58,279 bases of DNA from Lactobacillus equicursoris DSM 19284 = JCM 14600 = CIP 110162 (GTDB taxonomy: Bacteria > Bacillota > Bacilli > Lactobacillales > Lactobacillaceae), in assembly GCF_001434815.1 (NCBI RefSeq), contig NZ_AZDU01000006.1, forward strand, positions 1 to 58,279, written 5' to 3'. The notes beneath the pieces were generated by a model. That model had not been told where the DNA came from. It made no database searches and saw nothing but the letters and a program-made list of their open reading frames with translations. Below, in pieces: positions 1-58,279 of the stretch. Position 1 is the first letter of the stretch. Each line of letters starts with the position of its first letter. The translations under genes were made by a program, and so were the position numbers.

Positions 1-226
1 GACATAGATTGGGGGCATATTTTTAGAAAAAAGAGCTCGGTTGACATAAAACGGGGGCAAATTTTAGGAAAAATAGAGTCGGTTGACATAAAACGGGGGC
101 CGATTTTAGGAAAAATGGAGTTGGTTGACATAAAACGGGGGCGAATTTTAGGAAAAATGGAGTTGGTTGACATAGATTGGGGGCAAAAATCGGCAAAATC
201 GCAGCCGGTTGACATAGATTGGGGGC
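1..226. repeat. 42-bp direct tandem repeat array, six copies
   Basis: Units start at 1, 43, 85, 127, 169 and 211, an exact 42-bp period; the last copy stops after its core. Each unit opens with a 16-bp core, GACATARAWYGGGGGC, preceded by GGTT. The core comes in two versions, GACATAGATTGGGGGC (copies 1, 5, 6) and GACATAAAACGGGGGC (copies 2-4). The AT-rich remainder of the unit is similar in neighbouring copies (TTTTAGGAAAAAT) and diverges in copies 1 and 5. The array may continue left of the window. Because 42 is divisible by three, a 14-residue repeat stays open on the minus strand, which need not mean coding. Confidence 0.9.
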
Positions 227-284
227 GACTTGCCCACAAGAATTGCCCACAAACCTACTGGCCTGCCCGGCCGCCACCGCCTCC

Positions 285-320
285 ACACAAAAAACAAGCA
301 ACCGCCATGGCGGTTGCTTG
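285..320 (-). terminator. Rho-independent terminator of the oligopeptide-binding protein gene
   Basis: A perfect 26-nt palindrome at 295-320 (arms CAAGCAACCGCCA and TGGCGGTTGCTTG) is followed on the minus strand by TTTTTTGTGTG. It lies just past the stop codon of the minus-strand gene ending at 336. Confidence 0.85.
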
Positions 321-335
321 TCTTGCTACTAATTA

Positions 336-1958
336 CTATTTTACGTAAGCGTACTTGAAGCTGTAGTTTGCACCGGCCCCGTTGTAGATAACGCCCTTGA
401 TGTTGGGCTTAACCATCCAGGCTTCGATTGGGTGGTAGAGTGGCGTTACGCCTTGCTGTTCAAGCAAAACTTGTTCTGCCTTGGCCATGTCGCTGAAGCG
501 TTCACTAGTCGAGCTAGTAGTCTTAGATGCGGCAACGTACTTGTCGTAGGTCTTGTTGGACCACTTGCCATAGTTGTAAGAGTTGCCGGTTACTTGCAAG
601 TCAAGGAAGGAGATTGGGTCAGAGAAGTCGGCATTCCAACCAGTTGAAACGACATCGAAGTTGCCGCTCATCATCCGGTTAAGTCTTGTCTTCTTAGGGA
701 TGCTTTGGACGCTGACATCCATTTTCAGGTTGGTTTCCAGTTGACTTTGAACGAATTCAGCTGCCTTCTTTGCCGTATCGTCATCGTCGCCAAGGAGAGT
801 GAAGCTGATTGACTTCTTGCCTAATTGCTTCAAAGCCTTTTTGTACAATTGCTTTGCCAAGGCAACGTTGTAAGTGTCGTGCTTCTTGGTGTCGGCGTTT
901 CTCACAGTATCCGTGTAGTCCTTGCCGCCAACCGTGGTCATGCCGTCTGGGTCAAAAGTATCCGCAGTTGTAGCAGCGCCGCCCAGGGTCTTAACCAATT
1001 CCTTCCGGTTGATTGCCAAGGAGATAGCTTGCCGGAGATAAACGTTTTGGAATTCCTTACGCTTCTTCAAGTTGTAGGACAGATATTGGGTTGATGACAT
1101 CTTCCGTTGGGTGTAGCCGGTCTTGCCCTTGAGTGAACGAGTTGCTGATGCGTCCAAAAAGGCTGCGTCCAGCTTGCCGCTTTGGTAGAGGTTGTAGTCA
1201 GTTGCAGGCGTCTTTTGAACGGAGAACTTCACGTTGTCGAGTTTAACGCTCTTCTTGTCCCAGTAATTCTTGTTTTTAACCAATTTCCAAGACAGGTTTG
1301 ATCCAGTCCAGCCCTTTTGAACGAATGGACCATTGTAGATCATGTACTTAGAAGAAGTACCGTACTTAGAGCCGGCCTTTTCGATAAACTTTTGGTTTTG
1401 TGGGAAGAAGAGTGGGAAGGCCATCAAAAGCTTGAAGTATGGGATCCGCTTTTCCAAGGTAACGGTCAGTTTGTACTTGCCGTCAGCCTTGATACCTAAA
1501 GTTGCAGGCTTCTTCTTGCCAGCCACGATTTGGTCGGCGTTGGTGATGCCGCTAAACAGATAGGAATATTCTGAAGCTGTCTTTGGGTCAACCGTTCTGC
1601 GCCAAGAATAGACGAAGTCTTGAGCAGTAACGGGATCGCCGTTAGACCATTTGGCATTCTTTCTCAAGGTAAAAGTCCAAGTTTTGCCATCCTTAGAGGT
1701 CGTGGTCTTAGTGGCTAAGGCATTTTGCACCTTGGCGTTCTTGCCTAGCAAGTACAGTCCTTCTTCAATGTTGTTGATTTGTTCGTAAGAAGCTTGGTCA
1801 GTGGCTTTAGATGCGTCCAAAGTGTTGATTTCGGCCGTATTCATCCAGGAAATGCTTTGACTCTTGCTGGATGAAGATGATTTATTAGATGAACATGCGG
1901 TTAAAAGAGCAGCGGCTGCCAAGAAGGTACTGCTGGCTAAAAAGGCGCGCTTTTTCAT
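336..1958 (-). CDS. Oligopeptide ABC transporter substrate-binding lipoprotein (OppA family)
   Basis: Extracellular binding protein that captures peptides for an Opp-type ABC importer. The 540-residue product starts with a lipoprotein signal: basic MKKR, hydrophobic core, lipobox LTAC with Cys22 as lipidation site, then a Ser-rich tether. The rest is a family 5 solute-binding protein, with the typical start SWMNTAEINTLDASKATDQ and the later segment TFTLRKNAKWSNGDPVTAQD seen in OppA/DppA proteins. Length fits the family. The ATG is preceded by AGGAGG six bases upstream. It is a stand-alone gene with its own promoter and terminator; no permease or ATPase genes are adjacent, so it probably feeds an Opp transporter encoded elsewhere. 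Peptide specificity cannot be read from the sequence. Confidence 0.93.
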   Translation of the reverse strand: MKKRAFLASSTFLAAAALLTACSSNKSSSSSKSQSISWMNTAEINTLDASKATDQASYEQINNIEEGLYLLGKNAKVQNALATKTTTSKDGKTWTFTLRKNAKWSNGDPVTAQDFVYSWRRTVDPKTASEYSYLFSGITNADQIVAGKKKPATLGIKADGKYKLTVTLEKRIPYFKLLMAFPLFFPQNQKFIEKAGSKYGTSSKYMIYNGPFVQKGWTGSNLSWKLVKNKNYWDKKSVKLDNVKFSVQKTPATDYNLYQSGKLDAAFLDASATRSLKGKTGYTQRKMSSTQYLSYNLKKRKEFQNVYLRQAISLAINRKELVKTLGGAATTADTFDPDGMTTVGGKDYTDTVRNADTKKHDTYNVALAKQLYKKALKQLGKKSISFTLLGDDDDTAKKAAEFVQSQLETNLKMDVSVQSIPKKTRLNRMMSGNFDVVSTGWNADFSDPISFLDLQVTGNSYNYGKWSNKTYDKYVAASKTTSSTSERFSDMAKAEQVLLEQQGVTPLYHPIEAWMVKPNIKGVIYNGAGANYSFKYAYVK

Positions 1959-2061
1959 AAAAATGCCTCCTAAAAGATCACAGACAATTATTTAGACAAT
2001 TACACAAAAATAAAATTACTGGGTTAATAAGTAAAAAGCGGAACTTATTAAGACTAAGTTC

Positions 2062-2090
2062 ATTATAGCATCAAAATTAAATTCGTCCAA
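2062..2090 (-). promoter_or_regulatory. Promoter of the oligopeptide-binding protein gene
   Basis: On the minus strand, TTGGAC (2090-2085) and TATAAT (2067-2062) are separated by exactly 17 bp, and a TG precedes the -10. It lies about 100 bp upstream of the ATG, leaving a long AT-rich leader. No clear CodY box is visible. Confidence 0.8.
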
Positions 2091-2134
2091 TCTTTTTCTC
2101 ATTTTGTATTAATTTTAGCCCGAACAAGCACTTT

Positions 2135-2262
2135 TTGCCTAATGGCCCCCATAAGCATTATAATAAGATAGAAATGCCCAGCAGTTAGGGCGCTTAATGC
2201 GCGAAAAAAAGCGCTCGTGTCCGAGTAAAAAAGGCTAACGGGGGGCTAGTTTTTGTTATAAT
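2135..2262 (+). promoter_or_regulatory. Two candidate promoters upstream of the acidic protein gene
   Basis: An upstream candidate is TTGCCT (2135-2140), 18 bp, TATAAT (2159-2164). A nearer candidate is TATAAT at 2257-2262 with no good -35. The 330 bp between 1958 and 2289 otherwise hold only the divergent promoter and a GC-rich inverted segment around 2190-2220; no ORF is visible there. Confidence 0.5.
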
Positions 2263-2288
2263 TAGGTTAAGACTGCAAGGAGGACATC

Positions 2289-2774
2289 ATGGACAAATTA
2301 GCAACCATGGAGCTGGCTGATGAATTAGCTGCAGCTCAAGACAAAATTCTTAACGGTGAAGAAAAGTTAGACACGGCTCGGGTTTACCAAGCAATTGATG
2401 ACTTGGGCGTATTGAACGATCCAATCAGCAAGTATTTTGACCGAACTGAAGATGAATACTACGAAACGGAAAGCGACCACTACTTGGCCTTAACTAATTT
2501 AAGCAGCAAGCTCGGTGACCTGCATGACCGGATCTTGACCAACCACGTTGACGGCTTCGTTGACAAGGATGAGATCAACTTCACTTACAACCATGAAAAT
2601 GCCTACGCTGATGACAGCTACGTAGCACGCGAGGACATGCACGTTTTGGTTTACGGCTTAAAGGTGATTGGTGCTACGCTGGCCATTGCACCTGAAGACG
2701 TCCGCAGCGTTTTGTCAAAAGACGCAGTATTGTCTTTGGGCTTAGCAGCGCATGCATTAGCAGAAAATCTGTAA
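2289..2774 (+). CDS. Acidic protein of unknown function
   Basis: I do not recognise this 161-residue protein. It is rich in Asp and Glu, has no signal peptide or membrane segment, and is likely cytoplasmic and mostly helical (for example MELADELAAAQDKILNGEEK near the N terminus and VLSLGLAAHALAENL at the end). The middle carries the aromatic/acidic stretch KYFDRTEDEYYETESDHY. The ATG has a strong AAGGAGG nine bases upstream, and promoter and terminator flank it, so it is a real single-gene unit. It could be a regulatory or stress-related lactobacillar protein, but nothing in the sequence assigns a function. Confidence 0.8.
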   Translation: MDKLATMELADELAAAQDKILNGEEKLDTARVYQAIDDLGVLNDPISKYFDRTEDEYYETESDHYLALTNLSSKLGDLHDRILTNHVDGFVDKDEINFTYNHENAYADDSYVAREDMHVLVYGLKVIGATLAIAPEDVRSVLSKDAVLSLGLAAHALAENL

Positions 2775-2778
2775 TCGC

Positions 2779-2801
2779 AAGCCGGTGGCAGCCGGCTTTT
2801 T
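2779..2801 (+). terminator. Terminator of the acidic protein gene
   Basis: Stem AAGCCGG/CCGGCTT with loop TGGCAG, followed by a short T run. Confidence 0.7.
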
Positions 2802-2835
2802 CTGATTTTAGGCTTTGAGGATAAGTTGGGTAGAA

Positions 2836-4236
2836 ATGGACATCTTTAAATATACTAAGGGAATTATCGATAAAGCAGTGGGCGCGTCTAAGCTGCATGC
2901 TGTCGAAAAAGGCGGTGGCGAGCTCTTAGACCCAATGCAGAAGTATCTGACGGTAGGGGAGTACCATGTCGATGCTCGCGATGCAACGCCCGATGACCGG
3001 CCATTTACCTTGACTGTCTACCAAGACGACCAAGGCGTTTTGCACCAAGCTCTGAGTCCAGAAGACACTGAGGGGCTAGCGGCAGAATATGACCGGAAAT
3101 TTGTGCCGGAATTAAAGCGGTTCAAGGCTTTTCGAAGCCGGAAGACGGGCCGGCGCTACGTAGTGGAAGACTACCTGCGCCGCTTTGTCCGCGACGTGAA
3201 AAAAGAAGTGCGAGAAGGCGACGATTCCGTCAATATTGGCGTCATCACCGACACCCACTTTAAAAACGTGGACAGCCTGGACTTTTATGGCTGGAACGGC
3301 CTAATGCACGTCCGGGAATTTTCCTATCTGGATGACCTGGACATCTTAGACTTCAAGTGCCACCTGGGCGACTGGATTGATGGGTCTGACGCTGGCCTCA
3401 TTAGCGAAAGCGAACTGATGAAGCTGCGCGACTCCTTTAAGTCATCCAAGGTGCCGTACTTGATGATCAAGGGCAACCATGACGAAAACGATAAGTTTGA
3501 CGAGCACCATGACCTGAAGGCCAGCTTCCCGGAGCGGGAGTTTGAAAAGCTGATGTGGCCGGAGATGTATCAGCAAAGAAAGCTGCACTATCTCTCCAAG
3601 CAGCATGGCGTTGCCTGGTTTGACAAGGGCCATGTCCGGGTGATCAGCCTGAATACGTCTGACATTCCTTATATTTTGGATGAAAAAGGTCAAAAGAAGT
3701 ATGACGTGAAAATCACCCTAGGCATCCGGGAAGACCAGGTGCAGGAATTAATCGAAATCTTGCAGCAGTCAAGCGGCAAGCAGATCGTCCTCATGAGCCA
3801 TGCCAACCCCATCAACCGCAAGGGCGGCAATGCCTTGAAGTATAATGGCCGGTCTCTCCATGAGCTTTTAGTGGCCTTTAACCAAAAGGAAAAGGGCCGC
3901 ATGCACTCCAGCAAGGATGTGCCGCCGGAATTCCGCTTGAGCAACGACTTTGACTTTACCAAGGTGCAAGACGCCAAGATCATTGCTTATTTCTGCGGCC
4001 ACCGGCACGTGGAAGACCAGTACCGGATCAACGGGATCCAGTACATCCTTTTCAATTGCTCAGCCCTCATGGGGCCAAGCCACCAATTGACCACCAAGTA
4101 TAATAAAAATCTAAACCGGAAGATGGACCACCAAAACGAATTCGCTGGCTACATTGTCAATGTTGACTTATCCAGACGGCGGATCAAGGCTTTTGGCTAT
4201 GGAGCAGCTACCAGAAGAAGAATTTTTTTCATTTAG
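2836..4236 (+). CDS. Calcineurin-like metallophosphoesterase
   Basis: Probable cytoplasmic phosphoesterase with a binuclear metal centre. The conserved motifs are in order: ITDTH (D139, H141), GDWIDG (D179), GNHD (N214, H215), LMSH (H322) and GHRH (H389, H391). About 130 residues precede the catalytic domain and match nothing I recognise. The frame is open back to a TTG at 2815, but I prefer the ATG at 2836 (466 residues), since the TTG overlaps the only upstream AGG-like signal; the ribosome binding site is weak either way. Substrate unknown: the family includes phosphodiesterases, protein phosphatases and nucleotidases. Confidence 0.85.
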   Translation: MDIFKYTKGIIDKAVGASKLHAVEKGGGELLDPMQKYLTVGEYHVDARDATPDDRPFTLTVYQDDQGVLHQALSPEDTEGLAAEYDRKFVPELKRFKAFRSRKTGRRYVVEDYLRRFVRDVKKEVREGDDSVNIGVITDTHFKNVDSLDFYGWNGLMHVREFSYLDDLDILDFKCHLGDWIDGSDAGLISESELMKLRDSFKSSKVPYLMIKGNHDENDKFDEHHDLKASFPEREFEKLMWPEMYQQRKLHYLSKQHGVAWFDKGHVRVISLNTSDIPYILDEKGQKKYDVKITLGIREDQVQELIEILQQSSGKQIVLMSHANPINRKGGNALKYNGRSLHELLVAFNQKEKGRMHSSKDVPPEFRLSNDFDFTKVQDAKIIAYFCGHRHVEDQYRINGIQYILFNCSALMGPSHQLTTKYNKNLNRKMDHQNEFAGYIVNVDLSRRRIKAFGYGAATRRRIFFI

Positions 4237-4247
4237 TTTAAGATTGA

Positions 4248-4280
4248 CAAGGACTCTTTGAACATTAGAGTCCTTGTTTT
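4248..4280 (+). terminator. Terminator of the metallophosphoesterase gene
   Basis: Stem ACAAGGACTCT/AGAGTCCTTGT with loop TTGAACATT, followed by TTTT. Confidence 0.85.
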
Positions 4281-4329
4281 ATAATAAGAAGTTGACTTTA
4301 GGAAATAACTAGATTAAGGAAGATAAACT

Positions 4330-6279
4330 ATGTGCGGAATTGTCGCCTTTTACGATCCAGAAATTAATGACAAGCAAAAAGCCATTGGGAAGATGATGGA
4401 AACCATCAAGCACCGGGGGCCAAGCAGCGATGGCATGTACACCAACGACAAGGTAGCCTTGGGCTTTAGACGATTGTCGATTATCGACTTGCGCGGGGGC
4501 AGTCAGCCAATTTATAACGAAGACCGCAGCCGGGCCATTATTTTTAACGGGGAAATCTACAACTTCAAGCCTTTAAGAGAAGACCTGATCAAGGCGGGCC
4601 ACACCTTCACCACCAAAGCCGATACCGAAGTCCTCCTGCACGGCTATGAAGAATGGGGCATGGACGGCCTCTTGAAGAAGGTTAGAGGGATGTTTGCCTT
4701 CGTGATTTGGGATGACAACACCCAAACCATGTACGGTGCCCGCGATTTCTTCGGCATCAAGCCGATGTACTACCAAGACGTTGACGGTCACCTCTTGGTG
4801 GGTTCAGAACTGAAGAGCTTTTTAGCCTTCCCTCATTTTAAAAAGGAACTGAACACCGAAGCCGTTAAGCCATACCTGATGAACCAGTATAACGACCTGA
4901 AGGAAACCTTCTTCAAGGGCGTCTACCGCTTCCAGCCAGGCCACTGGTTTGAATACAAGGACGGCAAGATGACCACCCACCAATACTGGGATGCCGAATA
5001 CAAGGAAAATAACCTTAGTTTCGAAGAAACCATCAAGAAGATCAACGAAGACTTGAAGGAAACCGTTGACCTCTACCGGAATGCCGACGTTAAGGTTGGG
5101 GCCTTCCTCAGTGAAGGGGTTGACTCCAGCTTCTTGACGGCCCTCTTAGACCCAGACGAAGTCTTCTCAATCGGCTTTGACGACAACACCTACGATGAAG
5201 CTTCTAAGGCCAAGGCCTTGTCTGACATCAATGGCTGGCACTTCTACGCTGACAAGGTGAAGTCAGAAGAAGCCATGCGCGACTTCCCAGAAATGCAGTA
5301 CCACATGGATGAACCAGATGCCAACCCATCCATTATTCCTTTGTGGTACCTGTGCAAGCTTGCCCGCAAGCACGTGACGGTTGCCCTGTCCGGGGAAGGG
5401 GCCGACGAGCTTTTTGCCGGATACGTTAACTACGGGATGCACACCCACAACAATGTGATCAAGGTCTTTACTTCTAAGCTGAAAAAGCTTCCTAAGGGCA
5501 AGCGGGTTAAGCTGGCTCACAAGATCAAGAAGATGCCAAACTTCCCAGGCAAGGTCCACCTTTACACCAACCTGGCTGAGCCAAGCGAATTCTACGTTGG
5601 TCAATCTGTCATCTACGACATGGACTACCCAACCATCTTTACCTCTAAGGATGCTAACGCCATCTTGCAGCCAAGCTACCGCAACAAGCTGACGGTTAAC
5701 GGCATCTACCAAGAAGACTTCAAGAAGGTCAAGGACGTCGACAACGTTAAGCAGATGCAGTACATCGACCTCCACCACTTCATGCTGAACGACATCGAGC
5801 AAAAGGCTGACAAGATCTCCATGGCCCACTCCCTGGAACTCCGCGTTCCTTATTTGGACAAAAAGATTGCCGAACTGGCCAACTCCATCCCAACCAAGTA
5901 CCTGGTCAACAAGTACGACACCAAGTACGCGCTGCGGAAGGCTTCAGAACAAGTCCTGCCAGATGAATGGGCTAAGCGGCCAAAACTCGGGTTCCCAACC
6001 CCAATCAAGCAATGGCTGAAGGAAGAACGCTTCTACAAGCAAGTTCGGGAGCTCTTCAGCGAAAGCTTCGTCAATGACATCTTTGACCAAAAGAAGATCA
6101 TTGACCTTTTGGACGAAAACTACGAAGGCGACGGCTCCCACCGCCGGCAAATCTGGGCGATTTACACCTTCCTGGTTTGGTACAAGCTCTTCTTCGTTGA
6201 CTACGAAGAAACGGTCCGCAAGTATCAGCATGTCCAACCAGAAGTAGCCAGCCTGATTTCTCAAGGCAAGCTGCTGTAA
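4330..6279 (+). CDS. asnB: Glutamine-dependent asparagine synthase (AsnB family), probable cell-wall D-Asp amidase
   Basis: Class II amidotransferase of the asparagine synthase family, 649 residues. The N-terminal glutaminase domain begins MCGIVAF with Cys2 as nucleophile after Met removal. The C-terminal synthetase domain has the PPi-loop-like SEGVDSS (261-267; SGGxDSS is more usual) and a later GEGADELFAGY motif. AAGGA lies upstream of the ATG. It sits 63 bp before a D-aspartate ligase in one operon, with a terminator only after the second gene. From that context I infer that the substrate is the D-Asp side chain of the peptidoglycan cross-bridge (giving D-Asn), as known for lactic acid bacterial AsnB/AsnH-type enzymes, rather than free aspartate. 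Ordinary L-asparagine synthesis cannot be excluded from sequence. Confidence 0.9.
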   Translation: MCGIVAFYDPEINDKQKAIGKMMETIKHRGPSSDGMYTNDKVALGFRRLSIIDLRGGSQPIYNEDRSRAIIFNGEIYNFKPLREDLIKAGHTFTTKADTEVLLHGYEEWGMDGLLKKVRGMFAFVIWDDNTQTMYGARDFFGIKPMYYQDVDGHLLVGSELKSFLAFPHFKKELNTEAVKPYLMNQYNDLKETFFKGVYRFQPGHWFEYKDGKMTTHQYWDAEYKENNLSFEETIKKINEDLKETVDLYRNADVKVGAFLSEGVDSSFLTALLDPDEVFSIGFDDNTYDEASKAKALSDINGWHFYADKVKSEEAMRDFPEMQYHMDEPDANPSIIPLWYLCKLARKHVTVALSGEGADELFAGYVNYGMHTHNNVIKVFTSKLKKLPKGKRVKLAHKIKKMPNFPGKVHLYTNLAEPSEFYVGQSVIYDMDYPTIFTSKDANAILQPSYRNKLTVNGIYQEDFKKVKDVDNVKQMQYIDLHHFMLNDIEQKADKISMAHSLELRVPYLDKKIAELANSIPTKYLVNKYDTKYALRKASEQVLPDEWAKRPKLGFPTPIKQWLKEERFYKQVRELFSESFVNDIFDQKKIIDLLDENYEGDGSHRRQIWAIYTFLVWYKLFFVDYEETVRKYQHVQPEVASLISQGKLL

Positions 6280-6342
6280 AAAACTCAAGCAATTAGTAAA
6301 AGCAGTAGAGATAAAAGAGATTAGAGAGAAAAAACAAAGACA

Positions 6343-7605
6343 ATGGTTAAATTTACACCGATTCTGCTGGGCAGCGACATTAACGTCTATGGCATGGCCC
6401 GGTCTTTCAACGAAGCCTATGGCATCAAGGTCCAGGCTTGGGCCGCCAGCCAGCTGGCCGCCACCCGCTATTCCAAGATCGTGGATGTCGAAGTTCACCC
6501 CGGTTTTGCCGAAGACCCTGGTTTTATGAACGTGATGCAGGAAAAGATCAAGGAATACCAAAACCACGAAGAACCAGTAATCCTGATTGCCTGCGGGGAT
6601 GGCTATGCCGAGCTGCTCGCCAAGCACAAGGCAGAATTAGAAGGTACCTTCATCGTTCCTTACATCAACTACGACATGTTGGAAAAGCTGATTTCTAAAG
6701 AAGGCTTTTACGAAGTTTGTGAAGAATACGGCCTGCCATACCCGAAGACCAAGATCATCACCATGGCTGACTACCAAGATGGGTCTTACGCTGACGTGCC
6801 ATTTTCCTTCCCAGTTGCCTTGAAGCCAGAAGACCCAGTTTCTTGGCTGGATGTCCAATTCGAAGGACGGAAGAAGGCTTTTGTCATCAAAGACTTAGCT
6901 GAATTTAAGGATATCGTGGGCAAGATCTACACTAACGGCTACAAAGAAGACTTGATCCTCCAAGACTTTATCCCAGGCGACGACTCCAACATGCGAGTTC
7001 TGAACGCTTACGTTGATAAGCATCACCAAGTCAAGATGATGTGCCTGGGTCACCCGCTTTTGGAAGACCCAACCCCGCAATCCATCGGCAACTATATGGC
7101 CATCTTGCCAGACTACGACGAAAAGCTCTATGAGACCGTGCAGAGTTTTTTGGAAAAAATCAACTATGTCGGCATGGCCAACTTCGACATCAAGTACGAC
7201 TCAAGAGACGGTCAATACAAGTTCTTTGAAATCAACTTGCGCCAAGGCCGCTCCAGCTTCTATGTGACTTTGAACGGCTACAACTTGGCCAAGTGGTACA
7301 TTGACGACTACGTAGAAGACAAATTAGCGGGCCAGGAGACGGTTTACGGCAACAAGCTGGAAAGTGGCCACATGCTCTGGCTAGGCGTACCAGAGAAGAT
7401 TTTTGCGGAATATGCGGTAGAAAATGAGGCTAAGGACACTGCTATGAAGCTGATTGCGGCTGGCCAAGTGGGCACGACCGTCTTTTACGACCAAGATGCT
7501 TCCTTCAAGCGCTGGCTCCTGATGAAGTACATGTTCCACAACTACTACAAGCGCTTCAAGACCTACTTCCAGGTCAACAAGGGTCAATACTTTGACAAAA
7601 AGTAG
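6343..7605 (+). CDS. D-aspartate ligase-like ATP-grasp enzyme (peptidoglycan cross-bridge)
   Basis: ATP-grasp ligase of 420 residues, in length and pattern like the Aslfm/AslA enzymes that attach D-Asp to the epsilon-amino group of L-Lys in peptidoglycan precursors. Visible landmarks are the start VKFTPILLGSDINVYGMARS, an ATP-binding segment near SFPVALKPEDPVSW, and the metal-binding FFEINLRQGRSSFY with E296 and N298. No membrane segment, so it acts in the cytoplasm. It is co-transcribed with the upstream asnB homologue. The family assignment fits the A4-alpha L-Lys-D-Asp peptidoglycan known for L. delbrueckii. A related carboxylate-amine ligase with another amino acid substrate is the main alternative. 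Confidence 0.82.
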   Translation: MVKFTPILLGSDINVYGMARSFNEAYGIKVQAWAASQLAATRYSKIVDVEVHPGFAEDPGFMNVMQEKIKEYQNHEEPVILIACGDGYAELLAKHKAELEGTFIVPYINYDMLEKLISKEGFYEVCEEYGLPYPKTKIITMADYQDGSYADVPFSFPVALKPEDPVSWLDVQFEGRKKAFVIKDLAEFKDIVGKIYTNGYKEDLILQDFIPGDDSNMRVLNAYVDKHHQVKMMCLGHPLLEDPTPQSIGNYMAILPDYDEKLYETVQSFLEKINYVGMANFDIKYDSRDGQYKFFEINLRQGRSSFYVTLNGYNLAKWYIDDYVEDKLAGQETVYGNKLESGHMLWLGVPEKIFAEYAVENEAKDTAMKLIAAGQVGTTVFYDQDASFKRWLLMKYMFHNYYKRFKTYFQVNKGQYFDKK

Positions 7606-7642
7606 CCTAAACAGCCTTATATAGTCCTATATAGAGAGAAGA

Positions 7643-7670
7643 AACTGCCAATAATTTTGGCAGTTTTTTT
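7643..7670 (+). terminator. Terminator of the asnB/D-aspartate ligase operon
   Basis: Stem AACTGCCA/TGGCAGTT (7643-7650, 7658-7665) followed by a T run. Confidence 0.85.
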
Positions 7671-7822
7671 ATACCTAAAAATTAGTGCGTTATACCAAAA
7701 TTTGGTGGTCAAAGGGCTAAATGACAAATAAAATAGAAGTAAGAAGAAAGAATTAATTGGCAAAGCATTATAAATTAAAACACAATATCTAGTAATATCG
7801 ATTATAGAGGGGAGGAAGTGAA

Positions 7823-7945
7823 ATGATTAATACCGTTGGCATCTACATGGCGGTGGCGGTGGACATTGTCTGGAAAAATCGGCGGGCCTTGACGAAGAGT
7901 CAAGGCCTTTTTTATGTGCTTTTGAACTTTTGCAAAGGATTTTGA
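7823..7945 (+). CDS. Possible 40-residue small ORF containing a terminator
   Basis: An ATG at 7823 follows a strong GGGGAGGAAG and opens a 40-codon frame ending TGA at 7945. The predicted peptide begins MINTVGIYMAVAVDIVWKNR and ends FYVLLNFCKGF: short, hydrophobic at both ends, with a basic middle. A perfect hairpin terminator (7885-7913) lies inside the second half, so the message would often end before the stop codon. It may be a leader peptide, a small membrane peptide or toxin, or not translated at all. I recognise no family. The 597 bp between 7605 and 8202 hold no longer gene. Confidence 0.35.
   Translation: MINTVGIYMAVAVDIVWKNRRALTKSQGLFYVLLNFCKGF
7885..7913 (+). terminator. Strong hairpin terminator inside the small ORF upstream of nrdD
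   Basis: Perfect 9-bp stem GGCCTTGAC/GTCAAGGCC with loop GAAGA, followed by TTTTTT (7908-7913). It ends the short transcript that would start upstream of 7823 and separates it from nrdD. Confidence 0.85.
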
Positions 7946-8115
7946 ATCTGCTTCAAATTGTTAAAAATATTTTGTCGAACAAAATATTCTTTTTTTTAAA
8001 CTATACGGGCCTAAGCGGGCGTGATCACTGAATCCGTCTTTACGACTTGTCATTTTTTGCCCTTTGTCTAGACCACAAGATCTGGTATTTTGTGCTATGC
8101 TTAATCCATAGAGGA

Positions 8116-8132
8116 AACCATATATAGTGGTT
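8116..8132 (+). promoter_or_regulatory. NrdR-box-like site upstream of nrdD
   Basis: AACCATATATAGTGGTT is an imperfect palindrome close to the known NrdR consensus acaCwAtATaTwGtgt. NrdR boxes normally come in pairs about three helical turns apart; I see no good second box at that spacing, so the call is tentative. Confidence 0.5.
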
Positions 8133-8174
8133 ATCAACATTTAATCCACAAGATAAGCTTAAAATTGTGGATAA
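8131..8174 (+). promoter_or_regulatory. Cluster of three DnaA-box-like sites at the nrdD promoter region
   Basis: TTATCAACA (8131-8139) and TAATCCACA (8142-8150) each differ from TTATCCACA by one base. TGTGGATAA (8166-8174) is a perfect box on the minus strand. The last two also form an inverted repeat, ATCCACAA...TTGTGGAT. All three lie within 75 bp upstream of the nrdD start. Confidence 0.55.
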
Positions 8175-8201
8175 GCAAGAAACGAAAAAGATAAGAGGTA
8201 G

Positions 8202-10418
8202 ATGATCATGTTAAAGCCAGCACCAGAAGCTGCAGACTTAAAGTTTGCCAACGCACCAAAGAAGTTTATTAAGAGAGATGGTGCTTCCTTTAAATTTGAA
8301 CAATTCAAGTTGGAAATCGTCTTGGACGAACTGGGCCTGACTGACTTAGAAACCAAGGAAGCCGTTTTGGACAAGCTGTATGGCAAGCTTGCAGCCTACA
8401 CGGTTGATGCGGCAACTGTCCACAAGGACTTCAAGGAAAGCCTGAACGAACTGGGCTTTTTGGACGAAGCCAAGGAATACGAAGCCAAGCGCCAAGAAGA
8501 CGAAGAATTCTGGGCTGAACAAACCGACACCAAGCGCCGGTTGGCCAAGCTGGTTGACAAGGACCCAAGCATCGTTCACGAAAATGCCAACAAGGACTCT
8601 GACGTTTTTGCCACTCAAAGAGATTTGACTGCCGGGACGGTCGGCAAGACGGTTGGCTTGACCTTGATGCCGCAGCACATCGCCAAGGCCCACCTGCGCG
8701 GGGACATCCACTGGCACGACTTGGACTACACGCCCCTGTCACCAATGTCCAACTGCTGCTTAATCGACTTTGACTACATGCTCAACCACGGCTTCAAGAT
8801 CGGCAACGCCTTTGTGGAAGTACCAAACTCCATCCGGGTGGCCACTAGCCAAGTAGCGCAAATCATCACCAGCGTGGCTTCCAGCCAATACGGCGGCTGC
8901 TCTTTTGACCGCTGCGACGAAGTTCTGGCTCCTTTTGCCGAAAAGAACTACCAAAAGCACCTGGAAGAAGCTCGCGAATTCATCGATGATGAAGACAAGG
9001 TGGAAGCTTTTGCTAAAAAGCGCACCAAGAAGGACATCTACGATGCCATGCAAAGTCTTGAATACGAGATCAACACTATGTTCTCCAGCCAAGGGCAAAC
9101 CCCATTTACTACTTTGGGCTTTGGCTTAGGCACGAGCTGGATTGAAAAGGAAATCCAAAAGGATATTCTGAAGGTCCGCATCGAAGGCTTGGGCAGAGAG
9201 CACCGTACTGCCATCTTCCCGAAGCTGGTCTTCACTTTGAAGAAGGGGTTGAACCTGCACCCAACCGACCCTAACTACGACGTAAAGCGCCTGGCTTTGG
9301 AATGTGCAACCAAGAGAATGTACCCAGACGTTTTGAGCTACGACAAGATTATCGATATCACTGGCTCTTTCAAGGCGCCAATGGGCTGCCGTTCCTTCCT
9401 CCAAGGCTGGAAGGATGAAAACGGCCAAGAGGTCAACTCTGGCCGGATGAACCTGGGCGTGGTTACCATGAACCTGCCAAGAATCGCCATGGAAAGCAAG
9501 GGCGACATGGGCCGCTTCTGGGAAATCTTCAACGACCGTTTGGCCCTTTGCCGCCAAGCCGTTGAATTCAAGGCTCACCGGGTAACTGAAGCCAAGCCAG
9601 TCAACGCACCGACTCTGTACGAATACGGTGCCTTTGGCAAGGGCGTGGGCGATGATGGCGACGTGAACGATTTCTTCAAGAACGGCCGCGCAACGGTTTC
9701 TCTTGGCTACATCGGCCTGTACGAAGTTGGTACTGTCTTCTACGGTCCAAACTGGGAAAAGAACCCAGAAGCTAAGGCCTTCACCCTGGAAGTGGTTAAG
9801 AAGATGCACGACGCCTGCGCTAAGTGGGAAAAGGAAGACCCTAACCACTACCACTACAGTGTTTACTCTACGCCAAGCGAAAGCTTGACTGACCGCTTCT
9901 GCCGTCTCGACACGGAAAAGTTCGGCAAGGTCAAGGACATCACGGACAAGGACTACTACACCAACTCCTTCCACTACGACGTCCGCAAGCACCCAACTCC
10001 TTTTGAAAAGCTGGATTTTGAAAAGGACTACCCATACTACGCAGCTGGCGGCTTCATCCACTACTGCGAATACCCGAACCTGAAGCAAAACCCAGCAGCC
10101 CTGGAAGCAGTTTGGGACTGGGCTTACGACAAGGTTGGCTACCTGGGCACCAACACCCCAATCGACAAGTGCTACGAATGCGGCTTTGCTGGCGAATTCA
10201 AGTCAACGGCGAAGGGCTTTGAATGCCCACAATGTGGCAACCACAACCCAGAAACCTGTGACTGCGTCAAGAGAACTTGCGGCTACTTGGGCAACCCACT
10301 GAAGCGGCCAATGGTTCATGGCCGTCATGAAGAAATTGCTCACCGGGCAAAGCACATGACTTTGGGCCTTGTTGAAGAAGCTGCTTCAGCTGAAAAGCAA
10401 AAGAACAGCGAATACTAA
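8202..10418 (+). CDS. nrdD: Anaerobic ribonucleoside-triphosphate reductase, class III
   Basis: Oxygen-sensitive glycyl-radical enzyme that reduces ribonucleoside triphosphates to deoxyribonucleotides. The 738-residue product has an N-terminal ATP-cone allosteric domain (about residues 15-110), the large catalytic barrel, a C-terminal zinc-binding segment with CYECG, CPQCG and CDCVKRTCGY cysteine pairs, and the glycyl-radical loop RTCGYLG (radical Gly near 694). Two closely spaced ATGs (8202, 8208) follow AGAGG; I keep the first. The activase gene nrdG follows after a hairpin. The upstream region carries NrdR-like and DnaA-box-like sites, so control by dNTP status or the replication cycle is plausible but inferred. 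Confidence 0.97.
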   Translation: MIMLKPAPEAADLKFANAPKKFIKRDGASFKFEQFKLEIVLDELGLTDLETKEAVLDKLYGKLAAYTVDAATVHKDFKESLNELGFLDEAKEYEAKRQEDEEFWAEQTDTKRRLAKLVDKDPSIVHENANKDSDVFATQRDLTAGTVGKTVGLTLMPQHIAKAHLRGDIHWHDLDYTPLSPMSNCCLIDFDYMLNHGFKIGNAFVEVPNSIRVATSQVAQIITSVASSQYGGCSFDRCDEVLAPFAEKNYQKHLEEAREFIDDEDKVEAFAKKRTKKDIYDAMQSLEYEINTMFSSQGQTPFTTLGFGLGTSWIEKEIQKDILKVRIEGLGREHRTAIFPKLVFTLKKGLNLHPTDPNYDVKRLALECATKRMYPDVLSYDKIIDITGSFKAPMGCRSFLQGWKDENGQEVNSGRMNLGVVTMNLPRIAMESKGDMGRFWEIFNDRLALCRQAVEFKAHRVTEAKPVNAPTLYEYGAFGKGVGDDGDVNDFFKNGRATVSLGYIGLYEVGTVFYGPNWEKNPEAKAFTLEVVKKMHDACAKWEKEDPNHYHYSVYSTPSESLTDRFCRLDTEKFGKVKDITDKDYYTNSFHYDVRKHPTPFEKLDFEKDYPYYAAGGFIHYCEYPNLKQNPAALEAVWDWAYDKVGYLGTNTPIDKCYECGFAGEFKSTAKGFECPQCGNHNPETCDCVKRTCGYLGNPLKRPMVHGRHEEIAHRAKHMTLGLVEEAASAEKQKNSEY

Positions 10419-10445
10419 AATTGTGATCAAACAGCCAAGATAGTA

Positions 10446-10477
10446 AAATAGGCAAGGTGAGAGCCTTGCCTATTTTT
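10446..10477 (+). terminator. Hairpin terminator between nrdD and nrdG
   Basis: Stem AATAGGCAAGG/CCTTGCCTATT with loop TGAGAG and a following T-rich tract. It probably acts as a partial terminator that lowers nrdG relative to nrdD, since no separate nrdG promoter is obvious in the short gap. Confidence 0.75.
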
Positions 10478-10510
10478 ATTCAGAATCGTTAGCTTTTGAG
10501 GAGAAAAATC

Positions 10511-11230
10511 ATGCCAGAAAAAGACAAGAACCAGCAAGAAGGACCTGACGTCCGCGATAACCTGATCAGAATCAGCGTAGGCGGGGAAACCGTCTTTGTC
10601 GATGCCAACCAGTATAAGCCAAAAACTGAGGGCAAGGGCCCGGTCAAAAAGATGAAGCGGATGCCTAAAAATCCCAAGCCTGGCGAATGGATCTCAGAAG
10701 AGCACTCTAAGCACAAGATTGCCGACTACAAGCCTTTTAACTTCGTTGACGGGGAAGGGGTGCGGTGCTCACTTTACGTATCCGGCTGCCTTTTTGACTG
10801 CCCAGGCTGCTACAACCTGGCCGCGCAAAACTTTAACTATGGCCGCCCTTATACGCAAGAACTAGAAGACCAGATCATCGAAGACATTGGTCAGTCCTAC
10901 GTCCAGGGCTTGACCTTGCTTGGCGGGGAGCCCTTTTTAAATACTTGGGTCTGCAACAAGATCATTGACCGGGTGAGAAAGGAATTTGGCCACACTAAGG
11001 ACATCTGGTCCTGGTCCGGCTATACCTGGGAAGAATTGCTGAAAGAAACCCCAGACAAGCTGGACATGCTGCACAAGATCGACATCCTGGTTGATGGCCG
11101 CTTCATGGACAACCTGAAGGACTTGACCCTGCAATTTAGAGGGTCCAGCAACCAGCGGATCATTGACGTGCAAAAGTCGCTGGCAACGCCAGACCAGCAC
11201 CCAGTTCTCTGGGACAAGCTGATTCGCTAG
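10511..11230 (+). CDS. nrdG: Anaerobic ribonucleotide reductase activating protein (radical SAM)
   Basis: Radical-SAM activase that uses a 4Fe-4S cluster and S-adenosylmethionine to create the glycyl radical on NrdD. The cluster motif SGCLFDCPGC gives Cys93, Cys97 and Cys100, followed by a GGEPF motif. The ATG at 10511 has TGAGGAG nine bases upstream; an in-frame TTG at 10496 lies inside that signal and is unlikely. The 239-residue product has about 65 residues ahead of the core that most short NrdG proteins lack; this part is charged and includes KKMKRMPKNPKPGEW. It sits directly downstream of nrdD and 12 bp before the Fe-S assembly-like gene. Confidence 0.95.
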   Translation: MPEKDKNQQEGPDVRDNLIRISVGGETVFVDANQYKPKTEGKGPVKKMKRMPKNPKPGEWISEEHSKHKIADYKPFNFVDGEGVRCSLYVSGCLFDCPGCYNLAAQNFNYGRPYTQELEDQIIEDIGQSYVQGLTLLGGEPFLNTWVCNKIIDRVRKEFGHTKDIWSWSGYTWEELLKETPDKLDMLHKIDILVDGRFMDNLKDLTLQFRGSSNQRIIDVQKSLATPDQHPVLWDKLIR

Positions 11231-11242
11231 AAAAGAGGGTAT

Positions 11243-11830
11243 ATGGAAGTCACGCAGGCAGAATTAGCCAACCAAGTTTTGGAAAAATTGCAGGAGGTTG
11301 AAGACCCCGAGCTCTTAGTCGATGTGGTCAACCTGGGCTTGATCTACGGGATTGACCTGGATGATGGCCACTGCACGGTGACCATGACCCTGACGACGAT
11401 GGGCTGCCCCTTAAGCGGCTACTTGGACCAAGCCATTAAAAAGGCGGTCTTAGAAGTGCCAGGGATTGACCAGGTTGATATCAAGCTGGTCTGGTACCCG
11501 GTTTGGAGCGTTGACCGGATGTCTGACAGTGCCAAAAGGCAACTGGGGATTGGGGAGGAAACTGAGCAAAAGAAGCAAGAGAAGGTGGAAAATTCCGTAG
11601 ACACGGTAAAGCAAATCGACTGCCACACCCCGATCAAGACTTTTGCCGACAAATATCCAAGCTTTGCTGACGACATGGCATCGATCGGCTTTGACCGGAT
11701 CAAGATCCCGGGGATGCTGAACACGGTCGGCCGGGTGATGAACCTGAAATTGGGTAGCCAGGCCATGGGCTTTGACCTAGCTGAATTCAAGCAGAAGCTG
11801 GAAGAGAAAGGATATCAGGTGAGCGACTAA
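11243..11830 (+). CDS. DUF59 (MIP18/PaaD-like) plus DUF1858 protein, probable Fe-S assembly factor
   Basis: A 195-residue two-domain protein. Residues 1-100 are a DUF59/PaaD-like metal-sulfur cluster assembly domain, with the usual VEDPEL start and the conserved MGCPL cysteine (Cys55). After a charged linker, residues about 125-195 match the DUF1858 type (TFADKYPSFADDMASIGF). Its place between nrdG and a hemerythrin-like gene, with a 12-bp gap before it and a TAATG overlap after it, suggests delivery or repair of Fe-S clusters for the oxygen-sensitive NrdG. That role is inferred from context. Confidence 0.85.
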   Translation: MEVTQAELANQVLEKLQEVEDPELLVDVVNLGLIYGIDLDDGHCTVTMTLTTMGCPLSGYLDQAIKKAVLEVPGIDQVDIKLVWYPVWSVDRMSDSAKRQLGIGEETEQKKQEKVENSVDTVKQIDCHTPIKTFADKYPSFADDMASIGFDRIKIPGMLNTVGRVMNLKLGSQAMGFDLAEFKQKLEEKGYQVSD

Positions 11831-13152
11831 TGGCTTTGTCACTAAAAGATCGGCAGGACAAGATTTTGCAGATCTTGCGCTTTTTGCAAGAAGATGGCGA
11901 CTTTGACCAGGCCAAGAGCATGTTTCAAACCGCCTTTGACGAGGTTTCCGTCAAAGAAATCACCGAAGCCGAGCGAGCTTTGATTGCTAGCGGTCTTCCC
12001 CCCCAGGAAATCCAGAACCTCTGCACTGTCCACGCCGAGGTTTTCCGGGGAGCCATCGGGGAAAAAGAAGAACTGCCAGCCTTTGAAAAGCCGGGCCATC
12101 CGGTTCACACATTGAAGCAGGAAAACTTGGTTTTGACCAGCTTGGTGAACGACGCCCTTTTGCCAGATCTGGACAAATTTTTAGCTGGGAAAAAGGAAAA
12201 ATTAGCTGCCATCCGGCAAGAACTAGCTGACCTCAGCCAGATCCACAAGCACTACACCAGAAAAGAAATTTCCATGTTTCCCCTGATGACCAAGTACGGG
12301 ATTACGGCGCCGCCCCAGGTCATGTGGGGCGTTGATGACGACATCCGCCGCTGGATCAAGGAAGCCAAGGACGAAGCTGGCAAGGAGAATCCTGATCCAG
12401 ACTTGTTGGCTCAAAAGATCAAGCAGGCTGCTAAAGAAGTGACGGAGATGATCTTCAAAGAAGAAGCGATCATGATCCCGCTTTTGGCCGATGTCGCCAG
12501 CCCATTAGACTGGCAGGCGGTGAAAGAAGATGAAGGCCAGGTGGGCTACTGCCTGATCAACCCGCCGGTCAACTGGAAGCCGGCTGCCAAGGAAATTGCC
12601 GACTTCAAGCAAAATCCCGAAACCATCGCCAAGTGGAATGCGCAGGTGGACCTTTTTGCCCAAAACCTGGGCGGCAATGAAAAGGAAAACTATGATCGGC
12701 AGGTTGCCGTGGCTGAAGGAGAAAAGGCAAATGGGGAAAAAGATAATCAGCTGTCTAGTCTCTTTGTCGACTTCGCGGAAGGGCGGCTGCGGGTCGACCA
12801 GCTCCGGGCCATGTTCAGCGTGATGCCGTTTGACATCGCCTTTGTCGACGATACCGACACCATCCGCTTCTTTGGCGGCAATTGCGGCTTTTATCCCCAC
12901 TCTAAAAATGACCTGGGGATGAACCTCTTCAGCATCCACATGCCCAAGAGCGTGTCCAAGGTCAAGCAGATTGTTGACGACCTGCGGACCGGGAAAAAGG
13001 ACAAGCACGAGTTTTGGTTTGAAATCCGGGGCCGCTTTGTCTACATCCAGTACATCGCGGTCAGAAGCGAGGGCAAGTACCTGGGCGTTTTGGAAGTCTT
13101 GCAAGACGCGACCTATGTCCGGTCTTTAAAAGGCAGCAAGAAAGATTTATAA
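11830..13152 (+). CDS. DUF438 / hemerythrin-like / PAS protein
   Basis: A 440-residue cytoplasmic protein. It has an N-terminal DUF438 region (about 1-90), a hemerythrin-like HHE region with HPVHTLKQEN and HKHYTRKE, and a C-terminal PAS-like domain (about 310-430, from FDIAFVDDTDTIRFFGGN). Its ATG overlaps the stop of the preceding gene (TAATG), so the two are translationally coupled. A di-iron hemerythrin fold and PAS domain suit sensing or binding of O2, NO or redox state. Together with its Fe-S assembly-like partner it probably protects or tunes the class III reductase system; the exact activity is unknown. Confidence 0.85.
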   Translation: MALSLKDRQDKILQILRFLQEDGDFDQAKSMFQTAFDEVSVKEITEAERALIASGLPPQEIQNLCTVHAEVFRGAIGEKEELPAFEKPGHPVHTLKQENLVLTSLVNDALLPDLDKFLAGKKEKLAAIRQELADLSQIHKHYTRKEISMFPLMTKYGITAPPQVMWGVDDDIRRWIKEAKDEAGKENPDPDLLAQKIKQAAKEVTEMIFKEEAIMIPLLADVASPLDWQAVKEDEGQVGYCLINPPVNWKPAAKEIADFKQNPETIAKWNAQVDLFAQNLGGNEKENYDRQVAVAEGEKANGEKDNQLSSLFVDFAEGRLRVDQLRAMFSVMPFDIAFVDDTDTIRFFGGNCGFYPHSKNDLGMNLFSIHMPKSVSKVKQIVDDLRTGKKDKHEFWFEIRGRFVYIQYIAVRSEGKYLGVLEVLQDATYVRSLKGSKKDL

Positions 13153-13248
13153 TAAAATAGATAAGAAACAGTTCATGCCTTGCATGGGCTTTTCTTTTTG
13201 CAAAAGTGATCAGGTTAATGAATTAAATTAGGAAAGGGGACGATCTTT

Positions 13249-14469
13249 GTGAAAACTAAACATGGTCAGCAGACCTTGCCGGAAATTGGCCTACCTTGGC
13301 TGGTGGTGGCAGAATTGGCCACCTGGATTGGAGCCAGCTTTATCTGGCCCTTGACTTCGGTTTATCTGAATAAAAGGCTGGGGATCAGCCTGTCGGTGAT
13401 CGGGATCGTTCTTTTTTGCAACTGTGCAGCCAACATGGTGGGGTCCACGATTAGCGGGCGCTTGTTTGACAAGTTCAACCCCTATCCCTTGATTGTCGGG
13501 GGGATGGGTCTGGACGCCCTAGTCTTACTGGCTATGGCCTTCTTCCATGGCTGGCCGATTTACTGGTTCTGGCTGGTCTGCACTGGCTTTTTGGGTGGCT
13601 GGAATGGGGCCTTGGTCAATTCCATCGCTACCAGCTTGAAAAAGTATCCAGGACGGTATATTTTTAACATCCTCTACTTCTCCCAGAACCTGGGCGTGGT
13701 CATCGGGACCCTGATCGTGGGGTATCTTTATGACTACTCCATCCACTTGCTCTTTATCATCGCCAGCTGCCTTTTCTTGATCGGGACGGTTGTGGCCTTG
13801 ACCAAGTTCCGGCCAATCATTGCCTACCATGCTGAAAGAAAAGAGAAGCAAAAGAGTGGGCAAGCGCCGACCAAGGCCGAGCCAATGCCAAAGGCCAATT
13901 TCTACATGACCCTGGGCTTCTTCATCACCTTGGGCGTAACCTGGTTGATGTACATGAACTGGGAGTCTAACCTCTCCGTTTACATGGTCAGCTTAGGGAT
14001 TCCTTTCCACCTGTATTCCACCTTGTGGACCATCAATGCCAGCATCATCGTGGTCGTGCAGCTGATCTTGGCGCGCTTCCCGGGGATTTTTAAGACGATC
14101 TACCAGCAGATCTTTTTTGGCATTTTCATGTTTGCCATTTCCTGGCTGACCTTGATTTTTGCCAAAACGTACCCGGGCTTCGTCTTGTCGATGTCCATCC
14201 TAACCTTGGGTGAATCGACCGCCTTTTCGGCGATTCCGGCCTATGTCAACGACATGTCGCCGTATTCCAGCAAGGGCAAGTACCAGGGCTTAACCTTGGT
14301 GGCCAGCGGGGTCGGCCGGGCCTTTGGGCCGCTGTTTGGCGGGACCTTGATTGACCTATTTGGCTACAAGACCATGTTTGTCGTGGCCAGCTGCGGGATT
14401 TTTCTGTGCTTGATCGCTCTGGTTCCGCTCAAGGCTAAGCTGAAGGACCAGGTGCATTATTTTAGATAA
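13249..14469 (+). CDS. Major facilitator superfamily transporter
   Basis: A 406-residue membrane protein with about 12 hydrophobic segments and a central basic loop (HAERKEKQKSGQAP), the usual two-bundle MFS layout. An MFS loop-like motif, SGRLFDKFNPYP, follows the second segment. The start is GTG at 13249, preceded by AGGAAAGGGG. It is monocistronic, with a terminator directly after it. The pattern resembles drug or multidrug exporters of Gram-positive bacteria, but the substrate cannot be predicted. Confidence 0.88.
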   Translation: MKTKHGQQTLPEIGLPWLVVAELATWIGASFIWPLTSVYLNKRLGISLSVIGIVLFCNCAANMVGSTISGRLFDKFNPYPLIVGGMGLDALVLLAMAFFHGWPIYWFWLVCTGFLGGWNGALVNSIATSLKKYPGRYIFNILYFSQNLGVVIGTLIVGYLYDYSIHLLFIIASCLFLIGTVVALTKFRPIIAYHAERKEKQKSGQAPTKAEPMPKANFYMTLGFFITLGVTWLMYMNWESNLSVYMVSLGIPFHLYSTLWTINASIIVVVQLILARFPGIFKTIYQQIFFGIFMFAISWLTLIFAKTYPGFVLSMSILTLGESTAFSAIPAYVNDMSPYSSKGKYQGLTLVASGVGRAFGPLFGGTLIDLFGYKTMFVVASCGIFLCLIALVPLKAKLKDQVHYFR

Positions 14470-14474
14470 GTTGT

Positions 14475-14505
14475 AAGACCAAGCCGTGTGGGCTTGGTCT
14501 TTTTA
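14475..14505 (+). terminator. Terminator of the MFS gene
   Basis: Perfect 11-bp stem AAGACCAAGCC/GGCTTGGTCTT with loop GTGTG, followed by TTT. Confidence 0.9.
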
Positions 14506-14590
14506 GCTAAAAAGCAAAGCATTTCCATAACGCTTTCCCTTGTAAAAATGTAAAATAAAAGAATAGTGAAAAATATAGGAGGTAAAGTTC

Positions 14591-14938
14591 ATGCTCAAAG
14601 TTTACGGGACTAAGCTTTGTCCTGACTGCATCGCGTTTGAAGCTAGTTTTAAGAAGTATGGTATCGACTACCAATTCGTCAACATTTTCGAATCAATGCC
14701 AAAGTTTAAAGAATTTCTGCGCTTGAGAGACCAAAATCCAGCCTTCGCTGAAGCTAGAGAAGCTGGCAACGCTGGCATTCCCGCCATCACTGAAGCAGAT
14801 GGCAGCGTCAACCTTGACTGGGAAGGCTACTTAAAAGCACGCGGCTTTGAACCAATCTGGCCTAAGGAAGCCGATGAACAAATGGCCAAGATCCAAGCTG
14901 AAAAGAATGCTTGCGCTATCAACCAAGCTGGTTGCTAA
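14591..14938 (+). CDS. Glutaredoxin-like thioredoxin-fold protein
   Basis: A 115-residue cytoplasmic protein starting MLKVYGTKLCPDC, with a CxxC redox motif (Cys10, Cys13) and a GIPAI segment corresponding to the cis-Pro loop. It probably acts as a thiol-disulfide oxidoreductase. Two extra cysteines occur near the C terminus (NACAINQAGC). The ATG follows TAGGAGGTAAAG. It lies 18 bp upstream of pepO and may be co-transcribed with it; a functional link between the two is not obvious. Confidence 0.85.
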   Translation: MLKVYGTKLCPDCIAFEASFKKYGIDYQFVNIFESMPKFKEFLRLRDQNPAFAEAREAGNAGIPAITEADGSVNLDWEGYLKARGFEPIWPKEADEQMAKIQAEKNACAINQAGC

Positions 14939-14956
14939 TTTTTAAAGGAGAAAAAG

Positions 14957-16900
14957 ATGAAAAATAACGTACGCGGCGGCGCCGGCGACACGACTGTTTT
15001 AAACAAGGACGCCCGCCCACAAGACAACCTGTATTTGGCGGTTAACTCCGAATACCTGGACAAGCTGGAAATCCCAGCTGACCGCTCCAGCATGGGCAGC
15101 TTTGTCCAAATCGCTGACAATGTTGAAAAGACCTTGATGGCTGACTTTGCGGCCTTTGCAAATGGTAAAAAAGAAATTCCTGACGTGCCTAACTTGAACA
15201 AGGCCGTTGAGCTCTACAAGCTGGCCAAGGACTTTGACAAGCGAAACAGCGACGGTGCTGCGCCAATCCAAGCCGACTTGAAGCAGCTACAAGCCCTGAC
15301 TTGGGACGAATTTAACCAAAACGCGGCCGGCTTGGCCAAGGCTGGCTTTGACCTGCCTTTTGCTGTTTCGGTTGATGCTGATATGAAAAATACCAAGCAA
15401 AACATCGTCTACTTTGGCGGTCCCAGCGTCTTCTTGCCTGACACCACCACCTACCAAAGCGACGATGCCGAAAAGCTTTTGGGCGTTTTGAAAGAACAAA
15501 GTGTCAAGCTGCTGACCATGGCCGGCGTAGCTGAAGCTGACGCGGAAAAGTACGTGGACCAAGCCCTGGCTTACGACGGCCGTCTTTCCAAGGTCGTGAA
15601 GTCCAGCGAAGAATGGGCCGACTACCCAGCCATGTACAACCCAATTGCTAGCGGCGACTTCAAGGCTAAGTTTACCCACTTTGACATTGCTGGCTTCTTG
15701 AAGAATTACCTGGGCCAAGACGTGGACACTTTGATCAACTCCGAGCCACGCTACTTAGACCAAGCTGACAGTTTGATTAACGGCGACCTCTTTGACGAAA
15801 TCAAGGGCTGGATGATCGTCAAGTTCATCAACGGCGCAGCTTCCAGCTTGTCTCAAGCCTTCCGTGAAGCTGCCTTCCCATTCCACCAAGCCTTGACTGG
15901 ACAACCAGAATTGGCCAACGGGGAAAAGCAAGCCTTCCGTTTGGCTGATGGCACCTTTAGCGAAGTGGTCGGTGTTTACTACGGTCAAACCTACTTTGGT
16001 CAAGCCGCTAAGGATGACGTTTTAGGGATGATCCACCGTATGCTCAAGGTTTACGAACAGCGGATTGCGGAAAACGATTGGCTGTCTCAATCAACCAAGG
16101 ACAAGGCGATCGTTAAGCTGCAAGCCCTGATCTTGAAGGTGGGCTACCCAGATAAGATTGAAGAAATCTACAACCGCTTGGAAGTTACTCCGGCTAGCGA
16201 AGGCGGCAGCCTTTACTCCAACTTGAAGGCTGCAGGCCAAGCAAGCCTCAAGTACAGTTTGGAAAAATTGACCAAGCCGGTTGACCGGACGGTATGGCTG
16301 ATGCCAGGGGACCTGGTTAACGCCTGCTACGACCCACAAAGAAACGATATCACCTTCCCTGCGGCCATCTTGCAGGCGCCATTTTACAGTGTGGACCAAA
16401 GCCGGGCAGCCAACTACGGCGGGATCGGTGCAGTCATTGCCCACGAAGTTTCTCATGCCTTTGACAACAACGGTGCCCAATTCGACGAATTCGGCAACCT
16501 GAAGAACTGGTGGACCGAAGAGGACTACAAGGAATTCGCCAAGCGGACCCAAGCCGAAATCGACCTCTTTGACGGGCTCAAGTACGGTCCAAGCACCCTG
16601 AACGGCAAGCAGATTGTGTCAGAAAACATCGCTGACCAAGGCGGCTTGACGGCAGCCATGACGGCATGCAAGGAAGAAGGGGAAGACCTGAAGGACTTCT
16701 ACGCCAACTGGGCAAGAGTCTGGGCGCAAAAGTCTTTGGAAGCAGCCATTAAGATGATCGTGTCCATCGACGTCCACGCGCCAGGTCCATTAAGAGCTAA
16801 CGTCCAAGCTCAATGCCAGGACGAGTTCTACGAAACCTTCGACGTCAAGCCAGGTGACGGGATGTACCTGGAAAAGGACAAGCGGGTTAAGATCTGGTAG
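14957..16900 (+). CDS. pepO: Endopeptidase PepO (M13 neprilysin-like metallopeptidase)
   Basis: Zinc endopeptidase of 647 residues, the normal size for bacterial M13 enzymes. The catalytic motif HEVSH (His496, Glu497, His500) and the third-ligand motif ENIAD (Glu556, Asp560) are intact. No signal peptide is present, fitting the intracellular PepO enzymes of lactic acid bacteria that degrade casein-derived oligopeptides taken up by Opp. The ATG has AAAGGAG upstream. A strong terminator follows. The same window encodes a peptide-binding protein, so the two fit one peptide-utilisation pathway, though they are not linked transcriptionally. Confidence 0.95.
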   Translation: MKNNVRGGAGDTTVLNKDARPQDNLYLAVNSEYLDKLEIPADRSSMGSFVQIADNVEKTLMADFAAFANGKKEIPDVPNLNKAVELYKLAKDFDKRNSDGAAPIQADLKQLQALTWDEFNQNAAGLAKAGFDLPFAVSVDADMKNTKQNIVYFGGPSVFLPDTTTYQSDDAEKLLGVLKEQSVKLLTMAGVAEADAEKYVDQALAYDGRLSKVVKSSEEWADYPAMYNPIASGDFKAKFTHFDIAGFLKNYLGQDVDTLINSEPRYLDQADSLINGDLFDEIKGWMIVKFINGAASSLSQAFREAAFPFHQALTGQPELANGEKQAFRLADGTFSEVVGVYYGQTYFGQAAKDDVLGMIHRMLKVYEQRIAENDWLSQSTKDKAIVKLQALILKVGYPDKIEEIYNRLEVTPASEGGSLYSNLKAAGQASLKYSLEKLTKPVDRTVWLMPGDLVNACYDPQRNDITFPAAILQAPFYSVDQSRAANYGGIGAVIAHEVSHAFDNNGAQFDEFGNLKNWWTEEDYKEFAKRTQAEIDLFDGLKYGPSTLNGKQIVSENIADQGGLTAAMTACKEEGEDLKDFYANWARVWAQKSLEAAIKMIVSIDVHAPGPLRANVQAQCQDEFYETFDVKPGDGMYLEKDKRVKIW

Positions 16901-16921
16901 GCTTTTTCCAAAAAGTAAAAC

Positions 16922-16957
16922 AAAAGGAAGTCAGATCAAGCGATCTGGCTTCCTTTT
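16922..16957 (+). terminator. Terminator of pepO
   Basis: Stem AAAAGGAAGTCAGATC/GATCTGGCTTCCTTTT with one G-T pair and loop AAGC, followed by a T run. Confidence 0.9.
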
Positions 16958-17180
16958 TGCTGTGTGTCTGTCTAATGTGTTGTGTGTAAAAGAGGAAAAA
17001 AGAAAAAGTAATTTTATAGGAGAAGCTCTTTGCTTCTGTCTATGCTTATATAATAACGGGATTTTGTTTCCAATTTATGACCAGTTTGGTGAACTTCAAT
17101 GAAAAAACTCTTTGCATTTTCTTTAAATGCTTAAGAAGTTAAAAAGAACTAATATTAGACCGCAAGGTCATTTTCACAGC
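16958..17180. other. Non-coding stretch between convergent pepO and kup
   Basis: AT-rich intergenic sequence. An ORF running through it is only an out-of-frame extension over the pepO end. It contains a TATAAT-like block near 17050 and a small GACC/GGTC hairpin near 17160; I see no gene or convincing promoter. Confidence 0.5.
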
Positions 17181-17224
17181 AAAACAAAAGCAGCCGCTCC
17201 ATCAACGACTGCTCTTGTTTTTTG
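17181..17224. terminator. Bidirectional terminator, mainly for kup
   Basis: Imperfect stem AAAACAAAAGCAGCCG/CGACTGCTCTTGTTTT (17181-17196, 17206-17221) with U-rich ends on both strands. A second perfect hairpin, GGCTATTT/AAATAGCC (17224-17243), lies beside it just after the kup stop codon. Confidence 0.75.
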
Positions 17225-17247
17225 GCTATTTAGTCAAATAGCCTTTG

Positions 17248-19317
17248 TTACTTCTTTTTCTTGTTTTTTTGCCTAACAAGCTTGACCTTGTCTGGGTTGA
17301 TGGCCGTCTTGCTGTAGTCAATTGGGGCTACCCGCTTGATTCTTTCCGGCTTCTGCTTACCCAGGATCAAAGGTACGCGTTCAATCACCGTGTCGGCAAA
17401 TTCCAGGCCAAACCATTGAGCTGGGTTTGGTGACAGGTTTTGCAGCTGTACCCGGGCCTTAACCAGCCACTTTTGGAAAGAGGACAGGGTGGTTGATGGC
17501 GAGATGACGTCGTTAACGATAACGAACTTGAAGTCACCAACGTCCCGGCCTGGAGTGGTCGTGTATTCCTGCGGCTGAGCTTCGATGGTGTTGTCCTTGA
17601 TCAGGTCGTGAACGATCTGCCGCAAGTAGACGTTAACGCTTGTCTGCCGCTTGAAGCCGAGGTAGAGCTGGATGTTGATCACGTTCTTGGTGCCAAAAGT
17701 GTTGACCGCGTATTCGGCTGTAAATGGGTCGTTAGTGACGTTAACAGAAACGAACCAGTAAGCCCGCGCTCTCTTTGGCCGCTTGTCCAAGATGGAGTAA
17801 AGGATCTCCCGCTTGATGAACTTGTTGTACTTAACCTTGGCCATGTAAACCAGGTTGTCAGCGTAAGTTGGGTAGTTGTCATCGTGGCTGAGGTCAGTCA
17901 GCATGTCAGTGTATTCGTCCAAGCGAACGTAAGCATTAACAGATTCGTTCTTGTCCCGAACCTTGTTGCCGAAGTACCAAATAACCATGACAGCGGCGAT
18001 CAAGAGGGTGATCAAGAGTGATACGTAACCACCGTGGGTAAACTTGCTCAAGCTTGAACCCATGAAGAGGATGTTGATCGTGCTGAAGAAGACGACAAAA
18101 ATCGTGTTCCACAAGTTGTGGCCGCGCTTGAGAACCAGCCATTCGTAAAGCAGGATGGTCGTCGTCAGCATGGAGATGGTGATGGACAGACCATAGGCTG
18201 CTTCCATGTGAGCGGAGGTTCTGAAGAAGAGAACCAAAGCGATGGTGGTTGCGCCCAGCATCTTGTTGATGGCTGGAATGTAGATCTGGCCTCTTTCATC
18301 TGATGGGTAGAGGATGTTCATTCTTGGCAAGAATTTCAAGTTGATGGCTTCTGCCACTAAAGTGAAGGAACCGGTGATCAGGGCTTGAGAAGCGATGATG
18401 GCGGCTAAGGTTGCCAAAACGATTGAAGCCAGACGGATGCTTTCTGGAATCATGGCGTAGAATGGGTTGATTTCAGTTGCTGACTTCATCCCAGTGTTGT
18501 GCAGGATCCAGATCCCTTGGCCAAAGTAGTTGAGGGACAAGCAGACAAAGACGAATGGCCATGAGCCAATGATGTTGCCCTTGCCGACGTGGCCAACGTC
18601 TGAATAGAGGGCTTCAGCCCCAGTCGTTGCCAGGAAGATGGAGCCCAAGATGGCAAAGCCAGCCTTGTTGTAAGGACTAAACAAAAGCTTGATCGCATAG
18701 TATGGGTTCAAAGCTTGGAGAATAGTCCAGTCACCGCCGATATTGATCAAACCCATTAGGCCTAAGAAAGTGAACCAGATAAACATGACTGGTCCAAAAG
18801 CCTTCCCGATGATGCTGGTCCCCATCCTTTGGATGGAGAAGAGGACCAGCAAGATGACGATGGTGATGATCAAGACGGTGGTCTGGTTGTTGACTGGGAC
18901 GTTGCCCTTGCCAAATTCCAGACCCTTTAGCCCTTCAATAGCGGTCGTAACGGTCACGGCCGGGGTTAGAGTCCCATCGGCTAAGATGGCCGCGCCCCCG
19001 ATCAGGGCTGGCCAAACCAGCCAGGCGGCCTTTTTTCTAATTAAGGCGTAAAGGGCAAAGATACCACCTTCACCGTGGTTGGTTGCCTTCAAAGCGATAA
19101 CGACCGTTTGAATCGTCGTCAAGACGGTCACGGTCCATAAAATTAAGGAAATAGTCCCGATAATCAGGTCCCGGCTAACGGTATTGATCCCGCCATTACC
19201 TGAAATGACGGACTTCATAACGTATAGAGGGCTGGTCCCGATATCACCGTAGACAATCCCAATCGCGATCAAGAGGCCCGCAGCGGACATCCGATTGCGT
19301 TTGTTTTGTGCTTCCAT
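17248..19317 (-). CDS. kup: Potassium uptake protein Kup
   Basis: KUP/HAK/KT-family K+ transporter, 689 residues, normal for the family. The signature GDIGTSPLY lies in the first membrane segment, followed by about 12 hydrophobic segments up to about residue 440 and a long hydrophilic C-terminal domain facing the cytoplasm, ending in a strongly basic tail (RQKNKKKK). The ATG has GAGGAG upstream. The gene has its own promoter and a bidirectional terminator. The leader is short and shows no c-di-AMP riboswitch of the kind placed before some potassium transporter genes. Confidence 0.96.
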   Translation of the reverse strand: MEAQNKRNRMSAAGLLIAIGIVYGDIGTSPLYVMKSVISGNGGINTVSRDLIIGTISLILWTVTVLTTIQTVVIALKATNHGEGGIFALYALIRKKAAWLVWPALIGGAAILADGTLTPAVTVTTAIEGLKGLEFGKGNVPVNNQTTVLIITIVILLVLFSIQRMGTSIIGKAFGPVMFIWFTFLGLMGLINIGGDWTILQALNPYYAIKLLFSPYNKAGFAILGSIFLATTGAEALYSDVGHVGKGNIIGSWPFVFVCLSLNYFGQGIWILHNTGMKSATEINPFYAMIPESIRLASIVLATLAAIIASQALITGSFTLVAEAINLKFLPRMNILYPSDERGQIYIPAINKMLGATTIALVLFFRTSAHMEAAYGLSITISMLTTTILLYEWLVLKRGHNLWNTIFVVFFSTINILFMGSSLSKFTHGGYVSLLITLLIAAVMVIWYFGNKVRDKNESVNAYVRLDEYTDMLTDLSHDDNYPTYADNLVYMAKVKYNKFIKREILYSILDKRPKRARAYWFVSVNVTNDPFTAEYAVNTFGTKNVINIQLYLGFKRQTSVNVYLRQIVHDLIKDNTIEAQPQEYTTTPGRDVGDFKFVIVNDVISPSTTLSSFQKWLVKARVQLQNLSPNPAQWFGLEFADTVIERVPLILGKQKPERIKRVAPIDYSKTAINPDKVKLVRQKNKKKK

Positions 19318-19351
19318 GATATAAAAATACTCCTCAAACTTTTAAATAAAG

Positions 19352-19380
19352 CTTGTAATTGATTAGACTGTTAATCTCAA
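19352..19380 (-). promoter_or_regulatory. Promoter of kup
   Basis: Minus-strand TTGAGA (19380-19375), 17-bp spacer, TACAAG (19357-19352), about 35 bp upstream of the start codon. Confidence 0.6.
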
Positions 19381-19405
19381 CACACAGTAGTTAGATTTAA
19401 CAAGT

Positions 19406-19436
19406 AAAAAAAGAATGCCATCAGACATTCTTTTTA
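19406..19436 (-). terminator. Terminator of the 136-residue protein gene
   Basis: Stem AAAAAGAATG/CATTCTTTTT with loop CCATCAGA and T-rich ends in both directions; it separates this gene from the kup promoter. Confidence 0.8.
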
Positions 19437-19475
19437 CTGTAATTTTCTTATATTTAGAGCAATTTTTCAAGTCTT

Positions 19476-19886
19476 TTAGGATAAACTGCTTTCGATCTTT
19501 GCCCGTTCTGCTTCATACCACTTGCTCCAGTCTTCGTAAGTGGTCATGGCTTCTGGGTCAACGCCGGTCTTTTCGGTCATCTTGTCCAAGATGGCTTGGA
19601 AGTTGTGGGCGTGGTCAACGAGTACGTGCTTTACCAGGTTCTTTCTAGTGAATGGCTGGTTGAGCAGCAGGTAGTGGTTGATGTTGACCATGTTGTGGTC
19701 GCTGTCAAATTCAGAAATGATTTCCAAATCGTCTCTTTCAAAAGAAGAAACGTAGAAGTTGGCGAAGTTTACCAGGTAAGCTGGTTGTTCTTCAACTTCG
19801 CGTGCGGGCATAGTTACGCGTTCAGGCTCAGGCATGACAATCTTGAGCAAGTCTTCGTTATCGCGGATTTTCTTTTCTTCAGCCAA
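19476..19886 (-). CDS. Conserved-looking protein of unknown function
   Basis: A cytoplasmic, acidic protein of 136 residues that I do not recognise. I place the start at a TTG (19886), because AAAGGAG lies seven bases upstream of it; a longer reading from a TTG at 19907 would put the ribosome binding site inside the gene. Notable stretches are PAYLVNFANFYVSSFERDD and a His-rich helix KHVLVDHAHNFQAILDKM, followed by an aromatic tail (YEDWSKWYEAERAK). Good codon use and its own terminator make it a real gene. Confidence 0.75.
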   Translation of the reverse strand: MAEEKKIRDNEDLLKIVMPEPERVTMPAREVEEQPAYLVNFANFYVSSFERDDLEIISEFDSDHNMVNINHYLLLNQPFTRKNLVKHVLVDHAHNFQAILDKMTEKTGVDPEAMTTYEDWSKWYEAERAKIESSLS

Positions 19887-19959
19887 AGTTGTAGCTCCTT
19901 TTTCCAATAAAAGTCCATAAAGTCAATAGTAATTTTAACGACTTTAGGCTCAGAAAGCA

Positions 19960-19993
19960 AGCACCAGCCCCCGAAAACTCGGGACCTGGCGCT
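19960..19993 (-). terminator. Terminator of the serine-rich membrane-anchored protein gene
   Basis: Interrupted stem AGCACCAG..CCCGA/TCGGG..CTGGCGCT with an AAAC loop. On the minus strand it is followed by TGCTTTCTG, a weak U tract. Confidence 0.55.
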
Positions 19994-20024
19994 GAAAAAC
20001 GATTGATTTTTTCTAAAAAATTCC

Positions 20025-20951
20025 TTACTTGCTTGAGTTCAAGTAGCCTTCAACGTCGCTCTTGGTAATGGAGTCGATCGTGGTGTGGCCTTGACTGGAA
20101 GCATAGCGGAAGAGGTTGATCAAGTCTTGCGGACTCCAGCCGCTAGACCCAACGCCAAGGTTGTCCAATTGGTTGCGGATCTGCTGGGTATCCCGGCTCG
20201 TCACGGTTGACCCGTTGACCTTGTCGTTGCTGCTTTGGCTTTGGCCTTCAGCTTGGTTAGATGAGCTAGAGCTGGAATCAGCGCTAGAACTTGCTTTGTC
20301 TTTAGAACTGGACTTGGAGCTGGATGATGAGTCTTTTGAGCTAGAAGAAGATGATGAATCACTGTCATCGCTCTTGCTCTTAGCTTCTTTCAGCAGGCTC
20401 TTGACCTCAGAGCGCACCTTAGCGTAGTAGGCGCCGTTGATGTAAGGCAGGTCCAGGATCTTGCTGTAAGTCGAAGCGGCATCGCTGTAGTTGCCATCAG
20501 TCATGTCGCTAGCAGCCGACTTCAGCAGTGGCTTGATCTCGTGTTGGTAGTTGTCTAAGACGGCCTTCAAGGTCTTGACCAGCTTCTTGGCTTGAGTGGT
20601 CATTACAGAATAGCCGCCAGTTTGCTTTTGGGCCTTTTGGGCCAGATTAACTGCACTTTGATACTTGGTCGTGGTCTTGGCCAAGTTGACGGAATCAGCC
20701 AGGTTTTGGGCCTGGTCTTGGTAGTGCTTGGCCGTCTTCGTAGCTTTTACGTTGTAGGCTTGGCCAAACTGGTCAGCGGCTTTAGCGTATTTCTTAGCTT
20801 GGGCTGCATCCTTGCCGGCCTGCATGTAGGTCTGGTAGCTGGCAGAATTGTCGTTAGTAGAATTTGACTTGCGGCTGGCAAAGAAGATGCCGCCTCCGAC
20901 TAACACTGCAGCAACTAGGGCAACGATGGACCATAGGGTTTTGCGTTTCAT
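20025..20951 (-). CDS. Membrane-anchored extracellular protein with serine-rich linker, unknown function
   Basis: A 308-residue protein with an N-terminal membrane anchor (KRKTLWSIVALVAAVLVGGG) and no lipobox. Residues about 35-190 form an external, helical Ala/Lys-rich region with TPR-like spacing (AGKDAAQAKKYAKAADQFGQ and a related AASDMTDGNYSDAASTYSK). A Ser/Lys/Asp-rich linker (about 195-245) is followed by a small C-terminal domain ending ITKSDVEGYLNSSK. The ATG follows CAGGAGG. It could be a cell-wall-associated scaffold or stress protein; I cannot assign a function. Confidence 0.75.
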   Translation of the reverse strand: MKRKTLWSIVALVAAVLVGGGIFFASRKSNSTNDNSASYQTYMQAGKDAAQAKKYAKAADQFGQAYNVKATKTAKHYQDQAQNLADSVNLAKTTTKYQSAVNLAQKAQKQTGGYSVMTTQAKKLVKTLKAVLDNYQHEIKPLLKSAASDMTDGNYSDAASTYSKILDLPYINGAYYAKVRSEVKSLLKEAKSKSDDSDSSSSSSSKDSSSSSKSSSKDKASSSADSSSSSSNQAEGQSQSSNDKVNGSTVTSRDTQQIRNQLDNLGVGSSGWSPQDLINLFRYASSQGHTTIDSITKSDVEGYLNSSK

Positions 20952-20979
20952 ATTAGATGTTTCCTCCTGTTAGGTACTC

Positions 20980-20985
20980 ATTATA
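20980..20985 (-). promoter_or_regulatory. Extended -10 promoter of the serine-rich membrane-anchored protein gene
   Basis: Minus strand TGGTATAAT, an extended -10 element with no good -35, about 30 bp upstream of the start codon. Confidence 0.5.
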
Positions 20986-21154
20986 CCAAACTTTTTTCTG
21001 AGATCTTTTGCTTGAGAGATTTGTAATTGAAGCTTAAGAATTGGGAAATAAGCACTCCGAAAAACTTTTAAAAAAATTGGCAAAAAGTTGGCCGACTTTG
21101 CCATCTCAAATCGTTAGTGTAAGTGTAAGACAAAGGCGCCTGACTTACCCCCGC

Positions 21155-21172
21155 CGGAGAGGGAAATCTCCG
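21155..21172 (+). other. Small hairpin in the leader of the DUF1659/DUF2922 gene pair
   Basis: CGGAGA/TCTCCG with loop GGGAAA, about 55 bp upstream of the first gene. It may stabilise the message; no known riboswitch is recognisable. Confidence 0.4.
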
Positions 21173-21227
21173 ATCCGATTATTTGATTGAATCCAATTAG
21201 CTAAATTAGAAGAAAAAGGAGCAAACC

Positions 21228-21452
21228 ATGAATTTCAAGTTATCCAGCCAAAACATTCAATACACTTTCAAGGCCGATAAGTACAAGGGCGGGGAAATGA
21301 CCCGCAGCTTAAAGGACGTCAAGCTTGACGCAACCCCGGACAGCCTGGTTAAGGTTGGCAAGGCCATCAGCGCCCTGCAAGGCGACGACCTAACGGAGCT
21401 TTGCCTCGTCCAAAAGCAGACCTTGAACGTGGCTGAAGCCGAAAACAAGTAA
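21228..21452 (+). CDS. DUF1659-like small protein
   Basis: A 74-residue cytoplasmic protein starting MNFKLSSQNIQYTFKADKYK. Length, the LDATPDSLVKVGKAISAL core and the partner downstream fit the DUF1659 family, which is commonly paired with DUF2922 in Firmicutes. The ATG follows AAAGGAG. A 64-bp gap separates it from its partner and the two share one terminator. No molecular function is established. Confidence 0.75.
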   Translation: MNFKLSSQNIQYTFKADKYKGGEMTRSLKDVKLDATPDSLVKVGKAISALQGDDLTELCLVQKQTLNVAEAENK

Positions 21453-21516
21453 TTTTTGACAAGCTGACTCTATACACGAAAACTAGATAAGATTTTTACC
21501 AAATAAGGAGCAAAAA

Positions 21517-21756
21517 ATGACTACCACTACTACTGAATTGCAATTAACCTTCAAGTCCAGCGCCGGCAAGAAGAAGAACCTCAACTTCACTTCTGCCTTG
21601 CCAAACCTGACCGCCGACCAAGTCAAGGCCGCAGCCAGTGCCATCGCTGGCGAGAAGCTATTCGTCAAGGAAGGGGAAATCCTCTATGATGCACCGCTGT
21701 CTGCAAAATATATCGAACGCAACGTTACGACTGTGTTTGACGATAGTAATCATTAA
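21517..21756 (+). CDS. DUF2922-like small protein
   Basis: A 79-residue protein starting MTTTTTELQLTFKSSAGKKK, with LPNLTADQVKAAASAIAGEK typical of the DUF2922 group. It has its own AAGGAG and lies in an operon with the DUF1659-like gene. The C-terminal YIERNVTTVFDDSNH is also family-like. Probably the two proteins form a pair, but their role is unknown. Confidence 0.75.
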   Translation: MTTTTTELQLTFKSSAGKKKNLNFTSALPNLTADQVKAAASAIAGEKLFVKEGEILYDAPLSAKYIERNVTTVFDDSNH

Positions 21757-21823
21757 TGAGCTTTTAGGCTGCATCATCACCAAGTGTGAGTGCCTGAAGC
21801 AAAAACTAGTATCTTTAAGTAAG

Positions 21824-21847
21824 AAGGGCGGCCTGGCTGCCCTTTTT
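21824..21847 (+). terminator. Terminator of the DUF1659/DUF2922 operon
   Basis: Stem AAGGGCGGCC/GGCTGCCCTT with one G-T pair, followed by a T run. Confidence 0.8.
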
Positions 21848-21939
21848 GCTTTTTAACTTTAAATTCTATTGCCGCAAAGGTGAATAAAACGCTTTTTTGC
21901 GGGTGAATATTACTTTTCCTTTACAGAATGTGAGTTCGA

Positions 21940-21968
21940 TTGTAAGGGAGGGCGGAAGATCATACAAT
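21940..21968 (+). promoter_or_regulatory. Promoter of the glucosaminidase gene
   Basis: TTGTAA (21940-21945), exactly 17 bp, TACAAT (21963-21968), 34 bp upstream of the start codon. Confidence 0.75.
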
Positions 21969-22002
21969 AGGATGTACCGCAGTTAAAATTAGGAGGAAAT
22001 TA

Positions 22003-23232
22003 ATGAAGAGAAGATTCATGACTGGACTTGCTACCGCAGCGATGTTGACCTCAATCGCCGTTCCAGTGACCAACAACTTGTCTTTATCCAATAATACCGT
22101 TCAGGCATCCGCAACTAGTGATGCCTTTTTGAGCAAGGTGGGGACGCAGGCGCAAAAGACTTCTAAGAAGTACGGCGTCTACGCCTCTATGATGTTAGCC
22201 CAAGCAGCTCTTGAATCCAGCTGGGGCAACTCAACTTTGTCCACGCAAGCCTACAACTTCTTTGGCATGAAGGCTGGTACAGCCTGGACCGGGGCGACTT
22301 ACGCCGCTCGGACGGCTGAACAGGATTCAAAAGGTAAGACTTATTACATCAAGGCTGCTTTTAGAAAGTACTCAAGCTACCAAGCTTCTTTTGACGACTA
22401 TGGCTTGAAGATGCGAACGACTTTGGGCGGGACGGGCCTGCGCTACAGCGCCACTTGGCTGGAAAATGCCTCTAGCGTATCAAAAGCCGCTGACGCGATC
22501 AAGGCTGCCGGCTACGCTACTGACGTTAACTACCCATCAAAATTGAAGCGGCTGATCAAAACTTACAACTTGACCAAGTACGACCCAGTCGTTTCTAAGA
22601 CCTCTTACAAGGCCAAGATCGTCAAGTCTGGCTCAGCCTACCTGTACCCAACTGACCACTCAGTTTCCCCGAAATTGAGTACGATTACGGCTGGCCAAAT
22701 CGTGACGGTTACCAAGACCTTTACCTACTACAATGGCACTAAGCGCATGTACTTGAAGGGTTTAGGCTGGGTGAATAGCGATAGCTTGACGACCAGCTCT
22801 TCTCAAGCGCCATCAGGCAACACCAGTGCTAATCCGGCAACTGACTCTCAAACCAGTGCAACCGGCCAAGCCAAGACCCTGATGCATGGCGCTGCTATTT
22901 ATAACAGCAAGGGCAGCCGGACCAAGGCCAAAACCGTTAAGGCCGGCACCAGCGTGACGACTTTTGGCAAGGTAACCATCAACGGCGCCAGCTACTACCG
23001 GGTTAACGCCGCTAGCGCCAACCAGTTCATCAAGGCTACCAACTTTGATGGGACTAGCAAGAAGCTGAAGCACAACGCCTACCTCTACAATGGTCAAGGC
23101 AAGCGAATCAAGACTGCCAAGAAGTGGCTGAAGAGGTCTAAGCACACCGTTTACGGCGGGACCGTCAAGATCAAGGGCAAGTACTACTACGTTGTTGGCT
23201 TAAACCGATACGTCAAGAAGGGCAACTTTTAG
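22003..23232 (+). CDS. Secreted glucosaminidase autolysin (GH73) with SLAP domains
   Basis: Extracellular peptidoglycan hydrolase of 409 residues. A Sec signal peptide (MKRRFMTGLATAAML..., cleavage probably after VQA near residue 36) precedes a GH73 endo-beta-N-acetylglucosaminidase domain with LAQAALESSWGNS, where Glu71 is the likely catalytic acid, and YNFFGMKAG. Next come a basic SH3-like segment (about 200-265) and a Ser/Thr linker. Two C-terminal surface-layer-type repeats (HGAAIYNSKGSR..., HNAYLYNGQGKR...) should bind the cell wall non-covalently. The ATG follows AGGAGG. The neighbouring amidase carries the same kind of repeats, so the two probably work together in cell separation or wall turnover. 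Confidence 0.9.
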   Translation: MKRRFMTGLATAAMLTSIAVPVTNNLSLSNNTVQASATSDAFLSKVGTQAQKTSKKYGVYASMMLAQAALESSWGNSTLSTQAYNFFGMKAGTAWTGATYAARTAEQDSKGKTYYIKAAFRKYSSYQASFDDYGLKMRTTLGGTGLRYSATWLENASSVSKAADAIKAAGYATDVNYPSKLKRLIKTYNLTKYDPVVSKTSYKAKIVKSGSAYLYPTDHSVSPKLSTITAGQIVTVTKTFTYYNGTKRMYLKGLGWVNSDSLTTSSSQAPSGNTSANPATDSQTSATGQAKTLMHGAAIYNSKGSRTKAKTVKAGTSVTTFGKVTINGASYYRVNAASANQFIKATNFDGTSKKLKHNAYLYNGQGKRIKTAKKWLKRSKHTVYGGTVKIKGKYYYVVGLNRYVKKGNF

Positions 23233-23281
23233 TAGATAGCCTAAATTTTTAGGATAAAAGGAAAAGAGAAAGAGCAAACAC

Positions 23282-24946
23282 ATGAAATTTAAGCGTCTTT
23301 TAGTATCCATGCTGGCCGTGGGTGCTTTGACCTTTGGCTTTGCCGGTCAAGCACAAACGGCTAGCGCATCGATCAACAGCGATGCTAAGAAAAAGACTTA
23401 TAGCGGGACCAAATACCTGAAAGATCTGCTAAAGGCTGCGGGGATGACTTACAACCAGTTCAACAGCGTGGCCAACGGCAAGAAGTACGGCAGCCGCTTT
23501 GGCTACCGCAAAGGGGTCGGCAAGCCAGAAGGGGTGGTCGTTCACGAAACGGCGACGCCAGGTGCAACTGCCTGGGATGAAGGCCGCTACTTCAACAACA
23601 ACTGGATGACGGCTTATACCTACGTCCACGCGGTTGTCGACAACACCAAAACCATCCAGCTGATGTCAACCGACTACGGAGTTTGGGGGGCAGGTCCAAT
23701 TGCCAACAAGCGCTATATCCAGATTGAACTCTGTGAAGTTTCAACCCGGTCCCAGTTCGTGCAAAGCGTGGCCAACGATGCCTACTATATTGCCACTCTT
23801 TTGCACAGCTACAACTTGACCCCTTCCCGGGCAAACAAGAACGGGTCAGGTACCATCTGGTCCCACAATGAAGTCTCGCAGTACCTGGGCGGGACTGACC
23901 ACGGGGATCCGGACGGTTACTTTGCTAAGTGGGGCTACTCCATGAGCAAATTCTACAGCTTGATTACTTACTACTACAACAAGCAAGCTGGCTCAAGCTC
24001 AAAGAGTTCTTCATCCAGCTCTAGTTCTAAGAGTTCTTCATCCAGCTCTAGTTCTAAGAGTTCTTCATCCAGCTCTAGTTCTAAGAGTTCTTCATCCAGT
24101 TCTAGCTCAAGCAGCTCTAGTTCTAAGAGCTCCTCATCCAGTTCTTCTAGCCAAAAGCCAGCCAGTCAGGCAGCTAACGCTGTGAAGAAGCAAGTAATGC
24201 GGAACTCCTACACTTACAACTCAGCTGGCCAAAAGCAAAGCACCAAGGCCATCAAGGCTGGCAGCTACTTGACGGTTTACGGCAGCGCCGTAACCATTGG
24301 CAATAGCAAGTACTACAAGTACGGCGACAACAAATACGTGAAGGCCGGCAACATCGATGGAACCGCCAAGACGGTGACCCACAATGCCTACGTCTACACG
24401 ATCAAGGGGACCAGAGACTGGACCTCAGCCAAGCTGATCAAGGGCGCAAGCCAAGCTACCTACGGCAGCCAGGTGACGATCAAGGGCAAGAAGTACTACA
24501 TGATCGGCTTTAACGCCAAGGGCGAAGCCAAGTACGTGAAGGCTGGCAACTTTGTAGTTCGGGAAGTCGGTCTGAAGAAGCGGCTGATGCGGAATACTTA
24601 CACTTACAACGGTCGGGGCCAAAAGGTCACTTCTATTGCTAAGTTCAAGGCTGGCAGCTACCTGACGGTTTACGGCAGCGCCGTAACCATTGGCAACACC
24701 AAGTTCTACCGCTACGCTACGAACAAGTACGTGAAGGCCGACAGCATCGATGGCACGGTGAAAACCTTGAAGCACAATGCCTACGTCTACTCAGCTGCTG
24801 GCAGCCGGATCAAGACCGAAGCTACTCGGAAAAAGTGGACGCGAGTTACGGCCTACGGCTCAGCTGTCACCATCAAGGGCAAGAAGTACTACATGATTGG
24901 CTTTAGCGGCAACACCGCTTTGTACCTGAAGGCTGGCAACTTTTAG
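23282..24946 (+). CDS. Secreted N-acetylmuramoyl-L-alanine amidase with Ser-rich linker and SLAP repeats
   Basis: Extracellular wall hydrolase of 554 residues. A signal peptide (MKFKRLLVSMLAVGALTFGF..., cleavage near TASA) leads into an amidase-2 domain with VVVHETATPG (His88 ligand) and the second zinc-ligand region TDHGDPDGYF (His207, Asp209). A serine tract of about 55 residues broken by single lysines links this to four C-terminal SLAP-type repeats (RNSYTYNSAGQK, HNAYVYTIKGTR, RNTYTYNGRGQK, HNAYVYSAAGSR). It starts 49 bp after the glucosaminidase gene with no terminator between, so the two are probably co-transcribed. The ribosome binding site is only moderate. Confidence 0.9.
   Translation: MKFKRLLVSMLAVGALTFGFAGQAQTASASINSDAKKKTYSGTKYLKDLLKAAGMTYNQFNSVANGKKYGSRFGYRKGVGKPEGVVVHETATPGATAWDEGRYFNNNWMTAYTYVHAVVDNTKTIQLMSTDYGVWGAGPIANKRYIQIELCEVSTRSQFVQSVANDAYYIATLLHSYNLTPSRANKNGSGTIWSHNEVSQYLGGTDHGDPDGYFAKWGYSMSKFYSLITYYYNKQAGSSSKSSSSSSSSKSSSSSSSSKSSSSSSSSKSSSSSSSSSSSSSKSSSSSSSSQKPASQAANAVKKQVMRNSYTYNSAGQKQSTKAIKAGSYLTVYGSAVTIGNSKYYKYGDNKYVKAGNIDGTAKTVTHNAYVYTIKGTRDWTSAKLIKGASQATYGSQVTIKGKKYYMIGFNAKGEAKYVKAGNFVVREVGLKKRLMRNTYTYNGRGQKVTSIAKFKAGSYLTVYGSAVTIGNTKFYRYATNKYVKADSIDGTVKTLKHNAYVYSAAGSRIKTEATRKKWTRVTAYGSAVTIKGKKYYMIGFSGNTALYLKAGNF
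24002..24109 (+). repeat. 27-bp tandem repeats encoding the serine-rich linker
   Basis: Three identical 27-bp units start at 24002, 24029 and 24056; a diverged fourth starts at 24083 and further Ser codons follow to about 24150. Each encodes nine residues (one Lys, eight Ser). Copy-number change would alter linker length without shifting the frame. Confidence 0.9.
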
Positions 24947-24976
24947 TTAAAAAACAAATCAACAGAAACAAAGCAG

Positions 24977-25010
24977 AAACGGATTCAGAAACTCTGAGTC
25001 CGTTTTTCTT
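24977..25010 (+). terminator. Terminator of the amidase gene
   Basis: Stem AAACGGATTCAG/CTGAGTCCGTTT with one mismatch, followed by TTTTTC. Confidence 0.85.
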
Positions 25011-25030
25011 TTTTCACTTTTAATAATTGG

Positions 25031-25036
25031 TATAAT
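25031..25036 (+). promoter_or_regulatory. Extended -10 promoter of the antiporter gene
   Basis: TTGGTATAAT with a weak T-rich -35, 35 bp upstream of the ATG. Confidence 0.5.
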
Positions 25037-25070
25037 AGATAAAACTCTTAATTTAGGAAGAATGATCTGA

Positions 25071-26909
25071 ATGAACGGATTGTCATTACTCTTAACGACC
25101 TTCCTGGCCCTGGTGATTCCCATCGTCATGGCCCGCTTCAAGGTCACGACCGTGCCAACCGCGGTCGCCGAAATCATTGTCGGCATTATCATGGGCCAAA
25201 GTGCCCTCAACCTAGTTACCATCAACTCCCAGCTAACCTTTTTGTCCAACTTGGGGGTTATCATCTTGATGTTTCTGTCCGGGATGGAAATCGACTTTGA
25301 CTTACTGAAACCCAGCCGGACCAACCGGTCTAGAAAGTCGGAAGCCGGCAAGGAGGTTAAGCCGCTCTTAGTGGCTGGCCTGGCCTTTGTCGGAGTGGCC
25401 GTTTTTGCCGTGGGTCTGGCCTTGATCATGAAGGCGATGGGCCTTTTCAGCGACGTCGCTTTAGCCACCATCATCTTTATGACGGTGGCCCTGGGCGTGG
25501 TCATTGCCACCTTAAAGGAAAAGGAAATCCTCAGCCGGCCGATTGGGCAGACGGTGCTCTTAACCGCGGTTTTAGGTGAAGTAATACCGCTTTTGCTTTT
25601 AACCATTTACTCCTCCATCAATGGCGGGGATGCCAAAAAGCTCTGGCTGATCGTCTTGCTCTTTGCAGCGGCCATTTTCTTATTGAGACGGTTCAAGCAG
25701 CCATACAACTGGTTTAGCCAAGTAACCAAGGCTACCACCCAGCTGGACATTCGGCTGGCCTTTTTCCTGATTTTTGCCTTGGTGACAGTGGCTGAGCAGG
25801 TGGGGGCCGAAAACATCCTTGGGGCCTTCTTGGCCGGGATGGTCATGAAGCTGTTAGAGCCCAGCCAAGCCACGAAAGACAAGCTGACTTCGATTGGCTA
25901 CGGCTTCTTTATCCCCATCTTCTTCATCAAGACTGGGGTCAACCTAAACTTGAAGCTGCTCTTTGCCAATCCCCAGGCCCTGGCTCTTTTGCCGGTCCTG
26001 GTCATCTGCTTCTTCTTGGCCAAGGCCCCAGTTACCCTGGTTTACATGCGCTACTTTAACAAGCGGAATGCCTTTGCGGGCGGCTTTTTAACGGCAACGA
26101 CCATTACCATCGTCTTGCCAACCCTGCAGGTAGCGCGCAAGCTTAAGGCCATCACCAGCACCCAGTCCAGTGCCTTTATCCTGGCGGCGGTTATTGTCTG
26201 CATCGTCTGCCCGATCGTCTTTAACTCGACCTTTAAATTGACGCCAGCTGACAAGATCAAGGAAAAAGTTACGATCCTTGGCCTCAACACTCTGACAACC
26301 ACGGTTTTCCAGGACCTACACGATTCCTGGTACTCAGTGGAGATGCTGACATGCAAGGAAGAAAACTACAATACCTATAAGAGCAAGATCAAGCAGCTGC
26401 AGCTTTTACCAGATGCAAGTCCTGCTACCATCGAAAAAGAGGACGGCTTTGACACGGACATTTTCGTTGCCGCCTACCACGATGACGAGATCAACTATAA
26501 AGCTGCCTTAGCGGCCAAGCGGGCCGGGGTCAAGCGGGTCATTGCCCGCCAGCGCCAGGCCCAGGCCGATGTGGTCGACCAACTGCGGGATGAAGGGATC
26601 GAAGTTTTTGCCTTTAACAACGTCAGAGGCGCCATGCTGAGAGCCCTGATCGAGTCGCCAGCCGTTTACCGGATCATTACCGACACCAACAATGCCCTTT
26701 ACGACGTTGTGGTTAAAAATCCGCTCTATACCGGCCGGATGCTGATGGACTGGGACTTCATCGATGAAATCACTGTTTCGCGGATTCGCCGGGGCAACAA
26801 GTGGATTTCCCCGCACGGGTCCACGGTGATTGAACCGGGCGATGAACTGGTCTTCAGTGGCCCTTGGCGCGATGCTGACCGGATCCACCAGATTTTGAGT
26901 CAGAAGTAA
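25071..26909 (+). CDS. CPA2-family cation:proton antiporter with cytoplasmic RCK-like domains
   Basis: A 612-residue membrane protein. Residues 1-390 hold about 12 hydrophobic segments of the Na+/H+ exchanger (CPA2/KefB) type, including VAEIIVGIIMGQSALNL and GAFLAGMVMKLLEPS. The cytoplasmic C terminus contains a TrkA-N-like domain (about 395-510, without an obvious intact GxGxxG nucleotide loop) and a TrkA-C-like domain (about 530-612, RGNKWISPHGSTVIEPGDEL). It probably exchanges K+ or Na+ for H+ under ligand control. Together with kup it suggests nearby K+/pH homeostasis genes, though each is transcribed separately. Ion specificity is not predictable. Confidence 0.88.
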   Translation: MNGLSLLLTTFLALVIPIVMARFKVTTVPTAVAEIIVGIIMGQSALNLVTINSQLTFLSNLGVIILMFLSGMEIDFDLLKPSRTNRSRKSEAGKEVKPLLVAGLAFVGVAVFAVGLALIMKAMGLFSDVALATIIFMTVALGVVIATLKEKEILSRPIGQTVLLTAVLGEVIPLLLLTIYSSINGGDAKKLWLIVLLFAAAIFLLRRFKQPYNWFSQVTKATTQLDIRLAFFLIFALVTVAEQVGAENILGAFLAGMVMKLLEPSQATKDKLTSIGYGFFIPIFFIKTGVNLNLKLLFANPQALALLPVLVICFFLAKAPVTLVYMRYFNKRNAFAGGFLTATTITIVLPTLQVARKLKAITSTQSSAFILAAVIVCIVCPIVFNSTFKLTPADKIKEKVTILGLNTLTTTVFQDLHDSWYSVEMLTCKEENYNTYKSKIKQLQLLPDASPATIEKEDGFDTDIFVAAYHDDEINYKAALAAKRAGVKRVIARQRQAQADVVDQLRDEGIEVFAFNNVRGAMLRALIESPAVYRIITDTNNALYDVVVKNPLYTGRMLMDWDFIDEITVSRIRRGNKWISPHGSTVIEPGDELVFSGPWRDADRIHQILSQK

Positions 26910-26932
26910 TGTAAAACAAAGCATACTAATCT

Positions 26933-26977
26933 AGTGTTGGATGATTACTCGACGGAGTAGTCGTTCAACACTTTTTC
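26933..26977 (+). terminator. Terminator of the antiporter gene
   Basis: Long imperfect stem AGTGTTG..GATTACTC/GAGTAGTC..CAACACT with a short internal loop, followed by TTTTTC. Confidence 0.85.
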
Positions 26978-27032
26978 TTTTACTATGTAAAGTGGAGATG
27001 AAGCCAATGCCGTGCGCCTTTTGGACACATGA

Positions 27033-27197
27033 TGTCGTAAATGGTTAGTAGATGTTGATGGATATGATTACAACAACTTTGACTTGAATTGGTTGTCAAG
27101 ATGCTCTGGGGGACTTCTGAAGAAACTGGCTGAGAAACCAATTGTTCGTGAGAATGTTGCCAAAGAAGTTAAAAAACAGTTTTTTATAGAACTTTAG
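27033..27197 (+). pseudogene. Possible gene remnant, no start codon
   Basis: A 54-codon open stretch lacks a start codon and ribosome binding site and is preceded by in-frame stops. It reads like protein in part (DVDGYDYNNFDLNWLSR, then a basic helix VRENVAKEVKKQFFIEL) and is more AT-rich than its neighbours. I cannot place it in a family. The rest of 26980-27290 shows no other coding signal. It may be part of the same decayed locus as the histidine-kinase remnant that follows. Confidence 0.25.
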
Positions 27198-27294
27198 ATA
27201 GTCAAGAATTGAAAATATATATGAAATATTTTGCCGAAAAAGTCGCGTGAGTGACGAACAGCTTTTTAGCCAAATTGATGATAGGTGACAAAAT

Positions 27295-27326
27295 AGGGAT
27301 GCAGTCCAATAACGGATTGCATCCCT
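27295..27326 (-). terminator. Hairpin downstream of the histidine-kinase remnant
   Basis: Stem AGGGATGCAGTCC/GGATTGCATCCCT (one G-T pair) with loop AATAAC; on the minus strand it is followed by ATTTTGT. Confidence 0.7.
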
Positions 27327-27395
27327 GTTTCACATGTAAAGCCGTTTCGCCATCTCTGCTGGCAGCCCAGCTAAGCAGAACTTTATCTTTCTAGG

Positions 27396-27806
27396 CTAGC
27401 TCACAAACATAACGGTAAGGGAGAACCAGTTGTTTTTGACGCTCAAGTTTGTGGTGGCGTTGTAACGCTTGGCGATCTGCTCAATGCTCCTCAGGCCGTA
27501 GCCGTGGGGGCGGCTGGTATCTTTCTTGGTGCTTTCTGGCAGGGCACCATTTTCCAGTTTAGGCTGGGCTTCAGTATAGTTGCGGATATTATAGATGACC
27601 AGATTTTCCTTTTGCGTGATCCGCAGATCAATTAGCCGCTTCTCCGGGTCAGGGATCTTGCTGACAGCTTCAATAGCGTTATCCAGACTGTTGCCCAGCA
27701 AGCTGCAGAGGTCCATGGTATCGATTTGGTCCAGCAAGCGGCCGGCGCGTAGTTACCCGCTTGTACCAAGTGGCCAAGAAGATCTATGCCTTTAACTAGG
27801 AAAATA
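27396..27806 (-). pseudogene. Remnant of a GHKL-type (AgrC/ComD-like) sensor histidine kinase
   Basis: The intact part (27737-27396, 113 residues) is only the C-terminal ATPase region: an N-box-like DLCSLLGNSLDNAIEAV and a G-box-like HGYGLRSIEQIAKRYNA, as in GHKL kinases of peptide quorum-sensing systems. Just upstream, a second frame reads KGIDLLGHLVQAGNYA, which fits the end of the dimerisation helix, so a frameshift and an internal deletion separate the pieces. The membrane sensor and phosphorylated His are missing, and no response regulator or pheromone gene is adjacent. Non-functional as a kinase. Confidence 0.8.
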
Positions 27807-27829
27807 GGGGGTTGGAGTTGAGCCAAAAT

Positions 27830-27848
27830 TATGAACCAAAAGTTCATA
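27830..27848. promoter_or_regulatory. Perfect palindrome, possible operator
   Basis: TATGAAC/GTTCATA arms of 7 bp around CAAAA. A related but shorter palindrome occurs at 27953-27966, about 120 bp away. No gene start lies immediately after it. Confidence 0.4.
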
Positions 27849-27907
27849 GGGGAGACACCCCCGTTCACACATCCTAGTTTTGAGATTGATAGTCTCGATG
27901 TGCCTCT

Positions 27908-27936
27908 TGATTGCAGCACACTTAACATAGTACAAT
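27908..27936 (+). promoter_or_regulatory. Candidate promoter of a short transcript
   Basis: TTGATT (27908-27913), exactly 17 bp, TACAAT (27931-27936). A transcript would start near 27943 and meet the terminator at 28019-28044. Confidence 0.45.
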
Positions 27937-27942
27937 ATAGAT

Positions 27943-28044
27943 ACCACGATTATGAACCGGAGTTCACATCTGATGTGCAAGAAATGGTACCAGCTGATTA
28001 CTTGTGCCGAACCGGTTGGGGCGCTTAATAGGCGCTCTTTTTTT
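27943..28044 (+). ncRNA. Candidate short transcript of about 100 nt, function unknown
   Basis: Bounded by the candidate promoter above and a hairpin terminator, GGGCGC/GCGCTC (28019-28024, 28032-28037) followed by seven T. It starts within 11 bp of a GAAC-CGGA-GTTC palindrome. It could be a small RNA, or the message for a 14-residue peptide (ATG at 27984, MVPADYLCRTGWGA) with only a weak ribosome binding site. The 450 bp between 27737 and 28189 hold no other gene. Confidence 0.3.
27954..27965. promoter_or_regulatory. LexA-like palindrome GAAC-N4-GTTC
   Basis: GAACCGGAGTTC inside TGAAC-CGGA-GTTCA matches the core spacing of Gram-positive SOS boxes (CGAAC-N4-GTTCG) but lacks the outer C/G. It lies just downstream of the candidate -10 at 27931-27936, a position where repressor binding would block transcription. 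Confidence 0.3.
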
Positions 28045-28110
28045 ATGCACTTTTTCTGAACCAACTACTCGTTCTTTCTACAAGGAGTCTTTTTCTCTTT
28101 ACATGCGTGC

Positions 28111-28155
28111 TATAATGTAAAGTCTGAGTGTCTAAGTGGGAGCTTCGGCACTTAG
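28111..28155 (+). promoter_or_regulatory. Promoter and leader hairpin of the nuclease operon
   Basis: Extended -10 TGCTATAAT (TATAAT at 28111-28116) with a weak T-rich -35. In the leader, CTAAGTG/CACTTAG (28132-28138, 28149-28155) encloses a GC-TTCG-GC mini-hairpin and sits 20 bp ahead of the ribosome binding site. Confidence 0.6.
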
Positions 28156-28188
28156 CTGTTTAATCGTGTGTTTTTTGAGGAGGAAGAG

Positions 28189-29028
28189 ATGAGGATATTT
28201 ATGGCCGTATTATGGCCCATATTGCTAGTAGCATCTGCTGCTATGGCGACGATCAGCTATCGTAAGAAAAAATCTGGTAAGGCTGATAAAGATTACTATT
28301 CAGTTAGAGGGTGGGGCAGCTTTGCCTTTTTGTCCCTGCTAGGCGTTATGATGAGCTATCTGCCGTTAGAAATTTCAAGTGTAGGCGGATGCCTCTTTAT
28401 TGCCGCTTTTGTTCTGATGTATTTTGCCTACAGTAAAAAAGAACACAAGTTAAAGGTACAAAAGGCAACCGCCTGGTTCTTGCTGGCCCTTTCTTTTGTG
28501 ACTGTCGGTGTTGGCAGCGTAGCAGCGGAAGAATACGGTCCGCGGACCAAAGTCGTGGTTAAGTATACTGGCGCTAAGGAATACCAACGGGTAAAAGAAA
28601 AGAATGCTGCGCTGACTTCTGCCAAAAAGGCCGCCTTGTTGGCCTACGCGCCTCTGGCTAAGAAGGTTAAGAAGCTGGAAGCCCAGGAAAAGGCAGAAAA
28701 AGAAGCAGCCGCAAAGGCTAAGCGGGAACAGGAAAAGCAGGCAGCTGAAGCTAAGAAGGAGGCTGAAGCTGCCCGTAAAGCCGCGGAAAAGCAAGCTGCT
28801 GCCGCATCAAGTGCCAGAGATTCAAACACTGATGACTCAGCTGATACTTCAAGTGACCAGCGCGGTGATATGAACACGGCTGACTCTCAGAAAATTGTTG
28901 GTAATGTCAACTCAAAAATTTATCATGTCCCTGGCCAGGCCGGCTACCGTATGAATTCGTCAAACGCTGTCTACTTCAACAGTGAAGAAGAAGCGCAGAG
29001 AGCAGGTTACCGGAGGGCTAAGAGATAA
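28189..29028 (+). CDS. Membrane protein with helical Ala/Lys/Glu region and C-terminal SKIYHVPG motif
   Basis: A 279-residue protein, starting at the ATG at 28189 because GAGGAGGAAG lies just before it (an in-frame GTG at 28168 would put that signal inside the gene). Three or four hydrophobic segments fill residues 1-110, followed by a long charged helix or coiled coil (about 120-205, KEAAAKAKREQEKQAAEAKK), a polar linker, and a C-terminal motif GNVNSKIYHVPGQ...VYFNSEEEAQRAGYR. Motifs of this kind recur on secreted nucleases and related surface proteins. Its stop overlaps the start of the EndA-like gene, so the two proteins are probably made together; it may anchor or assist the nuclease. Confidence 0.75.
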   Translation: MRIFMAVLWPILLVASAAMATISYRKKKSGKADKDYYSVRGWGSFAFLSLLGVMMSYLPLEISSVGGCLFIAAFVLMYFAYSKKEHKLKVQKATAWFLLALSFVTVGVGSVAAEEYGPRTKVVVKYTGAKEYQRVKEKNAALTSAKKAALLAYAPLAKKVKKLEAQEKAEKEAAAKAKREQEKQAAEAKKEAEAARKAAEKQAAAASSARDSNTDDSADTSSDQRGDMNTADSQKIVGNVNSKIYHVPGQAGYRMNSSNAVYFNSEEEAQRAGYRRAKR

Positions 29029-29903
29029 TGAAAAAGAAAAGAATGATTTTTGCTGCTGGCGCGGTTGCTCTGCTTTTTGCCGTGACATCTACCAAGCCGG
29101 TTGATTCCCAGAATTATCCAAAGATTACTGTTAAGACCAAGCGGGTCAATAAGTATAAAGATAAAATCGAAGACTACGAGTCCGATAATCTTACTTTAAA
29201 AGATGAGACTGATCTTATTAAGGATAAGACTGAGGAAGCTAAGGAAAAGCTGGCCAAAAAGCCGGGTAGTAAGACCAGCCAGACTACGTCCACGAAAGAA
29301 ACGGCTTCTGCTAAGTCAAAGCAAACTGATCTGGCATCCCTGACTTATAGCGGACAACTGTCTACTGAAGTAAATAACAACCAACCAGACTTCAGCCAAA
29401 GTGACCTGTCAACCAGCCGCGGTGCCTGGCAAACCTACGGCAATCTGGACAGCTTGAACCGGGCGACTACGGCCAATGCAATGCTGAATCAGTCCCTAAT
29501 GCCGACTGCTAAAAGAGAACCTCTGCACTGGGATCCAACTGGCTGGCACAACAAGCGGATTTCCAGCGGCTGGCTCTATAACCGGAGTCACTTGATCGGC
29601 TACCAGCTGACTGGACAGAATAACAACCCGAAGAACCTAATTACTGGTACGGAAGAAATGAACGTATCGGGGATGCTGCCATACGAAAATGAAGTAGCTG
29701 ACTATTTGAAGGAATCTTCAAGCAACTACGTCCGCTACCGGGTTAAGCCAATCTTTAAAGGCGATGAGCTTCTGGCCCGCGGCGTTCAAATGGAGGCCAA
29801 GTCTGTTGGCAGCAACGCGGTTTCCTATAACGTCTATGTTTTTAACGTCCAGCCCGGTGTTGTTTTGAACTACAGCGATGGTACCAGCCGGGTACAGAAT
29901 TAA
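29028..29903 (+). CDS. Secreted DNA/RNA non-specific endonuclease (EndA/NucA-like)
   Basis: A 291-residue protein with an N-terminal hydrophobic segment (MKKKRMIFAAGAVALLFAV) acting as signal or anchor, a charged linker (about 30-100) and a beta-beta-alpha-metal nuclease domain. The catalytic region reads NRSHLIGYQLTG, with His188 in the place of the DRGH-type histidine, followed by the Mg2+-ligand region NNPKNLITGTEEMN. It should cut extracellular DNA or RNA for nutrition or during DNA uptake, as EndA does in streptococci. It starts inside the stop of the upstream membrane protein gene (TAATG overlap). Confidence 0.88.
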   Translation: MKKKRMIFAAGAVALLFAVTSTKPVDSQNYPKITVKTKRVNKYKDKIEDYESDNLTLKDETDLIKDKTEEAKEKLAKKPGSKTSQTTSTKETASAKSKQTDLASLTYSGQLSTEVNNNQPDFSQSDLSTSRGAWQTYGNLDSLNRATTANAMLNQSLMPTAKREPLHWDPTGWHNKRISSGWLYNRSHLIGYQLTGQNNNPKNLITGTEEMNVSGMLPYENEVADYLKESSSNYVRYRVKPIFKGDELLARGVQMEAKSVGSNAVSYNVYVFNVQPGVVLNYSDGTSRVQN

Positions 29904-29915
29904 ATAGCATAGAAA

Positions 29916-29973
29916 AAAGTTCTCTGTAACTGTTAGACTTCACTTCTAACAGAGCGGAGAACTTTTATTTTTT
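29916..29973 (+). terminator. Terminator of the nuclease operon
   Basis: Two-step stem: AAAGTTCTC/GAGAACTTT outside and CTGTTAGA/TCTAACAG inside, followed by a T-rich tract. Confidence 0.9.
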
Positions 29974-30024
29974 ATGGGCTTTAATTCCTAGTAAACGATA
30001 TGCCTTACACTAAATAGCATCAGT

Positions 30025-30056
30025 AAGACCCGCACCCAATCACGGATGCGGGTCTT
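30025..30056 (-). terminator. Hairpin downstream of the lic/glycosyltransferase operon
   Basis: Stem AAGACCCGCACCC/GGATGCGGGTCTT with one mismatch-like G-T pairing; the U tract on the minus strand is weak. Confidence 0.65.
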
Positions 30057-30059
30057 CGT

Positions 30060-31241
30060 CTATTTCAGCCACAATTCCTCATATTCCCCGGCGATCGCGG
30101 GCCAGCTGTAGGCCTGGGCGACCCGTCTTTGAGCTGCTTTGCCAAAGTCTTCGACTGCCTGCTGGCTGAAGGATTCAACCTTTTCGATTAACCGCCGCAA
30201 ACTCCCTGGCTCCTTGGTCCAGTAAAGACCAGCCTGCCTGGCGACTTCTTGATTGAAGCCGACGTCGTAAAGCAGGTTCAGCTTGGTGCTGCTGAGACTC
30301 TCCAGAAGTGACGGATTGGTTCCGCCAACTGAGTGCCCATGCAGGTAGGCGTAGGCGTTCTCCCGGATCTTTTTGAGCAAGTCTTGGTTATAAACCGTAC
30401 CCACGAATTTGATCCGGGGATCTGCCTTAAAGTGCAATTTTTCCTCCAGTTTTGCCAAAAAGCGCTCGTTGGCCGTGGTGATAATGGCCAAATCCTTTCG
30501 GCTCTTGCTGGCCATAAATTCCCTAATCATCGTCTCAAAATTATTTTCCGGCACAAATCGGCCCACGATCAAGTGGTAGTTCTTAACCTGTAATTTTTTC
30601 TCCTGCAGCCAGTCAGTAAAAAGCTGGTCGCTGTCGTCTAAGGGACTCGCCGCCAGCTGACTGCCGTAAGCAATAAAGGCAGTCTCTGGCCGGTACTTGC
30701 CGTAATTTCTTAAAATATAGCGCTCAATCTCAATTGAATCGCAGATGACCTGGTCGCTATGCTTAACCATCAGCCTTTCTGATACCTGCCAGTACTTGCG
30801 GACTGGCCAAGGCCACTTGCCTCGCCGCCATTCATGTCCGTCCGGGTTAATGAAGACCTGTCCGCCTAAGCGGTGGATCTGCCTGACGTATGTCTTCATA
30901 AATGGTCCAATCCGGCAGGCCAAGATGTAAAAAATTGGCGCCGCCAAATTATGCCGTTTACAATAAGCAATTCCATAGCGGAGGGCTGCCAGGTCATAAT
31001 AGATCGCCTGAGCTGGGCCCAGCTTTTCCGGTACCCGGATCTTAAAACAATTTGCCCCCCGGTACTTGAAGCGGATCCCGCCGCCTTCCATGGCGCCATC
31101 CCCGTTTTCCTTGCAAGCTACATGGTATTGGATCTTTTCATGATTCGCGTGCTGGTTCAAGAGCTGCTGGACAAAGCTTTCATAGCCCCCGTAAGAAGCT
31201 AGCCCTTTGGAACCGATAATGAATACGTGTCTCTCTTTCAG
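30060..31241 (-). CDS. Rhamnosyltransferase-like glycosyltransferase (DUF1972 plus GT4), CTG start
   Basis: Cytoplasmic glycosyltransferase of 393 residues for the second sugar of a polysaccharide repeat, resembling beta-1,4-rhamnosyltransferases of the Cps2T type. The N-terminal DUF1972 part reads VFIIGSKGLASYGGYESFVQ; the C-terminal GT4 part contains GRFVPENNFETMI and HGHSVGGTNPSLLESLSS. The first ATG/GTG/TTG in frame would delete the nucleotide-fold start, and the coding frame clearly runs upstream of it. The only good start is CTG at 31241, seven bases after AAGGAGG and 12 bp after the preceding stop codon. A CTG start is rare; it may be real or a mutated TTG/ATG. Confidence 0.85.
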   Translation of the reverse strand: MKERHVFIIGSKGLASYGGYESFVQQLLNQHANHEKIQYHVACKENGDGAMEGGGIRFKYRGANCFKIRVPEKLGPAQAIYYDLAALRYGIAYCKRHNLAAPIFYILACRIGPFMKTYVRQIHRLGGQVFINPDGHEWRRGKWPWPVRKYWQVSERLMVKHSDQVICDSIEIERYILRNYGKYRPETAFIAYGSQLAASPLDDSDQLFTDWLQEKKLQVKNYHLIVGRFVPENNFETMIREFMASKSRKDLAIITTANERFLAKLEEKLHFKADPRIKFVGTVYNQDLLKKIRENAYAYLHGHSVGGTNPSLLESLSSTKLNLLYDVGFNQEVARQAGLYWTKEPGSLRRLIEKVESFSQQAVEDFGKAAQRRVAQAYSWPAIAGEYEELWLK

Positions 31242-31253
31242 AAAAATTCCTCC

Positions 31254-31889
31254 TTACATCCCAGTTGGCCTAAAGATCAGGCCAATCGTTTTAACCATCA
31301 ACCGCAAATCTAGCCACAGGGACCGCTGGTTGATATACTTGATATCTAATTGCACCATCTGGTCAAAATCTCCATCGTTCCGGCACTCCACCTGCCAAAG
31401 GCCCGAGCAGCCCGGCTTGACCAATAATCTCTGCCAATCATAGTCGCTGTACTGCCTGGCTTCTTCCGGTAGGGGTGGCCTGGGCCCAATCAAGGCCATC
31501 TCGCCCCTCAGCACATTGACCAGCTGGGGCAGTTCATCCAGGCTGTAGCGCCGAATCATCTTCCCAATCTTGGTTATCCGGGGGTCGTCTTTGATCTTAA
31601 ACATGGCACCCGCAATCTCATTTTTCTCCAGTAAATCTTTCTTCATTTGGTCCGCCCCCTCGATCATGGAGCGGAACTTCCAGATTTTAAAAGTCCACCC
31701 CCCTTGGCCCAGCCGGGTCTGCGAGTAAAAAATGGGCCCGCCGTCTTCTAATTTTATTTTTACTGCCAAATATAAAAAGAGGGGAGAGAAGAGGGCTAAT
31801 CCCAGGCTGCTCAGGCCCAAATCCAGCACCCGGCTGCTTGCCCGGTAGACCGGGTTCCCTCTTACTTTTTGGTAATTGATTTTTTCCAT
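31254..31889 (-). CDS. Priming sugar-phosphate transferase of polysaccharide synthesis
   Basis: Polyisoprenyl-phosphate hexose-1-phosphate transferase, 211 residues, which starts each repeat unit by moving a sugar phosphate onto undecaprenyl phosphate in the membrane. One hydrophobic segment (LGLSSLGLALFSPLFLYLAV) is followed by the family core: GGPIFYSQTRLGQ, FKIWKFRSM, the catalytic-region RRYSLDELPQL, and LIGPRPPLPEE. It matches the short form with only the catalytic domain. Its ATG overlaps the end of the upstream licB-like gene, with GAGGTGA as ribosome binding site. Galactose versus glucose specificity cannot be told. Confidence 0.95.
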   Translation of the reverse strand: MEKINYQKVRGNPVYRASSRVLDLGLSSLGLALFSPLFLYLAVKIKLEDGGPIFYSQTRLGQGGWTFKIWKFRSMIEGADQMKKDLLEKNEIAGAMFKIKDDPRITKIGKMIRRYSLDELPQLVNVLRGEMALIGPRPPLPEEARQYSDYDWQRLLVKPGCSGLWQVECRNDGDFDQMVQLDIKYINQRSLWLDLRLMVKTIGLIFRPTGM

Positions 31890-32824
31890 CAGTTATCACC
31901 TCGCTTAAACAAAGCCCGCCAGTCCGCCGCCGTCAAAATACTGCCGGCAAAAACCAGGCAGGCAAAAAAGATGGTCTGCCAGTTGACCAGGTCCCAGCCA
32001 CCCGCCAGGACTGTAAAGAGAAAGGCCCAGGCCGCGTAGGTCACGTTCAAGGCCATCGCCTTGCTGGGACCCACTTGCTCAATAGCCTTGTAGTAACAGA
32101 AGTAAGAAGCCGTGGCCAGTCCGCTGGCGCCGACAAGTAACAGGCCCAGCTTGCTTGGCCCCTTAGTGACTATCTCGCCTAAAAAGCCGCCTGCCTGCAA
32201 AGCTGTAACCAACAGCATCCCCGAAACAGCCGCTGCCGCGGTCTGCCTGATCTGCAGGGCCTGCCTGGTCTTGATCCCGCCCTTAAAGGACTTGGCCAAA
32301 ATCACTGCTTCCAAGCCCCAGCCGCCGGCGCACATGATCGCGCAGGCCAGGCCTAAGATCAGCTTGTCGCCTGTCAGCTGCCCGCTGTAACTCAAGCCAT
32401 AAACTCCGGCCAAACTTGCCAAAAGGCAGAGCCAGCGAAAGAGCGACAATTTCTCACCCAAGATCAAGTAGGCCAAGACGGCCCCGACGGCTGGGAAGAT
32501 GGCGCAGGCCACGGCCCCAAGGGCTGGTCCCATGAACTTGACGGCTAAAACATAGCCGCTCATCCCGACTGGACCGCCCACCGCCGCGGCTAACACAATC
32601 CACCAATAGTCCTTGCGCCACTTTTTCCAGGTAGAAGCCTGCCCTGCCACTAGCCTTTGCCCCCACAGCCAGAAGCAGGAGAGGGAGTCGTGGAAAAAAG
32701 CGCAGACAAAGGGGGCTAAAAAGGCAGCCTCCAGGTCCCGGTTGAAAAGGGGGACAGTCACCGCCCTGCTTAAGAGCAGGGTTGCCGCCGCCCAAGTGAT
32801 GCCAGCCATAATTCCCGCTAACAT
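31889..32824 (-). CDS. licB: LicB-like EamA/DMT-family transporter, probable choline permease
   Basis: A 311-residue membrane protein with ten hydrophobic segments in two EamA halves, each ending in a typical loop (for example AVGAVLAYLILGEKLSLF). EamA proteins next to licA and licC are the LicB choline importers of Haemophilus and pneumococcus, and here the gene lies between licC and the priming transferase. GGAAGG precedes the ATG. Its likely role is choline uptake for phosphocholine decoration. By sequence alone it could be any DMT permease; the name rests on context. Confidence 0.72.
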   Translation of the reverse strand: MLAGIMAGITWAAATLLLSRAVTVPLFNRDLEAAFLAPFVCAFFHDSLSCFWLWGQRLVAGQASTWKKWRKDYWWIVLAAAVGGPVGMSGYVLAVKFMGPALGAVACAIFPAVGAVLAYLILGEKLSLFRWLCLLASLAGVYGLSYSGQLTGDKLILGLACAIMCAGGWGLEAVILAKSFKGGIKTRQALQIRQTAAAAVSGMLLVTALQAGGFLGEIVTKGPSKLGLLLVGASGLATASYFCYYKAIEQVGPSKAMALNVTYAAWAFLFTVLAGGWDLVNWQTIFFACLVFAGSILTAADWRALFKRGDN

Positions 32825-32842
32825 AATCGCCTTCCTTCCTAT

Positions 32843-33733
32843 TTAATAAGGATGACCCAGCCGCTGGCAGCGGATGACCCGGCCTAGCTGGTAGAGGTAG
32901 CAGTACAGTCGTCCGTTATGGCGGAAGTGAAAGCCAATTGCCTCATTGCTCCGGCCTTTGATAGGCTTGATCTTGTCGATGCGCTCTTCTTCGGTAGCTA
33001 AGAAATGGGCGCACTTTTTGAGGATATGGGACCGGGAGTCCTTTTGATAGGAGTGGTCAAAGTTCCGCAATTCCTCCAGACTGTCGAATTCCTTGATATA
33101 GCCGGCCGGGAACCTGGCCAGGCGCATCTTGAGCTGGCCTAAATTTTCGGCTAGAATCTCTTCCCAGAACTTGCCGGCTATCGCTTCTCGCTTTTGGGCC
33201 ATAATTTGGAAAAATTTCCGGGAAAAGTCCTCGCTCCAAAAGGCATGGCCCAGCATGTACCAGGAATTTTTGGCAAAAGTGGTCACCTGCTTAATGTAGC
33301 CGTCTTGGTCTGTCGAGATGCCCCATTCCGCAGTTTCGCCCTGGCTGTACTGACCGGCGTAGTAGCTGCCCGCTTTTTCCAGGCCCAGGCGAAAAGGGTT
33401 GGTCAAAAAATAATTATCAGCCGAGCAGATGAAGCTGTTTTTGATTACCTTCCGGGCCAGCCAGAGACTGGCTGCACTGTTTTGCCGGGCATAGGCGGGA
33501 TTGTCGATCAGGCTTACCCCGTACTTGCCCTTTAAGTAGTAAAACTGCTCTTTCTTGTAGCCGGTGACGATGTAGATTTGGCCAAGCCCGGCTGCTTTAA
33601 GCTGGCGGATTTGCCGCTCAAGCATGACTTCTCCCTTGACCTCGATCAGGCCCTTGGGCTTTTCATAAGACAAGGGAGCAAAACGGGCCCCGGCCCCTCC
33701 GGCCAAGATTACCGCGTTATCGGCTCTTGTCAT
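32843..33733 (-). CDS. licC: LicC-like CTP:phosphocholine cytidylyltransferase with extra C-terminal segment
   Basis: Nucleotidyltransferase of 296 residues making CDP-choline from phosphocholine and CTP. The N-terminal nucleotide loop VILAGGAGARFAPLSYEKPK and the FICSADNYFLTNPF core with its metal-binding Asp fit LicC. The enzyme proper should end near residue 235; about 50 more residues (KIKPIKGRSNEAIGFHFRHN... LYQLGRVIR) resemble the start of a choline-kinase N lobe, as if left from a LicC-LicA fusion. The ATG overlaps the stop of licA (TGATG). It lies in the order licD-licA-licC-licB. Confidence 0.8.
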   Translation of the reverse strand: MTRADNAVILAGGAGARFAPLSYEKPKGLIEVKGEVMLERQIRQLKAAGLGQIYIVTGYKKEQFYYLKGKYGVSLIDNPAYARQNSAASLWLARKVIKNSFICSADNYFLTNPFRLGLEKAGSYYAGQYSQGETAEWGISTDQDGYIKQVTTFAKNSWYMLGHAFWSEDFSRKFFQIMAQKREAIAGKFWEEILAENLGQLKMRLARFPAGYIKEFDSLEELRNFDHSYQKDSRSHILKKCAHFLATEEERIDKIKPIKGRSNEAIGFHFRHNGRLYCYLYQLGRVIRCQRLGHPY

Positions 33734-34612
33734 CAGGCCACCCCCCTTCTTTTCAAAGCTCTTGCCGCGTACTCTTTGGCATAGCGGTACTGCCTGCGCC
33801 CATAAGGGGCTAAAGCTTGCTCAGGCTGGAAGGCCTCGCACCAGGTCGACCAGAGCAGGCCGCAGATGGCCATGTAGCAGTAGATCTTGGTCTTGATATC
33901 TTCCGGGCACTTTTGGCCAAAATATAAATCCAGCAGCTGATCAAGTTCGGCTTTTTCATAGCCGGCGTAGATGACGAACATGGTCAAATCCACGTGGGGG
34001 TCCTGCATCCCCGCGTATTCCCAATCGGTTAATTGCAGCTTGCTTTGCCCGCCTTCTTGGTTTGTCGGCCACCGGATCCAGGTGGGTCAGGCAGAGCTCT
34101 TTTGGCACCGTGTCCAGGTATGGCTTTAAGCTGAAAACCTTCGCTTTAGTCTCTTGGTAGTCTGGAAAAAGCGACGGCCGGGTTCCCCGCAACTTTTCGT
34201 AATGGTTGATCTGGGCAAAAAGATCGAAATTATGCGGAACTTCGATCCTTGCCTGGTGCAGGCGCTTAATCTGCTTGGTCCAGCTGATTAAGTCCTGCTT
34301 TTTCCTTGGGTCGCAGGGCCGGGCCTTTGGCAAGAAGGGGCTGAGCTTGAAGCCCGTTTCTGGATCCAGGTAAAGGGGAGAGTCGCAGAAATTGTAGGGC
34401 TGGATGGCCTGGTAGACCGCTGCTTCTTGGACCCGGTCGATGATTTGGTGCTTTGGCCTGGGCTGTCTAAAGTGGTAGCTTTTTCCGTCATAGTCTAGGC
34501 GGAAGGAGTAGTTGGTCATGCCTTTAGTTAAAGGCACGAAATTCAGTTCATCAGGGTCAGCTTGGAAAAAGATGGCAATCGTCATGACTGCCCGCTGACT
34601 TAAGTAGGACAT
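33733..34612 (-). pseudogene. licA: LicA-like choline kinase, single-base frameshift
   Basis: Choline kinase of the APH/ChoK fold, which phosphorylates choline as the first step of phosphocholine decoration. The frame from ATG 34612 (after GAAGGTGACC) gives the N lobe (FVPLTKGMTNYSFRLDYDGK) and the Brenner-type motif CLTHLDPVAD. It then goes out of frame at an A triplet (34061-34063 on the plus strand). Removing one A restores VADNQEGGQSKLQLTDWEY, followed by MQDPHVDLTMFVIYAGY and the C lobe to the stop at 33733. So the gene is complete except for one extra base. It could be a true mutation or a sequencing error; the run is too short for slippage-type phase variation. Confidence 0.85.
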
Positions 34613-34736
34613 GTGGTCACCTTCTTTTTCTAAAAAAACTCGTGATATATCTTGTCCTAACAGCTTAGCATGGCTGATGGATAAGATAAAATGATATCTT
34701 TTAATCGAAAGCAAAATTTTGCTTATAGTTAAAAGG

Positions 34737-35548
34737 CTATTGAGGATAAATCTTATAGTCGTGGTGGGGCTGGCGGTCCGTAGCCGGAGGCAATTCCTGG
34801 TAGTTTCCGTAATATTCCTGCAGGATAGGTTCCGGCTTGACTGGGATGCGGAAAAAGGAACCGGCAAAGGGCACATACTTGCCTTCCCCAAAGCATTTTT
34901 TGTCCAGCAGGTGGGGGCCAGCATCGGCCAAGCGGGGACGCCAACTTTTTGCGCCCCGTCTTTTGTTTTGGCCAAAATAATCTGCTGGATTTTCTCATCA
35001 ACTGCTTGGGCAAAGTTCTCCCCCCAAACCCAGTCGACCAGCCCTTGGTAGAGGCGGTGGACGGATCGGGTCAAGCAGTTCTGGGGCCAATTGGCCGCGT
35101 AGGCATAGTAGGCCATGTTGACCAGCTTGCAGCGGTGGTAGAGCTGACGGGCAACCGGATAGGAAGAACCGTTTTCGTCCAAGGGGTAGATGTCGGTGAA
35201 GACGCCCGCGGGGAATTGCTCGCTTGGCTTGGTTGAGACGAACTCATAGTCCTGGTTGCTAAAGCGGGCCAGGCCATAGGGATAGCCAGGGGTGTTCTCC
35301 CGGTTGACGATCCGGTAAGGAGTAGGAAGAGCGTGCTCGCAGTAGGCGATGAAGGCCTCATAGTCCCGCCGGGGCATCCAGATGTCGGTGTCATCGTCCC
35401 AAGGAATGAAGTCCTGGTGGCGAACGGCGCCTAAGAGGGTTCCATAGGCCAGGTAGTAGGTCAGGCCCTGCTCTTGGCAAATCCGGTCGATTATCTTGAG
35501 ATTCTCCAGTTCGACTGCTTGGATCTCGTTAAGTGTGAGTTTTCGCAT
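34737..35548 (-). pseudogene. licD: LicD-like phosphocholine transferase, single-base frameshift
   Basis: LicD transfers phosphocholine from CDP-choline to a sugar of a surface glycan. From the ATG at 35548 (AAGGAGG five bases before) the first 200 or so residues show the family core LAYGTLLGAVRHQDFIPWDD with its acidic DDD cluster (51-53) and FTDIYPLDE. At about 34931-34934 one base is missing. Resuming one frame over gives ADAGPHLLDKKCFGEGKYVP, then ILQEYYGNYQELPPATDRQP up to the stop at 34737. The downstream half is therefore preserved but untranslated. It is the first gene after the operon promoter. Confidence 0.85.
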
Positions 35549-35592
35549 GTTTTCCTCCTTCAAGATTTGTGTTTAGGGTTTGTAGTCAAATA

Positions 35593-35621
35593 ATTTAACA
35601 GGCTAAAATATGGCCCGTCAA
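35593..35621 (-). promoter_or_regulatory. Promoter of the lic/priming-transferase operon
   Basis: Minus strand TTGACG (35621-35616), exactly 17 bp, TTAAAT (35598-35593), 45 bp upstream of the licD ATG. Confidence 0.7.
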
Positions 35622-35785
35622 GTCTGAAAAGCTTAAGAAATTCTTTCCCACTCGTGCAAAAAAGTCCGCTATATTTCTGAAAAATCAATTTATTCCTATT
35701 AGGAGAAGGGCGGGAATTGACGGGAAATTTTTTTCACAAAATATTAAAAAAATAAGCGTGAGAGTCGTAAGGCTGGGAATGACCC

Positions 35786-35815
35786 TTGTACAGGTTTGCA
35801 CTTGTATGCTAATTT
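35786..35815 (+). promoter_or_regulatory. Candidate promoter of the plus-strand polysaccharide operon
   Basis: TTGTAC (35786-35791), 18 bp, TAATTT (35810-35815) with a TG just before the -10. Another TTGACGGG block at 35713-35725 repeats the -35 region of the divergent promoter but has no good -10. Confidence 0.4.
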
Positions 35816-35850
35816 ATTGCTTACAAAATTTCACGCAAAGGAGATGACCA

Positions 35851-36828
35851 ATGAAAACACGTGATTTGCGCAAGCTCATTCAAAAGCAGGGGGGCTGGGA
35901 CCTAATCCGTCAGTACGCCGCATCCGGCAACCTCCCCTTGGCCGCTGGCCAAATACTACTCTTAGGGACTAAGGAAAAGGCCCTGGAGATTCTCCGCCTC
36001 AGTGCCCAGTACCGGGTCAAGGAGAAGTTGGCCAAACGCTATAAGAAAGAGCTTGATCATTTAGTTAAGCTGCATGGTGGAGAAGACAAGGAAGAAGTAA
36101 AAGAAGACCAGCCCTATATCTGGTTTTGTTGGCTGCAAGGCTTATCAGCGGCTCCGCCAGTTGTCAGAAACTGCTACAGATCGGCTTTGGCGGCTTACGC
36201 GGGGAAGGGGAAGGTTACCTTGATCACGGCTGACAACTACCGGGACTATGTGTTTTTTCCGCCGGAAATCCAGGCGAAAATTAAGCGCGGAATCATAACA
36301 GGCGCCCATTTGGCTGACTTGATCCGGCTGGAGCTCTTGATCAATTACGGGGGAATTTGGACTGATGCGACTGTTTTTTACAGTGGGGATCTGCCAGATT
36401 ACCTCTTCCAAAACCGCCTTTTCGCCTACCAAATTGTCAAGCCGGGCCGGGACGGCCAAGCCATCCCCATGTCCAACTGGCTCCTGGCTTCGCCGAAAAG
36501 AAACAGACTGCTGTTGATTACTCGGGACCTGCTCTATGCCTACTGGGAAGAGCATGACAAGTTGCTTGACTACTATATTTTCCACATCTTTTTCCAGCTG
36601 GCGGCCGAGGCCTGTCCCAAAGATTGGGCGTCAGTTCTGCCGGTAGACAGCGGAGCTCCCCACCTCTTGGGCCAGCGCTTGTTTGAGAAATATGATCCGG
36701 ATTTTTGGCAGGCGATTAAGGCTCAAAGCAGTATCCACAAGCTGTCTTACAAGTTCCCGCCGGGGATGTTTTTGCGAAAGGGAACTTATTTTGCCAAAGT
36801 TGTGGCGCAAGGAGGTAAAAATGGCTAA
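35851..36828 (+). CDS. GT32-like capsular polysaccharide glycosyltransferase
   Basis: A cytoplasmic 325-residue protein of the capsular polysaccharide synthesis/GT32 type. After a helical N-terminal region (1-90) comes PYIWFCWLQG, then the family's nucleotide-sugar region HLADLIRLELLINYGGIWTD with Asp172 in the DxD-like position. AAAGGAG precedes the ATG. It is the first gene of a four-gene plus-strand operon for repeat-unit assembly, polymerisation and export. Donor and acceptor sugars are not predictable. Confidence 0.85.
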   Translation: MKTRDLRKLIQKQGGWDLIRQYAASGNLPLAAGQILLLGTKEKALEILRLSAQYRVKEKLAKRYKKELDHLVKLHGGEDKEEVKEDQPYIWFCWLQGLSAAPPVVRNCYRSALAAYAGKGKVTLITADNYRDYVFFPPEIQAKIKRGIITGAHLADLIRLELLINYGGIWTDATVFYSGDLPDYLFQNRLFAYQIVKPGRDGQAIPMSNWLLASPKRNRLLLITRDLLYAYWEEHDKLLDYYIFHIFFQLAAEACPKDWASVLPVDSGAPHLLGQRLFEKYDPDFWQAIKAQSSIHKLSYKFPPGMFLRKGTYFAKVVAQGGKNG

Positions 36829-37783
36829 AAGCAAGAAACTGGCCCTGGTAATTTGTTACTTTGGCCCCCTGCCGGCTTATGCGGACTTATTCTTTAGGTC
36901 GGTTAAGGCGAATCCAACGATTGACTTTATTTTGGCGACTGACCAGCTGGTTAAAAATCCCCCGGCCAATCTTCAGGTCAAGTATTTGACCTTAGCGGAT
37001 TTGCGGGAGAAATTTCAAAAGAAGCTGGGCTTTGCCATCCGCCTGCATGCCCCTTACAAAATTTGCGACTACCGGCCGGCCTTTGGCTGGCTCTTGTCTG
37101 ACTGGCTGAAGGACTACCGCTATTGGGGCCACTGCGACTTAGATCAAGTCATGGGGGATTTGGAGAAGTTTTTGCCAGAAAAATTGCTGGAAAAGTACGA
37201 CAAGGTTTACCAGCACGGGCATCTGACGGTCTTTCGCAATACCTTGACCAACAACCTCCGCTTCGTGGCCAAGGGCGGGCTGAACTACCGGCAAGTTTTC
37301 CAGACGGACCTGCCCTGCGTCTTTGATGAGGTGGAAGGAATCCAGAAGAAGTTTGCCAGGCTAGGCGCCAAGTGCTGCCTGAAGCGGGATTTCGCGGATA
37401 TTTATTCCTGGCGCGAACAGATGAAAAGAACTACGTCATATTTGTCGAGGCGGGAGAAAAAACGGCTCAATAATTTTTACCAGCTCTTCTTTTATGAAAA
37501 AGGCCGGGTGTACCGGGCCTACTTTGCCGGCGGGAAGATGAACTATGAAGAGCTGGCCTATCTGCATTTCCCCAAGCGGCAGATGCGGCAGAACTTTTAC
37601 CAGACTGATTCCTACTTTATCGGCAAGGATGGCTTTTACGCTAAAGAACCTGGCTTCAACGTGACCATGGGAGAGATCAAGCGCTATAACGGCTTCAGCC
37701 TAGCTGGGGAGGCCCGGGTGAAGCTGGCTTATTGGACCTTCATCTGGAGCCGGCGATACCGCAAGTACGTCCTTAAGCGCTAA
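36821..37783 (+). CDS. DUF6625-like probable glycosyltransferase
   Basis: A 320-residue protein beginning MAKSKKLALVICYFGPLPAY. The start is the ATG at 36821, four bases after GGAGG and overlapping the end of the upstream gene; earlier in-frame ATGs lie deep inside that gene. WGHCDLDQVMGDLEKFLP in the middle looks like a GT-A DxD-type site. Such proteins are common in polysaccharide loci of lactobacilli and streptococci. Role as glycosyltransferase is inferred; no sugar can be assigned. Confidence 0.8.
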   Translation: MAKSKKLALVICYFGPLPAYADLFFRSVKANPTIDFILATDQLVKNPPANLQVKYLTLADLREKFQKKLGFAIRLHAPYKICDYRPAFGWLLSDWLKDYRYWGHCDLDQVMGDLEKFLPEKLLEKYDKVYQHGHLTVFRNTLTNNLRFVAKGGLNYRQVFQTDLPCVFDEVEGIQKKFARLGAKCCLKRDFADIYSWREQMKRTTSYLSRREKKRLNNFYQLFFYEKGRVYRAYFAGGKMNYEELAYLHFPKRQMRQNFYQTDSYFIGKDGFYAKEPGFNVTMGEIKRYNGFSLAGEARVKLAYWTFIWSRRYRKYVLKR

Positions 37784-37784
37784 T

Positions 37785-39014
37785 ATGGTAGTTCGCCTGC
37801 GCCGGCAGAACCTGGTCACGGTTTATTTGACCTGGCAAATGGCCTGCTTTGCCTGTTTGAACCAACTTTTCTCCTTGCCTTTGGCTGATAGCCAGGATGA
37901 ACTTTTAGCCATTTTTTGCCTGATCGGGATTGTCTGGGCACTATTGACGAGGCGGCTGACTAAAGAAAAAGAGTGGCTTTTCTTACAAAGCTGCTTTGCC
38001 TTGGGCTTGGTGGAAAGCCTGGGGATAATTTCTAACGGGATGTCGGACATAATCGGCGGGATGCCAGTACTAGTCGACGCTTTTAAGCTGGTCAAGCTGC
38101 CTTTGGTCCTTTTCTACGTCAGCTGTGTCCTCCGTCCTTGGGAAAAAAGGACGCTGGCCTGCAACCTGCTTTTGGTCAGCAAAGCCTTTATCCTCCTGGC
38201 CTTCCTCGGCGGACTTATCAATTTAGTGGTCGATGTTGGTTTTAGCTACGACCTGCGCTACGGGATCCGGTCCTACAAGTTCATCTATGAGAACCCGGCC
38301 GCCTTAAATGAGGTCCTGCTGGTCTCATTAGTGCTGATCATGCTGGCTGAGAAAATTAAGGGGGAAAATAAGCGCGGACTTAGGCAGATCAAGTTTTGGC
38401 TCTGTTTATACCTGGCGGCGGTGGTGATGACCTTGCGGGCTGGCGGGATCGGGGCCAGCGGGATTTTGCTTTTGGTCCTGCACTTTGAGAAAAAGGGGAT
38501 CCGGCTGACTTGGAGAAAAGGCGTCAGCGCTGCCTTTGTGGCTTTTGGCCTAGGTTATCCCCAGGTAAAGGAGTACTTTTTTAGCGAAACGGTCAGGTCG
38601 AAATTGCTTAGGCATTCCTTGATCGTTCTGCGGGACTGCTTTCCCTGGGGGAGCGGCTTCGCGACCTACGGGTCAGATCAGGCCTTTAAGCATTACTCCC
38701 CCCTATATGTCCGCTTTGGTTTCCACCATGACTACGCCTTAGCCCAAGAGACGGGCTTTGCCATGAATGACAACTTCTGGCCCATGCTTTTGGCCCAGTT
38801 TGGCCTCTTTGGGGCTTTCCTATATGTGTACTGGTTATTCGTCCAGCTGGGTTACTGCGTCAAAAAAGCTCCGCCAGGCCAGCCGCGGGCCGGGGCCTTG
38901 GGCCTTGTGGCCTTTTTCCTGATCAGCTCGGCAGGCAACCCGATTTTCACTAGCGCTTCGGGAGTCTTTTTGGCAATTGCCTTGGGCTTGACCAGTGAAT
39001 TTTTGAAAAAGTAA
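37785..39014 (+). CDS. Wzy-like polysaccharide polymerase
   Basis: A 409-residue membrane protein with about ten to eleven hydrophobic segments and a larger external loop near the C terminus (about 285-330, GSGFATYGSDQAFKHYSPLY), the topology of O-antigen/EPS polymerases. It starts one base after the upstream stop without a clear ribosome binding site, so translation is probably coupled. Wzy proteins have little sequence conservation; the call rests on topology, place before the flippase gene, and the absence of any other candidate. Confidence 0.75.
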   Translation: MVVRLRRQNLVTVYLTWQMACFACLNQLFSLPLADSQDELLAIFCLIGIVWALLTRRLTKEKEWLFLQSCFALGLVESLGIISNGMSDIIGGMPVLVDAFKLVKLPLVLFYVSCVLRPWEKRTLACNLLLVSKAFILLAFLGGLINLVVDVGFSYDLRYGIRSYKFIYENPAALNEVLLVSLVLIMLAEKIKGENKRGLRQIKFWLCLYLAAVVMTLRAGGIGASGILLLVLHFEKKGIRLTWRKGVSAAFVAFGLGYPQVKEYFFSETVRSKLLRHSLIVLRDCFPWGSGFATYGSDQAFKHYSPLYVRFGFHHDYALAQETGFAMNDNFWPMLLAQFGLFGAFLYVYWLFVQLGYCVKKAPPGQPRAGALGLVAFFLISSAGNPIFTSASGVFLAIALGLTSEFLKK

Positions 39015-39054
39015 CAGGAAAAATAGTGATAAAAAAGCAGAGAGAAGGTGACAG

Positions 39055-40506
39055 ATGGATAAAAGAGAAAGAAAGACAAAATCCCTCTCCCGCAACGCCT
39101 TGGCCAGCGGCCTGCAGACGGGGACCCGCCTAGTTTGCGCCCTGGTAACTTACCCCTATTTGGCCAGGATCTTGCGGGTTGACCAACTGGGTCAATATGA
39201 CTTTGCGGCTACGGTTGTCAGCTGGGCGGCGCTAGTGGCGGGCCTTGGCATCTATACCTACGGGGTCAGGGAGGGGGCAAAAAAGCGGGATAACCCGGAA
39301 GAGCTGTCCCGCTTTGCTTCTGAAGTGCTGGTCATCAACCTGGCCTCGACCTTGCTGGCTTACTTGGGTCTGGCTGCCTGCCTCCTTTTTTCCAGCAAGC
39401 TAAGGGAATATGGACCGCTGATTTGGACCTTGAGTACTAGCATTATTTTTACCACCCTGGGCTGCGAGTGGCTCTACGCGGTTCACGAGGAATATGGCTA
39501 CCTGGCCTTGCGCAATATCTGCTTTCAGATTTTATCTCTGATCCTGCTTTTGACATATGTCAAGGACGAGGGCGACCTTTTGCTATATGCTTGGACTACG
39601 GTCATTGCCAGCGCCGGGGCCAACTTGGTCAACTTTATCAGATTGCGTAGGTATTGCATCTGGTCTTTGACCTGGCGCTTTTCTTGGCAAAAGCACCTCC
39701 TGCCGATCTTTGTCTTATTCGCCAACGCCCTGGTTAACCTGCTTTATGTAAGCGCGGATGTAGCCCAGCTGGGGGTAATGACCAGCGACTATTATACGGG
39801 CCTGTACTCGGTGGCCAGCAAGGTTACGGCCCTGCTTAAGCAATTGTTAGGCGCTGTCATTGTTGTTACCGTGCCGCGCCTGGCTTGCTTATACGGGCAA
39901 AAGGGAGGGGGATTTTTTGTAAAATTGGCCCGGCAGATCGGGGACTTACTGCTGACGCTAGCTTTGCCGGCATCCTGCGCCTTGTTTGTTTTAGGCGAGG
40001 AGGTCGTCATTTTAACCGCGGACTTAGATTTCGCGCCGGCCGCGGGTGCCATGAAGCTTCTGGGTCTGACCCTGGTCTTTTACCTTTTAGCATGGTTTTA
40101 CATGGCAGCTGTCTTGGTGCCGGCCCGGCAGGAGAAGGCGGCTTTGCTGGCGATCAGCCTTGCTTCTGTGGTCAATGTTGGTTTGAACTTCCTGCTGATC
40201 CCGGCTTTTAAGGAAAAGGGAGCAGCGCTGGCAACTCTGCTGGCGGATATAGTGACTTGCTTGGCTTGTTACTTTTTGGCGAAAAGACCGACCCGAATTT
40301 TGCCCAGCGGCAAAAAGTTGGCCAGCAGCCTGCTCGGTTGCCTTTACGTCTATCTGGTTTGCCAGGCTGTTTTAGCTCAAGAACTAGGGCCGGCAGCGAC
40401 GGTCGGTTTGGCGGCATTGCTGGCAATTCCTGGCTACTTTGTGATTTTGTATTTATGCGGCAACCGAATCTGGCTGGAATTTAAGCACGGAGGTAGCCAA
40501 GAGTAA
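39055..40506 (+). CDS. Wzx-type oligosaccharide flippase
   Basis: Membrane protein of 483 residues with 12-14 hydrophobic segments and the polysaccharide-transporter start SLSRNALASGLQTGTRLVCA, followed by FPYLARILR-like TYPYLARILRVDQLGQYDFA. It flips undecaprenyl-linked repeat units across the membrane before polymerisation. It lies 40 bp after the polymerase gene; a G-rich GAAGGTGAC serves as ribosome binding site. No clear terminator follows, and the glycerol facilitator gene has its own promoter. Confidence 0.9.
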   Translation: MDKRERKTKSLSRNALASGLQTGTRLVCALVTYPYLARILRVDQLGQYDFAATVVSWAALVAGLGIYTYGVREGAKKRDNPEELSRFASEVLVINLASTLLAYLGLAACLLFSSKLREYGPLIWTLSTSIIFTTLGCEWLYAVHEEYGYLALRNICFQILSLILLLTYVKDEGDLLLYAWTTVIASAGANLVNFIRLRRYCIWSLTWRFSWQKHLLPIFVLFANALVNLLYVSADVAQLGVMTSDYYTGLYSVASKVTALLKQLLGAVIVVTVPRLACLYGQKGGGFFVKLARQIGDLLLTLALPASCALFVLGEEVVILTADLDFAPAAGAMKLLGLTLVFYLLAWFYMAAVLVPARQEKAALLAISLASVVNVGLNFLLIPAFKEKGAALATLLADIVTCLACYFLAKRPTRILPSGKKLASSLLGCLYVYLVCQAVLAQELGPAATVGLAALLAIPGYFVILYLCGNRIWLEFKHGGSQE

Positions 40507-40544
40507 GGAAATGGCTTGCAGAGATAAGTTTGCTAAAAAAACAC

Positions 40545-40574
40545 TTGTCGCCTCTGCAGCGCTTGCATTATAAT
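40545..40574 (+). promoter_or_regulatory. Promoter of the glycerol facilitator gene
   Basis: TTGTCG (40545-40550), 18 bp, TATAAT (40569-40574), 38 bp upstream of the start. Confidence 0.65.
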
Positions 40575-40611
40575 ATTGATACTAGATAAAAATAGAAAAG
40601 GAAGAATAATG

Positions 40612-41316
40612 ATGAACGGATTTTTAGGCGAGTTCTTAGGAACGATGATTTTAGTTGTGCTGGGGGTCGGCTGCGGGGCTGGCATCAGTTTGAATAAGGC
40701 TTACGCCAAGGGGCAGGGCTGGCTCTTTGTCACCCTGGCTTGGGGGATGGCCGTCACCTTTGGGGTTTACGTGGCGGGGCAATTTGGCTCCCAAGGCCAC
40801 CTCAACCCGGCAGTAACGCTTGGTTTCGCGGCCTTTGGCTTTTTCTCTTGGAGCCAGGTAATGCCATACTTATTAGGACAATTCCTAGGTGCCTTTGTCG
40901 GGGCGGCTTTAGTGATTTTGCACTATTACCCGCACTTTAAGGCAACGAAGGCTGATGAAGGCAATAGCGTAGGGATCTTTGCGACTGGACCAGCTATCAG
41001 CAATCCTTTCTTCAACTTCTTGAGTGAAATGATCGCAACTTTTGTCTTTATCTTCACCTTGCTTAACTTGGGCAACTTTACTCAAGGATTAAAGCCATTA
41101 ATCGTTGGTTTTTTGATCATGGTGGTTGGCCAAGCTTTGGGTTCAACGACCGGCTTTGCCTTGAATCCAGCCCGGGACTTCTCACCGCGTCTGGCTTACG
41201 CGATTTTGCCAGTGCCAAACAAGGGTGGGGCTAACTGGGCTTATGCCTGGGTGCCAGTTTTAGGCCCAATTGCCGGCGGTCTGTTGGCCAGCGGCTTGCA
41301 AGCTTTGTTAAAGTAG
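40612..41316 (+). CDS. MIP-family glycerol facilitator/aquaporin
   Basis: Channel protein with six membrane segments and two half-helices. Both NPA motifs are present: HLNPAV (Asn65-Ala67) and ALNPARDFSPR (Asn185-Ala187). Asp189 after the second NPA is typical of glycerol-conducting GlpF rather than strict water channels. Two adjacent ATGs (40609, 40612) follow AAAGGAAG; I use the second, giving 234 residues. It should let glycerol and perhaps water or lactic acid cross the membrane. It is a monocistronic unit. Confidence 0.92.
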   Translation: MNGFLGEFLGTMILVVLGVGCGAGISLNKAYAKGQGWLFVTLAWGMAVTFGVYVAGQFGSQGHLNPAVTLGFAAFGFFSWSQVMPYLLGQFLGAFVGAALVILHYYPHFKATKADEGNSVGIFATGPAISNPFFNFLSEMIATFVFIFTLLNLGNFTQGLKPLIVGFLIMVVGQALGSTTGFALNPARDFSPRLAYAILPVPNKGGANWAYAWVPVLGPIAGGLLASGLQALLK

Positions 41317-41334
41317 AAGAATCAGACTAAAAAA

Positions 41335-41372
41335 GTACCCTCGAACTCTGGCCAGAGCTCAAGGGTATTTTT
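41335..41372 (+). terminator. Terminator of the glycerol facilitator gene
   Basis: Stem TACCCTCGAACTCTG/CAGAGCTCAAGGGTA with two mismatches, followed by a T run. Confidence 0.85.
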
Positions 41373-41415
41373 GCTTTTAAAAACTCGCTATACTAAAAGG
41401 CAGAAAGGAGTCGCC

Positions 41416-42588
41416 ATGACAAACTATTACACTTCAGGCGAATTTGCCAAGCGGGCCCACGTGTCCGTCAGAACGATCCGCTACTACGACCAGCAGAATT
41501 TGCTCAAGCCCTCGACCCGGAGTAAGGGTGGGGCCAGGCGCTATAGTGACGCTGACTTTGCCAAACTTCAGCAGATCCTGCTCCTAAAGTACCTGGGCTT
41601 TTCCTTAGGAGAAATCCGGGGGCTGACCCTGGGGACGAATGACCGCCAGCGCCTGCTGGATTCTCTTCAAATCCAGCGCCGGTTGGTAGAGGAGCGGATC
41701 GAGGAGATGACGGCTGTTGAAGCTGCCATCAACTCAACTACCCAAACTCTAGAAGCCGGCCGGCCAGTTGACTGGAGCCAGATGCTTAAGCTGCTCAATG
41801 TCTCGGTTATGACCCAGAGCCTCAAGACCCAGTATCAAAACGCTACTAATATTTCTGCCCGGATCCGCCTGCACCGGGACTATTCTCTCAACCATGAGGG
41901 CTGGTTTCCCTGGCTCTTTAGGCAGTTGGACCTGGCCCCAAATTTGAAAATTTTGGAAATTGGCTGCGGCAATGGGGAACTCTGGGCTGCTAACCATGCC
42001 CACTTGCCGGATAATTGCGAAATTATCTTGACTGACATTTCCGAAGGGATGCTGGCTGACGCCAAAAAAGAAATTGGTGAAGATGACCGCTTTTCTTATC
42101 AGCGTTGCGACGCTGCTCAGCTGCCCTTTGCAAGCGAAGAGTTTGACTTGGTAGTTGCCAACCACATGCTGTTTTACTGCAGCAATATCCCCCAAGTCTT
42201 AAAGGAAGTCCGCCGGGTCTTGAAAAAAGGCGGCCGCTTTTGCGCCTCAACTTATAGCAAGCGCCACATGCACGAAATTACCGACCTGGTTCAAGATTTC
42301 AACCCCCAAATCGTCTTGTCTTCTGTTAAGCTCTATGACAAGTTTGGCTTGGACAATGGAGAAGAGATCTTGGCTCCCTTTTTTGACCAAGTGACCTGCC
42401 GGCGCTATGAAGACGCGATTGAATTAGATGTGGCGGAACCGGTCATCTCTTATATCTTGTCTTGCCATGGCAACCAGACTGCCTTGCTTTTAGACCGCTA
42501 CCAGGAATTCAAGCAATTTGTTGAAGAGCAAGTTGCTGGCGGCTTTCATATCAGTAAAGATGCTGGGGTCTTCATCTGCTGCAAATAG
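41416..42588 (+). CDS. MerR-family regulator fused to a SAM-dependent methyltransferase
   Basis: A 390-residue fusion. Residues 1-70 are a MerR winged-helix DNA-binding domain (YTSGEFAKRAHVSVRTIRYY, then LLKPSTRSKGGARRYSDADF). A helix corresponding to the MerR dimerisation coil spans about 75-115. Residues about 140-390 are a class I methyltransferase with motif I ILEIGCGNGELW (Glu181-Gly186) and the acidic loop LPFASEEFDLVVANHML. The ATG at 41416 follows AGAAAGGAG. In place of a ligand-binding domain it carries an enzyme fold, so its effector may be SAM or the methyltransferase substrate. The rml operon, with a MerR-style promoter, follows 180 bp downstream. Confidence 0.9.
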   Translation: MTNYYTSGEFAKRAHVSVRTIRYYDQQNLLKPSTRSKGGARRYSDADFAKLQQILLLKYLGFSLGEIRGLTLGTNDRQRLLDSLQIQRRLVEERIEEMTAVEAAINSTTQTLEAGRPVDWSQMLKLLNVSVMTQSLKTQYQNATNISARIRLHRDYSLNHEGWFPWLFRQLDLAPNLKILEIGCGNGELWAANHAHLPDNCEIILTDISEGMLADAKKEIGEDDRFSYQRCDAAQLPFASEEFDLVVANHMLFYCSNIPQVLKEVRRVLKKGGRFCASTYSKRHMHEITDLVQDFNPQIVLSSVKLYDKFGLDNGEEILAPFFDQVTCRRYEDAIELDVAEPVISYILSCHGNQTALLLDRYQEFKQFVEEQVAGGFHISKDAGVFICCK

Positions 42589-42689
42589 GGGGTAGCTGTG
42601 CAGGTGATGAATATCGCCTTGGCTGCGTAATTTTTCCATCTCAAGTCCTTAAAGCTTTTTAAAAAACGACAGTTATTTTATTTTCTCTA

Positions 42690-42720
42690 TTGAAGGTGAC
42701 GTAACGTAATGTTTTATACT
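42690..42720 (+). promoter_or_regulatory. rmlB promoter with 19-bp spacer, MerR-type candidate
   Basis: TTGAAG (42690-42695), exactly 19 bp, TATACT (42715-42720). The spacer holds the near-palindromic AACGTAATGTT and repeated ACGT. A 19-bp spacer is the hallmark of promoters untwisted by MerR regulators. The remaining 180-bp gap has no gene. Confidence 0.5.
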
Positions 42721-42767
42721 CTAAGTCAGCAAGTAAAAATGATTAGTTGAACTTGGAGGTTCATTTT

Positions 42768-43805
42768 ATGAAAGTTATCGTTACCGGTGGTGCCGGCTTT
42801 ATCGGCTCCAACTTTGTCTTCTACATGATGAAGAAGCACCCAGACTACAAGATCATCTGCCTGGACAAGCTGACTTACGCGGGCAACTTGTCAACTTTGA
42901 AGGATGTCATGGATAAGCCAAACTTCCGCTTTGTCAAGCTGGACATCTGTGACCGTGAAGGTGTCTACAAGCTCTTCGAAGAAGAACACCCGGACGTTGT
43001 GGTCAACTTTGCCGCAGAAAGCCATGTTGACCGGTCAATCGAAAACCCAGAAATCTTCCTGCAAACCAACATCATCGGGACGTCTGTCTTGATGGATGCC
43101 TGCCGCAAGTACGGGATCAAGCGTTACCACCAAGTTTCAACTGATGAAGTTTACGGTGACCTGCCACTGGACCGGCCAGACCTCTTCTTCCACGAAGACA
43201 CGCCGCTCCACACTTCCAGCCCATATTCTTCATCCAAGGCCAGCGCTGACCTCTTAGTTGGGGCTTACGGCAGAACCTATGGCCTGCCGGTAACTATTTC
43301 CCGTTGCTCCAACAACTACGGCCCTTACCAATTCCCAGAAAAGCTGATTCCATTGATGATTCAGCGGGCTTTGGACGACAAGCACCTTCCAGTTTACGGT
43401 GAAGGGCAAAACGTCCGCGACTGGCTCTACGTTGAAGACCACTGCAAGGCCATTGACCTCATCTTGGAAAAGGGGACGGTTGGTGAAGTCTACAACATCG
43501 GTGGTCACAACGAAATGCACAACATCGACATCGTTAAGCTGATCTGCGATTACTTGGGCAAGCCATACTCCTTGATCGAACACGTTACTGACCGTAAGGG
43601 CCACGACCAACGCTACGCCATCGACCCAACCAAGATTCACGAAGAACTGGGCTGGCTGCCAGAAACCATGTTCAAGGACGGGATCAAGAAGACCATCCAA
43701 TGGTACCTGGACAACAAGGAATGGTGGGAAAACATCATCTCTGGCGACTACCAAAACTACTACCAGGAAATGTACGGTAAGAAGCAAGTTTTAGACGAAA
43801 AATAA
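42768..43805 (+). CDS. rmlB: dTDP-glucose 4,6-dehydratase
   Basis: Second enzyme of dTDP-L-rhamnose synthesis, converting dTDP-glucose to dTDP-4-keto-6-deoxyglucose. The 345-residue product has the NAD-binding Rossmann loop [12 protein letters not shown], the STDEVYGDL motif and the YSSSKASAD catalytic Tyr/Lys pair of the extended SDR family. The true start is ATG 42768 after TTGGAGG; an upstream TTG in frame overlaps that signal. It is the first gene of rmlBACD. The operon's codon use is strongly biased, as for highly expressed genes. Confidence 0.97.
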
Positions 43806-43821
43806 GGAAGCAGGAGAGAAA

Positions 43822-44706
43822 ATGAAGGGAATTATTTTGGCTGGTGGGTCAGGCACCCGCCTTTACCCATTGACTTTAGTAACCAGTAAGCAGCTGTTGC
43901 CAGTTTATGACAAGCCAATGATCTACTACCCACTGTCAACCTTGATGCTGGCCGGGATCAAGGATATCTTGGTCATCTCTACGCCAGCTGACACTCCGCG
44001 CTTTAAGGAGCTTTTAGGCGACGGGTCTCAATTCGGCATCAAGCTCTCCTACAAGGTGCAGCCAAGTCCAGACGGCCTGGCTCAAGCCTTCACCCTGGGG
44101 GAAGACTTTATCAACGGCGAACCATGTGCCATGGTTTTGGGCGACAACATCTTCTACGGCAACGGCTTTACCGACCTTTTGGAAAAAGCTGCTCGTGACG
44201 CCGAAGCTGGCAAGGCAACCGTCTTTGGCTACTACGTCAACGATCCAGAACGCTTTGGCGTGGTTGACTTTGATGAAAACGGCAAGGCCATTTCCATCGA
44301 AGAAAAGCCAGAACACCCAAAGAGCAACTACGCCGTTACGGGCCTTTACTTCTACCCAGCTGGCGTGAGTGAAAAAGCTGCCCAGGTTAAGCCAAGTGCC
44401 CGGGGCGAAGTGGAAATCACCACTTTGAACGAGATGTACTTAAACGCCGGCAACCTCGGCGTACAGCTGCTGGGCCGGGGCTACGCCTGGCTGGACACCG
44501 GGACCATGCAGAGCCTGGTTGACGCTTCCAACTTTGTCAAGATGGTGGAAGAGCGGACCAGCGTAAGCATCTCCGCCCCAGAAGAAATTGCCTACGTGCA
44601 CGGCTGGATCGACGAAGCTAAGTTGCTGGAAGCGGCCAAGCACTACGGCAAGAGCCCTTACGGCAAGCACTTAAAGGCCGTTGCTGAAGGCAAGCTCAAG
44701 TACTAA
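43822..44706 (+). CDS. rmlA: Glucose-1-phosphate thymidylyltransferase
   Basis: First committed enzyme of the pathway, making dTDP-glucose from glucose-1-phosphate and dTTP. The 294-residue product has the nucleotidyltransferase signature [16 protein letters not shown], the [17 protein letters not shown] segment, the VLGDNIFYG metal site and [10 protein letters not shown]. It follows rmlB after 16 bp with AGGAAGCAGGAG upstream. Length and motifs are typical of RmlA (RfbA-type). Confidence 0.97.
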
Positions 44707-44742
44707 TTTTTGGATTTTTTTAAAAAGAAAGAAGATATCAAA

Positions 44743-45351
44743 ATGGGTCAAATTAAAGTTGAAAAGAACGTCGGCGGCATCGAAGGCTTGGCAGTCATCA
44801 CTCCAACCGTTCACGGGGACGACCGCGGCTACTTCATGGAAACCTACAACGAAAACGACATGAAAGAAGCTGGCTTTGACATTAACTTTGTCCAAGACAA
44901 CCAATCTTCATCAACTAAGGGCGTTTTGCGCGGCCTGCACTTCCAAAAGCACTTCCCACAATGCAAGCTGGTTCGTGCTGTTCGCGGTGACGTTTTTGAC
45001 GTGGCCGTTGACCTCAGAAGCGACTCTAAGACTTACGGCAAGTGGTACGGGGTTGAACTGACCGCTGAAAACAAGAAGCAATTCTTGATTCCAGAAGGCT
45101 TTGCCCACGGCTTCCTGGTCTTGAGCGACGTGGCAGAATTCTGCTACAAGGTTAACGACTTCTGGCACCCTAACGATGAAGGCGGCATGGCTTGGAACGA
45201 CCCAGAAATCGGCATCGAATGGCCAAAATTGGTCGGCCAATACCCAGGCTCCGCTGACGCCAGCGGCTACTCCTTGGAAGACGGCACTAAGCTGACCTTG
45301 TCTGACAAGGACCAAAAGTGGCTGGGCATCAAGGATACCTTTAAGTTCTAA
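44743..45351 (+). CDS. rmlC: dTDP-4-dehydrorhamnose 3,5-epimerase
   Basis: Third pathway enzyme, a cupin of 202 residues. Family landmarks are DDRGYFMETY, the catalytic-His segment GVLRGLHFQ, and IPEGFAHGFLVLSD. An open reading from TTG 44710 is possible, but the ATG at 44743 matches the family N terminus and has AAAGAAGA upstream. It lies third in rmlBACD, 36 bp after rmlA. Confidence 0.95.
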   Translation: MGQIKVEKNVGGIEGLAVITPTVHGDDRGYFMETYNENDMKEAGFDINFVQDNQSSSTKGVLRGLHFQKHFPQCKLVRAVRGDVFDVAVDLRSDSKTYGKWYGVELTAENKKQFLIPEGFAHGFLVLSDVAEFCYKVNDFWHPNDEGGMAWNDPEIGIEWPKLVGQYPGSADASGYSLEDGTKLTLSDKDQKWLGIKDTFKF

Positions 45352-45371
45352 TTTTCAGGAGGAAAAAGTTA

Positions 45372-46346
45372 ATGAAGGTTTTCGTAACTGGCGTCAATGG
45401 CCAACTGGGCCACGACGTGATGAACGAATTGGCTAAGCGCGGCTACGAAGGCGTCGGCAGTGACCTTGCTCCAGAATACAGTGGGATCGCTGATGGCTCA
45501 GCTGTCACTGCTGCTCCTTACGTTTCTCTGGACATTACCGACGCTGCCGCTGTTGAAAAAGTGATCAAGGATGTCAACCCGGACGTGATCGTTCACTGTG
45601 CAGCCTGGACCGCGGTTGACCTGGCTGAAGACGACGACAAGGTTGCGGCTGTTCGCAAGGTCAACACTGATGGTACCCAAAACATTGCCAACGTAGCCAA
45701 GGAATTAGACGTGCCAATGGTTTACATCTCTACTGACTACGTCTTTGATGGCCAGGGCACTACTCCATGGGACCCGGACTTCAAGGGCTACAAGCCAATG
45801 AACGTTTACGGGGAAACCAAGCTAGGCGGGGAACTTGCCGTATCTGAAACTTTGGACAAGTACTTTATCGTCCGGATCGCCTGGGTCTTCGGTTTGAACG
45901 GGAAGAACTTTATCAAGACCATGCTTAATGTGGGCAAGACTCATGATGAAGTCAAGGTGGTCAGCGACCAAATCGGTACGCCAACTTATACTTTAGACCT
46001 GGCCCGCCTTTTAGTCGACATGATCGAAACCGACAAGTACGGCTACTACCACGCTACTAACGCTGAATTGCCGGAAACGGCCAGCGGCTATGATGAAAAT
46101 GGCACTAAGACCGGCTACATCAGCTGGTACGATTTCACCAAGGAAATCTACCGCCAGGCTGGCTACAAGACCAAGGTGACCCCAGTTACTACGGAAGAAT
46201 ACGGCCTCTCTAAGGCAGTGCGGCCATTTAACTCCCGTTTGGACAAGAGCAAGCTGGAAAAGAACGGCTTTAAGCCGTTGCCAACTTGGCCAGACGCGGT
46301 GCACCGCTACCTGGAAGCTTTAAAGGCTGACGGTTTCTTTGACTAA
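45372..46346 (+). CDS. rmlD: dTDP-4-dehydrorhamnose reductase
   Basis: Last step, NADPH-dependent reduction to dTDP-L-rhamnose. The 324-residue SDR protein has the Rossmann loop VTGVNGQLGHDV, the CAAWTAVDLAEDD segment, YISTDYVFDG and the catalytic YGETKLGGE. Its C-terminal segment (SRLDKSKLEKNGFKPLPTW) is typical of RmlD. CAGGAGG precedes the ATG and a strong terminator follows. With a rhamnosyltransferase-like gene at 30060-31241, the product probably feeds the neighbouring polysaccharide. Confidence 0.96.
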   Translation: MKVFVTGVNGQLGHDVMNELAKRGYEGVGSDLAPEYSGIADGSAVTAAPYVSLDITDAAAVEKVIKDVNPDVIVHCAAWTAVDLAEDDDKVAAVRKVNTDGTQNIANVAKELDVPMVYISTDYVFDGQGTTPWDPDFKGYKPMNVYGETKLGGELAVSETLDKYFIVRIAWVFGLNGKNFIKTMLNVGKTHDEVKVVSDQIGTPTYTLDLARLLVDMIETDKYGYYHATNAELPETASGYDENGTKTGYISWYDFTKEIYRQAGYKTKVTPVTTEEYGLSKAVRPFNSRLDKSKLEKNGFKPLPTWPDAVHRYLEALKADGFFD

Positions 46347-46353
46347 GTAATAT

Positions 46354-46389
46354 CAAAAGGCACTGGATGAAAAATCCGGTGCCTTTTGA
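46354..46389 (+). terminator. Terminator of the rml operon
   Basis: Stem CAAAAGGCACTGGAT/ATCCGGTGCCTTTTG with one G-T pair and loop GAAAA. Confidence 0.9.
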
Positions 46390-46569
46390 TTTGGATGAGG
46401 AAAAAGTCTGCTAGTGAAGGGCTAAAGCCGCTTACGGCGGTCGTTCAAACAGCGTCAAGAATAAAATTCTGGATAGTCAGCGGTTAATGCTGATTTTCTT
46501 GAGTTAAATCAAGGAAAAGCTAAGCTGGTCAGTTTACAATAGTCTTATCCTAAAGATGAGGTGACTCAA

Positions 46570-46995
46570 ATGACTGAACAAGACAAGCTGAAAGACCGGC
46601 TGACGCCAATGCAATATGCCGTGACCCAAAACGCAGCAACTGAACCGCCTTATACCGGCGAGTACGACGACTTCTTTGAAAAAGGGATTTACGTCGATGT
46701 AGTCAGTGGGGAGGCCCTTTTTTCCTCTTTGGATAAGTACAATTCTGGCTGCGGCTGGCCAGCCTTTACCAAGCCGCTTACCAAACTTACCCAGCGCCGG
46801 GACCAGTCTTTTGGCATGGAAAGAATTGAAGTTCGCAGCCGCCAGGCTGATTCCCATCTGGGCCATGTCTTTACCGACGGTCCCTTGGACAAGGGGGGCT
46901 TGCGCTATTGTATCAACTCCGCTGCCCTCAAGTTTATTCCTTATGACCAGCTGGAAGCAGCCGGCTATGGTGAATACAAGGAACTGTTTAATTAA
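46570..46995 (+). CDS. msrB: Peptide-methionine (R)-S-oxide reductase
   Basis: Repairs oxidised methionine (R-epimer) in proteins. The 141-residue product has the MsrB signatures [17 protein letters not shown] and the catalytic-cysteine segment [10 protein letters not shown] (Cys114). The start is ATG 46570, seven bases after GAGGTGA; an in-frame GTG at 46561 overlaps that signal. The zinc-binding CxxC pairs of some MsrBs are absent, as in many lactobacillar forms. It is monocistronic and convergent with the following genes. Confidence 0.95.
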
Positions 46996-47067
46996 AATTG
47001 GAAAAATTATGTAGCCAAGTTAAAAAATATAAAAGACAAACAATACAAGTCAGACAATATAAGACAA

Positions 47068-47098
47068 AAAATCCCAAGATCATTGATCTTGGGATTTA
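47068..47098. terminator. Bidirectional terminator between msrB and the oxidoreductase gene
   Basis: Stem AAATCCCAAGATC/GATCTTGGGATTT with loop ATT; T-rich on the plus strand and A-rich upstream, so it can work both ways. Confidence 0.85.
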
Positions 47099-47121
47099 TT
47101 TTATGTGCCTGTGATTTTAGT

Positions 47122-48081
47122 CTAGCCGTTTTGTGCGTCATTTAAAACCTGGATGACCTCCAGACTGTGCTGGAAGGCCCGGTCGCAGGCCAGTTGGTCG
47201 CGGTTATCCATCATTTGAACAAAAGCTGCAAATTCCGGAATCATCCGGTGCTTGACGGAGAGCTTTTTCTCCTCATCTTGTCCTTCACCTAGGTCCAGCC
47301 GGTAGGAAGCAAGAGCCCCAGGGCTGCCAGCAAAGGAGATGAAGCCCTTCTCCCCGGCAATTAGGGATTGGTTCTTGAAAAAGGCTTGGGAGTCTTTGGC
47401 CGCGGTTAGAGTGGCCTGCTTGTCTTCGTAAGTCAAAATTAAGATACCAGAAGTGTCCACGTTCTTTTGCATGTTTGGATAGTAGTGGACAGCCTTTGGG
47501 GCTCCAAACAAGTCGGTTGCCAAGTGGATGTTGTAGACGTTTAAGTCAAGGAGGGCCCCGCCGCCCAGCTTGGGGTTAAAGGCAGGCAAGATTTCCCCTT
47601 GCAAAAAGGCATCGTAGCGAGAGGAGTACTGGGTGTAGTTGAGGCTGACCACGTGGACGGGTCCGATTTTTGCCAGGTCTTTCTTCAAGGTCTGGAAATT
47701 AGGCAAGTACACCGTGGTGATGGCTTCTGCGATCAAGCCGCCGTGCTCGTCTGCCGTCTTCTTTAGATCCAGCGCCTCATCAGGCGTAAAGACAAAGGGC
47801 TTTTCACAGATAACGTTCTTGCCGGCTTCGAGGCTGTCTCGGCACATCTGGTAGTGCATGGATGGAGGAGTTGCCACGTAAACCGTATCAACGTCTGGAT
47901 CTTTTAGCATTTCCAAGTAGTCGTCATAGCACTTATGGATATGATATTTCTTTGCTAAATCTTGGCCCACCTGGGCTGACCGCTTGGTGGTGGCGATGGC
48001 AGCTAATTCTAGCCCCGGGATGGGCAAGGCTGTTAAAAAGTCGTGGACGATTTTGCCGCTGCCGATAATGCCTAATTTCAT
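47122..48081 (-). CDS. Gfo/Idh/MocA-family NAD(P)-dependent oxidoreductase
   Basis: Cytoplasmic dehydrogenase of 319 residues. It has an N-terminal Rossmann loop (LGIIGSGKIVHDFL), the family motif CEKPF (Lys in the catalytic position) and a C-terminal substrate domain with GGGALLDLNVYNIH. The substrate is probably a sugar, polyol or related compound, but the family is too broad to say more. AAAGGAAAAGG precedes the ATG. A lipoprotein gene lies 39 bp upstream on the same strand and may share its promoter. Confidence 0.9.
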   Translation of the reverse strand: MKLGIIGSGKIVHDFLTALPIPGLELAAIATTKRSAQVGQDLAKKYHIHKCYDDYLEMLKDPDVDTVYVATPPSMHYQMCRDSLEAGKNVICEKPFVFTPDEALDLKKTADEHGGLIAEAITTVYLPNFQTLKKDLAKIGPVHVVSLNYTQYSSRYDAFLQGEILPAFNPKLGGGALLDLNVYNIHLATDLFGAPKAVHYYPNMQKNVDTSGILILTYEDKQATLTAAKDSQAFFKNQSLIAGEKGFISFAGSPGALASYRLDLGEGQDEEKKLSVKHRMIPEFAAFVQMMDNRDQLACDRAFQHSLEVIQVLNDAQNG

Positions 48082-48120
48082 CTGGTGCCTTTTCCTTTCT
48101 TTTTTATTTTGATTTAAAAA

Positions 48121-48870
48121 TTACTTGTTCAGCTTAGTGATGTCAACTGAGTTCTTCTTCACCTTTTCCGGCAAGCTCAATTTCTTTCCTTGGTTAATCT
48201 TTAAAAGAGACAACTTGGTCGTGGTCGATTTTTGCTTGCCTTGAGGCTGGTACTTGGCGGTCAATTTGACTCCGGTCAGGCGGCCCTTTTTATTTAGCAG
48301 GATCGTCATCTTGATCCGCTTGATGGTCGCCTTGACCATGCTAGCATCGCTGGTCAAAGTTGCCAGGCCGTCTTTTTCCGTGATGTCCTGCCACAAGTTT
48401 TTATTTTTACCTGTGTAGGTTAGCTTGTAGCCAGAAGCGGTAGAAGCTACCTTAAACAGCTTGGCTGACTGCTTGCTTAAATAGAGCTGGTCCATCTTCT
48501 TGATGGTGGCCTGGAACTGCTTAATGGTGGTATATTGGCTCAGCTTTGCCTTGTACCAGGCAGCTTGCTTTCCCTTGAAGTACTTAACGTAGGCGTAGTT
48601 GCCTTGCACCCACATGTTGATGGTCTGGTCGCCTTTTTCCGTTAGTTTGGTCTTCATTAAAAAGGGTGACCGCTGGTAGCTGACTTGACCGTAGAAGTGC
48701 TCGCTGCTGGATTTTTCGTCCAGCTGCAGCTGGAAGTTTTGGATGTCGGTCTTTTGGGCCTTTTTTAAAAGCGACTGGCTGCTAGGCTGGCTGCAGCCGG
48801 TTAGCATGAATAGTGCTAAAAATATCCCGGCAAACAGGCTTAAAAACTTGCCTTTTTTCTTACTTATCAT
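48121..48870 (-). CDS. Lipoprotein of unknown function
   Basis: A secreted 249-residue protein with a lipoprotein signal peptide: basic ISKKKGK, hydrophobic core, lipobox LTGC. The external part is Lys-rich beta-like sequence (HFYGQVSYQRSPFLMKTKLT, WVQGNYAYVKYFKGKQAAWY), similar in style to DUF6612-type lipoproteins of lactobacilli. AAAGGAGG precedes the ATG. It probably sits on the outer membrane face as a binding or folding factor; no function is established. Confidence 0.8.
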   Translation of the reverse strand: MISKKKGKFLSLFAGIFLALFMLTGCSQPSSQSLLKKAQKTDIQNFQLQLDEKSSSEHFYGQVSYQRSPFLMKTKLTEKGDQTINMWVQGNYAYVKYFKGKQAAWYKAKLSQYTTIKQFQATIKKMDQLYLSKQSAKLFKVASTASGYKLTYTGKNKNLWQDITEKDGLATLTSDASMVKATIKRIKMTILLNKKGRLTGVKLTAKYQPQGKQKSTTTKLSLLKINQGKKLSLPEKVKKNSVDITKLNK

Positions 48871-48893
48871 GTGATCAGCCTCCTTTGCCTATA

Positions 48894-48923
48894 ATTTTAG
48901 CAAATTGGCGGGGGATTGGTAAA
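48894..48923 (-). promoter_or_regulatory. Promoter of the lipoprotein gene
   Basis: Minus strand TTTACC (48923-48918), 18 bp, TAAAAT (48899-48894) with TGC before the -10. Confidence 0.55.
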
Positions 48924-48962
48924 ATTGAGGCTAGAAAATTCGCTTTTTTTCGGTCAAAGACT

Positions 48963-48990
48963 TTGAAAAGCGGGCGATAGGCCGTATAAT
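48963..48990 (+). promoter_or_regulatory. Promoter of gpmA
   Basis: TTGAAA (48963-48968), 16 bp, TATAAT (48985-48990), 38 bp upstream of the ATG. Confidence 0.75.
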
Positions 48991-49028
48991 ATTTAGTGAA
49001 ACGTTTAATTTGCTAAAGGAGATTTTTC

Positions 49029-49718
49029 ATGTCTAAATTAGTTTTAATCCGTCACGGTCAAAGTGAATGGAACCTTTCAAACCAATTTACTGGTTGGGTT
49101 GACGTTAACCTTTCAGACAAGGGTGTTGAAGAAGCAAAGAAGGCTGGTCGTTTGATCAAGGAAGCTGGTTTGGAATTTGACCAAGCTTACACTTCAGTTT
49201 TGACTCGTGCCATCAAGACTTTGCACTTTGCATTGGAAGAAAGTGGCCAACTTTGGGTTCCAGAAACTAAGACCTGGAGACTGAACGAACGTCACTACGG
49301 CGCATTGCAAGGCTTGAACAAGGCTGAAACTGCTGAAAAGTACGGCGACGAACAAGTTCACATTTGGCGTCGTTCATACGACGTTTTGCCACCAGTTTTG
49401 GCAGACGACTCAGAATTCAGCCAAGCTAACGACCGTCGTTACGCAAACTTGGACCCACACATCGTTCCTAAGGCAGAAAACCTGAAGGTTACCTTGGACA
49501 GAGTTATGCCATTCTGGGAAGACCACATTGCTCCAGACCTGTTGGCTGGCAAGAACGTGATCATCGCAGCTCACGGTAACTCACTCCGTGCTTTGACCAA
49601 GTACATTGAAAACATCTCTGACGAAGACATCATGGATGTTGAAATGAAGACTGGTGAACCAGTTGTTTACACTTTCGACGACAAGTTGAACGTTGTAAGC
49701 AAGGAAAAGTTGGACTAA
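49029..49718 (+). CDS. gpmA: 2,3-bisphosphoglycerate-dependent phosphoglycerate mutase
   Basis: Glycolytic enzyme interconverting 3- and 2-phosphoglycerate. The 229-residue product has the catalytic [10 protein letters not shown] (phosphohistidine His9), [30 protein letters not shown] and the second catalytic His in [18 protein letters not shown] precedes the ATG. Codon use is strongly biased toward a few codons (GTT, GAA, AAG), as in the most highly expressed genes. It has its own promoter and terminator. Confidence 0.98.
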
Positions 49719-49735
49719 TTCCTTCTTTCCTTAAG

Positions 49736-49763
49736 AAAGCAGAGATTGGCTCTGCTTTTTTTC
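49736..49763 (+). terminator. Terminator of gpmA
   Basis: Stem AAAGCAGAG/CTCTGCTTT with loop ATTGG, followed by a T run. Confidence 0.9.
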
Positions 49764-49978
49764 TTGCTCTTTTTTGCCTTTTAATCTTCTTTTTACCCAA
49801 AGTTGACACTGACTGTGGATAAATGTTAGCTTGTAAGAGAGAACTTAATTTTGATGACCATTAAAGGAAGGCTAGTTTTTACGATTTTAATAAGAAAACT
49901 AGAAATATGTTAAGCTAGCGGTACTTTTTTGCTACAATAAAGACTAATGTACATTTTTTGAATATAGGTAATTAGGCT

Positions 49979-51247
49979 ATGGATAAAAAAGAGCAAAAAA
50001 CATTTCCTGAAAGTCGGGTACAGGCGAAAAAGCGGAAGAAGAAGCTGATCAGAAATTGGATTATCGGCATTCTGACCGTCATCTGTGTGGTGGCGGCTGG
50101 GGTCGGCTTTTATGCTTCCCACCTTTATAAGACTGCGGAAAATGCAGCTAACAAGGCTTATGACAAGGAAAACGCCGTTAAGACTACTTACGGTGAGTTT
50201 AACGGCAAGAAATCCTTTGCCGTCCTCTTGCTAGGGACCGACACCGGGGCCTTGAACCGGACGGAAAAGAAGGGGAATACTGACACGATTATTGTCGTGG
50301 TCGTTAACCCGAAAAAGAAGAACTACACGATGATCTCCATTCCGCGGGATACCATGGCGGACATGGTGGGGGATGATTCAGACGACGTGCAAAAGATCAA
50401 TGCGGCTTACTCCATTGGCGGGGCTAAGATGACCATGAAGACCGTGTCGAGCCTGTTGAACATTCCAGTCAAGTACTACGCTCTGGTTAACATGGGCGGA
50501 CTAATGAAGCTGGTCAGCTATGTTGGCGGGATCTACGTGACGCCAAGCTTGACTTTTACCTATAATGAAATCAAGTTTAAAAAGGGCGTACGGCAGCATC
50601 TGAATGGGCAAGCTGCCTTGGCCTACAGCCGGATGCGCTACGAAGATCCTGAAGGGGACTATGGCCGGCAAAAGCGGCAAAGAGAAGTGATTACCAAGCT
50701 GGTCAAGAAGCTGGCAACAACCGATTCTTTGCAAAACTTCACCAAGATTGCGAATACCCTGTCTTCTAACGTAAAGACCAACTTGAGTTTCTCAGCTCTA
50801 AAGTCAATCTTGGCTAATTACTCTGACTGTACTTCATCAAGCGAAAGCGACTACCTGCACGGCTACAGCGCTTATATTGATGAAGCAGCTTACCAGATCG
50901 CTTCAACCAGTGAACTGCAAAGGATGTCCAACAAGATTAGAAAGCTTTTGGGCTTAAAGACCGAAACGATTTCTAACCGGGAAACCAAGTTAAACGCACT
51001 CAACATCGCTAACGGTTTTAACTTTAATTCCAGCAAGACGCAGAACTACACGATTTATTCAGAATCAAGGACGACCAGCGAAGGCGAAAAGAAGAAATCA
51101 TCATCAAATTCCTCTTCGTCATCATCAGCGACTTCCAGCCAATCCAGCTCGCAAACGGCGTATAATACTAGTAGCAGTAATTCTACTAATTACTATTCGA
51201 ATTACACCTATAGCTACAATACCAATCCATTTTCAGGAGGCTACTAG
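49979..51247 (+). CDS. LytR-CpsA-Psr (LCP) family protein
   Basis: Membrane-anchored ligase of 422 residues that attaches undecaprenyl-linked glycopolymers (teichoic acid, capsule or rhamnose polysaccharide) to peptidoglycan. A basic cytoplasmic tail and one membrane segment (NWIIGILTVICVVAAGVGFY) precede the LCP domain, with FAVLLLGTDT, TDTIIVVVVNP, MISIPRDT and ALAYSRMRYEDPEGDYGRQK carrying the conserved Asp/Arg residues. The C terminus is a Ser/Asn/Tyr-rich tail. TACAAT at 49933-49938 is a candidate -10; no ribosome binding site is clear. The polysaccharide and rml genes of this window are likely sources of its substrate (inferred). Confidence 0.93.
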   Translation: MDKKEQKTFPESRVQAKKRKKKLIRNWIIGILTVICVVAAGVGFYASHLYKTAENAANKAYDKENAVKTTYGEFNGKKSFAVLLLGTDTGALNRTEKKGNTDTIIVVVVNPKKKNYTMISIPRDTMADMVGDDSDDVQKINAAYSIGGAKMTMKTVSSLLNIPVKYYALVNMGGLMKLVSYVGGIYVTPSLTFTYNEIKFKKGVRQHLNGQAALAYSRMRYEDPEGDYGRQKRQREVITKLVKKLATTDSLQNFTKIANTLSSNVKTNLSFSALKSILANYSDCTSSSESDYLHGYSAYIDEAAYQIASTSELQRMSNKIRKLLGLKTETISNRETKLNALNIANGFNFNSSKTQNYTIYSESRTTSEGEKKKSSSNSSSSSSATSSQSSSQTAYNTSSSNSTNYYSNYTYSYNTNPFSGGY

Positions 51248-51864
51248 TGGAAGCGAAGATTATCGCGGTGCTGATTGGCTACATCTTTGGCAACTTCATG
51301 AGTGCCATGTTCGTGGGCAAGTTCTACCTGCACCAGGACCCGACCAAGTTTGGGTCGGGCAATCCGGGCACGGCTAACGTGGGGGCAGTTTTTGGCAAAA
51401 AAGCCGGCATTATGACTTGTGTTGGCGACTTGTTAAAAACTTTGCTAGCCATTGGCCTGGTTTACGCCATCTATCGTCAGCATTTGCTGATTGCCTATAC
51501 GGGCTTAGGGGTGGTGATTGGCCACTGCTTCCCGATTATGAATCATTTCAAGGGTGGCAAGGCGGTCGCCGTCATGGCGATGACTACGGTTTTATATGAT
51601 ACCAAGGCGGGGCTGATCACTTTGCTGATCGCTCTGTTTTTAACGGCCGTCATGCAGAACCTAACCATCCCGCCCCTGGTCTTCATGCTGCTGTTTAGCT
51701 TTTATGAACTAAGCAAGTCAGTTGAAGCGGGTGTGATCTTTTTGATCATTACCGGGATTATGGCTTACAAGTTTAAGAAGGACATTTACGACTTTTTCAC
51801 TGGCCATGGCAAAAGAGTGGATATTTTATACAGTATTAAGAAGAAACTTGGTATTTTAAAGTAA
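51247..51864 (+). CDS. PlsY-like glycerol-3-phosphate acyltransferase
   Basis: Membrane protein of 205 residues with five or so hydrophobic segments. PlsY landmarks are present: FGSGNPGTANV (phosphate-binding loop) and GHCFPI followed by FKGGKAVAVM. It would acylate glycerol-3-phosphate with acyl-phosphate as first step of phospholipid synthesis. The GTG start shares a base with the LCP stop codon and follows AGGAGG, so the two are coupled. It may be a second PlsY copy, or serve the lipid anchor of a glycopolymer; the sequence does not say. Confidence 0.9.
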   Translation: MEAKIIAVLIGYIFGNFMSAMFVGKFYLHQDPTKFGSGNPGTANVGAVFGKKAGIMTCVGDLLKTLLAIGLVYAIYRQHLLIAYTGLGVVIGHCFPIMNHFKGGKAVAVMAMTTVLYDTKAGLITLLIALFLTAVMQNLTIPPLVFMLLFSFYELSKSVEAGVIFLIITGIMAYKFKKDIYDFFTGHGKRVDILYSIKKKLGILK

Positions 51865-51942
51865 ATCTTTAGTATTTCTTCTTATTTGCCCGGTATAATG
51901 AAAAATTGAAAATGCGAAAGAAAGAGAAGTAGTCTGATCACG

Positions 51943-54939
51943 ATGAGTGAACCAATACAATCTAATAAAAAACATAATTTGTTGAAGATCGGCTTTTTGG
52001 TCATCACAGCACTAGTAATCTTGCTGCAGATGTTTAATTTTAAACGTTCGATGATCAGAAGCCCGTATACTTATTTGCGCTATTTGCCCACGACTGCTGA
52101 AAGTGTGACTTGTTGGTTCTTGCCAATGGTTTTTGGGGCAGTCTTTAACAAGCGGAAGTTGCGCTTTAATGAGGGTTTTAAGGCCTGGGCCGTGATGGAG
52201 GCAACCTTAATTGCCTACTACTTGGTCTACTTCATCATGAAACCCGGCCAAATGAACACCTGGTTCTTGTGGGGGATCTTCTTCCCGATCTTGACCTCCA
52301 GCTCGGTCCTCATGACGGGGATTGTTTTTGGCCTCTTAGTCCAGCCAGTGATTTATGATTGGCAGGAAAAGTTTAGCCACAAGCAAAGCTTGATGATCTT
52401 GACCGGCTTGACCTTTTTGGGCTTCGCCCTGTCAGCCGGGACCTACACTTTGAACTACTCAATTTATGGTCTTTACCTGATCCTGCCTTTTGCCTGGGGG
52501 ATGTTCTTGGGCCGGATCAAATGGACTGCTAAGAGAACGATTTTGTCCATTTTGGCTGGGGCAGTTGCCTTTGTTTCTGTAGAAGTTGGCGTACCTGGCT
52601 TTGATGCTGTCTACTGGTCACAAGTCCTGCAGGGCAAAGCCATCAATGGATCATGGAACGAATTGTTCCTGATCAATGTAACCTCGCCATTTATCTGCTT
52701 GATGGCTTTAGCGGCTTTTGCCATTGCCCGAAAGGCCATCAAGACCTTGGAAGAAAAAGACTTAAGCTTCCTGGTCATCTTGATTGTCTTCATGCAGGCA
52801 CCAGCTGCGCACAAGTTCATGGCCTCGCTAAAATACGGTACTGGCAGCCGTCAGCTCAACCGCTTGATTACTATCTTGATCATGTTTGCCATTGCCATTG
52901 TTTGGCACTTTGTTCTAGACCGCTACCTCTTCCGCTTCAAGCCAGTTAAGCGGATAAACAAGTTCTTGTATGAAACCAAGAGCTTTGGGGATGTTGTCGA
53001 ATGCTGCTTCAACCGGGTTTGGGGCTTTATCAAGTACCACCGAACCAATCTGCTGACTTGGACCTTCTTCTTTATTTTAGCGTTTGCTTCCTTCTTGATT
53101 GAATCTGATAATCTGCGGATTCAAATTACTACGGCTGCTAACGTTAATGCTGTCGTTTGGTTGGTCGGAACCAAACTTGGCCCTCTGGTACTGACGACGA
53201 TCTTTGTTGATGCCTTATTCACCATTCTTTATTTTGTGACGACGCGCTACTGGGTATCAATCATTACGACTACAACTGTCGTTTTGGCTTGGGCGATTGC
53301 TAACAAGATCAAGTTGAACTTGCGTGGGGAACCAATTTATCCAAGTGAATTGTCAGAAGTAACCAACGCTGATAGCTTGCTGAGTATGATTGGTGGACAA
53401 AAGACCTTGATCATGATTTTGATCGGTTTAGCTGCGGTTATTGCGCTGATCGTCTTTTGCGAAATTAAGTTTAAGGTGAAAAAGCGTGGCAACTGGAAGC
53501 GGCGTGGCCTCTGGGCTTTAGCTAGTCTTGCTTTGTTTATGACGCCTCTTTGGTTTAACCACCAAGGAACTCCGATTTACTACCTAAGCGGAGCTTTTGG
53601 CAACAGACAATCCTTCAGAAACCCTGAAAGAGATATCCAAGTCAACGGGCCAATTTTAAACTCTTTGAACTACATTGACTTGCAGATCATGGACAAGCCA
53701 GAAAATTACTCTCAGAGCCAAATTACCAAGCTCTACCAGAAGTATCAAAAGCTGGCTGACCAGATCAACAAGACCAGAAAGAACAACTTGTCCGATCAAA
53801 CCGTGATCTTCAACTTGAGTGAAAGTTTCATGGACCCAACTACCTTCCCAACCATCAAGTTTGCCAAGGGGACTAAGGATCCAATTCCATACATCCACTC
53901 TTTGAAGAACTCTACTACTTACGGGACCATGCTGAGTGCTGGTTACGGCGGCGGGACGGCCAACATGGAATGGGAATCCCTGACTGGCTTTAACATGGGG
54001 GCCTTCAGCACTAGCTTGACTCCATACGTTCAAGTCGTGCCACAATACAAGTACTACCCAACCATTGGGGCTAACTTTACTTATTCTTCAGCCGTTCACC
54101 CATTCATCGGGACTTACTACTCCAGAATTGAAGACTACAAGCGGTTCAAGTTTAACAAGTTTGTCTACATTGGTTCTAAGTACAAGATCATCGATCAAAA
54201 GAAGCTGGGGACTAACTCTTACAACTCTGACTTCACCACTTACGCTAATGGCTTGAAGCAGATCAACTCTCGCAAGGGGGGCCAGTTTATCAACCTGATC
54301 TCCATTCAAAACCACATGCCATACAACAACTGGTATCCAAAGAACTACTACGCTGGTAAGATCTCAGGTGACCTCTTCAGCGATGGCGACGTGCGGACCC
54401 AGATGGCAACTTATGTAATGGGGACCCACTACACTGACCAAGCAGTTAAGAAGTTCATCAAGCAGATCGACAAGATTAAGAAGCCAATTACCATGGTCTT
54501 CTACGGGGACCACTACCCATCAATCGTTTCTCAATCTTACACGTCTAAGTACCCAGTTGAAATGCACTCAACGCGCTACTTTATCTACTCCAACAAGTAT
54601 GCGCGTCAGCACGGGGCTAAGGCAAAGCTGACTTCTAAGACCAACTACGTCAACACTAGTGACTTCATCGCTATGCTGTTGGAACAAACCAACAGCAAGG
54701 TAACGGCATATCAAGCCTTGCTGACGGAAGTTCACAAGAAGCTGCCAGCTTTGACCATTTCCTACTCTGATGACTCCGGCTTCACGCTGGTTGACCAGAA
54801 GGGCAAGGAAGTTGATCCAAAGACCTTGACCAGCTCACAGCAAGCTCTGCTGAAGGATTACGAACTGATCCAATACGACATGACTGCCGGCAGCGCTTAT
54901 GCTTTGAAGATTAAGGGTTTTTACACGATGAAAAAATAG
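51943..54939 (+). CDS. LTA synthase-family protein with an additional N-terminal membrane module
   Basis: A 998-residue membrane enzyme; usual LtaS proteins have about 600-700 residues. Residues 1-330 contain about ten hydrophobic segments of no family I can name. Residues about 365-560 hold a second, LtaS-like set of five segments. The sulfatase-fold domain (about 610-930) follows outside the membrane, with NLSESFMD (Glu627), the catalytic-threonine motif GYGGGTANMEWE (Thr672) and FYGDHYPS (Asp856, His857). It probably adds glycerol-phosphate units to a lipid or glycan anchor. TATAAT at 51894-51899 is the likely -10. It follows LCP and PlsY-like genes, an envelope cluster. Confidence 0.88.
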   Translation: MSEPIQSNKKHNLLKIGFLVITALVILLQMFNFKRSMIRSPYTYLRYLPTTAESVTCWFLPMVFGAVFNKRKLRFNEGFKAWAVMEATLIAYYLVYFIMKPGQMNTWFLWGIFFPILTSSSVLMTGIVFGLLVQPVIYDWQEKFSHKQSLMILTGLTFLGFALSAGTYTLNYSIYGLYLILPFAWGMFLGRIKWTAKRTILSILAGAVAFVSVEVGVPGFDAVYWSQVLQGKAINGSWNELFLINVTSPFICLMALAAFAIARKAIKTLEEKDLSFLVILIVFMQAPAAHKFMASLKYGTGSRQLNRLITILIMFAIAIVWHFVLDRYLFRFKPVKRINKFLYETKSFGDVVECCFNRVWGFIKYHRTNLLTWTFFFILAFASFLIESDNLRIQITTAANVNAVVWLVGTKLGPLVLTTIFVDALFTILYFVTTRYWVSIITTTTVVLAWAIANKIKLNLRGEPIYPSELSEVTNADSLLSMIGGQKTLIMILIGLAAVIALIVFCEIKFKVKKRGNWKRRGLWALASLALFMTPLWFNHQGTPIYYLSGAFGNRQSFRNPERDIQVNGPILNSLNYIDLQIMDKPENYSQSQITKLYQKYQKLADQINKTRKNNLSDQTVIFNLSESFMDPTTFPTIKFAKGTKDPIPYIHSLKNSTTYGTMLSAGYGGGTANMEWESLTGFNMGAFSTSLTPYVQVVPQYKYYPTIGANFTYSSAVHPFIGTYYSRIEDYKRFKFNKFVYIGSKYKIIDQKKLGTNSYNSDFTTYANGLKQINSRKGGQFINLISIQNHMPYNNWYPKNYYAGKISGDLFSDGDVRTQMATYVMGTHYTDQAVKKFIKQIDKIKKPITMVFYGDHYPSIVSQSYTSKYPVEMHSTRYFIYSNKYARQHGAKAKLTSKTNYVNTSDFIAMLLEQTNSKVTAYQALLTEVHKKLPALTISYSDDSGFTLVDQKGKEVDPKTLTSSQQALLKDYELIQYDMTAGSAYALKIKGFYTMKK

Positions 54940-54961
54940 ACTAATTCTAAATTAGGAAAGA

Positions 54962-54994
54962 GTAGGAAGACAATTTAAGTTTTCCTACTTTTTT
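54962..54994 (+). terminator. Terminator of the LTA synthase-like gene
   Basis: Stem AGTAGGAAGAC/GTTTTCCTACT with loop AATTTAA, followed by six T. Confidence 0.85.
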
Positions 54995-55016
54995 GTTAGA
55001 CAACAATGGTTTAGCG

Positions 55017-56726
55017 ATGCAAAGAAAAATAAAAAAGGCCTGGGATTGCTTGTGGCCGTTATTAACAGTAATGTTGCTGACCACAATCATTATTTGGCCG
55101 CAGCTTACGAGCAAAAGAGTGATTATTGTTAGAGACGCTGGCTTTTACTTTGGTCGTTTCTATGATGCAGCCATGCAGATTAAGACGGGCCACTACAGCT
55201 TTTTTCAAACTAATTACGGCTTTCAGCAAAGCGGCCGGGTGATTAATGCGCTATATGGCCCCTTATTTGCCTACTTTAACGGGGCTCTGCTTTTGCTATG
55301 CAACAACTGGTTTACCTATCAGGTTGTCAGCATCTATCTGCTCTGTCTAGTGGCGGCTGGAAGTATGCTGCTGCTGCTGCACTATAGCGGCGTCAAGAAA
55401 GTGATCAGTGTCTTAATCAGCCTGATTTACCTGAATATCGGCTTAATTCCCGCCTTCATCAACGCCAGTTCTTTTGGCGGCTGGGGACAGGCGCTCATGC
55501 CGCTAGTCTTGCTAAATGGCTGGCGAATGGTCAAGGATCCAAAGAAGCCAATTAATTGGCTCTGGCTCGGCAGCACTATGGGACTGCTCTTGCAGGTCCA
55601 CCTGTTAAGTGCCTTGCTGGCCTGCTTGCTGTTAGCACCCTTCTTTTTGTTGGCATTGATCAAGCGCAAAAAGGTCTGGAAGGACTTTTTTAAAGCAGTT
55701 GCCTTAGCGGCAGTCTTAGGATCAAATACCATCTTAGCCTTGCTTTGGCTGTCAGCGACCAACCAGTTAGCCAGTCCAGACGCCTACAACCTGGCAGTCA
55801 GCGGCCTTAAACTGGTCAGCCAGCAAACCCAGCTGGGTAACAGCTATGGTCAAATTTTGCCGGTATTTGCGCTTTTGATTGCTATTGATTTTGCAGGCAA
55901 CTTGCTTTTGAAGCAAAAAGGGCCAGCTGAGATACTGTTACTAGCCTGGTCAATGGTTTTATTGCTAATTGCATCAAACTATTTCCCTTGGGGCTATGTG
56001 CAAAAGCAGCTGCCGTTTTTAGCTACGAACTTCCAGTTTCCCTTTCGCTTGGTGACGATCATTTACCCGATGCTGCTCCTGTCTGTTGCCTTGACGGTTC
56101 AAAAAGTTTTGACCAAAAAGAATTTACCGATATTTGCTGCGGTTTTAGCAGCCTTGCTTTTTTTACTGGCACGGCCTGTATACCAGACTAACCAGCTAAG
56201 GACCCAGAAGCTCAGCCCAAAGAAGCTGCTGCAGACAAAATTGGCTAGACAGGGCTTGGACCCACTGCTTTCGGTCCTGAATTATGGTAGCCAGGCTGAC
56301 TACTTGCCGGTGGTTAAAAAGGGTCCAGATATCGGTAAGGCTTACCGTAAGCAGATCGCCAGCCGCTGGCAAAGCTTTGGTCATCAGGTTTTGCCGAGAG
56401 GCAAGCAGCAGCTTAGCTGGACCAGCAAAGGTGGCAAGGTTATTTTGCCGCTAGTTGCCTACCAGCAAAGCCAGGTTGCCTTGAACGGGAAGGCGGTTAA
56501 AAAGCTAACCCGCAAGAGCGGTGGCTTCCCTGTCGTTGAAGCCAAGAAGGGGAAAAATACAGCCGTGCTGACCTTTGGCATTCCCCTGTGGGGGCAAGTG
56601 GTCATTTTGGGATGCTGGCTGTCTTGGCTGCTGCTGGCAAGCTTTTTCCTGATAAAGAGCTTGACCTTGGCGCGGAATCATGTTATTTTTATGTTTATAA
56701 AACGCCAGAAAACAGTAGGAGTTTGA
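55017..56726 (+). CDS. Large polytopic membrane protein, possible GT-C-like glycosyltransferase
   Basis: A membrane protein of about 569 residues. One N-terminal segment is followed by an extracellular region with RDAGFYFGRFYDAAMQIKTG and NYGFQQSGRVINALYGPLFA, then about ten more segments to residue 385, an external soluble domain (about 390-530) and a last membrane segment. This layout and the acidic first loop resemble YfhO/GT-C-type transferases using polyprenyl-linked sugars. The start is uncertain: TTG 54993 lies in the upstream terminator, so I use ATG 55017, although neither has a ribosome binding site. No separate promoter is evident, so read-through may be needed. Confidence 0.75.
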   Translation: MQRKIKKAWDCLWPLLTVMLLTTIIIWPQLTSKRVIIVRDAGFYFGRFYDAAMQIKTGHYSFFQTNYGFQQSGRVINALYGPLFAYFNGALLLLCNNWFTYQVVSIYLLCLVAAGSMLLLLHYSGVKKVISVLISLIYLNIGLIPAFINASSFGGWGQALMPLVLLNGWRMVKDPKKPINWLWLGSTMGLLLQVHLLSALLACLLLAPFFLLALIKRKKVWKDFFKAVALAAVLGSNTILALLWLSATNQLASPDAYNLAVSGLKLVSQQTQLGNSYGQILPVFALLIAIDFAGNLLLKQKGPAEILLLAWSMVLLLIASNYFPWGYVQKQLPFLATNFQFPFRLVTIIYPMLLLSVALTVQKVLTKKNLPIFAAVLAALLFLLARPVYQTNQLRTQKLSPKKLLQTKLARQGLDPLLSVLNYGSQADYLPVVKKGPDIGKAYRKQIASRWQSFGHQVLPRGKQQLSWTSKGGKVILPLVAYQQSQVALNGKAVKKLTRKSGGFPVVEAKKGKNTAVLTFGIPLWGQVVILGCWLSWLLLASFFLIKSLTLARNHVIFMFIKRQKTVGV

Positions 56727-56729
56727 CTC

Positions 56730-56908
56730 AGCGTTCAGAGAACTAGCGGGTGGTGCAAGCTAGGCAGGTCAAATGGCCGAAATACGGCGCGGGGCAAGGG
56801 CCTCGTTAATCTCCCTTGGTAAGGCACAATTGTGCAAACGTGGGTGGTACCACGGCTAAAGCAGAACTTAGTCGTCCCTTGGATCGATGATCCAGGGGGC
56901 GTTTTTTA
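56730..56908 (+). promoter_or_regulatory. T-box riboswitch of tyrS
   Basis: A tRNA-sensing leader. AGAGAAC (56737-56743) starts stem I; a UAC tyrosine specifier codon lies at 56783-56785 in the AAATACGGCG bulge; the T-box antiterminator sequence GTGGGTGGTACCACG occurs at 56840-56854. The competing terminator is CGTCCCTTGGATC/GATCCAGGGGGCG (56873-56901) followed by TTTTTT. Uncharged tRNA-Tyr should stabilise the antiterminator and allow tyrS transcription. Confidence 0.95.
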
Positions 56909-56920
56909 TTGGAGGTAAAA

Positions 56921-58186
56921 ATGGCTAATTTTGACATTTTGGAAGATTTGAAATGGCGCGGCGCCATCAACCAGGAAACTGACGAAGAAGGCTTAAGAGA
57001 CTACTTGGCCAAGCATGACGACCTGGCTCTTTACTGCGGGACCGACCCAACTGGGGATTCGCTGCACATTGGGCACTTGATTCCCTTCATGATCTTGAAG
57101 AGATTCCAATTGGCCGGTTACAAGCCAGTGATCATCATTGGTGGGGGTACCGGGTCAATCGGTGACCCATCAGGCCGGTCTACGGAACGGATTTTGCAAT
57201 CAGAAGAAACCATCCACAAGAACGAAGAAGCCTTGACTAGCCAAATGGTGAAGCTTTTTGGCACGGAAAACTTCCGCATCGTCAACAACCGCGAATGGTT
57301 GGGCAAGATGACCCTGCTGGAATTCCTTCGCGACTACGGCAAGCTCTTCCAAGTCAACAACATGCTGAACAAGGAAGTGGTAGCTAGCCGCTTGGAAAAC
57401 GGGATTTCCTTCACTGAATTCTCCTACCAAATCCTGCAGGCCATCGACTTCTACATCCTGAACCGGGACTACGGCGTGCAAATGCAGATCGGTGGGGCCG
57501 ACCAGTGGGGCAACATCACGGCCGGTATCGACTTGATCCACCGCTTGGAAGGGGCAGACCGGCCAGCCTTTGGTTTGACCATTCCGTTGATGCTGAAGGC
57601 TGACGGGACTAAGTTCGGCAAGTCAGCTGGCGGTGCCGTTTGGCTGGACCCAGAAAAGACCAGCCCTTACGAATTCTACCAATTCTGGATCAACCAAGAT
57701 GACCGCGACGTGGTTAAGTACCTAAAGTACTTTACTTTCCTCAGTCACGAAGAAATCAACGCCTTGGAAGAAAAGGTTAAGACTGAACCTTGGAAGCGGG
57801 AAGCTCAAAAGAAGCTGGCTGAAGAAGTAACCAAGTTCGTGCACGGCGAAGCAGGCCTGGCGGAAGCGCAAACCGTTACTAACGCCCTGTTCTTTGGCAA
57901 CGTTAAGGAGTTGACGACTAAGCAAGTGGAAACTGCCTTGGCCAAGGCGCCAAGTGCTGATGCCACTAGCGAGAAGAAGAATCTGGTAGACTTTTTGATC
58001 GATACTAAGATCGAAAGCTCCAAGCGCCAAGCCCGTGAAGACATCAACAATGGTGCCATCTACGTTAACGGCGACCGGGTACAAGATGTGGACTTCGTCG
58101 TTGACCCAGCTGCTGCCTTTGATGGCAAGTTCGTCATCATCCGCAAGGGTAAGAAGAAGTACACTTTGGTTCATGTAAAGGACTAA
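56921..58186 (+). CDS. tyrS: Tyrosyl-tRNA synthetase
   Basis: Charges tRNA-Tyr with tyrosine. The 421-residue product has the class I signatures HIGH (His49-His52) and KFGKS (Lys231-Ser235), DPTGDSLHIGHL around the first, and a C-terminal S4-like RNA-binding domain (SKRQAREDINNGAIYVNGDR). The start is ATG 56921 after TTGGAGG; an upstream in-frame TTG overlaps that signal. Expression should be controlled by the T-box just upstream. A terminator follows. Confidence 0.98.
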   Translation: MANFDILEDLKWRGAINQETDEEGLRDYLAKHDDLALYCGTDPTGDSLHIGHLIPFMILKRFQLAGYKPVIIIGGGTGSIGDPSGRSTERILQSEETIHKNEEALTSQMVKLFGTENFRIVNNREWLGKMTLLEFLRDYGKLFQVNNMLNKEVVASRLENGISFTEFSYQILQAIDFYILNRDYGVQMQIGGADQWGNITAGIDLIHRLEGADRPAFGLTIPLMLKADGTKFGKSAGGAVWLDPEKTSPYEFYQFWINQDDRDVVKYLKYFTFLSHEEINALEEKVKTEPWKREAQKKLAEEVTKFVHGEAGLAEAQTVTNALFFGNVKELTTKQVETALAKAPSADATSEKKNLVDFLIDTKIESSKRQAREDINNGAIYVNGDRVQDVDFVVDPAAAFDGKFVIIRKGKKKYTLVHVKD

Positions 58187-58194
58187 TTATCATG

Positions 58195-58230
58195 GAAAAA
58201 GGACTCGTTTTAGTTGAACGGGTCCTTTTT
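58195..58230 (+). terminator. Terminator of tyrS
   Basis: Stem AAAAAGGACTCGTTT/AACGGGTCCTTTTT with short loop TAGTTG and a T run. The last 49 bp of the window show no further feature. Confidence 0.85.
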
Positions 58231-58279
58231 TGGGTGGATATTGGCCCGAATTTTACTCAACTAAATTGATTTTTGAAAA

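Follow-up and report, generated by a model that had tools for sequence, protein, structure and literature searches.

Putative Lic-1 type phosphocholine genes in a polysaccharide locus of Lactobacillus equicursoris DSM 19284, probably lost in this strain and open in a related species

Introduction

Phosphocholine is a target of natural antibodies and of C-reactive protein. A harmless lactobacillus that carries it, or has lost it, would therefore be a clean system for testing the role of this epitope outside pathogens. The locus described here was compared with Lic-1 (licABCD) of Streptococcus pneumoniae and Haemophilus influenzae, with which it has four functions in common. Choline would be imported by LicB and phosphorylated by LicA, CDP-choline would be produced by LicC, and phosphocholine would be transferred by LicD to the repeat unit of a polysaccharide.

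Phosphocholine genes are already known in lactobacilli: according to the accessible part of PMC3751602, a cluster for a phosphocholine-modified exopolysaccharide was predicted from sequence in L. helveticus CNRZ 32 (CP002081) in 2013. Going by that description, the two systems have in common that genes for phosphocholine lie within a polysaccharide cluster of a lactobacillus, and the present one is not new in kind. Similarly, a phosphocholine-modified exopolysaccharide of Clostridium immunis is cited in a review (PMC12355684, excerpt). The licA and licC genes of L. delbrueckii TUA4408L are lichenan transport genes (PMC6165883, excerpt) and were set aside. Among open-licence papers, mostly seen as titles and beginnings of abstracts, no published report of this locus was found.

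Organization of the locus

The window, i.e. the whole stretch of DNA that was analysed, comprised 58,279 nucleotides (contig NZ_AZDU01000006.1). The following features were assigned.

30060..31160, minus strand, Cps2T-type beta-1,4-rhamnosyltransferase (NF046071, 513.8 bits versus a cut-off of 500)
31254..31889, minus strand, priming glycosyl-1-phosphate transferase (PF02397, E 7.5e-64)
31889..32824, minus strand, licB, EamA/DMT-type choline permease, 311 aa, open (7B0K match and PF00892)
32843..33733, minus strand, licC, CTP:phosphocholine cytidylyltransferase type, 296 aa, open (1JYK match)
33733..34612, minus strand, licA, choline-kinase type, start at 34612 (match of the LicA of a related species, G001, and residue comparison)
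34737..35548, minus strand, licD, phosphocholine-transferase type, ATG at 35548 (PF04991 match and three-frame translation)
35592..35621, minus strand, promoter-like site 5′ of licD (consensus match only)
35851..36828, plus strand, Caps_synth glycosyltransferase (PF05704, E 1.7e-73)
36815..37783, plus strand, DUF6625 protein, probably a glycosyltransferase (PF20330, E 1.7e-81)
37785..39014, plus strand, candidate Wzy polymerase, 409 aa (position; gene of G001 75% identical)
39055..40506, plus strand, Wzx-type flippase (PF01943, E 4.3e-17)
42747..46346, plus strand, rmlB, rmlA, rmlC and rmlD, dTDP-rhamnose supply (open reading frames identified by eye)

The original prediction of four adjacent minus-strand lic-type genes was confirmed in both place and order, with matches far beyond chance for LicD (N part), LicC, LicB and the rhamnosyltransferase. 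Its single run with a priming transferase and a rhamnosyltransferase was likewise borne out by the PF02397 and NF046071 matches, giving the order licD, licA, licC, licB, priming transferase and Cps2T-type rhamnosyltransferase. Both the order licD-licA-licC-licB and the setting, a polysaccharide locus that includes rhamnose genes, set these genes apart from Lic-1. Priming transferase and flippase mark the locus as of the Wzx/Wzy type. The candidate Wzy was without a Pfam match, and its role was read from position. The repeat unit would be begun by the priming transferase, bear rhamnose, be flipped by Wzx and be polymerised by Wzy; which of its sugars would accept phosphocholine is a matter of inference.

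A break in the rhamnosyltransferase gene was considered and rejected, as its frame is open upstream to about position 31253 and merely lacks a usual start codon (ATG, GTG or TTG) there. Nine promoter-like sites were observed in the region, versus 4.2 expected. The G+C content was 49.0% in the window and 47.6% in three sampled stretches; for L. equicursoris, 46% is given in the available text of PMC3751618.

Two points of the original prediction were not upheld. No support was found for a food-associated habitat. The phosphofructokinase was 94% identical to 1ZXX, which we take to be that of L. delbrueckii, versus 99% for genome G061 (one gene compared), which argues against L. delbrueckii as the species.

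Comparison of the Lic-type proteins

The best solved match of LicC was pneumococcal LicC (1JYK, E 4.7e-35), followed by PntC (E 1.1e-9). An AlphaFold2 model (pLDDT 88.6) again had 1JYK as its best fold match (TM 0.90 by target). Sugar-nucleotide enzymes (RmlA, MurU, GlmU) were weaker by sequence and by fold and were rejected; placement of LicC in another sugar-phosphate pathway, which had been named as a check on the original prediction, thus did not emerge. The last ~65 aa of LicC resemble the N-lobe of LicA. In the pocket, D107, W136, W191 and E216 of the pneumococcal enzyme were kept, Y190 was replaced by Phe, D105 by Ser and D192 by Glu; D107, W136, Y190 and W191 are presumably functional positions of that pocket. 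D105, D192 and E216 are named as LicC pocket residues in the accessible part of PMC6697681, where Tde-PntC is described as having Glu at both places matching D105 and D192. None of the window proteins scored over cut-off with NCBIfam LicC or LicD models.

For LicB, whole-sequence comparison gave one solved match at E <= 0.01, namely LicB (7B0K, E 7.8e-27). Together with the presence of PF00892, this agrees with the EamA-type permease predicted originally.

The N piece of licA had one solved match, a choline/ethanolamine kinase (E 7.9e-4), and no Pfam family fitted either piece. The LicA of G001 scored 25.9 bits with Choline_kinase (cut-off 29), was over cut-off for the general APH family only and lay far under cut-off for NCBIfam models; against pneumococcal LicA it gave E 3.4e-26. 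Residues listed in PMC4364537 (excerpt) were compared for the two pieces aligned separately, with positions 174-181 not placed and HLD read by eye in the translation. T29 was kept in the N piece, and the C piece retained D194, E196, Y197, W251, W254 and Y268. Tyr stands in place of E213, which contacts the quaternary amine, likewise in 6/7 other homologues aligned. The assignment of LicA to its family was thus supported in part: the cage residues tested are kept, but the choline-kinase models score weakly and no Pfam family matches either piece.

Relative to Lic-1, the likeness accordingly consists in LicC and LicB having Lic proteins as nearest solved relatives and in the LicA cage; the differences are two LicC pocket residues, E213 of LicA, the LicA-like tail of LicC, and broken frames in licD and licA.

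Frame changes in licD and licA

Three-frame translation revealed a frame change in licD near position 34,930, with the N and C parts in different frames. The N part carried a LicD domain (PF04991, E 2.6e-29) covering only profile positions 1-104 of 227, and no complete LicD domain was found in the window; that of G001 covers 1-227. Comparison with the intact LicA of G001 placed another frame change near 34,060 in licA, since the two stretches matching this protein, 34061-34609 and 33748-34059, do not share a frame (67% and 64% identity). A 535-aa open reading frame at 33956-35563 joins the N parts of licD and licA in one frame. Neither a second LicD nor a second LicA was found in this genome. 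As both genes change frame, neither has an uninterrupted reading frame in the assembly, a single draft of 182 contigs that is in itself no proof of the breaks. The full gene set of the original prediction therefore stands in that all four families are present, with licC and licB open, but not as regards licD and licA. The frame changes had not been noticed at that stage.

Survey of related genomes

In the related species G001 (contig JAEDAG010000003.1), all four lic genes are open within a syntenic Wzx/Wzy-type polysaccharide locus. Ten genes were arranged as in the window and were 62-80% identical (licD C piece left out).

A strong LicC (E < 1e-20) was found in 7/75 Lactobacillus genomes. Full-length BCCT transporters occurred in four of the 75, all with LicC and with the transporter gene adjoining licC; a LicB-like permease (E <= 1e-10) occurred in two, both with LicC. 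Co-occurrence of importer and LicC gave a Fisher P of 3.5e-8, or 2.4e-7 with the partial BCCT of G036, shared descent being ignored. One genome with LicC, G004, had neither a LicB-like permease nor a BCCT. The BCCT proteins were not over cut-off for any choline-specific model and may carry betaine or carnitine.

In the BCCT-type modules (G011, G020, G058, G073), LicC, a LicA domain and an importer stand together as in the window, and LicD was found in all of these genomes except G073. They differ in that LicA is fused behind a second LicC-like domain and BCCT replaces LicB. The association of LicC with LicB or BCCT importers supports a use of choline, and either importer adjoining licC would be a genome-level pointer to it.

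Alternative explanations

Phosphocholine transfer of the Lic-1 type is the best reading of the pathway, with choline as its inferred substrate. A zwitterion other than phosphocholine, either phosphoethanolamine or 2-aminoethylphosphonate, appears improbable as the group transferred. Such a substrate would fit the replacements at two LicC pocket positions (Glu for D192, Ser for D105), the rank of PntC as second-best solved match of LicC, the Tyr at E213, the weak choline-kinase scores and, in G004, a permease of the amino-acid type, encoded beside the lic genes, that weakly matches an ethanolamine permease model among others (99 of 382 bits). It is opposed by the kept aromatic cage of LicA, by W136 and W191 of LicC, by the 7B0K match and by the BCCT context. 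Pneumococcal LicC prefers phosphocholine over phosphoethanolamine 2700-fold (PMC6697681, part of the text), but this enzyme has other pocket residues. Pnt phosphonate tailoring shares the cytidylyltransferase fold and logic but needs PEP mutase. That enzyme was over cut-off in 0/9 genomes (weak matches in 7/9; G000 at 19.2 bits versus 319.55), so there is no sign of phosphonate supply. The PntC reading was rejected on this ground.

The breaks in licD and licA are probably real, with function lost, rather than errors of assembly. It is rather unlikely that the living strain has both genes intact and makes phosphocholine, even though the assembly is a draft of many contigs, licC, licB and the genes downstream are still open, and the LicA pieces retain the tested residues. 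Against assembly errors, two breaks fell within 1.8 kb (P 5e-4, at a rate taken from one remnant gene in the remainder of the window, itself judged by eye from the list of open reading frames), and single-base runs near both breaks were at most 5 long. An off state of phase-variable lic genes is highly improbable. Phosphorylcholine is phase variable in Haemophilus (PMC2992063, excerpt), but the sole tandem array at 29,900-40,600 (38893-38914) lies outside licD-licA, the runs are short, and licD and licA would both need to be switched off together; with no repeat tract in licD-licA, phase variation was rejected.

As licD and licA are broken, the strain probably makes its polysaccharide without phosphocholine. 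On balance, we consider it fairly likely that the locus held a Lic-1 type phosphocholine module for a rhamnose-containing polysaccharide, lost in this strain and open in the related species. The open locus of G001 and the broken one of the window would form a natural comparison.

More tentatively, lactobacilli might possess an interchangeable phosphocholine module, in which a LicC-LicA core is accompanied, in a single slot, by one or other of two unrelated choline importers, LicB or BCCT. Lachnospiraceae-like donors of the gut might be the origin of the kind found in the window, whose LicC subfamily would be a distinct one, derived from a LicC-LicA fusion and altered in its pocket. Loss of the module might now be under way in the species of the window, and close relatives would then differ in a surface epitope that hosts recognise.

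Choline-binding repeats (PF01473) do not track LicC, as they are absent from G000 and present in G061 and G031, both without a strong LicC. In two of the BCCT-type genomes, G020 and G058, such repeats adjoin the lic genes.

Locus layout and host assignment

The gene order and coordinates of the original prediction, a phosphocholine gene set at 31889-35548, stand on the ORF list and profile searches of the window. Following a promoter-like site, licD, licA, licC, licB, a priming transferase gene and a Cps2T-type rhamnosyltransferase gene lie in this order on the minus strand. Divergent plus-strand genes encode Caps_synth, DUF6625, a possible Wzy and Wzx; beyond Wzx, genes read by eye as rmlB, rmlA, rmlC and rmlD. 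Two features were located as follows:

35621-35592, minus strand, promoter-like site upstream of licD
31160-31253, minus strand, rhamnosyltransferase frame open upstream of the first listed start

In the second of these, the N end of the rhamnosyltransferase of G001 (a related species with a syntenic locus) was matched by eye, with no ATG, GTG or TTG there. Two secreted proteins are encoded at 22003-24946; by eye, their N parts are amidase-like and their C-terminal repeats SLAP-like, not choline-binding.

The host had been taken for a food-associated L. delbrueckii. Phosphofructokinase of the window's genome (G000) is 94% identical to 1ZXX, which we take to be the L. delbrueckii enzyme; other genus genomes gave 99% (G061), 98% (G011), 97% (G031) and 88% (G001), and the remaining listed matches ≤78%. 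Locus DNA of G000 matched that of G061 at 90.7% over 2517 bases plus 65.7% over a further 324 bases, and that of G011 at 85.7% over 2983 bases; the G061 and G011 loci shared 95.2% over 3952 bases. These identities indicate another species of the L. delbrueckii group, and no sign of a food-associated origin was seen.

Frame changes and the related locus

Both licD and licA, previously read as whole, are broken by a frame change in this assembly (near 34,930 and 34,060, respectively). Only positions 1-104 of the 227 of the LicD profile were matched in the window, intact G001 LicA aligns as two pieces in different frames, and the 535-aa ORF at 33956-35563 merges the two gene starts as a mechanical run-on. 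Searches of G000 gave no second copy of either LicD or LicA. Locally poor assembly may lie behind the two breaks. Their occurrence within 1.8 kb has P = 5e-4 if the rate is set by one remnant gene (27396-28064), a rough rate since the remnant was counted by eye on the ORF list and only part of the window genes was compared with relatives. This remnant, in broken frames, resembles a GHKL-type histidine kinase by eye.

Ten genes of G001 are arranged as in the window. There the lic genes are open and LicD covers profile positions 1-227. Identities between window and G001 were 80% (wzx), 75% (wzy), 74% (DUF6625) and 63% (Caps_synth) for the plus-strand genes; 70% (licD N part), 67 and 62% (licA pieces), 71% (licC) and 66% (licB) for the lic genes; and 68 and 74% for the priming transferase and rhamnosyltransferase.

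In four further loci of the genus (L031, L033, L034 and L035), LicA forms the C-terminal part of a ~580-aa protein, behind a second LicC-like domain, and genes for a stand-alone LicC and a BCCT transporter lie downstream; an HTH_24 match lies at the N end of the fusion in L031 and L033. One G011 contig (L031; same species group by phosphofructokinase) joins this BCCT-type lic module to rmlA-/rmlB-like genes and a shortened, 88% identical wzx, so that alternative lic modules may be housed in one chromosomal region.

Analysis of LicC, LicA and LicB

Solved pneumococcal LicC was the top match of window LicC (E 4.7e-35), PntC being second (1.1e-9). In fold, an AlphaFold2 model based on a nine-row alignment (pLDDT 88.6) matched 1JYK best (TM 0.90 by target). 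In Pfam, LicC falls only into two general families, NTP_transf_3 and NTP_transferase, and no NCBIfam model reached its cut-off for LicC or LicD of the window. In the pocket, D107, W136, W191 and E216 are kept; D105, D192 and Y190 are replaced by Ser, Glu and Phe. D107, W136, Y190 and W191 are counted here as pocket residues of LicC. The separate LicC of G020, G058 and G073 retains D105, Y190, W191 and D192. The window pocket, with Ser at D105 and Glu at D192, is a clean match to neither LicC nor PntC, since Tde-PntC carries Glu at both positions (PMC6697681). PEP mutase was over cut-off in none of nine genomes.

The last ~65 residues of LicC (32843-33040, minus strand) resemble the LicA kinase N-lobe in profile comparison (hhalign probability 96.9%), without a P-loop motif by eye. 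Four of eight such tails matched the LicA N-lobe in single-sequence searches, those of the window and G001 not among them. On one reading of these sequences, the tail would be a relic of a LicC-LicA fusion.

LicA residues were those named for the pneumococcal enzyme in PMC4364537. With the pieces read apart and positions 174-181 left unplaced, the N piece retains T29, and the C piece D194, E196, Y197, W251, W254 and Y268; E213 is Tyr. Among other LicA homologues aligned, position 213 is Tyr in six of seven and Asp in G004. The N piece had one solved match, a choline/ethanolamine kinase (E 7.9e-4), and neither piece matched a Pfam family. G001 LicA matched pneumococcal LicA (E 3.4e-26) and exceeded the APH cut-off, remaining under that of Choline_kinase (25.9 of 29 bits), which the fused LicA domains of G020 (64.9 bits) and G011 (53 bits) exceeded. 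For the licB product, LicB 7B0K/7PAF was the sole solved match at E ≤ 0.01 (E 7.8e-27).

Relation to known systems

Systems of this kind are already known; added here are this member, the pair of open and broken loci, and the importer swap. L. helveticus CNRZ 32 is reported to carry a phosphocholine-modified exopolysaccharide gene cluster missing in three other strains compared (PMC3751602), L. salivarius has a choline-binding protein (PMC5345100), and Clostridium immunis is cited in PMC12355684 for a phosphocholine-modified exopolysaccharide. Oenococcus oeni is described in PMC4047060 as having LicD without LicA or LicC. The main text of a survey of 26 phosphocholine-expressing species does not contain "lactobacill" (PMC10434233).

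Distribution and importers

Strong LicC matches (E < 1e-20) occurred in 7/75 genus genomes (G000, G001, G004, G011, G020, G058 and G073), and LicD in nine, of which six also have LicC; in G073, LicC stands without a LicD match. Among 396 genomes sampled from the family, 17 have LicC at E ≤ 1e-15, spread over 6 of 38 genera.

Full-length BCCT was present in four of the 75 (G011, G020, G058 and G073), each time adjoining licC, and partial BCCT in G036; a LicB-like permease (E ≤ 1e-10) was confined to G000 and G001. One of these two unrelated importer families is present in six of the seven LicC genomes, and no full-length importer of either in the other 68 (Fisher 3.5e-8, or 2.4e-7 with the partial BCCT counted; shared descent uncorrected, 15/75 genomes failing the tally's limits on completeness and contamination). 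G004, the remaining LicC genome, carries next to its lic genes an amino-acid-type permease that stays under every model cut-off; an ethanolamine permease model is one of its weak hits. The G011 BCCT scored 408.7 bits, barely above the 407.55-bit cut-off of the general BCCT model, which that of G020 did not reach; no choline-specific transporter model was reached, and the BCCT proteins are candidate choline importers that may instead carry betaine or carnitine.

In G020 the BCCT gene adjoins that of a 728-aa protein whose choline-binding repeats are over cut-off, and PF01473 repeats occupy the equivalent position in G058. PF01473 was over cut-off in seven of nine genomes scanned, including G061 and G031, both without strong LicC, and not in G000 or G004; the repeats alone thus do not track LicC.

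Descent of LicC

In an 18-row LicC tree, for which the clade of interest was named before building, window and G001 paired with 100/100 support. They formed one group (89/94, below the starred support level) with G011 and five further loci, of which four come from Lachnospiraceae or Clostridiales MAGs and one bears only the title Bacterium 1xD8-48. These sequence data are compatible with lateral arrival of the window-type LicC, and are not proof of it. The closest match of window LicC outside the genus was 52-53% identical; within the genus, beyond G001, identities were 50% (G011), 41% (G004) and 30-34% (G020, G058 and G073).
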